Shown here: one piece after another, positions 1 through 64,000 of the stretch
Numbering within the stretch: position 1 is the stretch's first letter
How the letters are laid out: every line of letters begins with the position of its first letter
DNA from: Prorocentrum cordatum
Taxonomy: Eukaryota > Sar > Dinophyceae > Prorocentrales > Prorocentraceae
Length of the DNA stretch: 64,000 nucleotides
Assembly (NCBI GenBank): GCA_963575745.1
Contig: CAUYUJ010018712.1
Coordinates: forward strand, 124,001 to 188,000
Direction: 5' to 3'
Made by a program: the position numbers and the translations under genes
The notes under the pieces: generated by a model
The model's input: only the letters and a program-made list of their open reading frames with translations
The model's database searches: none
Told to the model about the DNA's origin: nothing

Positions 1-1196
1 TCGCGCGTCACCTCGTTGGCCCGGCGGAAGCCCTGGGTCTCGTGCACGTACCTCACGCCGTTGTAGTGCACCGGGCCCATCACTCCTGCGTCGCAGTGCG
101 TCTTCTGCGGCTGCTTGGGGAGCCTGGGCGCCTTGGGCGTCGGCTGCACTGTGGCCTGCTGTGCCTCTGGCTCCAGCCTCTTCTCTTTCTTCTTGTCTGT
201 CCCACAGCAGCGGCAGTAGAGCCCCCCGACGCTCCCTGCAAGCAGCGCTGCAATCGTGGCCACCACCTTCAGCGCCGTCTCCACTGGGAAGACGATCGCC
301 ACCGCGCCCGTCTGCGGCTCCCAGCGAAACGTGACCCCGTGGGCCCTGTCGTCGACTACCGCCATCTCGTGGCTCTGTCTCTCCCCAACGGCCGTTGCGA
401 GTGCCGTCGCCGCCAGCGCTGCGCACAGCGCGCCTGCCCGGGGGTTGCGGGCTCTGCGGCCGCCGCTGCGCCCGCGGGTCGCCCGCCCGCTCCTTCGCTG
501 CTGCCTGTGCTGCCAAAGGGCGCCTAACAGCACCGCTGCCAGCAGCGCCCCCGCTGTCGTCGCCCACGCCCCCCAACCGACCAGGAGCACGAGGGTCAGC
601 AGGCTCTGGCTCTCCGCCGGGTTGACCTGGATCACGTGGCCGTCTGCGCTGCTGGCCATGGCGGCGAGCGTCGTCGCGGCCAGCGCCGCCCTGGGCCACT
701 TGCCTGCGCGGCGCTCGCCCTCGGCCGAATGGGCCGGCGGCGCCGTGAGCTCGGACGTATCCGTCGCCATGTCGGTCGAGATGCCGCGCATGGGCTCATG
801 GCTCTCCCACAGGTACCCGTGGAAGCTGTCGGAGGCCCAGCGCCCGAAGCGCTTGACGCGCTGCAGGTCGCCCACGGCGTGGTACATCGCTGTTGCGCCT
901 CCGATGCGGAGGCTATGTGAGCCGATCTCCTCCTTCCTCAGCCCGGCAGCCAGCCCCGCGATCGTCAAGTAGTGCTGCACCTCCTCGCGGCGGATGGGTG
1001 CGCCGCTCGCCCAGCGGAAGAGCGGGAGCTCCTCCTCGCCCCCTCGCAGCCTCTGCGGGTAGTGCTGCTCCAGCTGACGGACGGCGGCCACGGGGCACAG
1101 CGACGTGCCCGTCTGGTACTGGTTCCTCACGCACCCCACATTGTACTGGTCCGTTTTCGACGAGGTGATGTGGAGCACGATCCACCGCGTCCTTGA
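1..1196 (-). pseudogene. Tyrosine recombinase, catalytic C-terminal half, plus multi-membrane tail (partial)
   Basis: This frame has no stop from about 1196 to the window edge, but it lacks an in-window terminus and its start is frameshifted. It reads on from the N-terminal half after the residues QPCTFK, one base out of frame. It contains IGSHSLRIGGAT (about 930-895), the H-x-x-R box of tyrosine recombinases, then FGRWASDSFHGYLWE (about 848-803), which supplies the conserved Trp and the nucleophilic Tyr in FHGYLW. With the Arg in MLRASEY upstream, the full R-H-R-W-Y set is present, split by a frameshift. After the recombinase come about 250 residues with hydrophobic stretches near 610-525, 440-390 and 270-205, a Cys-rich YCRCC and a basic segment. 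A membrane tail behind a recombinase is unusual and may be a fused or downstream ORF. Confidence 0.78.
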
Positions 1197-2256
1197 AGGT
1201 GCAGGGCTGGTTGTTGCCGTCGCGGCCCGTGATGTCCACGCCGCGCACGACGCGCTCACGGCTCCATGTCTTCCAAGGCTGGATCAGATACTCCGACGCC
1301 CTCAACATGAAGAAGAAGGCCACCACCACGGCGGCCCACAGGACCGCGGCGTCCGCCTCGGGGAGGTCAGCTTGGCCCCTCAAGAAGCCCTGGAGCCACA
1401 GGAGCATGCGTGGTGTCACCGGCCGCTTCCGCCCGCTCGGCCCCTGGCCCCTCCGAAGGCCGGCGAGCGTGGACCAGAGGCGCCCCCGGTGAAGGAGAGG
1501 GTCTGGATATCCGACCACGAGGTGGGCGAAGCGCACGGCGAACAACTTCTGTTTGATCGTGCCTTCTGTGCGCTTCAGCACTTTGGCCAGCACGACGACG
1601 AAACCCAGCAGCGCCTCCTCGTTGGCGTGGCGCTCCTCGCGATCGCGCCCCTCCAGCCAGGGCGACTCGCCCTGGGCCGCTCTGAAGCCCTGCCACTGCC
1701 GCCAGCCGGTCTCGTAGCCGGCGCGGGTCCCCTCGGACAGCCGTAGCATCAGCGCCTCGCGCTTCTGCTCCTCGATCCACCCGCCGTAGTCCCCCCCCCC
1801 CAGGGTCGGGTGGTCCAGCAGGGCGATGGCGGCTCGAGCTCTGCCCAGCGCGACCGGCTTGATCAGCCCCTTGGTCTCCACCTTCTTGCCCCGGTTGGGG
1901 CTCCGCTTCCGCCGCTTCTTGGGCGCACCGACCGTGGCGTTCAAGTCCACATCCCTGGCGTCAGGAGGGGGCTCGGGGCCCCGTACGAGGTCCTCCTCAA
2001 TTGCCTTGAAGCGGACACCCTGGCTCTTGCGCCTCGCCTTGTGGGCGTCGTCGCTCAGCACTCCTGCGTGTTGGTCGTCTTCGGTGGTCTCGGCCCTCGC
2101 CCGGAGCTCACCCCGCGCCCAAGCCCTGAGCCACCGCCGGGTCGTCTCCCAGGCAGCCGACTCCGCTGGATCCCGGCAGCCGCCCGCTCGCTGGGTAGTC
2201 TGCAACAGCGCGTCCGCGGTGGCGCCCAGGACGGCTCTCGCTGTCTCGGGTGGCAA
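1190..2256 (-). pseudogene. Tyrosine recombinase, N-terminal half (DIRS element A)
   Basis: The frame translates to a basic linker (KKRRKRSPNRGKK), then a SAM-like core-binding domain starting TRAGYETGWRQWQGFR (about 1735-1685), typical of phage-integrase-type enzymes. The catalytic domain begins with AFFFMLRASEY (about 1320-1285), where the Arg is the first catalytic residue. The annotated frame then leaves the family pattern after QPCTFKD and runs into a meaningless Pro/Arg/Gly-rich tail to 913; the real continuation is in the neighbouring frame. The product would join linear or circular retroelement cDNA to the chromosome by recombination rather than by DDE integration. The start is probably not at 2256, because the preceding module also ends in a frame break there. 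Confidence 0.8.
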
Positions 2257-3200
2257 ATTCCCTCGCTGCCTCCCGCATCAGGGTGGCCTCAGTGTCGCCC
2301 TGGCCCCGCCTCTTCACCCAAGCTGCCTCGTCGCCCCCCTGCGCGATCCAGACCTCCTCAGGCGACAGCGCTCTGACGCGCCCGCCGCTGCTCCCGGGGG
2401 CGTGGATCAGCGTCCCTCCCGGTCCGCCAGGGCCCTCTGCGGGCCAGCGAACCGTACCGATCGGGCCGTCGACCGAGCAGACCAGGTACTTCGTGCCAGC
2501 GAGCTTGATGTGGCCGGTGCCCTTGGGAAGCTTTGGGTCGGAACCCCCGCGGGCTGCCGGGTCCCAGGTGATGCTCCCATCGTCGTCGAGCCAGTGGTGC
2601 TCGCCTTCGCTGAGCTTGTCCTTCGGCGCATGCTTCACCCCGTGGGGACAGCGGCGCGCCGGCGGCATGCGCATGCTCGCCAGGCTAGCGCCTGCTGGTC
2701 CCCGGCCTGCCACGAGCAAGCTCCGAGCTCGGGCTGTCATGTCGCCGTAGTGGGTGCAGACAACCTCCAGGTCGTACGTGCGTATCCCATCTTGCGCAGC
2801 GCCTTGACGACGCGGGCCAGGTCGAGCTTGCCAGGCGCGTCGACCACGACGACCTGCGGCCTCGCCCGGGCGGCTGCCGACACTAGCTTCTCGACCTCGA
2901 AACCCTTCGGGTCCAGAGACAGTGTGCACATGATCCAGTCCACCTCTGTCGGGCTGCCCGTTGCCAGTTCACCACCTAGCTGCTCCCAGGCGCGCCCGTG
3001 CGTCCCCAGCGGGCTCCCAAGCTCCAGTCCCAGGCGCCCTTTGCAGGCAAGGCTGCGCGGTATTGCCGTGGGGGTCCTCAGCGCCCGATGGCGGAGCGCT
3101 GACTCCGCAATGGGCCCCTCTTCTCCAGGCAGTCGCAGGAGGTGCTCCTTCGCCTCTGCTAACATCTTCCCCCACTCCTCGGGCGGCTCGATGCGGGTCC
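2240..3200 (-). pseudogene. Second cytosine-methyltransferase-like module (element A, between RNase H and recombinase)
   Basis: Two overlapping frames join near 2785 into one pattern. LELGSPLGTHGRAWEQLG (about 3040-2985) resembles the SAM-binding motif I of C5 methyltransferases. VVVVDAPGK (about 2855-2825) sits where motif IV should be but lacks the catalytic Cys. GDMTARARSLLVAG (about 2745-2700) resembles motif VIII (QxRxR), and RVRALSPEEVWIAQGG (about 2385-2335) resembles motifs IX-X. DIRS elements are known to carry a methyltransferase domain in this position, usually described as Dam-like. Whether this one is C5-like by descent is inference. Missing Cys and the frameshift argue that it is inactive here. 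Confidence 0.55.
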
Positions 3201-3790
3201 ACCCCTTGCGCAGGAGCTCGGAGTGGACCTTCTTGGCTTCCTCCCGCGACAGCCAAACCGCGATGTCGTTGTGGTAGGTGCGGATGTATAGCGCGGTCGT
3301 GCTGAACCCGTGGCAATCCTCTAGGCGCTGAACGATGGCTATGGCCCAGTCCTTCTCGGCCCCGGGTAGCTCAGCACGTCCTCCAGCTGGCGGAGGAGCG
3401 GGGCGGCGTCCACGGCCATGTAGTGGGGCGGCGCTGCTTTGCTGCCGGCCACCGCGCGCCCCCAGTCGATGCTGCCAATGGTCGTCGTGGTGGCGTCGCC
3501 TCCAGTCCATCTTGTCCGGGCGGCGGCTCCTGGGAGTGCCAGGCGCTCGCGCGGCCCTAGACAGGAAATGAAGCTCGCCTCAAAGGTGGACGCCCAAGCC
3601 TCGGGTGCATCAAAGAGCACCCGCAGCAGCTCAAGGGTCTGGTCCCACTCGTCCCAGGCTAGGGCGATCTCCTCGGCGCTCCCTCGGGGTTCCGCCTATG
3701 CCGCCCCGAGTCCGCCTCCGAGGAGGCGGTCGATGACCGGCAGCTCGGGCTTGATAGCCGGCTGCGTGGCCACCCAGAACTGGGCGGACC
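3200..3790 (-). pseudogene. RNase H domain (element A)
   Basis: Across two frames the region reads TRWTGGDATTTTIGSIDW (about 3525-3470), the first Asp strand of DIRS-type RNase H. It ends with YIRTYHNDIAVWLSRE (about 3290-3240), the N-x-x-A-D-x-L-S-R end motif. In that end motif the expected Asp is Val, so one catalytic residue is lost. A TAG near 3698 interrupts the frame just upstream, and a shift near 3790 separates the domain from the reverse transcriptase frame. The enzyme would remove the RNA strand after reverse transcription. Confidence 0.7.
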
Positions 3791-6700
3791 TTGATGGGGG
3801 CCCGACGACACCCGTAGCGGAGCTCATCGATCGCCAAGAGGTGGGCGGCCTTCACGCACTTGGGCTCCGGCAGCCTCGAGCGCTGCTTGTCCACGTCCAG
3901 GTAGAGGCCCCAGACCAGCTGTTCTGCCTGGAAGGTGCCCTCCTCCGCCATCTTGTCGACGTTGATCGCGTCGTCGCCCCGGACGCGCCTCATGCTCGCG
4001 TCGCAGTCGGCTGCGCTGAGCCAGGGCCTGAGACCGACCAGCGGCTCGACCAGGACGCCGTCGTCCATCAGCCACTTGGATGACCAGCGCACCGTGTCGT
4101 TGACCTCGGGGTTCGGCGGGCGGCGTCGCTCGTGATCCCACTTGGCGCTCCAGGCGAATGCCATGTACTCGCCAGGGGACCCCGACCACCCGAAGACCAT
4201 CACGCAGTGGATCATGATCACGCGCGTGGTTAGGCCCACTGCCTCGCCCGGGAGCGAGGTGCCGAACTCGGCCACGTCCTCGTCGCGCACCCAGTGCCAC
4301 TTGAAGGCCCTCGAGACGTCCCTCTTGGCTATCACCTGTGGCACACCTGGGTGGCGCGCGGACCACCAAAGTGATAGGCGCACGAGGGCTCCGTGCTTGG
4401 GCTGAAGCGCCGGTGGGTGCAGCTCTTTGGGCGCGTCCCCGTTGGCGACCCGCATATCGTGCATGGGGCGCCCCTCGCTGCTCACCGCGCGGTCAGGCAG
4501 CATCTTGGGCACCCGCCCTGACGGGCTCTCGATGAGCTCCGAGGCGGACAAGGCATCCTCGGCCTCCGGGGTGGCCCAGAGCACAGCGCCGTAGGAGGTG
4601 TCCTTCCAAGCCTTCGCGTACATCTCTAGGGCGTGGTCCCTGGCTGAGGCGTGGGGCTTGGCCACGGTGCGCCGCCTAGGCTGCTGCCTTCGGACAGGGA
4701 CACCCTTGCTCGCCATCTCCTGGAGGTACTGCCGGTGGTCCTCCTCCAGGGCTGCGCCAAACTCGGGGTCGAGCACCCCTCCGAGCGGATTCCCTAGGAC
4801 GCGCTCTCGCTCCTCGCGGAGCCGCGCTGCGGCGGCCTCCACGCTCCCCGCGGCGAGGAGCAGGTGGTTCCCCAAGCTCGTCACCTCCTTTACCAGCTCC
4901 GGGGCAAACTCCGCATGCTCCAGGCACCAGGCCACGTACTCCTTGGCCTGAGGGGCTCCAGGGCGGGAGGCCGCCGGCGGCGCTGCTTGGCGCTCGCCCT
5001 GGCGTGCCTCCGCTCCGCTCTCGTGGTGCAAGCCCTGGCGGACATCCGCCGGCGGCATCTCGGGGCCTCCGCATCTGCTCCCCTGGTCCCTGGGGTCAGG
5101 GGCGGTGCTGCGCCCACGGCTCTCGTCCGGCGGCGATCTCGCTCGCAGTCTACCTCTGGTGTTGGGGGCCATCGTCTCGGAGGCGGACGATTCTGAGCCG
5201 CCGTGCGCTTCTCCGGAGGACCTCGCGCGCTCGTAGGTCTTTGCCCCTGCACTTCTCCTGCGACTGCGGCTGCGGGCGCTGGGGATGCCCTGGCCCTCAT
5301 ACTCCTCGATGTAGGTCTTTTCGGTCTCGACGTAGATCGGGTCCAAGACTCCTCCCCCGGCGTGCTCGTCTCGCGGGATGCCGAGGCTCTTCATATTGAC
5401 CTTCAGTGTTTCGTGCTCCTCCACGTAGCGCGCCAGGATCTCGCCGAGCTGACGAGGCTCCGGCGCCAGGGTCGGGTCCGTCGGGTCGGCCCCGGGGTAC
5501 TCTTGCATCAGCACATCGCTGATCTGCCCGATCCCGTTCAGGTACAGGATGTCCGCGTGCTGGAGGTCGTAATTCTTGCCGCCCTTCCGCACTTCGTTGA
5601 AGTTCCTAACGAAGCGCCGAGCGGCATTGCACATGTGGACTCCTCCACGACAGGCCACGCCCGGGTGTGCCTCGGCGGCCCTGCGTCCTGCCTCGTTTGA
5701 GAGGGCCCCTGGGTCTTCCCCCGCCTCTGGTGGCGGGGGGGCCTCTGGGGGTTCCTGCGGGCTCTGAGGCCCCGGGGGGGCACTGGCGGCCCTCTGGTCC
5801 TCGCGCTCCTTCCTGCGCGCCTCGCGCTCGAGCCGAGCGGCGCGGCGGGCCTGAACCTCGTTGCGCCTGACCTCCAGCTGCCCGACTGCGCGTGCTGCGC
5901 TCCGCTCCTGATCGCTGCCCTCGCCCGCGGCGCTAGCGTGGTGCCCCTGGGCCTCGGCGAGCTGCTCCTCCACCCGCCTCAGGGCCCCCGAGCTCCTCGA
6001 GGTACCCCCGCTGGACGGGGGGACTGAGCTTGCCCGCGCACCGCCTGCTGCCGCAGCCACCTCGCTGAACGACGGTGCTGGCATGCGGCTGCTGCTGGCA
6101 GCCGAGCTCGCCGCAGCCCCGCCTGACCCCGCTGCCGCCGCCGCAGCTGAGGCTCGGTCAGCGATCCTGGCCGTGACCCTCCGCTGACCTGCCTGGGCGG
6201 TGGTGCCGGGTGCCGGCTGCTGATCTCGATCCCACCGAGGGCTCCAGCTGGTCCACTCCTTCGGCGGCTTCAGCGTGGCCCACAGCAGCAATTTCTCGCC
6301 AGGCCGCACCGACTCCTCGTCGTCGAGAGGCGGCCCATGCGCGCCTGCCGTGTCCTCGTCCTCCGTGTACTCGAAGAGGTATAGCTGATCTTCATCGAAG
6401 AAGCCCCCGGACAGCGCGTCCGAGACCCTCAGCCTTGCCTTGACCTCTCCTGCCTCGAATGGGCCCCCCTTGAGCAGCACCCACTGGTCGCCCTGTTGCG
6501 GGGCGAAGACCCGCACTGGGCTGGCCCGGGAGGCTTCGTCTTCAGCTTCCCTCGCCTTCTTCTGGCGGCGGTTCTCCTCCTCCTCCTCCTCCTCTTCGGG
6601 GCTCTCGTCCCCGTCACCGTCGTCATCACCGCCTCCGCCAGGTCCGCCTCCTCCACGGGCGGCGGCTTCACGCGCCTCGCGCTTGCGTGCTTTGTTGCGC

Positions 6701-9700
6701 TTCCAGCCTCCTCGCTTGCCGCCCCGCTTGCCGCCCCTCTTCTCGTCGCCACCGCACTCGATCATGGTCGGCTCGCCGTCGGTCTCCACCTCCACCTCGT
6801 CCTCCCCTTGGCGTTCGCCCTTTGAGTTCCCGCCGTCCTCCTCCGCCGCGTCTCTCTCCGGGTAGCCGTCCTTTGAACGACCGCCCCTACGGGAGCCCTG
6901 TGAGCCCTCGTCAATCTTGACCTCCGTTGAGCTTCTCCATTTCGGGTGGGGTAGGCAGCCCGAGATGTTGCAGCAGCCGCGAGGGGCTTCCAGCCAGCTG
7001 CTGTTGTGGCCGCAACCGCATCCGCCCCGATCATCCTCTGTTCGGCTGGTGATGGCGTCCTTCCTCAAGCTGCCGCACCTCTCGCCGTGCTCGCCGGTGG
7101 CCCCGTCCTCAGTCCCAGCGCTCTCTGCCGCACAGGCCGAGGGTCGAGATGAAGGAGGGGGGTCTTGTTCCAGGGCGTCATGACGCCCGGCCCGCGCCAC
7201 CTTGCTCTCCAACTTCTCCTCCAAAGCCCGCGCCTCGGCGTCCATCGCCGCGATCTGCTGTTCCAGCTCCTCGGGCGCGGTGCCGGCAGCCGCTGCTTTC
7301 AGCACGGCTGCCCAGGCAGCGCACAGCCGCGGCGCATACTGCCCCGCGTGCTGGGTCCTCCGCATGCCCCGCAATCCCAGCCCGAAGCCAGCGCTTCCCA
7401 GCTCCCCCTTCACTGCAGCGCTAAGCTGGGGGGTGCCGCTGGGGACGCGCCCTCCACCCTCCAGGTTGGGTGGGGCTTGCGTGCTGATGGTGAAGCGGAG
7501 CTCGCCCTCGGGGGTCCTCCCGAAGTAGAGGGCCAACTGGTTCTCAGGCAGTGCAGAGTAGTGCCGCTTGGTGCGGAAGTCAACCCTGGCCCAATGAAAA
7601 TTGTCCGGGGCGGCCTGCGCGATGAGCTGGTTCACGCGGAGCAGCTTGTCGTCCGGGGGCAGCTTGACGGTGGCGCCGTCTTCGTCAAGGCCATAGCACC
7701 CGCTGACCTCGCCCAACTTGGTGCTGAGGTTGATCAGCTCGCTTGCCTCGGCCTTGCTGAGCCGCATGCGCGTGTCTAGGTTGTAGGCCTCCACTTGGGT
7801 GTCCGTCAGGTCGTATGGCAAGCCTCCCTCCAACGTGCGGTGCTTGTGCTGGCCCGCACACCTCCTGGCCAGGATCAGAGCGTAGGGATAGAGCCCGAGC
7901 GATGCCAGCCACCAAGTTCGCTTCTGATACCAATACTGGGGCTCGTCCGGGGGTGCGAGTCCCCACTCGCGCATGTCTATCGCGATGACTCGGGCCCCAG
8001 TCGCGTGCACCAGAGCTCTCATGCAGGGGCGATCCCAAAGCTTGGGGTACCGGCCGTCCCGCGCTGAGGACTCGATGAGGAACTCACGCCCTGCCTCGTA
8101 GCCCCCCTTCGCCCCTATGCACGCGAACTCCCCGAACACGTTGCCGTCGACCTCGACTTGGCGCTCCCCAGTCCCATCCGTGCTCTCGAAGGTTCTCGTC
8201 CCTCTTGCTGCCAGCTGCCAGGGGCAATGGCTCACGCAGGGTGGAGCGAACTGCAGCACGTTAGCCTCGTCGGGGCCCGGAGGTGCGCTGAACTCCTGGT
8301 ACAGGCGCTCTCGCACCAGCGGGCCGCGGATGTCGAACTGCGGCCTGGGGTCTTTACCAAGAAGAGGCTGCCCGAAGTACTCGACGGACTCGCTGGTAGC
8401 AGTGCCCGCATTCTTCATGGCCTGTGTCCAGCGCCCTGTACCGGCGAAGATCTCCCGCGTCCTGAGTCCCCATGCGAAAGCAGGTCGGGAGCGCAAAGGC
8501 TCCAGGTCCTTGAAGTCTGGGCAGGCCACCTCGGTAGAGAGCTCGACCACGGCGGGTGCACCGCCGGCGGCTCTTCCGCGCTGCTGCTGCTGCGCAGCGA
8601 GTGCCCTGCAGTGCTGACACGGTGGGGGCTTGCTGGACACCACTGGGCTGCCATCCTCCTCGGGGGCCAGATATGTTTCCCAGCCCATGGTGGGGAGCTC
8701 CTTGAGGTCCTTCCCGCTCGTGGCCCAGGTGCAGATCAGCTCTTCTGCCACTCGCCGACCTTCAGCGCCGGACGGGGGGTGAAGGACTCGCATATGCCCG
8801 CGATGGATGATCACGTGGCATTCCTGCTTGGGTTCTCCCGCGGGAAGGACTGTGTCGATATCCAAGTGTCCCCAATGATCAGCCCACCATACTCTGAGTA
8901 CCACCTCCTCCAACGCCTCGCACGGGAAGAGCGCGACGCACCTGAAGTCCTTGTCGTGGTCGCGGTGCACCGCGTCGTGGATGTGCATCCGGACCTCAGC
9001 CTCCCTGGAAGATATCCAAGGTGGAGCATCGGCGAGGCCCGCAGCAGCGTCGGTCGCTTTCTCCAGGAGGTCTCTGCGGATCTCAAGGGCCAGGTCCTTG
9101 ACTTGCTGGGCGTCAGGTGGTGCTTCGAGCTGCACCCAGAGCTTGGCTGCTGCCAGGTGGAGTGGGAGACACTGACGCTCCTCCGAGACTCCGGCGGGTA
9201 CGTGCAGACGCTTCGCGACGCACTCGTCGAGGGGCAACTGGTCCTGGTAGTCAAGGTAGTGCCAAGTCTGGCCCTGCACCGTGACGGAACCTTGCCCCAC
9301 TGACTTCTCGGCATTCCACCGCGCCGGCGTGATGATGACGTCGGGGTCAGCTCCCAGGTTGCCTGCTTTCGCCCCGATGCGGTCCAGGAGCTCGCTAGCC
9401 TCGGCAGCCAGGGTGGGCCCGCCGTGGCGCGTCGCCTCAAGAAGTACCTGTTCGACTGAGAGCTCCTCCTCGCGCCCTCGGGCGCAGGCAAGGCGGGCCA
9501 GGACATGCGACCGCATGTAGTCGCTGGCGTGGCTCACGGAGTCGAGCACCCCGCTCTCCTGGACGGCCTCGAGCAGCTTCCGCTGGGCCAAGGCCCCCTC
9601 GTCTGTGCAGGCGCTCGTCCCAACCAGGGCTGGGCTGTCGGCTCGTGGGTCCTCCAACCAGGTAGCGTCGGGTCCTTGGGCGGCCTCGCGGAGCTCTGAC

Positions 9701-11643
9701 TCGAGCTTGGTGCACTGAACCTCGGCGTGCTCGTCGGGTGGCGCCCAGCCTGTCTTGGTCGGCTGGCTCTCCGCCGCCCCCGCACCTGCAGCCCGCTTGC
9801 CGTCCGCCTCGGTCTTGGCTTGGGCCCGCAGCTGCGCGATCCGCTCGTTGACCGAAGCTGGGTCGATCTTGGCGGCGTTGCGGAGTCCGCCCCGCCTGAG
9901 CAGCTGACACTGCACGGTCCAGTGCACGTCCTTCAGGCCCTTGATGAGCTCGTGTGAATGCGAGCACCCCTGAGCGCCTTTCTTGCAGCCTATCCAGGTC
10001 GAGTTGTCCCAGCAGAGCGGCTTGCCCTGCTTATCGCAGGGCGCGTGCCGGACGGAGAGCTTGATCTCCTGCGCGTTCAGCCGCTTGCCCGCGGGGTAGG
10101 CAGCACGTGCGTTGTTGGTCTTCGGCTGGGCCTTGGCCTTGGGCTTCTTCCTGGCGGCAGCCCCTGCTCGCTGATCCTGTGGTTCCGCGGCTGGTTCGTC
10201 TCTCTCTCCCCCGACCTCTCCGGCTTTGCCGGGGGCGCCGCGCACTCCATGCATCGAGTCGTTGAGGACGGTCTGCAGATAGCGCTGCTGTCGGGAACGC
10301 ACGACCTCCTGGTAGTAGCCCGTGGGGGACTCGAGGTCAAAAACGTTAGGGAAGACGAACGCCGGGCGCCCGTCCGCCCTGGGGGCGAAGGCCACCATCT
10401 TGAGATCCTCCTTCCGGGGGTTGTCTGTCTGCAGCACGCGCAGGAGGCCTCGCCTCTTCTCTCGGAGGCGCTCACACCAGGTCGACCACAGTTCCTCCCA
10501 CAGCTCGTAGACGAACTTGGGCGGGAAAGCATGGTCGTCCTTCTCGCACTCCCGCGCGAGGGTCTCCAGGCAGTCCAGGCGCTCTTTGATGTGCTCTCGT
10601 CCGAAGACGAGCCCGAAGAACTTGGTCATGTTCTGGGCCTGCCGCTTCCACTGGTCAAAGACCACAGGGGCCCTGGGCCTGGGCTCCAGCTTGGTGTCGT
10701 GCGGTGCGCTGTACTTGTCGAACGCGACCGTCTTGCACGTTGGGAAGTCCGCCACGGAGGCCGACCACGGAGCTAAGTTGTCCAGGCTGCTGCCGCCGAA
10801 GTTGAGCGAGGCGCATGCCATCGCGATTCGGTTGGACACGGTCGTGGGTGTCTCGACGGCAAGCATCAAGGCCTTGTTCTGTTCGCATGTCCGGCGCAGG
10901 GCGTAGAACAGCTCGCGCCCAAGGACCTCGTCGCAGACCTCCACGGTCAGCTGGCCACACCCGCGCGCCAAGTAGACATCCAGCTCCTCCGCTCTCCCCA
11001 GCGCAGCCACTGTCCCCCGCTGGGCCGCCTTGTCACCCTGGCGAGCACTGGCGACCCCTTCCAAGGCGTGTAGCATCCGCGCGGTGTTCGCGTCCATGGG
11101 TACTCCTTGGTGTGTGAGGCCGAACGGGTCGCTGCTCCCGCCCTCCTCCGGGGCTCCCGCTGCATAGCGTGCTGGGGCTGCAGTCAGACTGGGGGGTAGA
11201 CCCAAGTCGCTGATGTGCTGATCGTAGCGGAACAGGGCCCCGATGTTCGGGGCCTGTGGGCGGACGACCGGGCCCAACCCGGCTGTGGTAGCTGGGGGGC
11301 CGGCGTCCCGCGACCCCAAGGCGAAGGCCGATGTGGCTGCCGCTGGCGAGCGGGGTGGCCGCGCTTCGAACAGGGGCGCGCTGTCGGCCTGGGTGGCCGG
11401 CGGCCCCTGCGAGCGCGGGCGCTCGGGCGGGAGCTTGAGGAGCCCTTGAAGGCTGCTCGGCGTCGCTTCTGCATGGGGTCTGAGGTCGCGAGGGCACCTG
11501 CTGAAGCGCCTCCCAGCTGCTGATGTGCCCATCGAGCCGAGCGAGTTCCTCCGGCTCGATCGTTTGCTGCTTGAGGTGCTGGGCGTAGCGGACAAGGCTA
11601 GCGAGCACTTGTTGGGCCTCCTCGTCGAAGCCGGCGGCCACAC
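3631..11643 (-). CDS. DIRS-like polyprotein: Gag-like region, CCCH-like finger, methyltransferase-like module, reverse transcriptase
   Basis: This 2670-codon frame is the longest in the window. True coding probably runs from about 11470, where it continues the upstream 1041-codon frame after a shift, to about 3790. Around residue 534 (near 10040) is a Cys/His cluster, CDKQGKPLC then GCKKGAQGCSHSHE, like a CCCH finger. Around residue 1061 (8460) REIFAGTGRWTQAM resembles C5-methyltransferase motif I, followed near 8250-8220 by QFAPPCVSHCPW with a PPC like motif IV and by FLIESS. A long charged, low-complexity middle with an EEEEEEEE run (about 6600) follows. The RT has Asp in KRDVSRAFKW (4320), GWSGSPGEYM as motif B and LMDDGVLV (about 4067) as the catalytic Asp pair. 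RT residues look intact. Confidence 0.82.
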   Translation of the reverse strand: MWPPASTRRPNKCSLALSATPSTSSSKRSSRRNSLGSMGTSAAGRRFSRCPRDLRPHAEATPSSLQGLLKLPPERPRSQGPPATQADSAPLFEARPPRSPAAATSAFALGSRDAGPPATTAGLGPVVRPQAPNIGALFRYDQHISDLGLPPSLTAAPARYAAGAPEEGGSSDPFGLTHQGVPMDANTARMLHALEGVASARQGDKAAQRGTVAALGRAEELDVYLARGCGQLTVEVCDEVLGRELFYALRRTCEQNKALMLAVETPTTVSNRIAMACASLNFGGSSLDNLAPWSASVADFPTCKTVAFDKYSAPHDTKLEPRPRAPVVFDQWKRQAQNMTKFFGLVFGREHIKERLDCLETLARECEKDDHAFPPKFVYELWEELWSTWCERLREKRRGLLRVLQTDNPRKEDLKMVAFAPRADGRPAFVFPNVFDLESPTGYYQEVVRSRQQRYLQTVLNDSMHGVRGAPGKAGEVGGERDEPAAEPQDQRAGAAARKKPKAKAQPKTNNARAAYPAGKRLNAQEIKLSVRHAPCDKQGKPLCWDNSTWIGCKKGAQGCSHSHELIKGLKDVHWTVQCQLLRRGGLRNAAKIDPASVNERIAQLRAQAKTEADGKRAAGAGAAESQPTKTGWAPPDEHAEVQCTKLESELREAAQGPDATWLEDPRADSPALVGTSACTDEGALAQRKLLEAVQESGVLDSVSHASDYMRSHVLARLACARGREEELSVEQVLLEATRHGGPTLAAEASELLDRIGAKAGNLGADPDVIITPARWNAEKSVGQGSVTVQGQTWHYLDYQDQLPLDECVAKRLHVPAGVSEERQCLPLHLAAAKLWVQLEAPPDAQQVKDLALEIRRDLLEKATDAAAGLADAPPWISSREAEVRMHIHDAVHRDHDKDFRCVALFPCEALEEVVLRVWWADHWGHLDIDTVLPAGEPKQECHVIIHRGHMRVLHPPSGAEGRRVAEELICTWATSGKDLKELPTMGWETYLAPEEDGSPVVSSKPPPCQHCRALAAQQQQRGRAAGGAPAVVELSTEVACPDFKDLEPLRSRPAFAWGLRTREIFAGTGRWTQAMKNAGTATSESVEYFGQPLLGKDPRPQFDIRGPLVRERLYQEFSAPPGPDEANVLQFAPPCVSHCPWQLAARGTRTFESTDGTGERQVEVDGNVFGEFACIGAKGGYEAGREFLIESSARDGRYPKLWDRPCMRALVHATGARVIAIDMREWGLAPPDEPQYWYQKRTWWLASLGLYPYALILARRCAGQHKHRTLEGGLPYDLTDTQVEAYNLDTRMRLSKAEASELINLSTKLGEVSGCYGLDEDGATVKLPPDDKLLRVNQLIAQAAPDNFHWARVDFRTKRHYSALPENQLALYFGRTPEGELRFTISTQAPPNLEGGGRVPSGTPQLSAAVKGELGSAGFGLGLRGMRRTQHAGQYAPRLCAAWAAVLKAAAAGTAPEELEQQIAAMDAEARALEEKLESKVARAGRHDALEQDPPPSSRPSACAAESAGTEDGATGEHGERCGSLRKDAITSRTEDDRGGCGCGHNSSWLEAPRGCCNISGCLPHPKWRSSTEVKIDEGSQGSRRGGRSKDGYPERDAAEEDGGNSKGERQGEDEVEVETDGEPTMIECGGDEKRGGKRGGKRGGWKRNKARKREAREAAARGGGGPGGGGDDDGDGDESPEEEEEEEENRRQKKAREAEDEASRASPVRVFAPQQGDQWVLLKGGPFEAGEVKARLRVSDALSGGFFDEDQLYLFEYTEDEDTAGAHGPPLDDEESVRPGEKLLLWATLKPPKEWTSWSPRWDRDQQPAPGTTAQAGQRRVTARIADRASAAAAAAGSGGAAASSAASSSRMPAPSFSEVAAAAGGARASSVPPSSGGTSRSSGALRRVEEQLAEAQGHHASAAGEGSDQERSAARAVGQLEVRRNEVQARRAARLEREARRKEREDQRAASAPPGPQSPQEPPEAPPPPEAGEDPGALSNEAGRRAAEAHPGVACRGGVHMCNAARRFVRNFNEVRKGGKNYDLQHADILYLNGIGQISDVLMQEYPGADPTDPTLAPEPRQLGEILARYVEEHETLKVNMKSLGIPRDEHAGGGVLDPIYVETEKTYIEEYEGQGIPSARSRSRRRSAGAKTYERARSSGEAHGGSESSASETMAPNTRGRLRARSPPDESRGRSTAPDPRDQGSRCGGPEMPPADVRQGLHHESGAEARQGERQAAPPAASRPGAPQAKEYVAWCLEHAEFAPELVKEVTSLGNHLLLAAGSVEAAAARLREERERVLGNPLGGVLDPEFGAALEEDHRQYLQEMASKGVPVRRQQPRRRTVAKPHASARDHALEMYAKAWKDTSYGAVLWATPEAEDALSASELIESPSGRVPKMLPDRAVSSEGRPMHDMRVANGDAPKELHPPALQPKHGALVRLSLWWSARHPGVPQVIAKRDVSRAFKWHWVRDEDVAEFGTSLPGEAVGLTTRVIMIHCVMVFGWSGSPGEYMAFAWSAKWDHERRRPPNPEVNDTVRWSSKWLMDDGVLVEPLVGLRPWLSAADCDASMRRVRGDDAINVDKMAEEGTFQAEQLVWGLYLDVDKQRSRLPEPKCVKAAHLLAIDELRYGCRRAPIKVRPVLGGHAAGYQARAAGHRPPPRRRTRGGIGGTPRERRGDRPSLGRVGPDP

Positions 11644-14158
11644 TCTGCACCGCCGCCGCGTCGCTCGACCCGCGAGCCTTCTCTTCCAGGTAGCATGCCA
11701 TCATGTCCCCGCCGTCGTCCCCCTGCTGGCTCTCCCCCGACACTGGTGCCTCGGAGCTAGCCGCTCGCCCGCCCTCGGCTGACGGGGAGCGCGAGCCGCG
11801 GCGCGTGGCCCCAGCTGGCGGTCTGGGCGAGCTGCTGCGATCAAGCCGTTGCCAGTGGCTGCGCAACTTGGCGTCCGCTTCCGTAGCTCTCGCCTCGAAG
11901 CTCGGACTGGGCGCCGCGCCTCCCTCGGGGTGCGACCTGACCAAGCTGGCCACCTTCTCGCGGAGCAGCCTCCAGCGGGCTTCGCTGAGTGGCCCGGCTC
12001 GACCGCCCGCGGGGAGCCCGTGCCACGCCGCCAACTTGTGCCAGACCTTCTCGGGTATGTTGGTCGCTGAGACGCTGATACCGAGCTCCTCACAACCCAG
12101 GGGCGCGTGGTGCAGCATCTCCTCGATGAACCCTGCGGGCAAACGCCCTGAAGGCCCTGGGGCAGGCGCACGGATGACGCCGTCGGGCTCCACGAGGAAG
12201 CGGATGGTCGCGCCAGTCGGGTCCTCCACCTCGAGAGCCATTGCACCGTCGAGGTAGTCAGCAACTGCGCTGGCCGCGGCGGCGTCGACAGCCCTTCCCC
12301 TGAAGATCATCCACTGCGCTCCCTCTGGCCACTGTACCCTCGCCCGAACGATGAAGTGCCGCCCGAGCGGCATGGGCGGCGGCGTGGGCGGCTTGGGGAA
12401 CTCGGGGACCGGCGGCGCCTCGAAGCGCGCACTCGGTGGCCCAGCCGGCGTGGGGACAGGGTCACCTGGGCTGGCGGGTGCCTCTGGGGCGGAGACCGCT
12501 GGAGCAGAGCGCTCTGGAGTGCGGCTCCGGGTTGGTGCAGCGGCTGCACGCTCCGGCGTGCGGCTCCGTGGGGCAGGGCTCCTCCGAGTTCGACGCCGCA
12601 GGCCTGCAAGGAACCCGACGCCCGTGGGGGTGTCATGGAGGGCCTTGGCGGCGTCGCCTCCAAGGTGCTGCAGGCAGAGCGGGACCCCCGAGGCGTTGCC
12701 CACCGCCTCGCGGAAGCACGTCACCTGGGAGCATTTCTCGCCATAGCGTAGGACCATGTAGATCTGCCTGTGATGCTCGCAGAAGCAGGCTGTCGCATTC
12801 CCCTCGCTGGGGGGGGTGAGGTCCGAGGCTCGGCCGTCCTCCACCAGCAGCACGGTCGGATCGCCGCGTGCGGCGTCACGACAGCCTTCAGGCGCCAGCG
12901 GGCGCATCTTGCCCTTGATCATGAGCCCCACCTTCACCGCCTCGCAGGGGTTATCCTCGGCATCCACCTCGGACTCGGACTCCTGGTCAAGCAAACTTGC
13001 CACGGATCCCTGCACACCAGGCTCCGCATCGCCAGTCTTGCGACGGCGGCGTCGCCGGCGGCAGAGGCACCCCCCGCAGCATGAGAGCCATGAGAGGACA
13101 TGCAGCAGCAGCTTGTAGGCGAGGCCCAACAACCTCCAGAGCCAAACGAAGATCCGGCACGGCGTGAACTTTGAGTAATCGCCGAGGTCCACGATAGCCT
13201 CGTTGTCGAGGGCGGCGTACTCCTTGCAGTGTAGCTCGTTCTCGCGCCCCTTGCATCCAGTGCAGCTGGTCGAACGACACAGGTGAAGCCAGCGCGGGTC
13301 GCGCTGCTCCAGCTCGCGCCTGAAGCCCTTGTCGCTCGCGCCCTTCACGGAGTCATATTCAACCCACAATCCCTGGCGATTAATACGCTCCGGGGACTTC
13401 ATGTTGAGCTTGAGGCGCGCGACCCGGTAATCGACCCTGATCAGGAGGTCATTCTGGCCGCGCTTGGAGCCCCTGCCCTCCTTGACGCTCTTGCGGTACC
13501 AGTCGGTGGTCGGGTCCGCACCTGCAGCTGGGCCGTGCCGCACCACATCAGTGAGAGGTGGCGCTGCCGGCGGGACCAGCTTGTCAAGCTTAGCTTCGCC
13601 AGGCGTCTTGCGCCTCGGGCAGGGGCAGCACGCCAGTACCAAGCCGCATGTCCAGGCCGCCCAGCTGCAGGGCGCGAAAAGCGTCCTCAGGCTGTGGGCA
13701 AGGAGCGCGACCACGCCGGTGCCGGAGAAGATCGCCACGAGCCCGGCGACCAATGGCCACGCCGAGCCGAACAGGTAGAGGCCCACCTGGTCGGCCATGT
13801 ACAGCACCCAGCCGCCGTCGGAGCTCAGCCAGCCTCCTGTCTCGCGAGTCGAGAAGGCAGACCTGAAGCTTCCCACAGCCCTGAAAGTGCCCCCGCCCAT
13901 CCCCTCGGCAAACCAGTACGTGCGGTTGCCGATGTCTGTCCAACTGATGCCGAAAAGACCCCAACCCCGGACCCAGGACAAGGGGTCCCTCTCGGGGGGT
14001 TCGGGGGGGGTGTGGGTCGGGCCCTGGGGGGGTGGGTCAGCCGGCGGCGCGGAGCGCCCGCGCGGCGGCCCCCCTCCCTCGCTCCTCGCCGGAGCGGCAC
14101 GTGCGCCGGTGAAGTGCACTTCGTCCGGCAGCGTGTCCACGTGCGTGTCGGAGTCCAT
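11033..14158 (-). CDS. Membrane-anchored N-terminal region of element A polyprotein
   Basis: The frame starts MDSDTHVDTLPDEV and is meaningful to about 11470, where SSWEALQQVP crosses into the frame of the 2670-codon ORF; the last 145 codons are out-of-frame tail. It has a Pro-rich start, then hydrophobic stretches around residues 125-190, including LVAGLVAIFSGTGVVALLAH. Another spans about 330-365 (IFVWLWRLLGLAYKLLLHV) and ends in a Cys cluster followed by RRRRRRRK. A CFCEHH...C...C pattern follows near residue 455, then an Arg/Ser/Pro linker with repeated RSRTPER. Two membrane stretches in a Gag position are unusual. Fragment B on the plus strand conserves the same stretches, so they are real family features. 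Function is unknown; membrane targeting of particles is one guess. Confidence 0.68.
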   Translation of the reverse strand: MDSDTHVDTLPDEVHFTGARAAPARSEGGGPPRGRSAPPADPPPQGPTHTPPEPPERDPLSWVRGWGLFGISWTDIGNRTYWFAEGMGGGTFRAVGSFRSAFSTRETGGWLSSDGGWVLYMADQVGLYLFGSAWPLVAGLVAIFSGTGVVALLAHSLRTLFAPCSWAAWTCGLVLACCPCPRRKTPGEAKLDKLVPPAAPPLTDVVRHGPAAGADPTTDWYRKSVKEGRGSKRGQNDLLIRVDYRVARLKLNMKSPERINRQGLWVEYDSVKGASDKGFRRELEQRDPRWLHLCRSTSCTGCKGRENELHCKEYAALDNEAIVDLGDYSKFTPCRIFVWLWRLLGLAYKLLLHVLSWLSCCGGCLCRRRRRRRKTGDAEPGVQGSVASLLDQESESEVDAEDNPCEAVKVGLMIKGKMRPLAPEGCRDAARGDPTVLLVEDGRASDLTPPSEGNATACFCEHHRQIYMVLRYGEKCSQVTCFREAVGNASGVPLCLQHLGGDAAKALHDTPTGVGFLAGLRRRTRRSPAPRSRTPERAAAAPTRSRTPERSAPAVSAPEAPASPGDPVPTPAGPPSARFEAPPVPEFPKPPTPPPMPLGRHFIVRARVQWPEGAQWMIFRGRAVDAAAASAVADYLDGAMALEVEDPTGATIRFLVEPDGVIRAPAPGPSGRLPAGFIEEMLHHAPLGCEELGISVSATNIPEKVWHKLAAWHGLPAGGRAGPLSEARWRLLREKVASLVRSHPEGGAAPSPSFEARATEADAKLRSHWQRLDRSSSPRPPAGATRRGSRSPSAEGGRAASSEAPVSGESQQGDDGGDMMACYLEEKARGSSDAAAVQSVAAGFDEEAQQVLASLVRYAQHLKQQTIEPEELARLDGHISSWEALQQVPSRPQTPCRSDAEQPSRAPQAPARAPALAGAAGHPGRQRAPVRSAATPLASGSHIGLRLGVAGRRPPSYHSRVGPGRPPTGPEHRGPVPLRSAHQRLGSTPQSDCSPSTLCSGSPGGGREQRPVRPHTPRSTHGREHRADATRLGRGRQCSPG

Positions 14159-14170
14159 AGGCCCGTCGAG

Positions 14171-14380
14171 CTAGAACCCCTTCATGTCCACGCTCGCCTC
14201 GTCGTCGTAGTAGGTCTCGAAGTCGGGGCCTGCCAGCTCCGGCACGAGCTCGGCGCTGGCTGTCCCCATCGTCTCCACGAGGACCGCGAGCAGAGCTGCA
14301 ACCCAGCCGCGGCGCCCGCCGGCGAGCGACGGCGCCGGGGCCCCGGGGCAGCCCCGCCAGGCGGGCCCCGGCGCACGCAT
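14171..14380 (-). CDS. Small ORF with signal-anchor-like segment, 5' of element A
   Basis: A 69-codon frame ends in a stop 10 bases before the long ORF starts. It contains a hydrophobic core, GWVAALLAVLVETMGTASAE, followed by an acidic tail, ETYYDDEASVDMKGF. This looks like a cleavable signal or anchor sequence with a small-residue site at TASA. It could be a leader peptide, or a part of the polyprotein separated by a short stop-containing gap. I do not recognise a family, and the surrounding DNA is so GC-rich that chance open frames are common. Confidence 0.35.
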   Translation of the reverse strand: MRAPGPAWRGCPGAPAPSLAGGRRGWVAALLAVLVETMGTASAELVPELAGPDFETYYDDEASVDMKGF

Positions 14381-14861
14381 GCGCTTCGCCGCCCTCGCCT
14401 GGCCATGAGCGGGCGCCGGCGCTGACGCGCGCCTGGCCGCCCGCTCGGCGGTGGCGGGCGGCGCCCACCCCCTCGCCCCCGGGTGCTCCGCGGCTGGCGT
14501 TAGCCGGCGCCGCTCGGCGCCCGGGCCCTCCGCCGCTGCGCAGCTGCGCGCCCTCGGGCAGCGGCGCCGCCGCCCCTCGGCCGCGCGGCGTCAGGCGCAG
14601 CCTCATGGCCGCGGGCGCCCCCTTCGTGCCCGAACCTGGACCGAAGGTCTTCCGGCCCCGGTCTCGGGGCCCGGCCTTAGGCCACCTGAGGCCGACCCCC
14701 AGCTTGGCCTCAAAAGGCTTGAGCCGCCGAACGGCGGTGGGAAAGGAGGGGGGGAGAGGGCAAGCAAGAGGCAAGGGCAGGAGCGAGGGGACCAAGGGAG
14801 AAAGCCCGCGCCAGTCCTGGAAACGGGGAGATCCATCAGTTTTACCAAACATCCTAATCAT
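14381..14861 (-). other. GC-rich 5' leader region of element A
   Basis: No convincing gene. Frames are open mainly because the DNA is GC-rich. A stretch near 14493-14510 containing GGCTAACG on the minus strand has a close counterpart near 37975 in fragment B, so it is probably the untranslated leader of the A family. The boundary with the neighbouring minus-strand pseudogene falls at about 14855. Confidence 0.4.
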
Positions 14862-17748
14862 GGAGTGCCTTTGCGTCTGCTTTCTCAGCTGCGACGCGGT
14901 GGGCCACTGCTAACTTTCTAATTCCACTCGCAAGAACAATTGTCTCATCCGTCGCGTATTGGTGCAAGACTGCGTCCTCCATGAGCCTGTCTAGCTCAGG
15001 TTCCACAGTTTGCCCCCCGCCCGCTGCCACCTCTGTTCGCGAAAGACGCCATGAACTTCTGGCGCTCCACGCCCCTCCGCGCCGCAAAGGCCCGAAAGCG
15101 TTGCCCCTGCGGCCGGTCCGCCTCCGCTCAGCGGCAACGCGGCCTTCCTTGATGCAGGTCTCGAGGAGCTCGTCGCCGCCAGTGTCCTGCGGCGCGCGGT
15201 AGAGCCCCCCGACCTCCCTGAGGTCAGTCGACCACGAATGCCTCACGAATGCCAGCCAAGCTCCGCCACCTGAGCCCCGCGGAGGCCCCGCCGGAAGGTC
15301 GCCGCCCCGGTCGTCACTGGATGGTCGGGGGCCAGAGGGGTCGCTGAGAGGCACTTCGCGATGTTGACGCACTGCCGTCCCCATCCATCTGCTGCTCAGG
15401 CCCATTGTGCATGGCTGGGGGGCGCTGAACGTGCTTCGTAACGATTTTCCTGAGGTGGCTGTTGTCGACCTCGAGCCTGTCCGTGTTGAGGTGGATAACC
15501 AACGCGTGGGCGAGCAGCTTCAGCCGCGCCACATCTGCGCTGAGGTCGTTGACTGCAAGGAACCGCCGAGCCCGCGCGTCCAACTGGCATGCGGGCGTGG
15601 CCTGAATGGCGCCCGCGAGCCCCAGTTGGGCGAGCACCATGAAGAGACTGAAGGGAGGCTGCGCGCGGCAGCGCGGTGAATTTCTCGATGAGAGCTCCAG
15701 CGGCGCACAGCCATGTGAATGCGTCAACCTTCAGCTTGTTCGCAAGCTCTGTCTCGCGGAGCAAAAGCCAAATTGTTGAACAGAAGAGCAGCGTTCTCAA
15801 GCGGCGGAAAGCTCTAGTCTCGATGTCGCCACGGCTGTGCACGATGATCGGGTAGTCCCGCAGGATGCCTGAGTTGCCACTCTTGGCCCGACGCGCAGCC
15901 GCCGCTCGTTCTCTCTGCTCCCATTTTGTTGGCCCGATGAATAATTCTTCCGCCTGCATCGTCTGCGCGACGCTGGGTATCATCTTGAGCGCGGCGACCT
16001 GTGAGCAGGGGGCGCACCCGCGGGTGCCAGAAAGCTACTTCTATGCGATCCTCCTCTTCTTCGCAACCTCTTGCGCCCACACTGTAATCGGCGCCTTGCC
16101 CCTGGGGTCGCAATTGAGATCGTTCTGGGCGGTGTAAGCAAAGCAAACGAACGCACGCGTGCTCCAAACACCCCGCACTTATGCGCGCAATTAAACAATT
16201 GTTTTGCGGTGTGTTCGGAGCGCGTTGTTTTTCGTTTGGGCTTGTTTAAGCCGTGACAACCCTCGGCTGCAGCTGCCTCCCCAGCCCCATGCCTCGTCCA
16301 TCAGCGCGGGTAGGTCGGCCCCAGCAGCGGGCGCGTCGGCCGGGGCTGCGCGGACATGCCCGCAAAGGCGACAGAATGGGCAGTGGGCGTCCTTGAGGAG
16401 ATCTGTAGTCAAGGGCAGAGGGATGGCGAGGTCGCAACAAGCCACGTCGCCGCCCATCCGTTTCTTCCTCTGGCACAGCGAGAAGTTGCGATGCAAAAGT
16501 GCTCTGGCGATTCCATGGGAGACTAACTCGTAAAGCTGGTCCTGGTCGAATGGCTCCGCTGGGGGCACGTGGATCTCGAGGCGCGGGGGGCCCCAATTCC
16601 CTGTCGCCAAGGTCTCCAGCAGAGCGCGCGCCACCGCGTGCGTGTCTGCCTTCCTGTTGATGAACCAGCGAAAGATAAGCATCCTGCGCTTCTCAACCTC
16701 CATGCTGGGCCGCTCATGGATGATCGCGCGCCTGGGCCGCAGCGTGCCCACGAGACACTGACGGAATGCACCCATATGGGCTTGGATGTTCAGTGAGAGC
16801 ACGAAGTCGATCATTCCACTGACGGCGCCGTTGAACCGCCATGTGGTAAGGGTTCGGGCTGACTGCAGCATGCGTTGCTCGCACGGGAATAACAGGGGAG
16901 CCTGTTGCGGAAATATGTTCACCATGTGCCGAGAAATCCTCCGTTCTACAACAAGGTTGCCGGGGTGTCTGTCAACGGAGGCCACGCGCGTGCACGTCTC
17001 GAAGTGGCACTCCTGGCAGCGTCGCTTCCGATGTTTCCCGCAGCGCCGCAGATGCACCCTGGCGTATTTCCACGCAGCGGCTGAACGTGCGAAGCGACCA
17101 CCCCCGTGATAATAATGTAGCGAGCGTGGCCAGCACTGTCGTCAGTGCCCGGTAGCATTGCATATTCTTGTTGCGTCTGGAACAACTTGGCGGGGGCGCT
17201 CGCCCTGTTCGTGGGAAGGAGGGAGAAGCGCAATTATGCAACACACCGTGATCAATGTCGAGCTCCTTGCGGCGGCCCCTGCTGCGGATCCGAACGCCGT
17301 AGGACATTGCACTCGCCAGCGCCCTGCGGCGACCCCTATCGATCTTTGATGTTGACGCAGCCAGAAGTCGTCCAATCCTGGCCACGGTGTTGCGGCTCAC
17401 GCGTGCGAAAGCAGCTTGGGCCGTCCGCGTCGCAAAGGACAAGTCGATTGCAGAGGTACCATCATACACATTGATGGTGTCGTCGTCTTGATCAAGCGTG
17501 GCTGACTGGCTGCGAGATCGGCATTGCGCGAGTGCGCGGCCCGCGTGGCAGGCCAACGGCGGCTGGAGCAGTAGCGTCGCAGCGCCATCATCAGCCATGA
17601 CCTCTAGTGGAGCCTTCAGTGCTGCAATGAGCTCACGGAGGTCCTGTTTCTCGAGCCGTCGTCGTTTAGCTGCTTCCTGAGCGGCCTGTCTCGCCGCTGC
17701 AAGGTCGCCTCCTCTCCGAACAGGCCTCTGGGCAATTTGGCCAGCCAT
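14854..17748 (-). pseudogene. Decayed member of a multi-copy dinoflagellate protein family of unknown function
   Basis: At least four minus-strand frames line up as one protein of about 900 residues. The N-terminal frame (17748-17380) has an HTH-like SRNTVARIGRLLAAS. A middle frame (17057-16250) has Cys/His pairs near CPFCRLCGH. The next frame, from 15983, starts IPSVAQTMQAEELFIGPTKW and continues to TLLFCSTIWLLL. The next, 15727-15410, carries PFSLFMVLAQLGLAGAIQ and LEVDNSHLRKIVTKHVQ, and the last, from 15405, GGGAWLAFVRHSW with a basic/Ala-rich end. I recognise this order from recurrent dinoflagellate proteins; no biochemical function is known to me. The HTH and the copy number would suit a transposase-like origin, but I see no catalytic triad. 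Several frameshifts make it a pseudogene. Confidence 0.6.
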
Positions 17749-18279
17749 TCCAATATTCCGAACGCGCGCGCGAAACTAACAAAGCGTTGCGACGCATTCA
17801 CAAAACAAAAGAGGCCTGAGGTCATGCGAAATCGGAGCGCGCATCTGACGCGGAGTGCAAACAACAAGCTTGCGAATTGCATGTGGATGAAAAACTTGGA
17901 GAGCCAGCGCGGCCGAGGAAACTGGGCGGCGACGCGGGCGACGCTGGGCGGACGTGCGCTCGCATCGCGGCACAGCCCCTGCGCGCTTGATGGCGCCGAC
18001 GATCCGAATGCCCCTCGCTATATGCAGGCGCGCGGTGGAGAGGCGCGCCCGCGCATAACACTTGCGACTCCGATCGCGGGGGGGGGGGGCGATCATCCGA
18101 GGGGGGCGACCGAAAAGAACCGAAATACACTTGCGAAGTGCAACGAACAATGCCGCGAGCGGACCCGAATCTGCACGAGGGGCCCTCGGGGGCGCACTTG
18201 CCAACCAAAAACATCCTCACAAGGGGGGCGGGCTTTCGCCACCAACCGCAGAAATAAACAGAAACTGGCATCATGCCCA

Positions 18280-18314
<35 letters not shown>

Positions 18315-18325
18315 AATACACATGC

Positions 18326-18378
<53 letters not shown>

Positions 18379-18936
18379 GACAACGCAAGCGGCAACTGAG
18401 GCGGCAACGCCATTCAACAATGCGTCGATAGAGATCATGGAGGCGACTGGTTCACTGGCAATGTAAGCGGCCATGCAAGCAATGCGATTCACCACTGCTT
18501 GGATTATACTCAAACCCCTGCTCTGACTGTCTCGGCGGGGGCGCAGCGACGCGAGAGGAAATGCACGTTGCTCTCTCGGGCGTTCTGAAGCCAATGCGTT
18601 CATCCTGCTGTTGCTGCTGGCCCCTCTCTTCCTCCCATTAGTCCCCTACCCCCCCCCCCCGACCCCCCCTTCACATATTCCACGAACAGGAAGGGGCGCA
18701 TATTGTGGGAGGGGGGGGGGGAGGAGGTTGATATCGAACCAGGCCGCCCAACATGGAATAACACATCGAACATGAACATCATCATTTCTTTAAATAGAAT
18801 GTATATGTATATATGTATACATATATATACATGCATACGCACGTGCTTGTTTTCCTGAATATGTTGGAACGTGTCTTGAAAACATATTCGCTGAATATTT
18901 CTTACCTTTCTGAACAAATTTCCACTTCTGCAGAGT
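17749..18936. other. Intergenic DNA with TA microsatellites
   Basis: No gene recognised. The base composition is lower in GC than on either side. It contains two TA runs, a C-rich run near 18650 and a short TATGTATA-type run near 18800-18835. A minus-strand frame at 18603-18400 (containing IIQAVVNRIACMAAYIAS) is hydrophobic and open, but it ends in the TA repeat and has no support. Confidence 0.6.
18282..18374. repeat. Two TA dinucleotide microsatellites
   Basis: TA runs at about 18282-18311 and 18331-18374 are separated by about 20 bases of AT-rich sequence. Confidence 0.95.
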
Positions 18937-19054
18937 GTAGCGACCTGGTGGCTACCAGTACCTCCGACGCGCGCTGACGCGCGCTCTGGGACAATCAGTC
19001 CCAGTGGCCAGATCGTCGCCGACTGTCCGGAATATGTCCAGACCGTGGATATGA

Positions 19055-19756
19055 ATCGAGAAAGACTGGCCGTTTGATTCAGAATGGACGCGGGAGCACA
19101 CAGACGGACGAGGAGACGATGAGACCGAGGGCCCCCGCCAATGGAGCGCAGCAGCCCTAGAGGCTGATGCCGAGAAGGAGCTCGATGAAGTGCCTGAGGG
19201 ATTTCCTGGGCTTGTCCTCGGCTGGTTGATGCTCGGGCGCTTTGGCCTCGACTCTCGCGAGAGATCGGCGATCCTGACCGCGGCCGGAGGATCGCTAGAC
19301 GTCGTCACCATGCGTGAGAAGCTGATGCCGAGCTGGGAAGACGATGGCCTAGCAGAGCGCGATGGACAGGCCAAGTGCCCGAATGCATGCGCTGCCCAGC
19401 TTGGTGAGGATGACCGCGCATGGCTAGATGCCAGGGAGGGCGACCTGGACGCGGGCAGCTTCGCGGTGGGTCAGGGGCCCCCAGGGGCGCGCGATGAGGG
19501 GCCTGACCAGGCCGAGGCCGACGAGGGCGACATCGATGCGCACTTGGCAGCCCAGCACGAGGAGGCGGAGGCCCTGCCCGCGATCCACGCGGGTCAGAGG
19601 GCCCTCCTCCAGGCCCGGGAGGGACGGGGGGACAGTCGCATGAGCCGGGGCTTCTACCGTGGAGGGCGACCAGCCAACCCTGCCAAGGAGGGTGGCCGAG
19701 GAGCCAGCGGAGGATTCCGAGTGGGGTCGCGCCAGCCGATGGGTCACCAGTTCTGA
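19055..19756 (+). pseudogene. Copia-type Gag
   Basis: The frame is open from just after a TGA at 19052 to a TGA at 19754-19756. The core VPEGFPGLVLGWLMLGRFGL followed by DSRERSAILTAAGGSLD matches the capsid-like segment usual in dinoflagellate copia elements. No ATG start is obvious; the annotated open frame begins at a GTG at 19190. The C-terminus is rich in Gly/Arg (GRGASGGFRVGSRQPMGHQF). The zinc knuckle follows in the same frame immediately after the TGA, so Gag and the rest were one frame before, or are joined by readthrough of, this stop. Confidence 0.7.
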
Positions 19757-20815
19757 GGTAGGGGTCATCTCAGGCCGCCGAACAAGAGCCAGGATAAGTG
19801 CACGAGATGTGGTGGAGCCCATTGGCTGCGGGACTGCCCCGATCGCCATGGCCCACGCCTCGGAGGTGGCGCGACAGGCTCGCCAGACGCGAGCGCGAAA
19901 GTGGCCGCCTGCAGAAAGGAACTGAAGTTCAACCTCGCGGCCGCGATGGTCGCCGAGCAGGAGACTGGGGACTCGCCGCGCGAGGCGACGTCTGCAGAGC
20001 AGGCCATGCGCGAGGGCAGGGGGATCGTCGACCTGTTTTGCGCGGGCGCCATGGGAGGCGCGCGCGCGCTCGACATCGTTGCCCGCAAGAACATGGAGAA
20101 GCACGGGGAGACGAGGCTCCACGAAGTGAACATTGACTACCGCCCGGTGCACAGCTTTGGGATTGGCAAGATGGAGCGCGCCCATGGCCGGGCGAAGTTC
20201 GGGATCGCGGGCGCGGGCGTGCAGGGCGACGTCGCCATCGGCGACTTCGCGAAGGATGTCCCGATCCTCGTGTTCGAAATGCTGGAGAAGCTGGGGGCCG
20301 TCGTGGATGGCGACGCAGGTGTCGCAGCGTTCGCGAAGCTAGCCCCGGGCGCCCCAGTCCAGCATGAGGAGCCGCCAGACGGCGGCCACTACTACATGAG
20401 CTTAGCGCATGACCTCCTCGAGCAAAATGTCAAGGACCCGGCCGAGCTGCAGAAGCTCATCGAGATCGGCCGTCACATCTCTGAGCGGGGCCGGAAGAGT
20501 GCAGCTGCGAGCCAGGAGTCAGAGCAGTACCAGGATCGGCGCACAGTGCGAGACGAAGAATACTTGAGTCCACCGTCTATCCTCCCCCCCCCCTCTCTCG
20601 CAAACAACGCCAGCGGCCGCCAGTCGGTCGAGCCAGAGTCGGAGGGTCAGACGGAGTGGTCACCATATCCTGGCGGGGATCACGAACGCGCCCATAGCCG
20701 TTGCGGCTCGAGCCCAGCGCGATCTCCAGCAGATGGATTGATCGACTCTGTGGAGCTACCAGCACGGCCAGACCTTCCACATCATCCATATTTCTTGGCC
20801 GTCGCTGGTCGATGA
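19757..20815 (+). pseudogene. Zinc knuckle and aspartic-protease-like region of element E
   Basis: DKCTRCGGAHWLRDCP at 19793-19840 is a nucleic-acid-binding zinc knuckle with spacing C-x2-C-x3-H-x4-C, one residue shorter than the usual x4. Downstream, GIVDLFCAGAMGGARALDIV (about 20021-20080) occupies the place of the retropepsin D-T/S-G active site. The Asp is present but the Thr-Gly is not, so protease activity is unlikely. The frame ends with DGGHYYMSLAHDLLEQNVKD, a segment typical of dinoflagellate copia proteins. Confidence 0.68.
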
Positions 20816-20889
20816 TAGAGAGATGCTCTGCGGCGGCTTCCTCCGAGGGGCCATCAGCTCGCCTGCGTCGGGACCGCGTGCCGGTGCGA

Positions 20890-21686
20890 CTCGGGCATGG
20901 GCAATGCCAACGTCGCGCAGCGGGGCGCATGGGCTCCTCAAGGCGGAGGCGGCGAAGGTGATCGAGGAGGTTGGCCTTCCCTTCAGCCTCGCCTGGAGCT
21001 CGGACGAGTTGAAGCAGGTCATCAAGTAGAACCTGTTTTGACGGAGCGAGACGGAGGCGCAGACGGCAGCGAAGGGCATCAGCTCCATGAGAAAGACCGA
21101 TCTGATCGAGAAGGCGACCGAGATCGGGGCCCGCGTCGCGCCGAACATGACGAGCGCCTCGCTCAAGTTAGCGATGCGCAGAGCAATCCCGCAGGAGACC
21201 GCGCCGGAGCCGACCGACTACATGGGGTTCGGGAAGCACGGCGCCACGACCTACCAGCAGGTCCTGAACCGGCGCCCGTCCAGCGCCGAGTGGACCAAGA
21301 AGGGGGCGAACGCCAAGGTCAGCTGGGAGCCCATCAGGCTTGTCTCGTGGCTCAACGGGACAAGGGTCGCCCATTTTGAAAAGCAGATGGCCGGGGGCTG
21401 CGCGAATGTCCAGGTGGAGCCGACCGAGGCCCGAGGGGGCGCGAGGTCATCCCGCAGATGGACGGCGGGCGCTCTGAGGGAGGACGAGCTCACGGAGGAG
21501 GGGAAGCAGGCGGTGGACCTGGAGGAGAAGCAGGTCAACCGCCGCGCCCAGGAGGAGACGCCGTCGGCGCTGGGCCAGCTTAACCAGAGGCTGGAGAGAA
21601 TCGAGGAACAGCCGAAGGCGCCGAGCACAGCCGACGGGAGCTTGCGTCCAGCGGGTCCCAATCAGAATGGCCTGGACGGAGCCTGA
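20890..21686 (+). pseudogene. FGKH-type domain region of element E
   Basis: Two frames are joined. The first ends LKAEAAKVIEEVGLPFS. The second, from 21087, has KTDLIEKATEIGARVAPNMT, a SAP-like helix pair, then YMGFGKHGATTYQQVLNRRP. The pattern F-G-K-x-x-G-x-T-Y-x-x-V is a small domain also found as DUF3820-like in other proteins; its role in retroelements is unknown to me. The region ends in a Gln/Glu-rich coil. Confidence 0.55.
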
Positions 21687-22450
21687 ACTACACCGAAGAG
21701 CCGGACCCGAGGAAGCAGCGCTGGCTCGCGAAGTGCATCAAGGAGAACGACCACACCGAGGACCTTGAGGCACTACTCGCCCATGGAAGGGTCAAGCTAC
21801 TTGAGGTGGCCTGCAGTCCTGCCTCCATCCTGAGCGCGCAGATGGCCGAGAAGTGCGGCGAGGACGCAATCCGACGCGCCAGCTCATGGAACGGGCACAA
21901 GCTAGGAACCCCAGATGGGAGCCAGAAGGCCAGCGAGACGCGCGACGAGTCGGAGCCGGACCACCTCTGGATCAGCACGAAAAGTGGACCGCTCTCGACG
22001 CTCACCCTTGGCTTCAACGGCCCCAACCCTGCGAGAGCTGAGGCCGCCAGTAAGCGCCGCCTCCAGGCGATCAAGGAGCGCGAGGGTGCGGTGCAGCTAG
22101 TGTACGATCACGTAGCACAGGGCAGGCACGCGCACTGGGAATGGCCCATCAAGCGCGAAAGGTGGGGCCACGCCATGATCCGGCAGATGGTGGAGGACGG
22201 GGCGAGGGCCGCGGTCAAGGTGGCCAGGTGCCAGCTCGGGGTGAAGAACGAGAGGGGCGACCCTCTTCTGAAGGAGTGGCTGATCGCCACAACATTCCCG
22301 AATAGGGCGGCGAGGAAGGCCATGGAGTGCCCAGGAGGCCATCTACACGGTGAGCTCACAGGAGGCGGACCCACCACATCCACGGGCTACTACACGGACG
22401 AGCTTGCGAAGAGGACAGCGCGCGCCATGATCGAGGAGAGAGCCCCATGC
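21687..22450 (+). pseudogene. Methyltransferase-like module of element E
   Basis: In the frame from about 21788, LLEVACSPASILSAQMAE resembles motif I of a SAM-dependent fold. LWISTKSGPLSTL (about 21966-22005) sits where related copies have W-I-S-T-P-C-G-P; the Cys is lost. HAHWEWPIKRERW (about 22130-22170) matches the E-containing strand that follows. The end of the module contains Cys and His residues (CPGGHLHGELTGG). I recognise this block from dinoflagellate copia polyproteins. Its relation to DNA methyltransferases is inference from motif order. Confidence 0.55.
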
Positions 22451-23365
22451 TACCGCGAGCTCTGGAATAACATGACCGATGCCGATGCGCAGGGCGAGCG
22501 CGCCCAGGCCGCCGGCAAAGAGAATGCCACCATGCACGCGGGCCCGAGTTCCAAGGATAACCAGCATATCATGCGATGGCTCACCTCGGTGCATAGGGGG
22601 TCGGGCCACAGTTCGAAGGCGCATCCAGGCCGACCAGTTCGAATGGGAACACCCTCGGAAGGAGATCAAGTCGGAGTTCTCACTGATCGAACAGGAGAAC
22701 TGCATGGCGAGGGTCAGCAAGCTGCCCCACCACATGGTGGGCGAGGACACTCGAATCCAGCGCGGGCCGAACTGATGAGCTTCCACGAGGAGCAATGGCT
22801 GCCGTACTTCGGGAAGCCTCAGAGGGTCAAGGTGGGCCCTGAGGGCCCATGGATGTCAAAACAAGCTGCGGAGCACTTCGACTCTGACTCCACCGTGCGC
22901 GAGAAGATCCCCGGGCAGGCCCGCCGGCAAATCCCCCTCCCAAAAAGGCCATCCAAGCCGCGAAGGGGGCGATGGACAGGCTCGTGGCGGAGAATCCGGA
23001 GATGGCCATCGAGGAGGCTCTGGCTCGAAGGGCGAGAACAAGGGCCAGTTCAAGGGCCTCGCGCGGGTGCTCGCCGCGGAGACCAGTCGCCCGGTGGACG
23101 GCGACCTCAGGGAGAACCAGACCTTGCATCCAGATCGGGCTGGGCCCGTGGTCTGGCTGGCCCGGGCGGGCCGCGTCATCGAGGTGGACCTGTGCCAGAT
23201 CCGAGCAGCGCCACCTGCGCGGCGGTCATGGGCGGCAGAGATGCCCCGTGGACGGTCCAAGCCTTCATGAGTACCTGGACTTCTCGGGCCACGACCCCAC
23301 CGACCACGACGAGGAGTCGGCACCCTGGGAGGGGGCGCCGGAGCGAGCACCGCCCCTGAAGAAAG
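22451..23365 (+). pseudogene. Integrase of element E
   Basis: MRWLTSVHRGSGHSSKA (about 22572-22622) is the H-x3-5-H half of the integrase zinc-binding domain. The core then appears in the next frame as IQADQFEWEHPRKEIKSEF (first catalytic Asp) and returns to the original frame as PYFGKPQRVKVGPEGPWMSK (about 22802-22862). Related elements have Asp in V-D-P-E-G; here it is Gly (GGC), so the second catalytic Asp is lost. C-terminal chromatin or DNA-binding pieces, VVWLARAGRVIEVDLCQIR (23150-23206), follow in another frame. Confidence 0.65.
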
Positions 23366-24410
23366 CGCGCCATGGAGAGCCGGCGAGCGAATCGCCGACG
23401 GGGCTCGCCTCCTCAGCCAGTGCGGAAGTCGATCCGAAAGAAAGGGAAGCGCCCAGGCGGCACCTCAAATGGGGCGAAGGCAGCGAGGGCCGCAGCCGCC
23501 AAGGAGACCATTTCGGAGAGAACTGCGCCCATGGCTCATGGCCAAGGCCTCGCCAGATGCCCGGGCTTTCTGGGCAAGGCGGGGCGCGTCGCTGGAGGTG
23601 TCTGCGGAGATGCCGCTCGCAGGTGGGGCCCTGGGTCGGGCTGCGAGGCGCATGGCCGCATGCGCGGCGAGCCAGCTGCGAAAGGGGCAGGCGAGAGATC
23701 TCGGAGGGGGCCCTCGCCCCGGACGAGGCGGCAAAGTTCAGCGTCGCGACGGCCACCGAGGTGGACAACTACGTCATCTCCTTTGTCCTGGAACCCCTAC
23801 CACCGGGGGGCGCCCCGCCGCCGGAGGGCGCCATGCGCGCGCGGTGGGCCCTCGAGTGGAAGATTGACGAGAACACGGGCGACAGGAAGCCAAAGGCCAG
23901 GATCATGGTTCTAGGCTACATGGGCCCAGACTACGAACACCGCCCGACGACAGCACCCACAATGACACGGAAATCTCGACATGCGGTGCTGCAGGTGATG
24001 TCATGGCTTGGCTTCGGGGGGTTCAAGGCAGACGTGGCGGGGGCTTTCCCGCATAACCCGGATATCCAGCACGACCTCTTCGCGGTGCCAGTCAAGGAGC
24101 TCGCCGCCGCCTCGGGGTGCCCGACGGCGCCGCGGCGAGGCTGCGGAAGGCCGTGCACGGGCTCGCGGAGGCTGCCATCGAGTGGTTCATGACAGTCAGA
24201 GAGGCTCTTGAGGAGTTCGGCTGGGCCCAGATGAAGATGGGCCCGTGCGTCTGGGCGTTGCGCGGCGATGCGCGTGGCCAGGGCAGTTGCCTCACCAGGA
24301 AGGCGCTGCTGGACTTCCTGGATCCCGAGAAGCTTGACAGGCTGATCGCGGCGAAGTGCGACCTCGACATCATAGCTATTGCCGGCTCGCACGTGGGCGG
24401 CTTCCTGATT

Positions 24411-24411
<1 letters not shown>
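23366..24411 (+). pseudogene. Reverse transcriptase of element E (RVT_2 type)
   Basis: The frame reads EVDNYVISFVLEPLPPGG, KARIMVLGYMGPDYEHRPTT and GGFKADVAGAFP (motif A Asp kept), typical of Ty1/copia RT. A frameshift near 24117 moves to LGVPDGAAARLRKAVHGL and PCVWALRGDA. The catalytic Y/H-V-D-D motif is HVGGFLIG at 24390-24413. Both Asp codons appear as GGC, as if each GAC had changed A to G. The enzyme cannot be active. A TG microsatellite begins directly after this motif. Confidence 0.85.

Positions 24412-24470
<59 letters not shown>
24412..24470. repeat. TG dinucleotide microsatellite inside the RT gene
   Basis: About 28 uninterrupted TG units start within two codons of the HVGG motif of element E. 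They end in a GTGCGTGTGCG transition before coding sequence resumes (RKKIEERLKWKTWE). Confidence 0.97.
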
Positions 24471-24473
<3 letters not shown>

Positions 24474-24479
24474 GCGTGG

Positions 24480-25512
24480 GGGGTCTGGCCCACGGTGGAT
24501 AGGGGCTCGCAAGAAGATCGAGGAGCGCTTGAAGTGGAAGACCTGGGAGACGGACGAGTTCATGCGGACTGGCGCCCGGGTCGAGCAGCAGGCCGACAAG
24601 AGCTCCCGCATGGATCGGAGCGAGCCCATCAATGCCATCGAGAAGACAGTCCAGTCCCCCGAGCGAAAGAAGAACAAGGACGCACCGACTACCGACAAGT
24701 AGAAGGGTCATCTTAGGGCGATCCTCGGAGCAGTTGGGCGGCGCCCCGAGCAGCCAGGGCCCATGCGCCCAGCCGACGCCAGCCTACTGCTCAGCACAAT
24801 CCAATCATCTACGGTGCAGGCCATCAACGAGACGAACCGCCTGGTCGACCGTGCACGAGAATGCGCTGACCTCCCAATGGTGATCCATCGCCATTCTCAG
24901 ACACAGGTGCTCGTGCACATCGAGCGGCCCGACTCCTCGGAGTCGAACAGACCAGACGGGAAGTCCACCAAAGGCCTGGTCTGCGGGGTGGCCCCGCTGA
25001 AGATCCTCCAGGGCGACGAGACGGACGTGAGCTTGATGTCATGGAAGTCAGGGAAGATCGATCGTGGATGCCGCAGCTCAGCCGCATGCGAGACGAGGTC
25101 AGCAGTGGACGGAGAAGACGAGCTGTCCGGAGTCAAGCTGCAGTGTCGAGAGACCCTGGGCAACAACATCGACTGGCGGAACCCGGAGGAAATCCTTGCC
25201 AGGCTGCCAGCCGCCATGGTTGTGGGCGCCATGGGCCTCTACGACAAGCTCCAGACAACCGCGCGCACCTTCTGGGGCAAGGAGAAGCGGACCGACGCGG
25301 AGGCGATGACCTCGAAGGAAGGGACGACAGCCGCCAACGACTGGGTACTCTGGGTGCATGGCGACGCCCAGCTGGCAAACTCACTGACGAAGGGCCGCGA
25401 GGCCAGGCCGGCTGAGGATGCACTACAACAGTGGCCACAGGTGGAAGCTAGTTTACGACGCCAAATGCCAAAGCGCCAGGAAGCGGAAGGCGGCCGGCAT
25501 ACTCCCTTTTGA
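24480..25512 (+). pseudogene. RT C-terminus and RNase H of element E
   Basis: The frame continues after the microsatellite with RKKIEERLKWKTWETDEF, is cut by a TAG at 24700-24702 (TTDK, stop, KGHLRAILGAVG) and then runs open to 25512. CRSSAACETRSAVDGEDEL (about 25069-25125) holds the RNase H Glu. WVLWVHGDAQLANSLTKG (about 25341-25394) is the end motif, usually H-x-x-A-D-x-L-T-K; the Asp is Asn here. A single base change would explain the TAG. The product is a fragmentary, inactive RNase H. Confidence 0.72.
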
Positions 25513-25754
25513 GCATGTGCCGGCAAGAATGCTACGCGAGACGACTGCAAATGCATCGGGAATTCAGCCCGCAGCCTCATCCGGAGCCGGTCACCACGAG
25601 GGGGACTTCCCCGACTACGATGCAACACCATGTGACAGCAGTTCGGATGAAGGTCAGGACTGAAGTTTGCTCAGTTTGGAGGGCCCTTATCCGTGCGGAT
25701 TTCCTTACTGACAAGCCTGAGCATTTCATGTGAGGTGGGCGTGGGTTTGCTGTG
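25513..25754. other. Short non-coding stretch after element E
   Basis: No feature seen. The sequence may contain the 3' untranslated end of element E, but no repeat partner was found upstream. Confidence 0.4.
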
Positions 25755-25768
25755 TCTGCCCGTTGCCG

Positions 25769-25800
<32 letters not shown>

Positions 25801-25930
25801 CCTCTCTTGAGCGAGAGCCCCCTCGCTTGTGCTTAGGGGCGTACGTTTTTGACTCGAGGCTCCTGGAGAGGAGCCCGATCTGACGCTGATCGTGAGGTGG
25901 AGAGATAAAACGTACCACTGCGCTATACCC
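25755..25930 (-). mobile_element. tRNA-like SINE with GA/TC microsatellite tail (candidate)
   Basis: Read on the minus strand from 25930, the sequence begins GGGTATAGCGCAGTGGTA, which contains a good A box (TAGCGCAGTGG). A B-box-like GATCGGGCTCC follows at positions 52-62 of the unit (25879-25869), exactly where the T-loop lies in a tRNA. It deviates from GWTCRANNC at one base. About 60 bases of unrelated sequence then lead to a GA run (TC at 25771-25806 on plus). A tRNA head, a body and a simple tail is the SINE layout. I could not fold a full cloverleaf, so it is not called a tRNA gene. Confidence 0.5.
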
Positions 25931-26460
25931 ACCTGGACTTGCAGTCTTGGGGCCCTTTTGTGCCGTCTTGGGGCGTCTTGGGAGCCTTTGGCCGTGTTGG
26001 GGCTCTCGTGGGGGCCTCTTGGGGCCCTCTTGGGAATCTTTTTGGGCCTTCTTGGGGCTCTCTTGGGGCTGCCTTGGGGCCCTCTTGGGACGCCTTGGGG
26101 CCTTTTCGGGTCGTCTTGGGCCCCTCTGGGGCAGTCTGGGGGCCCTCTTGGACCGTGTTCCGCCCCTTTGGGGGGCCTCTGGGGTGATTTTGGGACGAGC
26201 TTTGGGATCTCTGGGCCGTGTTGGGCCCGTCTGGGCCCGAAAAAGCGAGAACCCGAAACATCTCCAAAAACATTACGGAAATCAATGTTTCTGGGCTCCT
26301 GCGGCCCTCTCGAAAGCATCTGAAGCCGTCTTGAGGCTCTCTTGGACCGTCTGGAGGCCATCGGAAGCTCCCGCGAGGCCGTCTTTGGGTCGATTTGGCG
26401 CCTCTTGGGCCGTCTTGGGGCCCTTGAGCTCTGGTCAGTGGAAGAAACATGAGGAAACGG
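25931..26460. repeat. Degenerate array of about 15-bp CTTGGGGCCCT-type units
   Basis: More than 25 imperfect repeats of CTTGGGGCCCTCTTGGG-like sequence fill the stretch. Both strands stay open and give collagen-like or Leu-Gly-rich peptides, which I treat as artefacts. Related but more scattered units occur at 42.06-42.6 kb. Confidence 0.85.
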
Positions 26461-27200
26461 CCCGTGGAAGGCGCCCGCGAGCTGCTCCACTCGAAAAACA
26501 AAGAAAGGAAACGGCCCCCAGGCGGCCATTAACAACCAAACACGCGGCCCTCGCCCCTCCCCTGGACCCCTCCCTAAAGGGCTTCGCCCACCAGAACGTC
26601 ATCACTCGTGCCTCGCTCTTTCCGTTACCTCGGAAGGGCGGCTGCATGGGATCGGACGGGGTCAGAACTGGGTACGTGCACTATCCTAGGCCCCCATCCA
26701 GGGACCCAAGAGGCGACCGTTCAGGTTGCCACAAGGCTCCTCAACACCGACCCACCAGCGTCACCCTTGGGAGGCGAAGACCTTTGCCTCGGACATGATC
26801 CGAACAAGCTCAGCCGGCATCCCATGAAGACAGAAGTGCAGGACAGGATTTCCCGCCACTTGAGTCCGAAGTCCGAGCAATGTTTGCACCCCCCGTAGGG
26901 CGGACAAACGATGCCCCCCATGGGAGCGCACGTTGGTGCTAGAACTCGGTTTGGTGCAATCTGTTGGCACCAATGTTGACAATGATGGGACGGTTTACCC
27001 ACATGCGTTGACCCCCTCGGTGACGGTGCTACGAAGCAGAGGTGGCTGCCTCAGGATATGCGCTACACGCATCACCCACCATTACCAGGTGCCAACATCG
27101 AGCACCTAGTTCAAGGGTGGGAGAGCCCTAGTGCCCCATCCGATTCACAAGGATGTCTACCATGAAGAAATCAGCACTAAACTGCAATCCTCATTCTCCT
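26461..27200. other. Intergenic DNA, nothing recognised
   Basis: Open frames are short, without known motifs, and disagree between strands. No long repeat was seen. Confidence 0.5.
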
Positions 27201-27214
27201 CCTCCTCCTCCTCC

Positions 27215-27930
27215 TCATCCTCTCGTCGGAGGCGGGGGTGGCGCGCGGCTGTCGGCACTTTCGCTGGCTGTTGCTGTTGATCGGTGACTGTCGGTGCTGT
27301 TGCGGCTGCTTGTCAGTGATGAGATTGTCGCAGATCGCTGGTCCGTGTTGCCGGTCTGTGGTGGTCTGTGGTGTCTCACCGTGGAAGTCAGAATCTCTGG
27401 TTTGCTGATGTGTGTGGGTGCTGGTGTTGGTGGCTGTCGTTGCTGGTTTGAGTTGCTGGTCGGAAGTGGTCTGTGGATGTGGGTTTCTGGCCTGTTTGAT
27501 GCTGCTGGTCGGTGGGTGTTGGTGTTGTTCGCGTTGCTGGTCGGTGCTGGTTCTGACGTAGGGCTCTGGTCGATGCTGCTGGGTGGTAGACTGCTGCGTT
27601 TTCTCTGTTGGCCGCTTTCATGGCCATCATCGTCTTCCTCACGAGCTCCTCCACCGTGGCGTCCAACTCCATGTTGAAAGACGCCAGCGTCACGCACTCG
27701 GTCTCCATGCCTGTCTGAATAGTTTCATGGTTAACTTCGGCATCTTCTCCTCGGCCCTGTGCGTCACGTGCCACTCCCTTGCCTCCTACCTGGCCTCCTG
27801 GATACTCTTTCTTACGTCAGCCACGTGCGATGTGATCGTCGGGAGTTCAGCGTGCAGGCGGGCCCTGAAGTCCTTGATCCATTGAGGAGGTCCGCCTCCT
27901 CGTTCGCCTTCTCAGAGCCGCTCATGCTCT
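27215..27930 (-). other. Possible coiled-coil coding relic, followed by Thr/Pro/His-rich low complexity
   Basis: On the minus strand, from about 27905, a frame reads PQWIKDFRARLHAELP and TSHVADVRKSIQEAR before a TAG. An adjacent frame continues with LDATVEELVRKTMMAMKAA. This is amphipathic and could be the remains of a coiled-coil protein, for example an ORF1-like protein of a retroelement. The downstream half is a degenerate repeat of Asn/Pro/Thr/His-rich peptide arising from TGGTCTGTGG-like DNA. Function unknown; support is weak. Confidence 0.25.
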
Positions 27931-28105
27931 CGTTGTCCTTTGTTTTTGTTCACCCTGTCGCTTGGATCGATCCCGCACTCCTGCCCAGGAAGGGGCCGCG
28001 AGCCTGTCGCGGCTCGTCCGTAGGATATGGGGGTGGGGAGCGTTCAAACAATAGGAGTGAGCATTGGGAATGCACCTACCTTGAACCAGAATGGCTTGAA
28101 CCATT

Positions 28106-28513
28106 ATGACGAGGTGGATGAGGAGGAAGAAGAAGACGAGGAGGGCGGGAGGGAGGAAAGAGGATGACGACAACGGTGGCGACGGCGACGAAGACGGACG
28201 GCCCGGCCGCCCCGACGTCAGACCGAAGACAGCGCGGCGCGAGCAAGGTCGCACCCTCCCCCCCCCCCACGCCCCACCGGGGCCTCAGGAAGGCCGCGCC
28301 GAGGGCTGCGGCGGCTTCCCCCGTCTTTGCCCAGTCCTGGCAGGCAGGGCCTACCCCCCAACTCCATCAGGGGCAGGGGCAGCAGGAGGGGGCGGGGGAG
28401 GATGGTGGAGAAGAGGGAGGAGGAGGAGGAGGAGGAGGAGGAGGAGGAGGAGGAGGAGGAGGAGGAGGAGGAGGAGGAGGAAGACGATGACGACGAGCCA
28501 ACCCATAGCGTAA
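28106..28513. repeat. Purine-rich region with GGA/GAG microsatellite
   Basis: An uninterrupted GGA run occupies about 28418-28482. Flanking sequence is also GA-rich. The poly-Glu, poly-Gly and poly-Ser frames through it are artefacts of the repeat. Confidence 0.9.
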
Positions 28514-28599
28514 AGGCGTAAAGGCGTGAATGAGGAGGAGGAGGAGGAGGAAGAGGAGGGAGAACATGAGGAACCTCTTGGGACCGTTTGCTGTTCCAG

Positions 28600-29460
28600 A
28601 GGGGCCGAGCTACACACAACGACGTGAGGCCACCTCGAGACTGGGCAATGACTCTCAACATGACCACTCGCCGACACATGTTGCACGCCGCCCAACTGGC
28701 GGGATATACACCACTCTGTCCGCCGTTGGGTTCGCCTTGCCCTGCGGAGCCTCGTCAATCGCAAACGCGCATAAGCTGCTGGCAACTTCACGCACGCGCT
28801 GCTCTTGGGCGCGCTTCGGTCCTCCACATGCGTCCGCGCCGAGGGTACAACACTTCTTGCGAATTCTCGACAGATTCTCGGCACCCCTTCGCGGTCCCAA
28901 GTGGTAGATCAATCGCACCGATGACAAAATGTCATGCGCAACTCGGGCCAGAACGCCAGCAACTGCGTGTCATGCACGTGTTCTTCGCCGCTCTGAGCGG
29001 CCGTCACGGGAACAGTGCTTGGGCCGCCTGCGCTGGCCGCCGCCGCCAAGCTGCTGGCGCCAGACACGGTGCACAACATGTCAGAACACTGGGCGGCCGC
29101 GCGAGGCGATGACGATGTCGACATGTCCACCTGCTACCGCACTAGGTCAATGCATTCGCGAACAACTGCGAGGCCAAACTGGCTGGAATGCGAGGCGGCC
29201 TGTGAACTCCAGGCGGGCGACTCTGAACTTGCTGTCGGCCTCGGAAGCTCGCCTGAGCGTATTCCTCGCTCGGAGCAAGACGAGAGCCGCAGTGGCGTCG
29301 ACCTCGTTAACGTCCTATTCGGAATCTAGCAAGTCTGCAACTTTCCAAGAATCCTTCTTGACCATGAGGGGCCCCAACTGGACAGATCCAGCAGCGGGTG
29401 CACTGCAGCAACTGACGCGAGCGGGCCCAGAACGGGCAAGAAACCCAGCTGGTCAGGCAA
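28600..29460 (-). other. Unassigned region with partially open minus-strand frames
   Basis: Minus-strand frames such as VKKDSWKVADLLDSE, a stop, then DVNEVDATAALVLLRAR (about 29364-29250), and AAQSGEEHVHDTQLLAFWPE (about 29000-28945), look more protein-like than their surroundings but do not join into one frame. I recognise no family. It may be a decayed gene copy. Confidence 0.25.
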
Positions 29461-29522
29461 ACGTGCAGTAGAAGTTAACCCGATAATAATTTAGTCTAAG
29501 TAGATCGTCTCAGTGACACAGC

Positions 29523-29615
29523 GACAGAACGAACAGCGAGACGAGACAGAACGAACTGCAACACGAAGAACTGCAGCCTCAGTAATCTGCAAGACAGAAC
29601 GAACAGCGAGACGAG
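29523..29615. repeat. Two copies of a 23-bp direct repeat, 70 bp apart
   Basis: GACAGAACGAACAGCGAGAC plus GAG occurs at 29523-29545 and again at 29593-29615. A shortened third copy (GACAGAACGAACTGC) lies between them. The repeated unit is therefore about 70 bp with an internal half-unit. Confidence 0.9.
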
Positions 29616-30016
29616 TGCGAAGCTCGTCACGAAAATAATTGCGCGGTCCCGTCCATTGGCTCGAGCTTGCTGGCTGCACGTGTTAACCAAGTAACATCCT
29701 AGACCCTGCCCCACCAGCAGGGGCATCAGGCGACCGTCGACAAGAGAGTAAAGGGCAAGCGCGCAGGGCCCCACTCCTACCACTGGATGAGGAGGAGGTG
29801 GGGGAGGTTGAGCGGCTCATCCCCTATAATCCCCATCTTCCTGGCCTGCCGACGCCGGTATTCTTCCCGGCGCTGGGCGATGTGCACGGATCTTTGACGG
29901 ACACCACCCTCTCGGCCATCCGCAAGGCGAGGACACGAGGACCCCGAACGATGGCTCCGCGGGGAGGCAGACCTCCCCATGGCTCCTCCACCAAGTCATT
30001 CCTCTCTTCTTTCAAC

Positions 30017-30480
30017 TTCTTCTCCTCCTCCTCCTCCTCCTCTTCCTCCTCCTCCTCCTCTTCGTCCCCCTCCTCCTCCCCCTCCTCCTCCTCCTCCTCC
30101 TCCTCCTTCCTCCTCCTCCTCCTCATCCTCATCCTGCTCCCCAGTTCCTGTTGCTGCTCCTGCTCCGACTCCTCATCCGCATCCATATCCTTCTCCTGTT
30201 AGGTCTTCTCCCTGATCCATGCTCCGTTTTACCCTGCACCTCCATCCTTGTCATCCTCCCCCCTCCCTGCTCCAATTTTGCCTCCCTCACACACTCCCTC
30301 CTTGTCATCCTCCTCCCTCACTGCTCCAAGTTTACCCTGCACCTCCCTCCTTGTGATCCTCTTGCCTCCATCCTCCCCCCTCCCTGCTCCGATTTTGCCT
30401 CCCTCACACCCCGCCTCCTCCTCCTCCTCGTCCTCTGCCTCCTCCTCCTCCTCTTCTTCTTCGCCCTCCTCTTCCTCATC
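30017..30480. repeat. Pyrimidine-rich TCC/CTC microsatellites and minor repeats
   Basis: CTC/TCC runs lie at about 30017-30130 and 30415-30475. Between them a diverged unit of about 60-70 bp, beginning CCCTCCCTGCTCC and containing TTTTGCCTCCCTCACAC, is repeated at least three times (near 30265, 30310 and 30375). Confidence 0.85.
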
Positions 30481-30499
30481 ATCACCATCCGCATAACCA

Positions 30500-32030
30500 A
30501 TATCAGCACCACTACCATTAACAACCACAACGACGTTTCATTAAAAGCGGCCTGCGTGCCAAGTCCTGGAGGAGCGGTCCTCTTAGAAAAAGGCAATCGG
30601 CACAAAGAAAAAAAAAGATAGGGGCGACAGCTGGCACTGTACAGCCGAAGAGCCTCAATCTTCGCAGGGGCTAGATAGGATAGCGCACGAGGCCAACGTG
30701 GAGACAAGGCGGAGAGATGCGATGGCCAGGGGAGGATGCAGAGACAGGGGGCGAAGAAATTGGAGAGGGACGGAGTGTGAGCACTAAGTGTGTATGTGGA
30801 TATTGGGTGGACCATTGGAACCCACTGCCAGCCCCATGCGGGGCTTTGGCAGCAAGGAGGAGGGCAAGTCCCGATAAGCACAGGCCCCGCGCGGGACCTG
30901 GGCAGGGACGCTTCCCCCCCCGCGTGCACCTGGGGAGGCGCGCGCTTATGGGGAACACCCGCACCTTACCTATGATGCGGGATGCCTCCGTCAGGCTGCC
31001 ATTCCACAGGGGGCCGCGGCGTGATGCGCCACACTGCGTGCTACAATGCCCCCGCCGGCAACCAACACGGCACCAAACCACGCCACGGCGTGGTCAGCTT
31101 CTGGTGCCACGGGGGAACATGCCCCAGGACCGTAAGTATCCGGAACGTGCCATGGGATACCGGCCCGCGCGTCACGCTACCCCACACGAGGCACGAACAA
31201 ATCTTATGACGAAGCTGGGCGGGCGGGCCCAGGGAAAGTTTCGCCAAGGCTCGAACCCGCGGCTATGGGTGGCGACGGCGATGGTGACGACGGCGATGAT
31301 TCTGGCGATAGCATCGACGACGATCGCTCGTCACAAGCCGTGGCAATCTAAACGGTCGCCAGGAGTATCTACGTGATGGGACTGGTTGTTATCCTAAGCA
31401 CTGGCGGAAATCGTCGCGCTAGCCCATCCGTTATCTTCTGGCTGCCACGGAATTCCTCGACACCAGCCGGAGAGAGTGAATCGCACCACAATGCAAGACG
31501 CAACGCACATGTCACGAAATTCGCTGCTATGATGGCGCGATGGCGATGGTCAGCTGCTGAGGCAAACTATCGCGGCACAAAGCTTCGCCCCCTGACCGAC
31601 GAGATCCCCGCATCCCTGCGATATCCCCGCCCCACGAAGATCATAATTACTGACAGGCGCAGCCCCCCTTTCACCTAATGTCAGTCCACCAACAGCGATG
31701 CCATGGGCGCCAACGAAATAGACGGTGATTCCACTTCTCTGCGCTGCCGTGCGCCGTCCTAGCGGCAAAATTCGTTTTCCCCGTAGGCTGCGCGACGGCC
31801 CTGTTTCTGCGCAAGTAATCTATCAACGGTTATTCGTCGCCTCTCGGGGTCCGAAATATCGCCCGCACCATGTTCCGCCAAATCGCGTGCAGAATGCGAC
31901 GAATCTGCACGTTGACTGCCCGGCACTCGCGTCAGTAGATCGCTGTTAGGGTGACCACAGCGCCAATCAAGTTCAAACAGTTTCGCTCTTGGCGTGGCCA
32001 CTACGACGTCTGCATCCTGCCAATGTAGCA
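30500..32030. other. Intergenic DNA, nothing recognised
   Basis: No frame on either strand carries a recognisable motif and no long repeat was seen. A sequence resembling a T-arm (GGGTTCGAGCC on minus, near 31252) has no matching stem and is not called a tRNA. Confidence 0.5.
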
Positions 32031-32035
32031 TCAAC

Positions 32036-32690
32036 ATCACCATCATCCTATTATCTCGTTTAGCGCCAGTTTTGCCTCATCAGCATCACCAAGCCCATCG
32101 CCAACATGATCCCCAACGGTAGGTAGCACCATCATCATCATCACCATCATCCGCATCATCGTCCTCACGATCGGCATCGGCATCATCAGCACCCGCATCA
32201 TCGTCGACGGCATGGACACCGACATCACCATCATCAGCAGCATCATCGTCATCATCATAATCAGCACCACAGATATCAACATCACCAACAACTACAACAA
32301 TATCAGCATCACAACCATCATCATCACCATCATCGTTGTCACCATCAAGATCGTTATCGACATCATCGTCACCATCCGCATCTGCATCACCACCATAGAC
32401 AACATCAACATCACTGTCATCATCTCGATCATCAGTATCATCATCACCACCCGCCATCAACACAAGCCTAACCACCACCGTCACCATCACCATCACCATC
32501 ACCATAATCATTGCGAGCACCATCACCATCACCATCGCCATCATCATCATCATCATCGTCATCATCATGATCATCATCATGATCATCATCATCACCGTTC
32601 TTCGTATCAGCACCATCGTCATCGTCAGCATCATCATCACCATCGCAACCGTCATCATCACCATCGTCATCAGTATCACCATCATCATGC
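32036..32690. repeat. Imperfect ATC/CAT trinucleotide array, about 650 bp
   Basis: The stretch is almost entirely permutations of CAT, CAC and ATC triplets with scattered substitutions. Long poly-Met/Asp (minus) and poly-Ile/His (plus) frames result and are not genes. Confidence 0.95.
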
Positions 32691-33191
32691 TCGCTGCCTC
32701 TACCCTTCCCGCGCCAGAGACAACTCACTTTTGCCGAGCCGAGGCAGCATCCTTGGCGAAAGTGATATCGCAGCCGAAGCGGAGGCCGACGAACGTCCGC
32801 AGCCGCGGACGGCAGGCGGGAACACAAGAGACACAGCAATGCAATTCCCGTACCCATACCCTATGATCTGGACCGTTAGGTACATCACTGAGACATTCGG
32901 AGCACGGACACAATCGCGCTGGCGAAGACAGCAACACTCATGCGGGAAAGGCTCGGCCCGAACTGTCCAGTCAGTCCTCTTCTGGTCTTTGCCCCTCAAT
33001 GCTTTGCGCGGCCCATGGCAACACGAACGCACAAAAGATCAGCCGGAGCATATTTTGAATTCCTCTTGCATCCTGGGAGGGTTGAAAACTGGGAATGCAG
33101 AGGGCTTCTCCGAGGGCTTCCCGTGCTGACAAACATGGGCGAAGACCGACTCCCCAGAAAAAGCGCGGCTGTAACTCACGGAATTCCTGGG

Positions 33192-33362
33192 CAAACCATA
33201 TGCGGCTTGCTTCCGGGTTCTCCAACAACGACGACCATCCTCTTCTGCAGAGCCACAGTCATCAAACGAACACGATTGACCAGGAGTGTGTTCTCGATCT
33301 TGATCTTTTCAAAGTCATTTGGCGGGAGGTTCTGATATTCCAAGAAAACGCCATCGCCCTGT
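33192..33362 (-). pseudogene. Fragment of an unidentified protein-coding sequence
   Basis: On the minus strand an open stretch reads GVFLEYQNLPPNDFEKIKIE, NTLLVNRVRLMTVALQKRMV and VVVGEPGSKP before a TGA. The composition is protein-like and it recalls an E-Q-P-x-S-S-containing segment seen in dinoflagellate multi-copy proteins, but with GEPGSK in place of that motif. Identification is weak. No adjoining frames extend it. Confidence 0.3.
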
Positions 33363-33452
33363 AGAGGCGAAGGCCCATCACATCTCGCTCATGAGCCCAA
33401 GACCATGACTGGCGCGGCAGCCCGAGCCAGTGCACCGAGCCCCGTCCAAGCT

Positions 33453-35020
33453 TTAGAACCCGTCTGACGCGCCTCCTGCCCGCAGAGCACTGGGGGGCCC
33501 CGCGAGTCGTCGCTGGCGCCGCGCTCGATGCCCCGGCCTTCGCTCGCGAGCCCTTCTCGGCAGAGGGCCTGGCTGAGGTGCCCTGTCCCGCTGAAGAGCT
33601 CGGCCGCCCTTGCCCGCTCTAGGTCCGGCGCCGCCGCTTTTGACCGTGCACGCCGTCTTCTGCTGCTGCGTCAGCTTCTGTTCCTCTTGATGCAACCTAG
33701 CGCGCGCCTCGCAACGCCTCACCATATTGGACTGCGGAGCCGAGCGCCCCCTGCGGCCGACGTCGATGGAGGCGCGGAAATTGCGGCGCCAGTCGTGGCT
33801 CGGACTCCCGTGGCGCCACTGGCACATGATGTACAGGCGCCACTTGATTTTCGTCTCCACTTGTGCCGTCTTGAAATAGCTGACGACGGTGCGCGGCGAC
33901 GCCTTGGACGGCGGGGTCTCGGGGTCTCCAGTCTGCAGCATCTGTAGAGGCCTCTTAGATGGGGTCGGAGTAAATGGGGTCGGAAGATCGCGCCGCATCG
34001 CCGATGCATCGGCCATGCATCGGCGATGCGTCGGTGATGAACCGGCGATGCATCGCCGACGTCGGCGATGCACCACCGACGTCGACGGGGAGCAAAGCGG
34101 GCTCCACATCGAGCCGCATCGGCGATGCATCGGCGACGCGCCACGATCCCCCGACCCCATCTACTCTGGCCCCATCTAGGAGGCCTAGAGTCTGCGACGC
34201 GGGCCCCAAACGCGCGGCGTCCGCGCTGTCAAGGAGGAGAGAGTCGCCGACAGAGTCCGCCGTGGAGGTCCCCTGGCGTTCGGATGGGCGCGCGTTGAGC
34301 GCGCAGAAGGGGGGCGACCCCCCCGGCGCGACCAGGTCGCTCTTGCGGATCTTGGCGGGCCGGCGCGGCCTGAGGTAACCGAAAACGGCGAGCGCCATCC
34401 ACTGGGCGGCGCCCGCGCTGCTGGCGCGCATGGCGCGCAGCGCGACGGCGGCGGGTTCGAACTTGGACCGTCCGCGGAACGCTCGGAGGAGACGCGGCAG
34501 CTTGCCCTAGCCCCTGGACCACATCGCGTTGGGAAACAGAAAACTCGCAGGGCCCATGTCTTCGTCGCGGCCCGAGTTCGCGCGGGCCGCGAGCAGAGCG
34601 TCTGCAAGGACGACCGCAAAGTGCGTCATGCGTTTCGACTTCGCGAACTTCACGATGCGCTGATATCGCCTAGCGTAATCCTCGACGGTGGCCAAGGGCA
34701 GCGAGTTCGCCTCCAGGAAGCTGGCGCCCTGCTCAAGCGCCCCCGGGCGGTCCTGCGCGAAATCGCAAAAACGTGCCTCCACGCGTGGAGACCTCGACTG
34801 ATCGGCGGAGCTTGTTGTCTGACCGATCGATAAAGAAACCATCGAACCATCGCCGCAGCCGGCCTCTTCTCGGCCCAAAAACTCGAGGCCTTGCGCGCGT
34901 CGGGCGGAGTCTAGGCCGCCCCGAAGTGAGCGAGGTGCCAAAACAAGAGAAAAAGGCAGGGCCTTGGGCCCCCATGACCTCGAGACGAAATCGGCTGAGT
35001 TGAGCTCGGGATGAGATCCA
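33453..35020 (-). pseudogene. Tyrosine recombinase of element G, interrupted by a MITE
   Basis: The N-terminal core-binding part reads GASFLEANSLPLATVEDYAR (about 34728-34669). The frame has one TAG at 34507-34509 and then continues unbroken with GKLPRLLRAFRGRSKF and MALAVFGYLRPRRPAKI, where the Arg of YLRP is the first catalytic residue. After GPASQTL the MITE intervenes; after it the frame resumes with QMLQTGDPETPPSK. GSPSHDWRRNFRASID and VGRRGR correspond to the H-x-x-R box region. The nucleophile region is MVRRCEARARL, where Tyr is expected in R-R-Y-E; it is Cys (TGC). Without the TAG and the MITE the gene would be one frame of about 500 codons. Confidence 0.66.
33950..34185. mobile_element. 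236-bp MITE-like element with about 75-bp TIRs and TAGA(G) target duplication
   Basis: The left end GCCTCTTAGATGGGGTCGG and the right end (reverse complement) GCCTCCTAGATGGGGCCAG start imperfect inverted repeats that remain alignable for about 75 bp. The ends are flanked by TAGAG at 33945-33949 and 34186-34190. Because the ends are GGCC-palindromic, the duplication can be read as TAGA or TAGAG. The interior is made of palindromic CGATGCATCG blocks. Removing the element with one duplication copy deletes 241 bp and brings the two halves of the recombinase gene into the same frame, which strongly supports a transposition event. No coding capacity. Confidence 0.87.
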
Positions 35021-35480
35021 GCGGTGCAGGAATCTTGAATCACTCCCAATGGCTGGAGAGGCCCTCTTGCGGCAACGCGCAAGAGGTCCCGCAATTTGTG
35101 CCCCTGCCCTTGGACATGGTCAGAGCGGCGCCCGTGCTGCCGCCGAAAATAAATTTGATCATCCCGAAATGTCTGACGGCCCTGAGTTTGCATCTTGCCG
35201 CGGCCGCGATCCCTCGAGCCTCCAAACCCCGATGTCATTTAGGCCCCGCATGCGCGCCGCGAATGTGTGTCCCCAAGATCCGTTCTTACGTAGATGACGC
35301 GGTACTTTCGGGAATTCTGGATTGCCCCCTAAATCCTTCCACGCGTCAGGATTCGCCGAGAGCTTGACGCGGTAAGTCTCGTTAAGCGGATCGCGGCGGT
35401 GGAAGGCATCGAGTTTGGCTCTCTGGACACCCAGACGGCATCTCCATATTTCTTGGCCGCCGCAGACCGCGAACACGCGC
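34960..35480 (-). pseudogene. RNase H region of element G
   Basis: Frames join as EARGIAAAARCKLRAVRHFG then MIKFIFGGSTGAALTMSKGR (35225-35100), continuing across a shift near 35045 to HPELNSADFVSRSWGP (about 35005-34960). The last piece is the N-x-A-D-x-x-S-R end motif. The Asp usually found in L-x-x-D-N is replaced by GGST. The assignment rests on order and the end motif. Confidence 0.5.
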
Positions 35481-35935
35481 GCGGGCTCACGCTCGGCCGC
35501 GCACGCGACGATGCCAGTCTAACTGGCGCCCGACGCCGTGACCTCCGTGCACCGCGTGCGTCTGAAAAGGATGATGCCACCTCGGTGAAAGCTGCACGCA
35601 ACCGCGCCTCTCGCGCAGCGATGGCCCAAAGGCGTGCCCTCCGAGGCCCAAAAGCAGACGCGACGTCCCACGAGGCCGAAGAACTCCCAAGAGCTCTCCC
35701 CCGGAAAAAAAACAATCACCATACTTTCAGGACCAATCTCCGGATGCCCTCGGACGTCTCGGAAAACGCAAACAAGCCTGACGCGGTCAATCGCGCTTTT
35801 TGTTTCAGGCCTGCATTCCATTTGCCCAACGTTCACCGTCCATGCGTCGACCAAGACTCGCAAAGATCGCATCGGCGTCCGTCTCCACGCGAACGCGGAA
35901 ACCCGCCCTCCTTAAACGATCGCGCGCCCACTCCT

Positions 35936-36640
35936 TCATGTCCGAAACCAAACCCGCGCTGGTGCCAACCGCGCAAGGGCTGTCGCAGCATAGGAGGAAG
36001 CGACATGCTCGTCACCGATCATGGGGAGAGGGTCGTTGACAGGCATACACAACTGCCTGTCAAAACGAAGAGTCCGCCGGATCTGGTGCTCATGGAACTC
36101 TCGCCAGGAAGCCCAACTCCACCCCGTCGGAACCACCGTCAAGCGCCGCTGCATACGATCGCCCCCAGGACGTCCAACGAATACTCTGTCAGCTGGAACC
36201 ACCAGTCTGACTTCGTCAAGGGTCTCGAGCAGCAAATGCTATGTGATCCTGATGAATCTGGTTATGTGATTGAGAAGAATCAGATTTCCGACTGTATATG
36301 GGGTGTCAATTCAGCTACCAAGCCTAGTCTGTACCATCAGTTCGTCCAGGACTTCCGAGACCGGGGGGTGCTTGAAGTCGCGGGGGGTTCGAGGGACATC
36401 GTCGCTCCTTTCTCGTGCAAAGATATTGGGATTGCTCCGCCTGGTCTGGAACTGTTGTCGTGCCAGCCTTCGCATTCGCCGTCCGCCGCCCAAGCAGATG
36501 GGCGCTGCCGCAGCCTGGTTCAGGATCCGCGCAACAGGGGGCCGTCGGGGCCCGCCGACAACGGCTCTGCCAGCTAGGAGCAGTTGCCCGATCAAATTTT
36601 TGCTGCCGCGCATGTCATATGGCATTCGCACTCGCTGGGC
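35936..36640 (-). pseudogene. Reverse transcriptase remnant of element G
   Basis: RLTVVPTGWSWASWREFHEH (about 36144-36085) matches the motif B region (P-M-G-W/F-S-W-A) of DIRS-like RTs. Upstream frames contain FARERSDDVPRTPRDFKHPP (about 36425-36366). The expected Asp-Asp motif is not visible; DPLPMIGDEHVAS occupies the place. Badly decayed. Confidence 0.42.
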
Positions 36641-37199
36641 AACGCTGCCGGACTGCGGCGCGACTTCTGCTTGCCGTCCGCGGCAGAGCGTCTCGCTCGA
36701 GAGTGGGGGGCGTCATCCAAGAAATCCTGGACGACGGGGCCTGGGGGCCTACTGCAGGAATGGGCGCCAGGGCCTGGTCATAGGGTCGCGCCGCACAACT
36801 GGCCTCTTCGCCTGGCACGCGCAAGAGGCCGGGGCCCAGGAGCTCACGAGCGGCCACGCGGCGGGCGCGCGATTAGGAAGATGGCGCGGCGCGGCGTGAG
36901 AAACTTGCGTGACGACCGCGTCTTGGGCCGCTCTCTGCGAACCTGCAGGTAAACAAGTCGACGAAAACGAACCGTGAACATGTCGCTCAGCGAGCAGATC
37001 CCCTCGTCGGCGGACTCCGCAGCTGCCCGGCGTCGAGCCCGACGGCGCATAACCGCGCGCGACGAGCCAGGTCGCGCCCGCTCGGCCTCTGGAAGAACAG
37101 GGCAACGAAAAAACTCACGTGGTCGTCCACACGCTGGCCGATCGCCAGAATCTGACTGCTGGAAAGGCCGACGGTGGCCCACGAAGCCTGAAGCGGCTG

Positions 37200-37616
37200 G
37201 CTCTATCATATCCCGAACGCAGGTCGGGCCTGACTGCCCGCGCCCGGGTTCTTGAGCCACCCCTGTGGCAACTGGGCGGAATCGCCGCCCTTGCCTCCTG
37301 ACCCACGGCCTCCTTTGTCCTTCATGAGCTTCGCCTCCTCGCGAGCCCTCCGCAACTCTTCGGCCGCCGCGGCCCCGACGTTGGTCGCGGCGTGCTCGGA
37401 CAGGGCCGGGGCCGCCGCGGCGCCGCAAGTTCCAGCCCGCGAAGTATTCGACTGCGGCATGGTTGGGCGACCCTGGCGAGATGCGATGCGCCTCCACCAT
37501 CAGCTGGGGCCTCCTCGCGGCCCTCTTCATCGACTGCAAAGCCGGCGCGTTCAATGGCGGCGCAATGCCGGAAGGAGAGCGCGCCCGCGGTGCAGCCCCA
37601 GAGGGGGGTGTCACCC
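37200..37616 (-). pseudogene. Gag-like coiled-coil remnant of element G
   Basis: MVEAHRISPGSPNHAAVEYF (37503 downward) passes, after a frame change, into APALSEHAATNVGAAAAEEL and RRAREEAKLMKDKGG, ending in a Gly/Lys/Ser-rich tail. Similar charged helices followed by Gly/Lys tails precede the RT in dinoflagellate retroelements. The call is an inference from position and composition. Confidence 0.35.
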
Positions 37617-37889
37617 CTTAGCTACCCCCCACTTGGACCTGCCCTGCCCGCCCCTTCACCCCCCTTCTCTTGGCCCTCGGATGCTGCCCCCCATCTTTCG
37701 CGTTCCCGAAGCCCCCCCCGCCCTTTATTTCCACGGGGGGGAAGGCTTCGGTCTCCGCGCCCCCAGATCGGTTAGGGCTTCTGTCTCCTTGCCCCTGCTG
37801 GTGCTCGCCCGTCTTTCCCCATCTTCTCCCTCCTCCCCCGAGAGGTTTCTGGGCCAAGCTGGGGGGTCCCGGGCCCTCCCAGATCCAAA

Positions 37890-39530
37890 TGGCGCGCGCG
37901 CGGCCACGGCGCTGCGCGGCTCGCGGAAGCGCCCGCGCGGCGAGGCGGCAGCGGCCCGGCGCCCGGTGGCGCTGGCTAACGCTAGCCGCCGGGCGCCGGC
38001 CGTCGCGCGCCTGCCGCTGCTACTCCCGGAGCTCTGCAGCGGCCGCCGCGACGCAGACGCGCCGGGCATCGCGGCGGGCGCTGGCCCGCCGCCCGCTGGC
38101 CCGGGCGCTTGGGGCCAAGGCGGGGTAGAGGATGGCGGCGGCGTCGCGGCCCCAAGCGCGGCCCCCCCACCAGACAGCCCCGGCAAGGCCCCCTCCAGGC
38201 GCGCGCCAGGCGCCGCCGGGCGAGCCGCCGGCCCAGGGGGGGGGCGGGGGCACGCGGAGACCCTGACGACCCAGGCGCTCCCTGGGTCGAGGGCCGGGGC
38301 TCTGGGGCGCCGATTGAGAGGGCGCTTGGGAACGCCGCCTCTTGGAGCATCGAGGGCGCGGGGGAGGCGCCTTCATGTCCCCGGGGAACTTGCGCGAGGT
38401 CTTCTCCGCCCGTGAGGAGAAAGGGCCGGTTCAGGGCCGACGGCGGGTGGATCCTCTGCGGCATGGACCAGATCGGCATCTCGCTCTTCGGCGCCGCCTG
38501 GTCCGCGGTCGCCCCGGGCGGGGTCCTCCTGCTGATGGCGGGGGTCGCGACCATCATCCTTCGCGGCCTGCGGGCCCTCCTCGCGCCCTGCGGTGGGCGG
38601 CCTGGGGGCTAGGCATCATCGCCCTCGGCCCCGCGTGGCGCTGCCCCAGACGTCGGGCGCCAGGCGAGGCAGGGCTGGGCAGGCCCCTGCCGCCGGCTGC
38701 CCCGCCCCTGCATGGTGACGGCGCGTGGAAAGGGCCCGAGCATCGGACAGGGCGCCACGACCGAGCACCTGCGGAAGTACACCAAGGATGGGGGAGGGTC
38801 CAACTGGAGCGTGGACGACCTGCTGATCCACAAGGACGAGCTGGTTGCCAGGCTGGACTGGACCTTCAGGACTCGGAGCGCATCAGCCGGGTGGGCCTCT
38901 GGGTGGCCTACGCCACGGTCCTCGGGCCCAGCGGCCGCCCCCTTCCGAGGGCGCTCGAGCCTGGGCCATCCCGAGTGGGCGCGCCTGCGCCGCTCAAAGG
39001 AGCGCCGAGAGAAGGTCGGCGAGCCGCGCTGCAAGGAGTGCGCGAAGGTAGACTTCGAAGCGATCGAAGATGTCGGCTTGCCGCGTCTGGGTCCTCTCCT
39101 GGAGGAACCGCTTCTGGGCTTGCCGAGTATGTCTGGGTGCTCTGACCTGTTGTGGGTCCTGCCTCTGCCGCCGGCGCCGCCGCCGTCTCGCTGCGACTGG
39201 CGTTGCGGAGCCTGGTGAGCAAGGGGCAGTGGCGAGCTCTCGACAAGGAGTCATGGTCCGTTGCGGAGCCTGGTGAGCAAGGGGCAGTGGCGAGCTTCCT
39301 CGAACAGGAGTCACTATCGAAGGCCGAGTCGGAAGAGCGGCCCCGCCAAGTCGTCCGCGCGGGCATCCTCAATGGCCGGGCCAAGCGCCCCCTTGGCAGC
39401 GGGCGGTCGCCGGGGTGCCGCCGACTCCGCGCCCGCTACTCTGCTCGTGGAAGGCGGCTGGACCTCCGACCTACCAGCGCCGAGCGAGGGCACCAGCGCG
39501 ACCGCCCCTCTGCGCTCGCATCGCCGGCCC
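37890..39530 (+). mobile_element. Fragment B: 5' part of an A-family DIRS element
   Basis: On the plus strand from 38440, FRADGGWILCGMDQIGISLF and GAAWSAVAPGG match the membrane region of element A (SSDGGWVLYMADQVGLYLFG). RRRAPGEAGLGRPLPPAAPP, the LLIHKDELVARL segment and ATLLVEGGWTSDLPAPSEG (about 39433) match later parts of the same region. Frames shift several times. Near 39200-39300 a segment of about 55 bp containing GAGCCTGGTGAGCAAGGGGC is duplicated in tandem. The copy ends within the Gag-like region, so it carries no enzyme domains. Confidence 0.72.
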
Positions 39531-39887
39531 CCCGCAACCCTGGGCCAGCCTCGTGGGGCGCGCGGCCAGCGAGCCATGCAGCAGCGCCGCTCGATCGACC
39601 TCCTGCTCAGGGTAGACGCCGAACGACCCGCCGCGGACGGGCTGGGGCATAGCGGCCCGCGTCCAGGAAAGGGCAGCTGCAGCCCCAGCGACGGCCCCGC
39701 TGCTCTCGTGGAGCAGAGCACCTTCAAAGGCGCCGCGCCCGCGGGCCGCTGCGCGGAGGGCCTCAGTCTACTCGCGGGAGGGGCCGCCCGCGAGAAGGCG
39801 CGAGGCGAAGCCGACCTTCGGGGAGGCAGCGCGAGCAGCCAGACTCTGGCAGCGCGAGCAGCCAGACTCTGGCTGCCAGAGAGAGTG

Positions 39888-39896
<9 letters not shown>

Positions 39897-39935
<39 letters not shown>
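39897..39935. repeat. GA microsatellite
   Basis: About 19 GA units, followed by an A-rich stretch (CAACAAAACAAAG). Confidence 0.95.
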
Positions 39936-39936
<1 letters not shown>

Positions 39937-39939
39937 AAC

Positions 39940-40990
39940 AAAACAAAGAAAACAATCAAAAAAAGAGAGAGCAGCTTCAACACCGCCATCTGGGGCGGCA
40001 ACCTCGTGCTCGGCAGACTCACGCCGCTAGGCCCAGCACCTGCGAGATCTGGCAGCGCCGGAGGGTGAGATCGAGGCGGTCGAGACAGACAATGTCAGGA
40101 AGATGGAGATCGCGGCTCTTCAGATCAGGGCCGCGGAGCATAGGTTTGCGTTGTCGGGCGGACCCACGCAGGGCCATATATTCAACCTCATTTAACTGTG
40201 CCAGAAATACGTCAGACATGTGATTTCCGAAATGCGGAAAATTATGCAGCAGGGTTCTGCCTTTTCAGGCAACCTATACTACCAATCACAACTTACCTCT
40301 TACAAAACCATCAGAATACCGAGGATGCGCGCGCGTTTCGCATTGCGTGAGCGTTTGATCTGGGCGCGTATGCACACCAGGAGTATGTTGCAGGAACGAT
40401 GGGCGTTTGCGCTGGACATTGCCGTGGTCGTTACAACGTCGTTGCCCGACAGTTCGAGCAGCGCCCGCTATTTTCGCTGACGTCATGTCTTCGTCCTGCT
40501 TTGCAATGAACGAGAGACCGTCTGCGCCGAATCTTAGACGACAGCGCAATGGCTCGCGCACTATCGCCGCTACCAAGGGGTGCATGGTGGACCGCGCTCC
40601 CCGCGCAAGCCGCGGCGCGCGCCAGCCGCCCGTGGATCCGCGCGCTTGCCTCCAAAGGCATCGCCGATTGGATCCTTGGGGGGCCGCGGAAGCAACGCCG
40701 CCGCCGCTCGCGACAGGCCCAAGGTGCACAAAATTGCTCAGCGCACGGATGCTCAAGCAGTAAGCAGTCCCCTTTCGCGGATTCTATGGCGGGGCCATGC
40801 GCGCGAATGACAATTGTTCCTCGGCGCTCCCATTCTAGCCCACCCCCGGCGCCATGGCGACCAGGCGAGGATCAACGCGGGCACGCACCACTTTGCTTTT
40901 TGACACCCAGCCCGATGTTGAAACAAAATGTCACGACAGCGCGACTGATGCGACAACTCCCACAGACGCACGCGAATCCCCGCGAAAGCG
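39940..40990. other. Unassigned DNA
   Basis: No recognisable gene. Plus and minus frames of 60-200 codons exist but carry no motif. The sequence between 40180 and 40480 is less GC-rich than its surroundings and might be a relic of a host gene, but nothing supports this. Confidence 0.4.
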
Positions 40991-42900
40991 CGCCCAACCT
41001 CGCGCAGGCCGAACCGGTCGCACCTGGCCGCGCCAAACCCGGGCAGGCCCTGCGAGGCAGGGCCCCGAAGGGCCCCAAGAGACCCAGAGAGGGGCCACCT
41101 GCGGTCAAGATGGCGGCCCTCGTCCTTGACAGCAGGGAGGCCCCTTGAGGAGCCCTCCCAAGGCCCTCCAGGAGCTCTGGGAGGGGTCTTTGGGGGCCAC
41201 GCGAGCCTTATAAGGCCCCGAAGGGAGCTAGCTCTTCGGAGCTCGCTTGGCCTCGGGGGGCCCCCCAGTGGCCTCCGCGACGGGGTGCGAGGGCACGGGG
41301 GAACCCTGGTGGGCCCCGAGAGCGCCCCCGAGTCACGCAATGCGCGCGGGGCAGTCTTGGGCCCCCGCGCGGGCCCCTTCTGGCGCCCGTGGGATCTGCT
41401 CGCGGCGATCTTAGACCAGTCTTGGGCCCCCCCGGGCCCTCCAAGGCTCTGGGCACGGCGCCGGCGAATGCGGGCGCGCGCGTTTTGCAAAACAGCCCGG
41501 ATGCAACTTCCCCCGGCTGCCCACCCGCGGCGTTTTCAAAACTCCGAAATTGCAACTTTTGAAACAACGATCGGGTTTGCAAAACACCTATAACACAACT
41601 TTTGCAAACTGCCAAACCCACGAAATACCAAACTAATATCAAGAAAATGCTAGTATCACTGCGTTGTGAAGGGCAACGTTTATTTTATATAGAAAGAATA
41701 CGTTCTGCAAACAGCGATTCCAAAATCCCGAAATGCAAAAAAAAAACCAACAGGGAACCCATAACATGCACTGAAATGGAGGGCGTCTCTGCGTCTCTGA
41801 GCACGCCTGGTTGCGCTCGGCGCGCGCGCGCCCCTCGTCGTTGTCGGCCCTCATCCGGGCGCCGGTCGCGCCCGGCCCCTGCCGAATGATCGCGGGGCCC
41901 TTCAAGACAACCGCGCCTACCGCCGCCCAGAGACAACGCTCACTCATCCGCGCTGCGCCGCCCCCCCACCCACCCCGCGCGTCGCCCCCCCCCGCCCCCC
42001 CGAGACAGCCAGAGAGGAGCCGCAAAATCACTTCCAGATCCGGGCAACACTAGCTCAAAACAAAGCCAACGGGCCTCATCCTCCCGGGGCCCTGCAGGAC
42101 CCCTCCCGGGGCCTTCCCCAAGCCCCGCGAGAATTCCAAGGAGGCCCCTGGACGGCCCAAGAAGCCCCCCAAAGGGCCCGAAAAGGACCCAAGATTGCGC
42201 CCAGAGGCCCACAAGAAGAGGCACACTCGTGCACATACTTTGCGCCTCTTTGGGGGGCCCTCTTGGAGCGCTCTTGGAGCCCTCTTGGAATCTCCCTGGG
42301 CCCCCCGGGCGCATCTTCTCGGGGCTCCGCCGAAGCCCCGCCGAAGTCCCGAGGGGGCCCGCAGAGAGTTAGTTCAACGAGGCCCCGAGAGGCCCAAGGA
42401 GCGGCCCAAGACGGCCCAAGGAAGAGAACACCCCCAGCGGCGCCCAAGAGGGCCCTCTAGGTGCCGCTGTCGGGAGCCCTTCTTTGGGCACTCTTGGGCC
42501 CTTCTTGGACCCTTCCGGGGCGCCCCCCGGGCCCCCCGCAACGCGCGCGCCCCCGAAGTCCCGGGCAGGCCCCGAGAGGGCGCAAACGCAGCCGAGGTCT
42601 CTGAACCCCGAGGGGGCGCCAATTCATGTTAACTTAAAGGGCCCCCCCCCCCCGGGCGGCCCAAAGGGGCCCTTTTGGAACCCTCTCGGGCCATCCCGGG
42701 GCCCATTCCGAATTTCTGGAGGGCAGGCCCCCGAAAGAAAAGGGCCACGGGGGGGTGGGTCCCTTTGGCGGGTGGCCCTCGAGCTTCCCTTCTGGCCCTT
42801 CTGGGGCCCTTTGGCAGGGGCCCCCGCGACGAGGGCCGGCGTCGACGCGTTTCCCCGGGCCAGCCTGGACCTGCCCTGCAAACCAATCGGCGGTGGCGCA
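40991..42900. repeat. GC-rich region with scattered GGGCCC/CTTGG-type repeats
   Basis: Long stretches (about 41040-41460 and 42060-42860) are built of GGGCCCC, CTCTTGGAG and GGCCCAAGA-like words in both orientations. They resemble the array at 25.93-26.46 kb but are less regular. Between them (41500-41760) lies AT-richer unique sequence. No gene recognised. Confidence 0.6.
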
Positions 42901-43029
42901 ACGTCTGTATACATGCAAAGCTGCATTGGAGCGGCATGCCAAATAGCTCTCGGCTCGCGACAGATAGGTGGCACGCCCCTCCAATGCGAGAGACACACAA
43001 ACTAATGTATACAACAATTGTGCGCACGA

Positions 43030-43045
43030 CACACACACACACACG

Positions 43046-43094
<49 letters not shown>
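43030..43094. repeat. Compound CA/TA microsatellite
   Basis: A CA run (about 43030-43046) passes into about 22 TA units (about 43050-43094). Confidence 0.95.
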
Positions 43095-43097
<3 letters not shown>

Positions 43098-43974
43098 TGC
43101 GCATAGTGTTGGTAAGTTTCGCGCATTCATGAACACTTTTTTAATATAAAAAACATATGTTCTCCGCAATCGAATGCGTTTGAAAAAGTGCCTCCTGTCT
43201 GGGCCAACCGACGACGCAAGCACAGGTCCAGGCGCGAAGCGCGCAAGAAGATGCAAGCGGCTCAGGCGGGCAGCCCCCGACCAAGGGGCGCCTCTGCCCG
43301 GCGAGAGCGGAGCGGGGGCCTGAGCGAGCCTCCGGCCAGGAAGGGCCGCCGGCTACGCACCTCTGCCGCAACTGCCAGCGCGGCGGCTGCGAGCGCTTCG
43401 GGCGGCCAAGCAGGGATGAAGCGCCCGGAAGGGCCACGCTGGCAAAGGATCGCGGATGGGGCTCCTGGGCGGCTTCGCGCGCGCAGGCGACCCTGCGGAC
43501 CTCCAGCAGGGAGGGGCCCGCGATCATGCGCGACGCCCCCCTGGAGGCAACGGGGCGGAAGGGCCCGGAGCACGAGGCGATGCGGAACAAGTGCATCCGG
43601 AACATGGGCATCGGCGAGGACATCGCGCGCCGCCTCGAGATCCTGGGGGAGGGCGCCGCCGCGGAACCCACCGAGAGCCGCGGCGGCGCGCGACTGGGTG
43701 GCCGACGTAGCAGGAGTGGGGCGCCACGCCAAGGTCCGATTCGGAGTTGGCGCCAGGCCTAGAGGCCCCGCCCCCCCCCCCCCCCCCTTCCCCGAGAGGG
43801 TTCTGCCCGGGCGAAACCTGGCCGCGGAGCCCGATGGAGCGCGGCCGACCTGCGACCTGGGAAGGCGAACCTTCGGCCCAATCAGGAGGTGCGGAGGGCC
43901 GGAGTTGGAGGCTCCGAAGGGGCCCGCGCGCCGGCGCAATCGCGCCCTGGCGCGCGCGAGGCGGCGGACTAGCT

Positions 43975-44340
43975 CGACTGGCGCCTGGCTCGCTTGAAAT
44001 TCCACCCTGAGCTTGTCGAGAAGATTGCTCCGCGAGGCCAGGGGCGCCGGGCTGGGGAACCCGCAGGCAGGCGCGCCATGGCAGGGGCGCGGGCCTCGAA
44101 CCACCGCGCCTACTTGGCCGAGACGGCCCGAGAGGGAGGCCGGGTTCGACGGGGGACCCTGATGCAGCGGCAGGCAGCCAGGCCTCGCGCCTCGGCCCGC
44201 GACCACGCGCTCGAGATGTTCGAGAAGGCGCGGAAGGATACGGCTGACGGAGCGGTCCTTTGAGCGACGCCAGGAGTGGAGAGCATCCTCACTGCCTCCG
44301 CAATGATCGAAAGCCCCTCGGGGCATCGGGGATCTTCTGA
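43975..44340 (+). mobile_element. Fragment C: A-family DIRS polyprotein just upstream of the RT
   Basis: LKFHPELVEKIAPRG, then NHRAYLAETAREGGRVRRG and RPRASARDHALEMFEKARKD match AEFAPELVKEV, DHRQYLQEMASKGVPVRRQ and KPHASARDHALEMYAKAWKD of element A. A TGA follows GAVL, then ATPGVESILTASAMIESPSG continues the match in frame. At about 44335 the homology stops and a short AT-rich insert precedes the 340-bp repeat. The 500 bp upstream (43.2-43.9 kb) is similarly GC-rich but not clearly alignable. Confidence 0.72.
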
Positions 44341-44396
44341 CCCGGGTCAATCCAGGCCCGGGCCAGCAAGAAACCAAAAACTGCAATGTTTTTTTT

Positions 44397-44740
44397 GACA
44401 ACGCAGGTCTTCGCAAACCCGGGTCGGCCAATGTGCGCGGCCGCCTCGCGGCCATGAGCTGCTCGCTAACCCTGGTCAGCCAGAGGGGGTCTTCGCAGGA
44501 TCCTGCAGGATCTGGCGCCCCGCCTGTCCCCCGTTTGCCGAGGGCGGGCGCCTATGATGTTTCGGGGCCGCGCTGTCAGCAGCGAGGGCCGCCCGATCCA
44601 CGACGCGCGGGCGGTGGGCGCGCACCCCCCCCCCGAAGAATTTCACCCGCCGGCCCTCCAGCCCCGACGTTGGCAACTGGTGCGCCTGTCGCTGCGGCGG
44701 GCTGCGCGGCGCCCCGCGTGCCTCGGCAAAAATTCTCCAC
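44397..44740 (+). repeat. 340-bp direct repeat, left copy (contains start of A-family RT)
   Basis: Begins GACAACGCAGGTCTTCGCAA and ends GGCAAAAATTCT. It is nearly identical to 55247-55586, with a few substitutions and small indels by eye. Its second half encodes GRAVSSEGRPIHDARAVGAH and FHPPALQPRRWQLVRLSLRR, matching the RT start of element A. It ends 12 bases before the left TIR of the helicase element. Confidence 0.93.
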
Positions 44741-44752
44741 GCGTCGCGTATC

Positions 44753-45157
44753 CCCACCAGCCCATCCCCAAACAGCAACTCCAGCGAAGCATGCCGACAG
44801 TCGTGTTTTTCAAGCGTATTTCTGCCTGCTCTCGCATATATACCCTGTTCCTACGTCCTCCTGCCGCCTTGCACATCCACCTAGTGGGGGGAGCGGGGGG
44901 AGGGCGAGTCCGAGGAGGAGGAGGGAGAGAAGGTGTTGGGAAGGAAGACAGAGGGCGGTCGTCGTCGTTTCACACACGTGAACGAGTCAGACGACTCAAA
45001 TGACGGCGACGCCTCAGACGATGACGGCGACGACCACGACGACGACGACGACGACGACGACGATTACGATGACAACGACGACGTCGGCGACGACGACGCA
45101 GGCGACGACGACGACGACGATCCAGCGTTCTCCCCCGACCAGTTGTGCAGTGAGCGT
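44753..45157. repeat. Left terminal inverted repeat (405 bp)
   Basis: Aligns with the reverse complement of 53208-53595 along its whole length. Examples are CCCACCAGCCCATCC..AAACAGCAACTCC at the outer end, CACGTGAACGAGTCAGACGA in the middle and CCAGTTGTGCAGTGAGCGT at the inner end. Differences are scattered substitutions plus a longer ACG run here. The inner-end word CGACCAGTTGTGCAGTGAG recurs once more at 45245-45263, outside the TIR. Confidence 0.94.
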
Positions 45158-45262
45158 AACTCGGCACGGATGGGCAGGTCTCCCTCTGAACGCGTAGTTC
45201 GGAGAGTGGCAGTGAGCTTAGCTCCGCCCATCCAGCAACCTGCCCGACCAGTTGTGCAGTGA
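44933..45262 (+). CDS. Acidic ORF in left TIR
   Basis: The frame reads EGGRRRFTHVNESDDSNDGD, then a long Asp-rich run from the ACG repeat, then DDPAFSPDQLCSER. The same frame and words (HVNESDDSHDGDVSDDDGDD, DDPAISPDQLCSER) occur in the right TIR. Conservation of frame in both copies is expected from TIR identity alone, so coding is not proven. If translated it would be a short, highly acidic protein. Confidence 0.3.
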   Translation: MLGRKTEGGRRRFTHVNESDDSNDGDASDDDGDDHDDDDDDDDDYDDNDDVGDDDAGDDDDDDPAFSPDQLCSERNSARMGRSPSERVVRRVAVSLAPPIQQPARPVVQ

Positions 45263-45289
45263 GATCTAGAGACCGCCAGCGGGCTACAC

Positions 45290-45600
45290 CACAGCACACC
45301 AAACGACACCACAACACACCACACCACACCACACCACACCACACCACACCACACCACGGCACGCCACGCCACGCCACGCCACGCCACTCCACGCCACTCG
45401 ACCCATACCAGCACGATCAGTAAACGCGACAGGAATCAGAAAAGGAACCAAGAAGCAGCAAAGGCGAGATCGGAGGAATCAGCAAAGGAGAGATTTCAGG
45501 AACAACACCGCACTGCACCGCACTAGACCACCCCGCACCAACACCACACCACACCGCACCACACCGCACCACACCGCACCGCACCACACTAGACACCACT
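45290..45600. repeat. Degenerate CCACA/CACGC pentanucleotide arrays
   Basis: CCACACCACA-type units fill about 45290-45355, change to CCACGCCACG units to 45400, and return as CACACCGCAC at about 45535-45600. The Val/Cys/Gly-rich minus-strand frames through them are artefacts. Confidence 0.92.
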
Positions 45601-45797
45601 GCTCACCACTACAAACCTCTACACACGACACCACACAACATCAGACGACGACACTTCAGCCCTAGAGGCCCCCAGGGCTCGCCACGAGGTCACCAAGGCT
45701 CTCAGGAGAGGCCCAAGTCTATATTTCCGCCAGCGTTGTCGTCGCTGTTGCCATTCTGGTTCACAGTGTTGCAGTGTGGCTGTGAGCTTAGCTCCGC

Positions 45798-45837
45798 CTA
45801 CCAGCAATCGCTTCCGTCTACCAGCAATCGCTTCCGT
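45798..45837 (+). repeat. 20-bp perfect tandem repeat immediately upstream of the helicase ATG
   Basis: CTACCAGCAATCGCTTCCGT occurs twice in tandem, ending four bases before ATG at 45842. The preceding words GCAGTGAGCTTAGCTCCGCC (near 45210) and GCTGTGAGCTTAGCTCCGCC (near 45780) are also a repeated pair. The position suits a leader or binding-site array; no function is known. Confidence 0.85.
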
Positions 45838-45841
45838 AGTC

Positions 45842-48800
45842 ATGGAGAAGCGCCCGTACGCTCTGGTAACCTTGCTAGCCACGGGGGCTCCTTGGAGCGA
45901 GCAGCGCGAGGGCACGTCCTTCGACGAGTTCATGCGGGACACGTTTGGAGCATCGATCGATGGTGGCGGTCCGTCGCAAAGCCAAGATTTGGAATTTAGC
46001 TGCGCGCATCCGTCTCGGAACGGGTCGAATAGCTTGCTGAAAGGTCCTGCCGCATGCCGGTTTCCAGATGCGCGAGAGACTCCGCGCGTCATTCTTGCAG
46101 TGCGTGGCGCATGGTTACCGTCTGGCGAGGCTGACGTCATCCACAGTACGTTGCCCGGCAAGTCAGTCTGGAAGTTTTGGGTGGCTGTGCGTGCCGATGA
46201 GGAGGTGGTCATTGCCTCTCCTTTTGGCAACGACCGGTCGTCGCCGTACCGGCGTCGCCCAGCAGACATCGCGGATTGCCTGCCGCCAGAGCTACTCGGG
46301 CGAATAAAACGGAACGCCCTGCAAGCAATAGACTACGCGGAGCAGGCCATCGCGAACAAGAAAGGTCAAAGTTCTAAGAGGCAGAGGGGGGATGGCAGCG
46401 GTGAGCTGAACTGCATGAGGAAACTCGTCGCTCAGTTGGGCACGAAGGAGCTGCCTCCTCCGGAGCGCCGCAGCACTGCCTGGAAAGCTTGCGGTGACAC
46501 GGTGTTTGCGCCGGCGGATATCGTGGCTCGGGGGTGCAGTTGCGGCCGCCTGGAGAAGTTCGCCGTGCACATGTCCGTCGACTGCCGCGGCTGAGGGCCC
46601 AGCAACGTGGCTCGCAAGACCACGTTCAACGTAGAGGCAGAGGTCGCGCCATCGCTGCTGCATGCGGCGAAGGGCAAGCTGCTGTGCGAACTGCGGGCGG
46701 GGTCTGTTCGCAACGAAGATGTGGTGCGTCTGAAGGTTCACGAGGACAACCTCGGTTGTGCTTCCATCGTGTGCAACATGCACACGTTCACTGACAGGGG
46801 TGCCCGTTGGCGCGTTGACTCCGACGGCGACTTCGCAACCGACAAGCACCGCATGCTGTGTATGATAAGTACGCGCGTACTGTCGAACATAGGCATCCAG
46901 GGCAATGCGCTTAGCGCAGCCCATCGAGATATTCGCACTGCTAGACCGCGCGCTAGCCCAGATAGCCTCGAAGCGGCGTACCAGAGCGGAGCGCTCCATG
47001 TCGCAACGGCCGCGCCGAGGAAAGATTACGCTACTCGCATCACTCTGGAGCCAGAGGTGCACGCAGATGGAGAGTATCTCGGCGTTATCCTTGAATGGGT
47101 TGGCAACCGAGTATACCAGCACGCCGCCCTTGTTCGCAGCGCTACTGCGGAGAATACTCTTGGGCTCGGCGCTCTGCGGTCTGCCTTTTCCACAGCGCAG
47201 CCTTGGCGTGGACCGCCAGTCGCAGTCGGAAATGTGCTGAGAAATAGAGTCTCTCCATCGTCTGACTTCATCCAGACGGTATTGCGCAGGCGCGGCATTC
47301 AGCTGTCGGACGATCAGAAGCGATGCATGGAGATCATCAACGCGTCGGACAATCATCACTTGGTCATACAGGCTTTTGCAGGTACTGGAAAGTCGCTACT
47401 TTTAGCTTTGCTGGTCGAGGCAGCGTTGGCCGACGTGGGCACACGGAATGGCGCAGGGGTGATCGTGACTCCTTCGCGTAATCTGCGTGACTCCATATTA
47501 CAAGGTCCGGATTTCCTAGGCAACGTGTTCGTGGCGGATGATTACGGGCCCCGAGTTGTTTGGCTTGGGCGACCTTCAGATGCTCCCGGGGCGTTGAGCA
47601 CATGGGAGAATAAGGTTGCGGACTTGGTGCAAGAACGGCTGCGCCCTCTGCGCGCAGAGGTGGAAGAGCTGGAAGCTTCGGTTCTACGCCCTGCTTTTCA
47701 GCGTATCTTGGAGTTCAGCATCTCCTGGAATGAGCTGCCAGCGGCCTCTGTTGTCGTGGTCGAGGGCGCTGTGTTCGCGGCGCTGGAGGAGTTCCGCGGC
47801 CATGCTCGCCAGCACATGCTACAAATCTTTGCCATCGAACGGCGAAGGGCGGAGCACTGGGACGACGTCATCACAGAAGGCACCAACGGTTATCGCATTG
47901 TTTCAAGAATGGATTCTTTCGTCAAGTGGCGGGCGGGAGGCATTCAAGGATGCATGAACCGTTTGTTGGATCGCCTGGAGATCAGCCTGTTCTGCATGGA
48001 GGAGTTTGAGTCCTACGACGTTTCCCAGGTGGTAGCTGCCTTGGCGAACGTGTCTGTAAAGACATTGCTCATGGTGGGGGACCAGCATCAGAGAGTGGAG
48101 AATGTCGGTCGCCGGCGTTCGCGCACCACCTTCAGCTCCGACAGCGCCGTCGGCGCGCTGCCCTTCGCTCCGCGCGGCCTGGAAGGTGATGGCGAGGATT
48201 GCACCGCGATGGCAGTGAGCGAAGCTCAGCCCACGCCGTCTGCTCTGACAGGAAGCGCTGCCATCCCTGAGGCCCGTCCGCGGTGCGAATGGTGCCGAGA
48301 CGCCGAGAATGCATTCCTCGACGTTTGCAAAAGGTGCGGCAAGGACGTCTGCAACTACGTGGCGCAGTGCTTTGATTTCGCGAGCACTTTTGCTTCTGAC
48401 TCGGCTGTCGCTCGTAATACCGCATTGCAGCACGTATTCTACGACGGCGACCAATGGTACAGGAGTCCACTGCGGGGCGGTGATGAAGTCGGTTGGCGCC
48501 CTCTCTTGTTCGAATGTCTATGCCACGCTGTTGCCGCAGATTTGTGCGAGTACAGGAGTCGCCAGCGGGAGTGGAAAGGTTTTCCACGACCAACGGTGCT
48601 GATCATCATGCCTTTGAGCCGGTCAGCAATCCCGCTGTGCTGCTTGATGCAAGCTGCTTTCGATGACACAAGTCTGGGCTCAGGGGTCGTGCAAGCGTCG
48701 CTCGCTTTGAATGTGAGGGGGGAGAGCGTCCCTATAGTGCACTGCGTGCGGCATCGTCGCACTGTGGGTGATCAGGGCAAAAACGCTGGGACGCAGAGGA

Positions 48801-50107
48801 ACTTGAACCAAGAGTACATCAACTTGACGCGCGGGGTGGTGAAGACTTGCATGTGGGTAGAATTACAACCGTTCGGGCATCCAGCAATGCCGCGCGACGC
48901 GCGCCATGAGTATGTCGGCGGTGGGTCCAAGGACGAGTTTTGCCCCGCCTACGCGAAGCGCAGGAACAGGCACATCTGGGACTACGAGCTTCCGCGGGGC
49001 ATTCTCGCGGACCGCCAGAATATACAAGCGTCGTATCACGACTGCTTTGAGCGTAGGCTTCGAGATGATGCTGCTCGTCGTGTACATGACATCGCTGATG
49101 AGGTGTGGTGGAAGCTGCATCGGAACCAGATTCCAAACTTGCCGACCCTCGGCCAGGGATGCAGCGACTACAAATCCTTCGATGATGTCCTAGCGCAAGC
49201 AGCCGGCGCAGGCACCTCTCTGTCGCGATTCGTGCACGAGTCCACCAGGTCGCTTCGGGATTTGGGTCATGGAGCGGCAGCCGAGCGATGGGACGTGCAG
49301 GAGATGCACGACAAGGTGAGCCGCGATGTGGACTTGTTGGATTGGATGCCAGGCATGAAGTTCGGCCATTTGTTGCAGCCGTGCGCCACCGCAGAGGTGA
49401 GCTCCGAAGCAGGCAAAGGCGTGACGCGCCTCTGCTTCCCATTCCTTCATGCTCACGCGGGTCTGGAGGTCGAGAGCGCTATAACAGCACTCTGCAGCCT
49501 GGCCTGGTTTCTGTCGTTCGTGCTGGAGAAGGAACTCGTGTCGGATGTGCGTGTGAGCAGAGAACTGCATAAAATGCGGGTCATACAAGAAGACGGGGAC
49601 CTTTGGTTCAATAAGGCCTGCCAGTCCGGACGCATAGCCACAGCCATCAAGGACAAGGGCAAGAGCGTAGTCTACATGTATGTTGGCGGAGGGGCAGTGG
49701 ACCACGAGCAGTCTTACCTCTTGGGCGGCATCGTAGTAATCTGCAAGAGCTGGATGTGGGCGGCTTTGGTCTACTCCGCGGTGAGAATTGCGGGCCTCGC
49801 GTGCAACAACTCGATAGGCTCCTTGGACTCCGCGTTGGTGATCTGCGACGAGACCGAGACAAGCGAGTCTACAACTGAACCCACAGCTGCGACGCAATCA
49901 CCCGTTCTTGACTTCCACAAGCTCACTGAGGAGACGTGGCTTCGTGTTGGTTCATTGTGTGACGTGGTTATGTCCGATGTCGAGGCGCCGCAGCGCACTG
50001 GAAGAGACGCGAGGTCCACCCAGTCCGACAAGGTAGGCATCCAGTTCGCATCTCTGAAAGAAGTGTATGCTGCAGACGTGAAGCGCTTGCTCAGCGGGGG
50101 CGATTAG
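45842..50107 (+). CDS. SF1-helicase-like protein, one in-frame TGA
   Basis: From ATG 45842 the frame runs to TAG 50107, with a single TGA at 46592-46594; four codons later it is open again (next GTG 46607). Without the TGA it is about 1420 residues. Helicase-like features are LSDDQKRCMEII (Q-motif-like), AFAGTGKS (Walker A, 47372-47395), FCMEEFESYD (motif II, Glu-Glu for Asp-Glu, about 47990-48020), LLMVGDQHQRVE (motif III, about 48065-48100) and INLTRG (motif VI-like, about 48818-48835). A CxxC-x10-CxxC zinc-binding pattern (CEWC...CKRC) lies at 48286-48337 between motifs III and VI. The last 350 residues match nothing I know. ATP-dependent DNA or RNA unwinding is inferred; its role in moving the element is unknown. 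Confidence 0.68.
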
Positions 50108-50420
50108 ACTCCAAGTCTGTCTGCTACGGAAGTGGCCGAAGCAGAGAGCGTCGTCGGTGCGTAGCAGTGATAATCGGTGGAGGACGCCGACGACGACGAC
50201 GTTGAAGACGTCGAAGGCGACGACGACGACCACGACCGCGACGACGACGACGACGATGACCGCTCGACGACGACGACGACGATGACGACGACGACGACGA
50301 CGACGACGCCGACGCGGACGACGACGACGACGACGACACGACGACGACGACGTCGAGACAACGACGACGACGACGACAAAGACGACGTCAACGGCGACGC
50401 CGACGACGCCGACGACGCGA
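50107..50420. repeat. ACG/GAC trinucleotide array
   Basis: Interrupted ACG triplets fill about 50181-50420. They give Asp-, Thr- or Arg-rich peptides in different frames, so N-terminal extensions through this stretch are not counted as protein. Confidence 0.92.
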
Positions 50421-50506
50421 CGGCGACGGCAGGGGGGGGCGCTCCTCGGAGCCTCTTCACTCTGGAGAGCGAGCGGAACGCACGCGCCCATCGTGGTTTT
50501 GGCACG

Positions 50507-51331
50507 ATGTGGCCGGTTCGTGCACGCCGTGACCCCCCTCCTCGCAGCCGCTCCGAGGATCGTCCACGCCCCCAGGAGGTGAAGCCCGACATCGATGACG
50601 TGCTTACTCGCGAACTAGACCTATGGAAGGCGGATCCTAACCCCTGGAACTTCTGGGAGTGGCGCTCTAAGACTGGGCGTTCGAAAGCGGCTTGCGCATC
50701 CCGTACCTCTGCACCTGCTGGTGCCAGGAGCTCCCCTCCTCGGAGGCCCCGAAGCACCAGCGTACCTCGGAGACGCATCCAGAGCAGGGCGCGCAGTCGT
50801 AGCCGCAGCAAGAGCATCCCAAGGGTGCGTGGATATCCGCCGCCGAGTCGCCCCCGTTCCAGTACGCACACGATGTACCCAGACAAGCCCGATGAGCGCC
50901 TCAGCAACACCAAGAGCGCGACGAGACGTGAGCAGGAAGCTCGGACGGTCCACCGTCGCCAGGCTCTTGGCGAAATCTCCGAGGCCACCACCGAGCGGGC
51001 TAGTGACGTCGTTGGCGCGCAGCCCCAGAGGGGTAGCCGCCCGCCACCCGCACCTGGTCCTGCACCTACTATGCAGGAGATTCACGCCAAGATAACGGCG
51101 CGCCACGCGTTTCTGGACGCCCGTATTAACTTGTTGGAGGAACAATTAAAAGAAGCCCGTGCGTTGAGTTCCGAACTCCGCGATGCCCACGCGGCAGCAG
51201 CGGTCGAGGAAGCTCGCGCGGTCAGCTCTTCGGACTCCCCTGTCCCCGTCCGCCGCCAGAAGCCGCAGCTGAAGACAGCGGCCACCAAGGACAGCACCAA
51301 GAAGAAGGGGAAGGCTAAGGGCAAGCGTTAA
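50507..51331 (+). CDS. Basic Ser/Arg-rich protein with C-terminal coiled coil
   Basis: I take ATG 50507 as start because the frame upstream is microsatellite-derived; it is open from 50177. It begins MWPVRARRDPPPRSRSED and has a central segment ELDLWKADPNPWNFWEWRSK with several aromatics. An RSRARSRSRSKS stretch is followed by a likely coiled coil, HAFLDARINLLEEQLKEARA. The end is Lys-rich (KKKGKAKGKR). Nuclear localisation and nucleic-acid binding are plausible. I do not recognise a family. It lies 400 bases after the helicase gene on the same strand. Confidence 0.5.
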   Translation: MWPVRARRDPPPRSRSEDRPRPQEVKPDIDDVLTRELDLWKADPNPWNFWEWRSKTGRSKAACASRTSAPAGARSSPPRRPRSTSVPRRRIQSRARSRSRSKSIPRVRGYPPPSRPRSSTHTMYPDKPDERLSNTKSATRREQEARTVHRRQALGEISEATTERASDVVGAQPQRGSRPPPAPGPAPTMQEIHAKITARHAFLDARINLLEEQLKEARALSSELRDAHAAAAVEEARAVSSSDSPVPVRRQKPQLKTAATKDSTKKKGKAKGKR

Positions 51332-51363
51332 CTCCGCCGTCTGCTGACGACGCGTACTTCCGT

Positions 51364-51747
51364 GTGCCGCCTATTGTGGGTTCTACGGAATCAACTGTAC
51401 TGACTGGAGTGCCGCCCGCGGTGGTCGCCGCTATTGTCTCTTATTCTTGGTGCTTGCTGGGTTCCGTGGGGTTTCAGGCATTGGGCTCAGATGGTGCATG
51501 GTCTTTCCTCCAGTACTCTCTAGTGCAATACTTACCACTATGGTTTTTACGCTGCTATACCGTTGGGTTCTTTGGTGCTGGATGCTTTACTGGCGACGCT
51601 ATCTCTGGGTACAGTGAGGCTGGACACTGGATGTTGCCTCAATGGGTTCGGTGGTTCCTGTATACATGGCTTGGGCTTCGGTATCTATCCAATGGTGGAT
51701 GTGCCTTTACTCAGCTTCAGTGGCGCTTCAGGTGGGCTCTACTCTAG
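51364..51747 (+). CDS. Hydrophobic Trp/Leu-rich ORF, copy 1
   Basis: Reads YSWCLLGSVGFQALGSDGAW, YLPLWFLRCYTVGFFGAGCF and WVRWFLYTWLGLRYL. About 85% of these residues recur in copy 2 at 52165-52491. The DNA is TGGTGCTGG/CTTGGGT-rich, so two or three frames are open and hydrophobic. The coding nature is uncertain. If made, it would be a small membrane protein. Confidence 0.3.
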   Translation: MPPIVGSTESTVLTGVPPAVVAAIVSYSWCLLGSVGFQALGSDGAWSFLQYSLVQYLPLWFLRCYTVGFFGAGCFTGDAISGYSEAGHWMLPQWVRWFLYTWLGLRYLSNGGCAFTQLQWRFRWALL

Positions 51748-52082
51748 GAAACATCCCGCTGGTGGGACTTGTATTTCACTTTGGCTGGAGCCCGTACTTG
51801 GGTTCTCTGGTGCTGGTTACTCTACTCTGTGATGGTGCTGGTTACCCTGCTCAGGTGATGGTGCTGGTTACTCTACTCAGTGATGGTTCATTGGTGGGAT
51901 TACCTTTGGATACACCGCTCAATCAGTAATGAGTGGTATCGCTACTTGGGAGCTCAGGCAGTTTTATCCTTGGGTGTGGCCGCTACTTGGGTTCAGTGGA
52001 TTCGTTCGGTGCCCTCCTCCTGGTGTGAGTCGTTCGAGTCCCCCCTCCTGGTATGAAGCGTTCGGGCCCCTCCCCGTTGTCT

Positions 52083-52112
52083 GAGTCGTTCGGCGAGGGG
52101 CCCGAACGACTC
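52083..52112. repeat. Perfect 11-bp inverted repeat (hairpin) within an array of GAGTCGTTCGG words
   Basis: GAGTCGTTCGG, an 8-base spacer GCGAGGGG-like, then CCGAACGACTC. Further direct or inverted copies lie at about 52026, 52056, 52126, 52777, 52810, 52836 and 52890. Such clusters can be protein-binding arrays or origins; no function is shown. Confidence 0.85.
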
Positions 52113-52164
52113 ACACAAGGAAGGGCCCGAACGACTCGCACCAGGGCGAGGGGCCCGGCCCGAG

Positions 52165-52491
52165 GTGGTCGCCGTTATGGTCTATTATTCTTGGTGCTTG
52201 CTGGGTTCCGTGGGGTGTCAGGCATTGGGCTCAGATGGTGTATGGTCTCTCCTCCAGTACTGGCTGGTTCAATACTTACCACTATGGTTTTTACGCTGCT
52301 ATACCGTTGGGTTCTGTGGTGCTGGATGCTTTACTGGCGACAATACCTCTGGGTACAATGAGGCTGGACACTGGATGTTGCCTCAATGGGTTCGGTGGTT
52401 CCTGTATACATGGCTTGGGCTTCGGTATCTATCCAGTGGTGGATGTGCCTCTACTCAGCTTCAGTGGCGCTTCAGGCGGGCTCTCGTATAG
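52165..52491 (+). CDS. Hydrophobic Trp/Leu-rich ORF, copy 2
   Basis: Counterpart of the ORF in unit 1, with the same length of homologous frame: YSWCLLGSVGCQALGSDGVW, YLPLWFLRCYTVGFCGAGCF, WVRWFLYTWLGLRYLSSGG. The frame stays open in both units in spite of substitutions, which is weak evidence for coding. Confidence 0.3.
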   Translation: MVAVMVYYSWCLLGSVGCQALGSDGVWSLLQYWLVQYLPLWFLRCYTVGFCGAGCFTGDNTSGYNEAGHWMLPQWVRWFLYTWLGLRYLSSGGCASTQLQWRFRRALV

Positions 52492-53171
52492 GAAACATCC
52501 CGCTGGTGGGACTTGTATCTCAATCTGGCTGGAGCCCGTACTTAGGTTGTCTGGTGCTGGTTACTGTACTCTGTGATGGTGCCGGTTACCCTGCTCAGGT
52601 GATGGTGCTGGTTACTCTACTCAGTGATGGTTCATTGGTGGGATTACCTTTTGATACAACGCTCAATCAGTAATGGGTGGTATCGCTACTTGGCTACACT
52701 GGGAGCTCAGGCAGTTTCATCCTTGGGTGTGGCCGCTACCAGGGTTCAGTGGATTCGTTCGGTGCCCTCCTCCTGGTGTGAGTCGTTCGGGCCCCCCCTC
52801 CTGGCATGAATCGTTCGGGCCCCTCCTCGACGTGCGAGTCGTTCGGCGAGGGGCCCGAGCGACTCACGCCAGGGCGAGGGGCCCCAACGACTCACACCAC
52901 CTCTATTCTTGTCCAGGACTTGCACACTCTGAGTGCCGTGATTCTACCCTTGCCTAACGGAAGTCCTCAGATCTGTTCGAGGGGGCCGATCATGGAGGCG
53001 AGTTTCCCCTTCTGCTCCTCTTCCTCCTCTCCCTCCTAACCTGCCGCCTGCTGCCTGCGCCCATCTTGATTGGCGAGCCTGCCTCTCGGGTTCAGCTCAC
53101 GCGAGCCTGAGCAGGGCGCTGACTTGTGCCCCGTGGGCCCCGAGCAAAGCAAATAAAAAAAGGTTGACGGT

Positions 53172-53462
53172 TTACCGCCAGCGCCCAGATGCAGCCAGTT
53201 CCGCGGGACGCTCACTGCACAACTGGTCGGGAGAGATCGCTGGATCGTCGACGTCGTCGTCCATTGAATCGTCGTCGTCGAAGTCGTCGTCGTCATCGTA
53301 ATCGTCGTCGTCGTCGTCGCCGTCATCGTCTGAGACGTCGCCGTCATGTGAGTCGTCTGACTCGTTCACGTGTATGACTCGACGACGACCGCCCTCTGTC
53401 TTGCCTCCCATCGCCTTCTCTCCCTCCTCCTCCTCCGACTCGCCCTCCATCCGCCCCCCCAC
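53172..53462 (-). CDS. Acidic ORF in right TIR
   Basis: Mirror of the left TIR ORF: EEEEGEKAMGGKTEGGRRRV, IHVNESDDSHDGD, Asp-rich run, DPAISPDQLCSER. It extends further upstream than the left copy (MGGRMEGES), where the left TIR has a stop or shift. Confidence 0.3.
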   Translation of the reverse strand: MGGRMEGESEEEEGEKAMGGKTEGGRRRVIHVNESDDSHDGDVSDDDGDDDDDDYDDDDDFDDDDSMDDDVDDPAISPDQLCSERPAELAASGRWR

Positions 53463-53595
53463 AAGGGGGATGTAGAAGGTGGCAGGAGGAAGAAGGAACC
53501 GGTGATATATGCGAGGGCAGGCGGAAACACGCCTGAAAAAAACACGACGGTCGGCATGCTTCGCAGGAGTTGCTGTTTAGAGATGGGCTGGTGGG
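53208..53595. repeat. Right terminal inverted repeat (388 bp)
   Basis: See left TIR. The outer boundary is CTGGTGGG at 53588-53595; the next bases, CTTCGTCAG, do not match the left flank. About 40 bases beyond it the AGT array begins. Confidence 0.94.
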
Positions 53596-53619
53596 CTTCG
53601 TCAGAAAGTAGCAGCAGGA

Positions 53620-53728
53620 GCAGTAGTACTAGATTGTGGCAGTACTAGTAGAAGAAGAAGAAGTAGTAGTAGTAGTAGGAGTCGTAGCAATAGTAGTAGA
53701 AGTAGTAGTAGTAATAGTAGTAGTAGTG

Positions 53729-53761
<33 letters not shown>

Positions 53762-53762
53762 C

Positions 53763-53795
<33 letters not shown>

Positions 53796-53891
53796 GACGA
53801 GGACTAGTAGTAGTCGTAGTGATGGTAGTAGTAGTAGCAGAAGAAGTAGTAGTAGTAGGAGTAGTAGTAGTAGTAGTAGTAGTAGAAATCA

Positions 53892-53923
<32 letters not shown>

Positions 53924-54184
53924 TCATTAGTAGTAGCCGTAGTAGTAGTAGTAGTAGTAGTAGATGAAGTAGTAGTATTTATAGTAGTAGTAGTACTAGT
54001 AGTAGTAGTAGTAGTAGTAGTACTAGAAGCAGTAGTAGTAATAGCACTAGCAGTAGCAGTAGCAGTAGCAGTAGCAGTAGCCGTCGTAGTAGAATTAGTA
54101 GTGGTAGGTAGTAGTAGTACTAGCAGTAGTAGCAGTAGTAGCAGTAGTAGTAGTCGTAGTAGTAGTAGCAGTACCAGTAGTAGC

Positions 54185-54224
<40 letters not shown>

Positions 54225-54333
54225 TTACCAGTATCAGCGGTAGTCGCAAACGTAGTCGTCAACGTCGTCGTCGTAGTAGTTGTCTCAGCAGCAGTAGCAG
54301 TCACCATAGCAATGGTCTTTATGGAAGTAGTAA

Positions 54334-54376
<43 letters not shown>

Positions 54377-54465
54377 CATCGTAGTAGTAGTAGTAGTAGT
54401 AGTGGTAGTAGTAGTAGTAGTAGTAGTAGCCGTAGCACCATGAATAGAAGTAGTAGTACTAGATT

Positions 54466-54500
<35 letters not shown>

Positions 54501-54519
54501 CTAGCAGTAGTAGTCGTAC

Positions 54520-54555
<36 letters not shown>

Positions 54556-54733
54556 CAATAGTAGTGGTGGTAGTCTTAGTAGTAGTAGTGGTAGTAGTCG
54601 TGGTAGTAACAGTAATAGGACTAGTAGTAATAATAGAAGTAGTAGTCCTAGTACTAGCAGCAGCAGTAGTAGTAGTCCCAGTAGTACTAGTAGCAGTAGT
54701 ACTAGTAGCAGTGGTAGTGGTAGTAATAGTAGC

Positions 54734-54764
<31 letters not shown>

Positions 54765-54857
54765 CTAGTAGAAGCAGTAGTAGTTGTAGTAGTAGTAGTA
54801 GATGATGTAGTAGTAGTAGTAACAGTAGTAGTAGTAGTAGTAGTAGTAGTAGTCGTC

Positions 54858-54893
<36 letters not shown>

Positions 54894-55077
54894 CTAGTAG
54901 TACTATTAGCAGTCGTAGTAACAACACTACTAGTAGCAGTGGCACTAGCAGTAGCAGTAGCAATAGCAGTAGCCGTCGTAGTAGAATTAGTAGTGGTAGT
55001 AGTAGTAGAGCAGAAGTAGCAGTAGTGGTCGTAGACGAAGAAGAAGTGGCAGTAGTAGGAGTGAGAGTAGTAGTAGC

Positions 55078-55109
<32 letters not shown>

Positions 55110-55150
55110 CAGTAGCAGTAGCAGTAGCAGTAGCGGTAGAAGTATGAGTA
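53620..55150. repeat. AGT trinucleotide array, about 1.5 kb
   Basis: Almost continuous AGT/TAG triplets with CAG, CGT and AAT substitutions. Uninterrupted blocks reach more than 15 units. The 389-codon Ser/Val frame and the opposite Thr/Leu frames are artefacts. Confidence 0.98.
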
Positions 55151-55246
55151 GTTGTTGGCGTTGTAGTAGGAGTCGTGGTGGTAGCGGTGGGAGTAGCGAT
55201 AGAAGTCGTAGTCGTTGTCGTTGTCGCAGTGCTTATATCTATAAAC

Positions 55247-55586
55247 ACGACAACGCAGGTCTTCGCAAACCCGGGTCGGCCAATGTGCGCGGCCGCCTCG
55301 CGGCCACGAGCTGCTCGCTAACCCTGGTCAGCCAGAGGGGGTCTTCGCAGGATCCCGCAGAATCCGGCGCCCCGCCTGACCCCCGTTTGCCGAGGGCGGG
55401 CGCCTATGATGTTTCCGGGCCGCGCTGTCAGCAGCGAGGGCCGCCCGATCCACGACGCGCGGGCGGTGGGCGCGCACTCCCCCGAAGAATTTCACCCGCC
55501 GGCCCTCCAGCCCCGACGTTGGCAACTGGTGCGCCTGTCGCTGCGGCGGGCTGCGCGGCGCCCCGCGTTCCTCGGCAAAAATTCTA
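55247..55586 (+). repeat. 340-bp direct repeat, right copy
   Basis: Begins CGACAACGCAGGTCTTCGCA and ends GGCAAAAATTCT, at the same bases as the copy at 44397-44740. Its second half carries the same RT-start sequence (GRAVSSEGRPIHDARAVGAH). Both copies lie in the same orientation and bracket the helicase element plus the AGT array. Confidence 0.93.
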
Positions 55587-56470
55587 GAAGTGACCGAGCG
55601 CTGGAACTGAGCACTGTCCTCCACTGAGAAATATCTCTGAGCTCGGTAAATGAAAAATCAGGGGCCTGAAAGAAGGAGGCCTGATCCTGCCCCCTCGCCG
55701 CCCCCCCCCCCCCCCCCCCCCCCCTTCGCACTCTGACTCGCCCCTGCCTCCCCTGAAGCCCTGCGCAGACAGCCCCGCGGGGCCTGAGTGGCCCCGGCGA
55801 CCAAGGCGGCCCCGAGGTCGGGCTCGCTTCGCGCCCTGAGGGCGAAGACGTCGATCTGCTGCTCGACTGGGAACTGCGAGGCCACGGCCGAGACCTGCGC
55901 GGTCGGATCGCACCCACCGCTGAGGCCGTGGAGCTCCTGGCGCCACTGCGTCGCCAGCTGCTGCTCGGGGGCGTGGATCGTCGGCGCGCCCGCGCCTGAC
56001 TCCTGGATCGCGAAATTGATGACGGCAGTTGGGCTGACGCAACTGACGCCCTCGCGCTCTGAAAGAAGTTCTGGGCGTACTTCGCGCGCAGCTGAAGGAT
56101 CTGCCTGGGCGCGCACGAGGGGTCCTGGGTCTGGTCCCACTCCGCGATTGCCTGCCTCATCTGCCGACTGCATTCGTAGATTCTGCGAGCATGAGCCGCA
56201 ATTCGACGAGGCTGAGCAGCTGGCTGACCCCTGGCACCATCTCCGAATGGCACTGCCAGGTGCCCTGGATGGCCTGTACCTTCTGACAGACGCTGTTGAG
56301 GATGTAGGCGCTGGTCCCCAGGGGGCCGACAGAAACCAACCGATGCTGAGCTGCGCGCGGCCCCAGCCCTGAGCCGAGCGCAGGCCGGAGGTCGCCGCCG
56401 CGGCCGCGACGGCGAGCGAGGGGCCGAGCGTCGCTGCAGGTCAGCGAAGCCTGACCTGCGATGCAACTCC
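55587..56470 (-). pseudogene. Unidentified coding relic
   Basis: Minus-strand frames read SVGPLGTSAYILNSVCQKVQ and AIQGTWQCHSEMVPGVSQLL (56336-56215), then MRQAIAEWDQTQDPSCAPRQ and QLRAKYAQNFFQSARAS, then FAIQESGAGAPTIHAPEQQL and VASQFPVEQQIDVFALRARS (56015-55830). These look like one protein of about 200 residues with at least two frameshifts. A poly-C run lies at 55708-55724. I do not recognise the family. Confidence 0.35.
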
Positions 56471-56589
56471 GCTGCTGCGTCGCTTCCGAAGGAGGCCTTC
56501 CTGGGGCGGGGGCGCCTTTCCGAGGGGGGGCCTCTCTGAGGGGGGATCTCTGAGGGGCGATTCCTTCTGTGCTGTTGCTGTGCTACGCT

Positions 56590-57050
56590 GCTGTTGCTGC
56601 GCGCTGAGGTTGCGCTGCGGCGCTGCTGCTGCGCCGCGGCTCTGCGCGCCCCATTCGAGACCGCGCCCTCGCCCGCAGCGCCCCGGCGCGAAGTTCCCGA
56701 GAATACCTATGGGGGAGGGCGCCGCGGGGGTGCGGGGGGGGCGCGCCTCGCGAGGCCGAGAGCCCGATGGGGGGGGGGGGGGGCGCAGAGGCAAACTGAG
56801 GAGGCCCGAAAATGCTTCGAGGGCGCGCAGTGGCGCCGCCACTGCGCCGAGGTTCTGCGCCCCCTTCTCGAAGCCACGCCTTCGCCCGCAGCGCCCTAGC
56901 GCGACGTTCCCGAGAGGGCCTCTGGAAGGGGGGCCCGGTGGCGGAGGCGCGCCTCGCAAGGCCGCGGGGCCCGGGGCGGGGGGCGGGGGGCGGCGGCGCA
57001 GAGGGGGCGTGGGGGGGCCAGAAAAAGACTTCAAGATATGTCCAGGGAGG
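56590..57050. repeat. Two diverged tandem units of about 235 bp
   Basis: GTTGCGCTGCGGCGCTGCTG, CTGCGCGCCCCATTCGAGAC and CGCCCGCAGCGCCCCGGCGC of unit 1 (from about 56607) correspond to GCAGTGGCGCCGCCACTGCG, CTGCGCCCCCTTCTCGAAGC and CGCCCGCAGCGCCCTAGCGC of unit 2 (from about 56835). Both continue to a GGCGCGCCTCGC block and a G-rich run. Confidence 0.82.
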
Positions 57051-57252
57051 TTCATCTAAGGTTTCAGCGATCCTGCATGATTCCTGCAAGACTACCATAT
57101 AATGAACTAGCACGGCATAAAATACAAGTGTAACAGAAGAGGAATACCTGGAATTGAAGAGAATAAGAATGCTCAGAATGAAGCAGTGGCCAAAGAAAAC
57201 GAGGGTCGAATACAAAGGGAATCCATAAAGTAGAGCAGGGACGAGGATCACG

Positions 57253-57536
<284 letters not shown>

Positions 57537-57899
57537 GGACAAGTAGGCGGACCAGGGTCCGTCCGCGAGGCGCACTGCGGTGCGACAACTCGCCAAACAC
57601 TATTTGCGGCGGTGCAGCCTTGAGATTCGAGGGCGGGCAACAAACCCCCTCCCCCGGCGCAATGCGACAGACGCTACAGACGGCGGACAGACGGTGAAGA
57701 TCTCACGTGTCAGACCGCGTGACGAAGAAGGCCCCAACAAGAAAGGCGACGTGCTGACACGTGGCTAGGCGGCTTGGCAGACCGCCAGTTGGGCGCTTGG
57801 CCGCAAAGCGGCGCGCAGGGACGGGGCGCCCCCCGCCCCCACGCCCTGACACCGTGGACGCGGGGCCACGCGTACACACGGGCAGGCAGAGGGAGGAGA

Positions 57900-60704
57900 T
57901 TAGCGCGGGGCACCAGGCGGAGCGCCGCGGAGCGATGACAGCATAGCTTGGAGGGTGAGTGGCGGCGCAGCACCATCGGGCGAGGGCGTAAGCAGCTCGG
58001 CGAAGGCACGCCCGGCGCGGTGGAGGCGCTGGAGCAGAGGGCCTTGACGGGCTTGAGCAGCGGCAAGGTCGGCGGCGAGAGCAGCACACCTCTGCTGAAG
58101 AGCGGCCATAGACTGGGACAGCTCTGTTTCGCGGTCGGTGAGGGGCGGCTGCTTAGTGCCTGCGGCCGCGGGCCTCGTGGCAGGGACGAGGTCATCGGTG
58201 CGCCTGGCCAGGTGGTGGACCAGCGCAGTGCGGCGATCCGTGTGCTGGCGGCCGTCGCCCTTGAGAGGCGACTGGAGGGTAACACGCGGTCCCAGGGCTG
58301 GAGCCGCTAGGGCCACGCCCCGTGAGGACGGAAGAGCCGCATCCTCGCACCCAGCAACAGTGAAAGCGTGGACGGGGTGCGACGGCCTGACTGGCTCGGT
58401 GCCCTGCGGGGGGGCTGGAGCCGCCCCCGCGGGCTGGCGCTGGTGGGGGGACGGAGTGGGTGGCACGGTGGGACCAATCATGATGCCGTGCGAGGGCTCG
58501 GAGGTCGGCCGCGTGGTCGGGTGGCGTCTCGATGGGGCGGCAACGTCGGCAGCGTGGGGTGTCGGCGGGGCGTCGTCTATGCTGCCACTCAGTCCGAGGG
58601 GATCATGCAGGTCCTCGTCGGCGTCTTGACGGTGAGCGACATCATCATGTGGGTGCGATGTCGCTCTCGGTGGCGGAGTCGCGGTGGGCGTCGAGAGGTT
58701 GCCCGACGGGGCAGGGTTGGCGCTGGCTGGGCCGTCGTCCAAGAAGTCCAATCCCCCGCCGAAGCCGAACGGGTCGTCCTCCTGTTCATCGAGCATCGCC
58801 CGTTGGGCCTCGGCCCAGAGCTCATCCGGGTCTTGCGGGATGAATGGTCCAGCCGCGGGTGGTGCCTGGTCCGACAGCAGGGGGTTCGGTTCCATTTTGC
58901 TGAGTTCCGCTGCTGTAAACCCAGCCCTGCGGTGTGGGAGCGGCAGAGTACGGTGTCTGCGCTCGTAGATAGCGACAGCGACCCCATGAAGCACGGTCGC
59001 TTGGCGATGTCGTGTTTTGGCAGCTTCAACAATGTCGTCAGGAAGGTTGTGCGTGCGTGCCGCCGCTGTGGCAAGGGCGTCGGCCTAACGGTTGAACTCC
59101 TCCGCGATGGGCCCGATGAGCCCAAGGTCGATGCCCAGGTCTCCCAGGTGGCTGGCGATTTTTTCGACGCGAAACATGTTGGGCTTGGCCATAACACATC
59201 GGTGGATCTTTTCCCAGAGCTCCGCGTGCGTGCCCTGCGGCGCTGGATGTCCGTCGATGATGCTTTGGAACCCATCGACCACCGCCTGGTTGTCCACGAA
59301 AACGTGCACGGGCCGTTCGGCACATGCCGTAAGGTGGACAATGGCGAGGGTCTCCGCAACCTGGGCGTTCTGCGTTAGGCCGTGAACGCGTGCACTGTAG
59401 TTCATGCGGTGGTCGATGCCGTAGTAGACGCCGTAGCCCGCTCGTGCTAGCAATGGGATGGCTTGGTTGGTGCACGCACCGTCCGTGGCAGCGTAGACCC
59501 ATGTCCAACCAGTGTCGTAGTCAAGGTAGGTGGTGTAGGTGTCCTGGGCTGAAGCCGCAGGATCTCCCTCAGGGGGGGGCCGCGGTATGGGCTGTGGCAG
59601 CGGGTCCCTCGCGAGGTCGGCCTGCAGGTCGAGGAGGGCTGGGTCTTCGTCGAAGAGCCCGCAGTGTCTTGTGTGCGGCGGAAGACGGGCCCACTGGTCG
59701 TCACTGATGAGGGTGGTGAGAGGGAGTCTTTCTCGGGCCAAGCACTTGCAGTCGCGGACAGTGTGCTCCTGGGTTTCCTCTTCCTCGTCGCAGTAGCGGC
59801 AGATGGGGCTGGGGTCTGCCGACGTGTTTGATCGGGATCGTCGCTGTTGGGTGTGATCCCCGCCCGACAGGTAGTTCAGCAGGAGCGCCAGCTGCCAGGC
59901 AGTGCATTTGGCTGCTCCTTTAGTTCGGGCGAGCCACGTGCTGGCGAAGAGATCAAGGCCCTGTCTGACAGAGGCTAGGTAGCCAAGGTCGTGTCGCCGT
60001 GGCTTGATCCTCCGCAGAAATGCCCTGCGTTGTGAGGCCCGCAGCATGTGCAGGAAGGCGTTTTGGGGTAAATTCAGCCAGCTGATCGGGCAGCCCCAGT
60101 CGTCGTACATGATGCCAAATGTGGGCCAGGTCCATCGGAGCTGCTGGAGCGACTGGACGAGTCGTCCGACGGGTCCTCCACCAAACAGGGTCTGGACGTG
60201 GTGTTGGAGGTCTCTGGCGAGCCCGCAGAGTGTAACGTCGCGGTTAACCTGTCGCCGCAGGCACAGGAATGCTTCACGCTGCGTGATGGCGTCGATCTCA
60301 AGGGCGTGTCCCGGCACGCACACGGCCATGAGAGTCCAGAACTCGACCCACTTGTTCCCCTTGGGGCGGATAGCCGCCTTGAGGGCGTGGTTGTAGGCAG
60401 TCTTGGCTGGGCCTGATGGTGCTTGAATGTCGGTGCCCGTGGTGCAGACGCTGGCAGCCAGGGAACGGGCGTGCCGCGCCTTGATAAGCATCGGCGATGG
60501 GAGCTTGCCAATGCGCGGCAGGCGGATAGTCGCCCTCCGTACACGGGCGTCTGCGGTGGCCGTGAGGTTAAGCGCGGCTGGAGCCGGCGCTGCCTCTGCG
60601 TTGATGTAACTCCCGACGAGCTTGAAGGAATCGACCACACGTAGGGGGCGATCCGCCAGTGTGAGCTGGGTACGGCGGCGTGAAGCTCGTCGGTGAGCGC
60701 CCAC
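57900..60704 (-). pseudogene. LINE C-terminal part: RT thumb, CCHC knuckle, RNase H and Pro-rich tail, one in-frame TAG
   Basis: The frame continues the RT after the shift near 60675 (TLADRPLRVVDSFKLVGSYI). A knuckle CRYCDEEEETQEHTVRDC (C-x2-C-x8-H-x4-C, about 59812-59759) follows. RNase H begins YAATDGACTNQAIPLLARAG (about 59493) and has QVAETLAIVHLTA (Glu) and VHVFVDNQAVVDG (Asp). At the end motif the frame reads EEFNR, then TAG at 59085-59087, then ADALATAAARTHNLPDDIVE, so the stop falls inside N-x-x-A-D-x-L-A. After the stop the frame stays open for 390 codons, including a Pro/Thr/His-rich region and a likely coiled coil near the end (about 58130-58000). Confidence 0.85.
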
Positions 60705-62511
60705 CCTGCCACTTTACCAGGGTGAATGCGTTGACCTGAGAATCGATCAAACTTGGCGGTTTCGTCGAGAGATTTCTGCAGCTCAGAAGCGGTGTGGGTA
60801 GTGGAGTTGCTGTCGTCCACAAAGGTAGTGCTGAGTGATCGAGGCACGTATCGGTGCTGCCTCTTTGTCCACACGCACATGAGCAGCTTGATGTCGTCCA
60901 GGGACCACGAGCTGCCCTGGAGGTGACCGTTAGTCCTGGCCAGGTCCTTAGAGTACGCTCCGTTCATGCGGATGTAGCGTTTGTGGTGTCTGTAGAAATT
61001 TCGGCGGACAGTAACGATGTCTTGAGGGCACCCCGCGTGCAGCGCAAGGTTAAGACAGATGTCCGTGATGAGGTAGTCGAAGCACTTCTGTCGGTCAAGG
61101 GCAGCTCCAGCTAAGGGGAGGAGTAAAGCCCTGGCGTGCTCGATGCGCAGGGCGAGAGAGGTGCTGACATCCCCAATGGTGGCTTTGGGAACAGCGCCGA
61201 AGCTCGTGGCATGGGTCCATCCTTGCCGCCAGGTCGTGAGGCTACGGTAGGCTGGCGCTTCCCACGCGTACATCCATACGGAAAGAACCGAGAGAAGTCG
61301 TTGGTCCGTCGGGAGTTCCCCTCGGCCTTTTCGGAGGCACGGGTTTGGCACGTGCAGGAGGGGCTCGGGGATGGTGCCAGTGCGTTGCATAGCACGTAAG
61401 ACGCTGGCGAAGAGGCGAAGGATGTCGTCGGGTAACTCCTTTGCCTCCTTGGTCGTCCAGCCGTCGAGTCCCCCCGCGCGGCGCGGTGAACGGGTGCGAA
61501 TGAAGTGGATGAGTTGGTCGTCGGTAAGGTGGAAGGGGGCTGCTGGTGATGGCGTAGGCAGCTCTTGGCGGTATTCGTCGTAGAAGTCCGCCCACGTCGG
61601 CATAGCTTCGGCGTCATGGCCCGCGCGAGCGCGGTACCTGCCCAAGATGGGCTCCCAGGTGTCGACCATGAGCTTAAGCATGTCTTTGGTGTTGGCAACA
61701 ATAGCGTTGGCGGGGAGGGCGTCGGGAACCTGGGCAGGTGGTGGGCCACGAGTGTGGCCGTCGTCGTTGTCCGTGTCGAGCGAACTACCGTCGCTGGGGC
61801 TGAAGCCGCCGGCGTCGGTGTCGGCATCACTATCGTCCGTGCTAGCTTGGTCAGGGTTGAAGGCGGTGGTGTCGCAGTGGAGCTGTGCATCGTCGGGAGT
61901 GGTAGGCGTGCGGAGATACGCCGTGGGCGAGCAGTCGGCAGCCCGTGCGTATATGGCCGCCTTTCGCCCGCTTGGCTCGCGGACACCCTCAGCCCAGATC
62001 TTGATGCGTTCAGCTTTGGCTCGGTTTGCACGTCGCGCCAGCTCTGAGTCTAGGTTTTGGATCAGACGGTCAGGTGCTCTCCGCGTGGTGCTGGCACGTC
62101 GGGGGTCCAGGCATCGGGAAAGGCCAGGAGGGCCGTGGGGCGCAGCTTGTGGCAGAGAAGGCGGGCCGCGGTCCACGTGCAGTCGATGCGCTGCGCCAGG
62201 TACGGCGGGATAGCACGGCAGTCGATATGATGGTGCTGTCCGATGAAGCGAAGCTCGCAAAGTTGCCGATGGAGCTTGCGAAGGCGGTTCATGTGAATCG
62301 TGGAAGCTCCGTAGGTGGGAAAGGCGCGGGGGACGGCGGGTCGCTCCTCGAACGTGGGTGTGAGCCCGTGCATGGTAGGGGCCTTCTTTTTTGGGTGGTC
62401 TGGCGGTGGAGGCGGCAGGTCGCGCAGCCGGGTGAGATGGTACTCATGGCTGGCCTCGTTTGCCAGGGCGAACATGCGTTCCACATCGTCGCGTGTGTCA
62501 GCCTGCTCCAT
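60074..62511 (-). pseudogene. LINE linker and reverse transcriptase
   Basis: The linker frame 62511-62070 (YLAQRIDCTWTAARLLCHKL) passes with a shift into the RT frame. RT motifs are SPRRAGGLDGWTTKEAKELP (RT motif 0-1 region), LDRQKCFDYL (motif A, about 61100-61074), NGHLQGSSWSLDD (motif B, about 60933-60895) and STTFVDDSNS (motif C, Asp-Asp at about 60820-60814). All catalytic Asp residues are present. The first 60 codons from 62260 are out-of-frame. The frame leaves the RT near 60675. Confidence 0.88.
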
Positions 62512-62543
62512 GCGGTCATGGTATCGCCCTGCGATGAGGGTCC

Positions 62544-63524
62544 CTAATGCCTGAAGTTCGTGGTCCTCATGAGCTCCGTCGTTAGGAGGGTAAGGCGTGG
62601 GGGCCAGAAGGCGTGGGGCCGTATGGTCAGGCGGCTAAGGTCGAGTGTGACCTGCAGGCCAACATGGGACTTCGCTGGCAAGTCACGCAGATAGCAGAAG
62701 TCGGTGACAAGGGATCGCGCAGCTTGGTTGGCGATGATATAATCGATGCGCGAAGTGCGGGGGCACTTGGTGACGCGGTCCCAGTCAGGGATATTGCCAT
62801 ATGTGTGCATGGTGTGGTCTGGTGTGCCTTCAGCGACGTTAAACCATCCGTGCTGCATCATGTGCAGCAGGTGTGGATTGTCGTCGATGTTCGTGTTGGC
62901 GTCCATGCAAATGAAATACGGGGCTGAGCCGACCCTCGCGGCGGCGCAATCAGCAAGCCGAAACAAATCGGTGCTGTCCCCTCCAGCGACCCCGTAGAGG
63001 CTCGCAATGTAGATCCCAGCGGGACCGTGGTTGTTTCGTCGCCGCCTGCGGCGGTGCTGGGTGCAGAGCGGGAGGAAGGCCTCGTGCCATCGTTTCTTGG
63101 CCTTGAGGGTGGCGATACAGGACGCAGTGTCGTCGACGGTGGAGTCGACGATGGCGTCCTTAGAGAGGATGGCGACCCCCCCCGAGGCGCCGGTGTTGCC
63201 CTCGACCGTGTGGTCCGTGCCACCGTGAGCAGCTTTGCGCTGGGCTCGCGCCAGATCCAGGTCAGGTCCCAGACTTGCCTGATATCCTCCGTGGTGTGGA
63301 TTGGCGGCGTTGGTAGCGATGGCTTGCCTGGTAGGCTTGGCATGTCGGGTCTCCTGCAGTGCTATGACTGCGGCGTTGTGGTCGACACCTAGAGCGGTGA
63401 TGGTTGGCCAGTTCGCTGGGAGACTCGTGATGTTGAGGCTGACGAGGTGGATGGAGCGACCTGGCCCGTCTCCGTCGGTGGAGCTGGGGTTAGCACGCCC
63501 CGCACGGTGAGGGCAGCCTGGCCC
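62544..63524 (-). pseudogene. LINE APE-type endonuclease
   Basis: The frame is open from just after a TGA at 63525-63527 to a stop at 62544. No ATG lies near the start; an upstream frame with MSSYCGQAFYLGEGQAALTV could be the true N-terminus after a shift. Motifs: SLNITSLPANW, VIALQETRH (catalytic Glu, about 63365), GGVAILSKD, IYIASLYGV, YFICMDANTNID (Asp and Asn, about 62907-62881), SRIDYIIANQ (about 62754) and KSHVGLQVTL (final His, about 62672). This is a complete exo-endo-phosphatase set. It would nick target DNA to prime reverse transcription. The last dozen residues are out-of-frame; the true frame continues as EDHELQALGTLIAGRY. Confidence 0.86.
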
Positions 63525-64000
63525 TCACCCAGGTAGAAGGCTTGGCCACAGTAGGAGCTCATGGCGTCGCGGCAGATTGGCTTGGACGGGGCTGAAGCCG
63601 CCGTCAGGCCAGAAGTATAGGCAAGGCATGGTCGACACTGCGCCGGGGGGGTTCATAAACATCGGCAAAACTGCCTCGAAAAATCCTCCTCACTCCTGTA
63701 CCGTGGGGGACGGGGGGAGGAGGGGTGAGACGGCAGCAGAGGGAGAGGGAGGCGACTCCTCGATCCGTCCTGCCGAGAACAAGAACAAAAGCAAACCAGC
63801 GGCGGCAGCTCGGCGCGGCAGCGGCGCAGCGCGCGCGCACATACTGCGCACGCGACACCGCTGGTCCGTCCTGCGGCGGCGCGCCCGCCCGGTCAGTACC
63901 GTGATGAGCAGCATCAGCTGGAACAGCTTGTTCGTGTGCGCCCTCTGCGCTCGCCTCGGGCGGTGGGCCCTGTGGCTGCGGCGGAGGACGCTCTGCCAGC
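63525..64000 (-). other. Probable 5' region of the LINE
   Basis: Open frames on the minus strand (for example RRWFAFVLVLGRTDRGVASL, 63800-63740) lack motifs. The region probably belongs to the LINE 5' end or to an upstream ORF beyond the window. Confidence 0.35.

Follow-up and report, generated by a model that had tools for sequence, protein, structure and literature searches.

The window analyzed here, a stretch of 64,000 nucleotides from a Prorocentrum cordatum contig, contains a unit spanning 8.8 kb that is bounded by terminal inverted repeats (TIRs) of ~400 bases and carries a large coding frame, a second possible open reading frame (ORF), and a tandemly repeated segment (Table 1).

Table 1. 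Features of the TIR-bounded unit and of its large coding frame, numbered by position in the window.
Feature	Position	Strand	Remarks
Left TIR	44753–45157	+	405 bp; starts CCCACCAGCCCATC
20-bp motif CCGACCAGTTGTGCAGTGAG	45135–45154	+	near the inner end of the left TIR
Exact copies of CCGACCAGTTGTGCAGTGAG	45244–45263; 53211–53230	+; −	
Single large coding frame	45842–50107	+	1421 codons, one in-frame TGA
N-terminal C-x-C...C cluster	46535–46585	+	residues 232–248; Cys in 6/6 covering members, intervening His in 5/6
In-frame TGA	46592–46594	+	codon 251; leucine in 5/5 relatives covering the position
Walker A, AGTGK[ST]	47378–47395	+	7/7 members
Motif II region, [MLT]-E-x-[FY]-E-[SA]	47996–48013	+	Walker-B Asp absent in 7/7, Glu kept in 7/7
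Motif III, GDxxQR	48077–48094	+	7/7 members
Cys-rich stretch read as zinc insert	48275–48370	+	CxxC in 5/6 covering members
Motif VI, NLTRG	48821–48835	+	5/6 rows reaching the region; P0008 out of frame here
Second possible ORF	50177–51331	+	384 aa; begins with an Asp/Thr-rich repeat, continues Arg/Ser-rich, and ends Lys-rich; putative coding
Tandem ~740-bp unit, two copies	51414–52899	.	51414–52143 and 52158–52899, 91.6% identical
Right TIR	53208–53595	−	388 bp

Bounds, content, and surroundings of the unit

The original prediction of a pair of long TIRs at these positions was confirmed: the arms align end to end, with 41 substitutions among 386 aligned bases and 3 gaps (84.8% identity over 407 columns by BLAST), and the pair was found to score 516, compared with a maximum of 32 among 117 random pairs from the window (those kept from 200 draws, with 83 dropped for a start in 44.0–55.5 kb or for starts <1 kb apart). 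Both arms contain a GAC microsatellite. The outer 240 columns of the alignment, which lie outside it, showed 23–29 matches in each of eight 30-column blocks (77–97%), and an 18-base gap brings columns 271–300, inside the microsatellite, down to 12 of 30. The random-pair scores and the matching outer blocks together rule out that the TIRs are a product of chance or of simple sequence. Their outer ends are sharp, as in class II TIR DNA transposons. The 20-bp motif CCGACCAGTTGTGCAGTGAG occurs three times in the window, every time within the unit, with 0.03 occurrences expected. The bases abutting the TIR ends read GTATC / element / CTTCG, and inspection by eye of this single occupied site, at 44752/53596, revealed no target-site duplication longer than 1 base. 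The left TIR had no match among phages, and the TIR end pattern was absent from viral_contigs.

A 340-bp direct repeat (96.8% identical) lies outside both the element and the neighboring AGT microsatellite, at 44397–44736—with its left copy 16 bases from the element—and at 55249–55585; a partial third copy (~70%) occupies 4349–4519 on the minus strand. The direct repeat does not look like a target-site duplication produced by the element, given that its right copy starts 1.65 kb beyond the right TIR, most of this distance being microsatellite. Directly to the right of the element is a degenerate AGT-repeat array of 1.6 kb (53616–55230). Farther away, the window holds a minus-strand ORF of 2,670 codons (3631–11643) without a Pfam match, whose five relatives (1,724–4,033 aa) include proteins of Cladocopium goreaui and Symbiodinium microadriaticum, one of them called a xerD-like integrase/recombinase; these relatives suit a dinoflagellate host, and the ORF probably encodes a retroelement polyprotein. 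The window also contains a LINE-like remnant at 59085–62443 (minus strand; two ORFs, with below-cut-off matches to reverse transcriptase at E 0.024, zf-RVT at 0.02, and RNase H at 1.9e-5), a palindromic MITE-like element of 239 bp at 33948–34186 with ~71-bp arms (85%) both starting AGGCCTC, and, at 28366–30142, an imperfect inverted repeat with ~120-nt arms that lie ~1.5 kb apart in many registers and are probably low-complexity sequence.

All 27 ORFs of at least 100 aa overlapping the unit were compared with Pfam. None showed a recognized transposase (DDE/D, tyrosine, or serine), integrase, polymerase, or capsid, as judged for one antisense microsatellite ORF from the best 25 of its 30 weak families, and none of the seven members of the large-protein family described below matched a recognized transposase or polymerase model at E≤1; the claimed absence of a recognizable transposase thus holds across both sets. 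The ORF at 50177–51331 gave only sub-threshold matches (Mucin, E 0.0097, on its Thr-rich repeat; ExsD_M, 0.44), and the ~740-bp tandem unit contains no long frame and no Pfam match. Weak matches in the ORFs at 44933–45262 (plus strand; Nop14, 0.13; CDC45, 0.6), 49952–50491 (minus strand; 30 families, the best being 7tm_1 at 2.7e-5, below cut-off), and 50104–50991 (minus strand; nine families, best 0.015) were read as low-complexity artefacts, all three ORFs containing the GAC microsatellite. No tRNAs were found, no RNA families reached the gathering threshold, and the window showed no dinoflagellate spliced-leader relic with three or fewer mismatches to the leader pattern.

The large protein and its family

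The large gene consists of two ORFs in one frame, split by the TGA at 46592–46594 and otherwise open. The gene envisaged in the original prediction, encoding a protein of 1420 residues, therefore stands, but not as an uninterrupted frame, the TGA having been overlooked. Set against the relatives, the TGA is a nonsense codon of this copy, because all five that cover the position have leucine, and on account of this codon the copy is probably no longer autonomous. The frame has no intron, since it is open over its 1421 codons apart from the single TGA and is matched by relatives over its full length. The TIR arms differ at 10.6% of aligned bases, that is, ~5% per arm, and a neutral frame at 5% divergence would be expected to contain ~6 stops; one was found, with a simulated probability of one or fewer of 0.010–0.012, and of 0.07–0.11 at 3% divergence. 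These simulations (500 runs per setting) took the arms as identical at insertion and mutation as neutral and even, with gene conversion ignored. As a modest test, the presence of one stop rather than about six favors selection having been maintained on the large protein while the TIR arms diverged, or on the copy itself.

A search of 5.8 billion proteins returned at least six relatives of the large-frame protein, all 'ena' records, with 41–57% identity; two runs, each scoring only the 7,999 candidates that shared most words, yielded five and then six relatives in all. The relatives are known here as protein sequences alone, and family counts refer to seven members, namely the window protein and these six. 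Pairwise identity within the family is 44–72%, and D49, E51, H56, and K67 are among its invariant residues. Two relatives, P0004 and P0006, are full-length helicase-core proteins of ~1,410 aa, with 55.4% and 45.8% identity to the window frame, respectively, each over 1421 columns. The longest contigs behind P0004, P0006, and P0007 measure 5,085, 7,813, and 14,234 bases, respectively. P0004 represents 11 member sequences and P0007, which has internal deletions, represents eight; P0005 begins inside the protein, and P0008 and P0009 appear to go out of frame close to the C terminus. Some of the relatives thus look like decayed or partial copies, a pattern as in a repeat family. No relatives of the large protein were confirmed in viral_contigs, genome_contigs, phages, or plasmids, and a prokaryotic or phage origin was rejected on this ground and on the negative TIR searches of phages and viral_contigs.

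The original prediction had described an SF1-type helicase core, and this description proved sound. AAA_19 was matched in all seven members (best E 1.2e-5) and AAA_30 in six of the seven (best E 6.6e-6), and the seven Pfam families matched at E≤1 over the seven members are all P-loop NTPase or helicase models, with no transposase model among them—the outcome of a profile search that had been proposed together with the prediction. In P0001, P0008, and P0009, for which the Pfam cut-offs are listed, all scores were below them. Precomputed domains in the protein database agree in kind (PF13245 for P0005 and PF13604 for P0008), and the window protein matched a Dda-like helicase in PHROGs (E 9.5e-6); NCBIfam gave no match, and the best E in a sequence search of solved structures was 0.15. 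PADLOC matches, the best being mad8 for P0006 (E 1.3e-4), span parts of the helicase core, and a defense role was not accepted on that basis.

The motifs characteristic of SF1 helicases—Walker A, motif III GDxxQ, and motif VI—are all present, the last corresponding to the LTRG block that had been noted before, and motif Ia reads TPSRNLRD in six of the seven members, P0007 having a variant form. Motif II does not show the Asp-Glu pair, the Asp being absent throughout the family. The zinc-binding insert claimed between motifs III and VI is borne out as a Cys-rich stretch, but not as a fully conserved one. As read from the sequences, the protein would consist of an N-terminal part of ~480 aa, an SF1 motor, and a C-terminal part of ~400 aa, with no recognized fold in either flanking part. 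Even on a modest reading, this is a protein family without a Pfam match outside its P-loop core.

The structure model of the protein is poor (pLDDT 37.6). With this poor model as the query, the top two Foldseek matches were senataxin (probability 0.99) and a spliceosome chain (0.98), which we take to be Aquarius. Among the 50 VIA matches listed, only SETX, ZNFX1, and a spliceosome chain aligned over more than 200 residues; the other 47 fell within model residues 312–458, a region of long helices, and were discounted as unspecific. A RecA1 domain with the stalk/1B inserts seen in SETX, ZNFX1, and AQR may be present, the fold matches being weak and the model of low confidence. Senataxin, ZNFX1, and Aquarius, cellular helicases of the Upf1-like SF1B group, keep the DExxQ of motif II intact. 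The likeness here comprises the weak fold match over ~220–246 residues and the presence of long helices in the stretch from motif Ia to motif II, whereas the absence of the motif II Asp sets the present family apart. The motor is read as a divergent SF1 helicase, probably of the Upf1-like SF1B type.

Interpretation of the unit

The best explanation, which we put forward tentatively and at a little short of an even chance, is that the unit is a damaged copy of an undescribed, multi-copy, TIR-bounded family of dinoflagellate mobile elements, with its own large protein probably being the mobility protein. By its anatomy, the unit works like a TIR element with a large protein of its own. In such an element, the long TIRs or the subterminal 20-bp repeats would serve as binding sites for the large protein, a putative nuclease hidden in one of the flanking parts would nick the element ends, and the motor would unwind the element. 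The unwound element may then be peeled off or be copied, with insertion at another site and a target duplication of at most 1 bp or none at all. A stronger form of this proposal, possible but doubtful, is that the unit belongs to a new class of eukaryotic TIR elements in which one helicase-core protein of ~1,410 aa suffices by itself, with a novel nuclease in its N- or C-terminal part and a degenerate Upf1-like motor that peels off the element between its TIRs.

Transposable elements are described as abundant in dinoflagellate genomes, as are introners, which are read as non-autonomous DNA transposons (PMC10666404). If the stronger proposal is true, non-autonomous elements with TIRs, among them these introners, might have in this family a candidate autonomous partner. 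Confirmation would establish a form of eukaryotic DNA mobility resting on a helicase-core protein and long TIRs, would link cellular-type (Upf1-like) motors with selfish DNA, and would provide a concrete candidate mover protein for dinoflagellate genomes.

We consider it somewhat unlikely that the helicase gene is instead cargo, or an accessory, of a TIR element that is non-autonomous and depends for its movement on a transposase from another locus in the genome. Non-autonomous elements commonly have long TIRs and internal repeats. Both are present in this unit, the ~740-bp tandem repeats look like passenger DNA, and the Pfam searches of the family and of the 27 ORFs recognized no transposase domain; however, conservation of the protein over its whole length in the relatives exceeds what passive cargo would need, and no second conserved gene was seen within the unit.

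An integrated linear plasmid- or virus-like replicon, either transpoviron-like or a stripped-down polinton-like virus (PLV), is unlikely. Such a replicon would use the helicase for its own replication and depend on its host, or on a helper virus, for a polymerase. The size of the unit, the length of its TIRs, and an SF1 helicase as its main gene resemble transpovirons (PMC8877843), and SF1 helicases likewise occur in Tlr1 and in a PLV of Oxyrrhis marina (PMC3671162; PMC12721341). Against this, neither the family nor the 27 ORFs gave a Pfam match to a capsid, packaging ATPase, polymerase, or zinc ribbon, and viral_contigs and phages yielded no relatives. Finally, a non-mobile host gene lying within a locally duplicated and inverted segment, to which the repeat-rich surroundings, with microsatellite and with the unit flanked by the 340-bp direct repeat (97%), might point, is quite improbable in view of the sharp outer TIR ends, the intron-free frame, and the relatives, which are 44–72% identical and, in the manner of a repeat family, include copies that look broken.

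Comparison with known elements

Regarded as a damaged copy of a TIR-bounded mobile family, the unit shares long TIRs with class II transposons but not a recognized transposase (Pfam, E≤1, seven members). Helitrons and Helentrons are helicase-bearing mobile DNA of eukaryotes, with an HUH Rep domain and a Pif1-like motor, and to our knowledge they have no long TIRs. The presence of a helicase in eukaryotic mobile DNA is thus common to both, and the HUH Rep domain, the Pif1-like motor, and the absence of long TIRs distinguish Helitrons from the present unit. A Helitron was rejected accordingly: long TIRs are present, no Rep/HUH model was matched in the seven members at E≤1, and the PIF1 model was matched in one of the seven (E 0.24). 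A polinton or PLV was likewise rejected, the seven members and the 27 ORFs of at least 100 aa having given no match to PolB, capsid, or packaging ATPase. The poor fit to Helitrons and Maverick-type elements (polintons) that was originally claimed is therefore upheld by the long TIRs and the lack of HUH and polymerase matches, but more than these two classes should have been compared: transpovirons, Tlr1-type elements, and the dinoflagellate PLV OmPLV have already been reported to combine SF1 helicases with TIRs (PMC3671162; PMC8877843; PMC12721341). A TIR element with an SF1 helicase as its sole large gene was not encountered in the literature surveyed, which comprised titles and abstract openings, with subscription papers mostly, and Repbase entirely, outside it.

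Transpovirons, the linear plasmids of mimiviruses, resemble the unit in size (6.4 to ~7 kb, compared with 8.8 kb here), in bearing TIRs, and in having an SF1 helicase as a core gene (PMC3671162; PMC8877843). One example is 6,365 bp long with TIRs of 77 nt, and other transpovirons have TIRs of >300 nt (PMC8877843). As described, however, they carry 6–8 genes, including one for a zinc-ribbon protein and, in two clades, one for a transposase-like protein, neither of which is seen in this unit; they are also linked to giant viruses, and their helicase, likened to the present one by description only, falls with that of Tlr1 in a mostly bacterial and phage branch.

Tlr1 of Tetrahymena and OmPLV share with the unit an alveolate host and an SF1 core within a large protein (~1,500 aa in OmPLV), and OmPLV also has TIRs (PMC12721341). 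In those elements, as described there, the protein is a pPolB-helicase fusion and capsid genes are present, whereas no PolB model was matched here at E≤1. Judged by their descriptions only, transpovirons, Tlr1, and OmPLV are the nearest described arrangements to that of the present unit.
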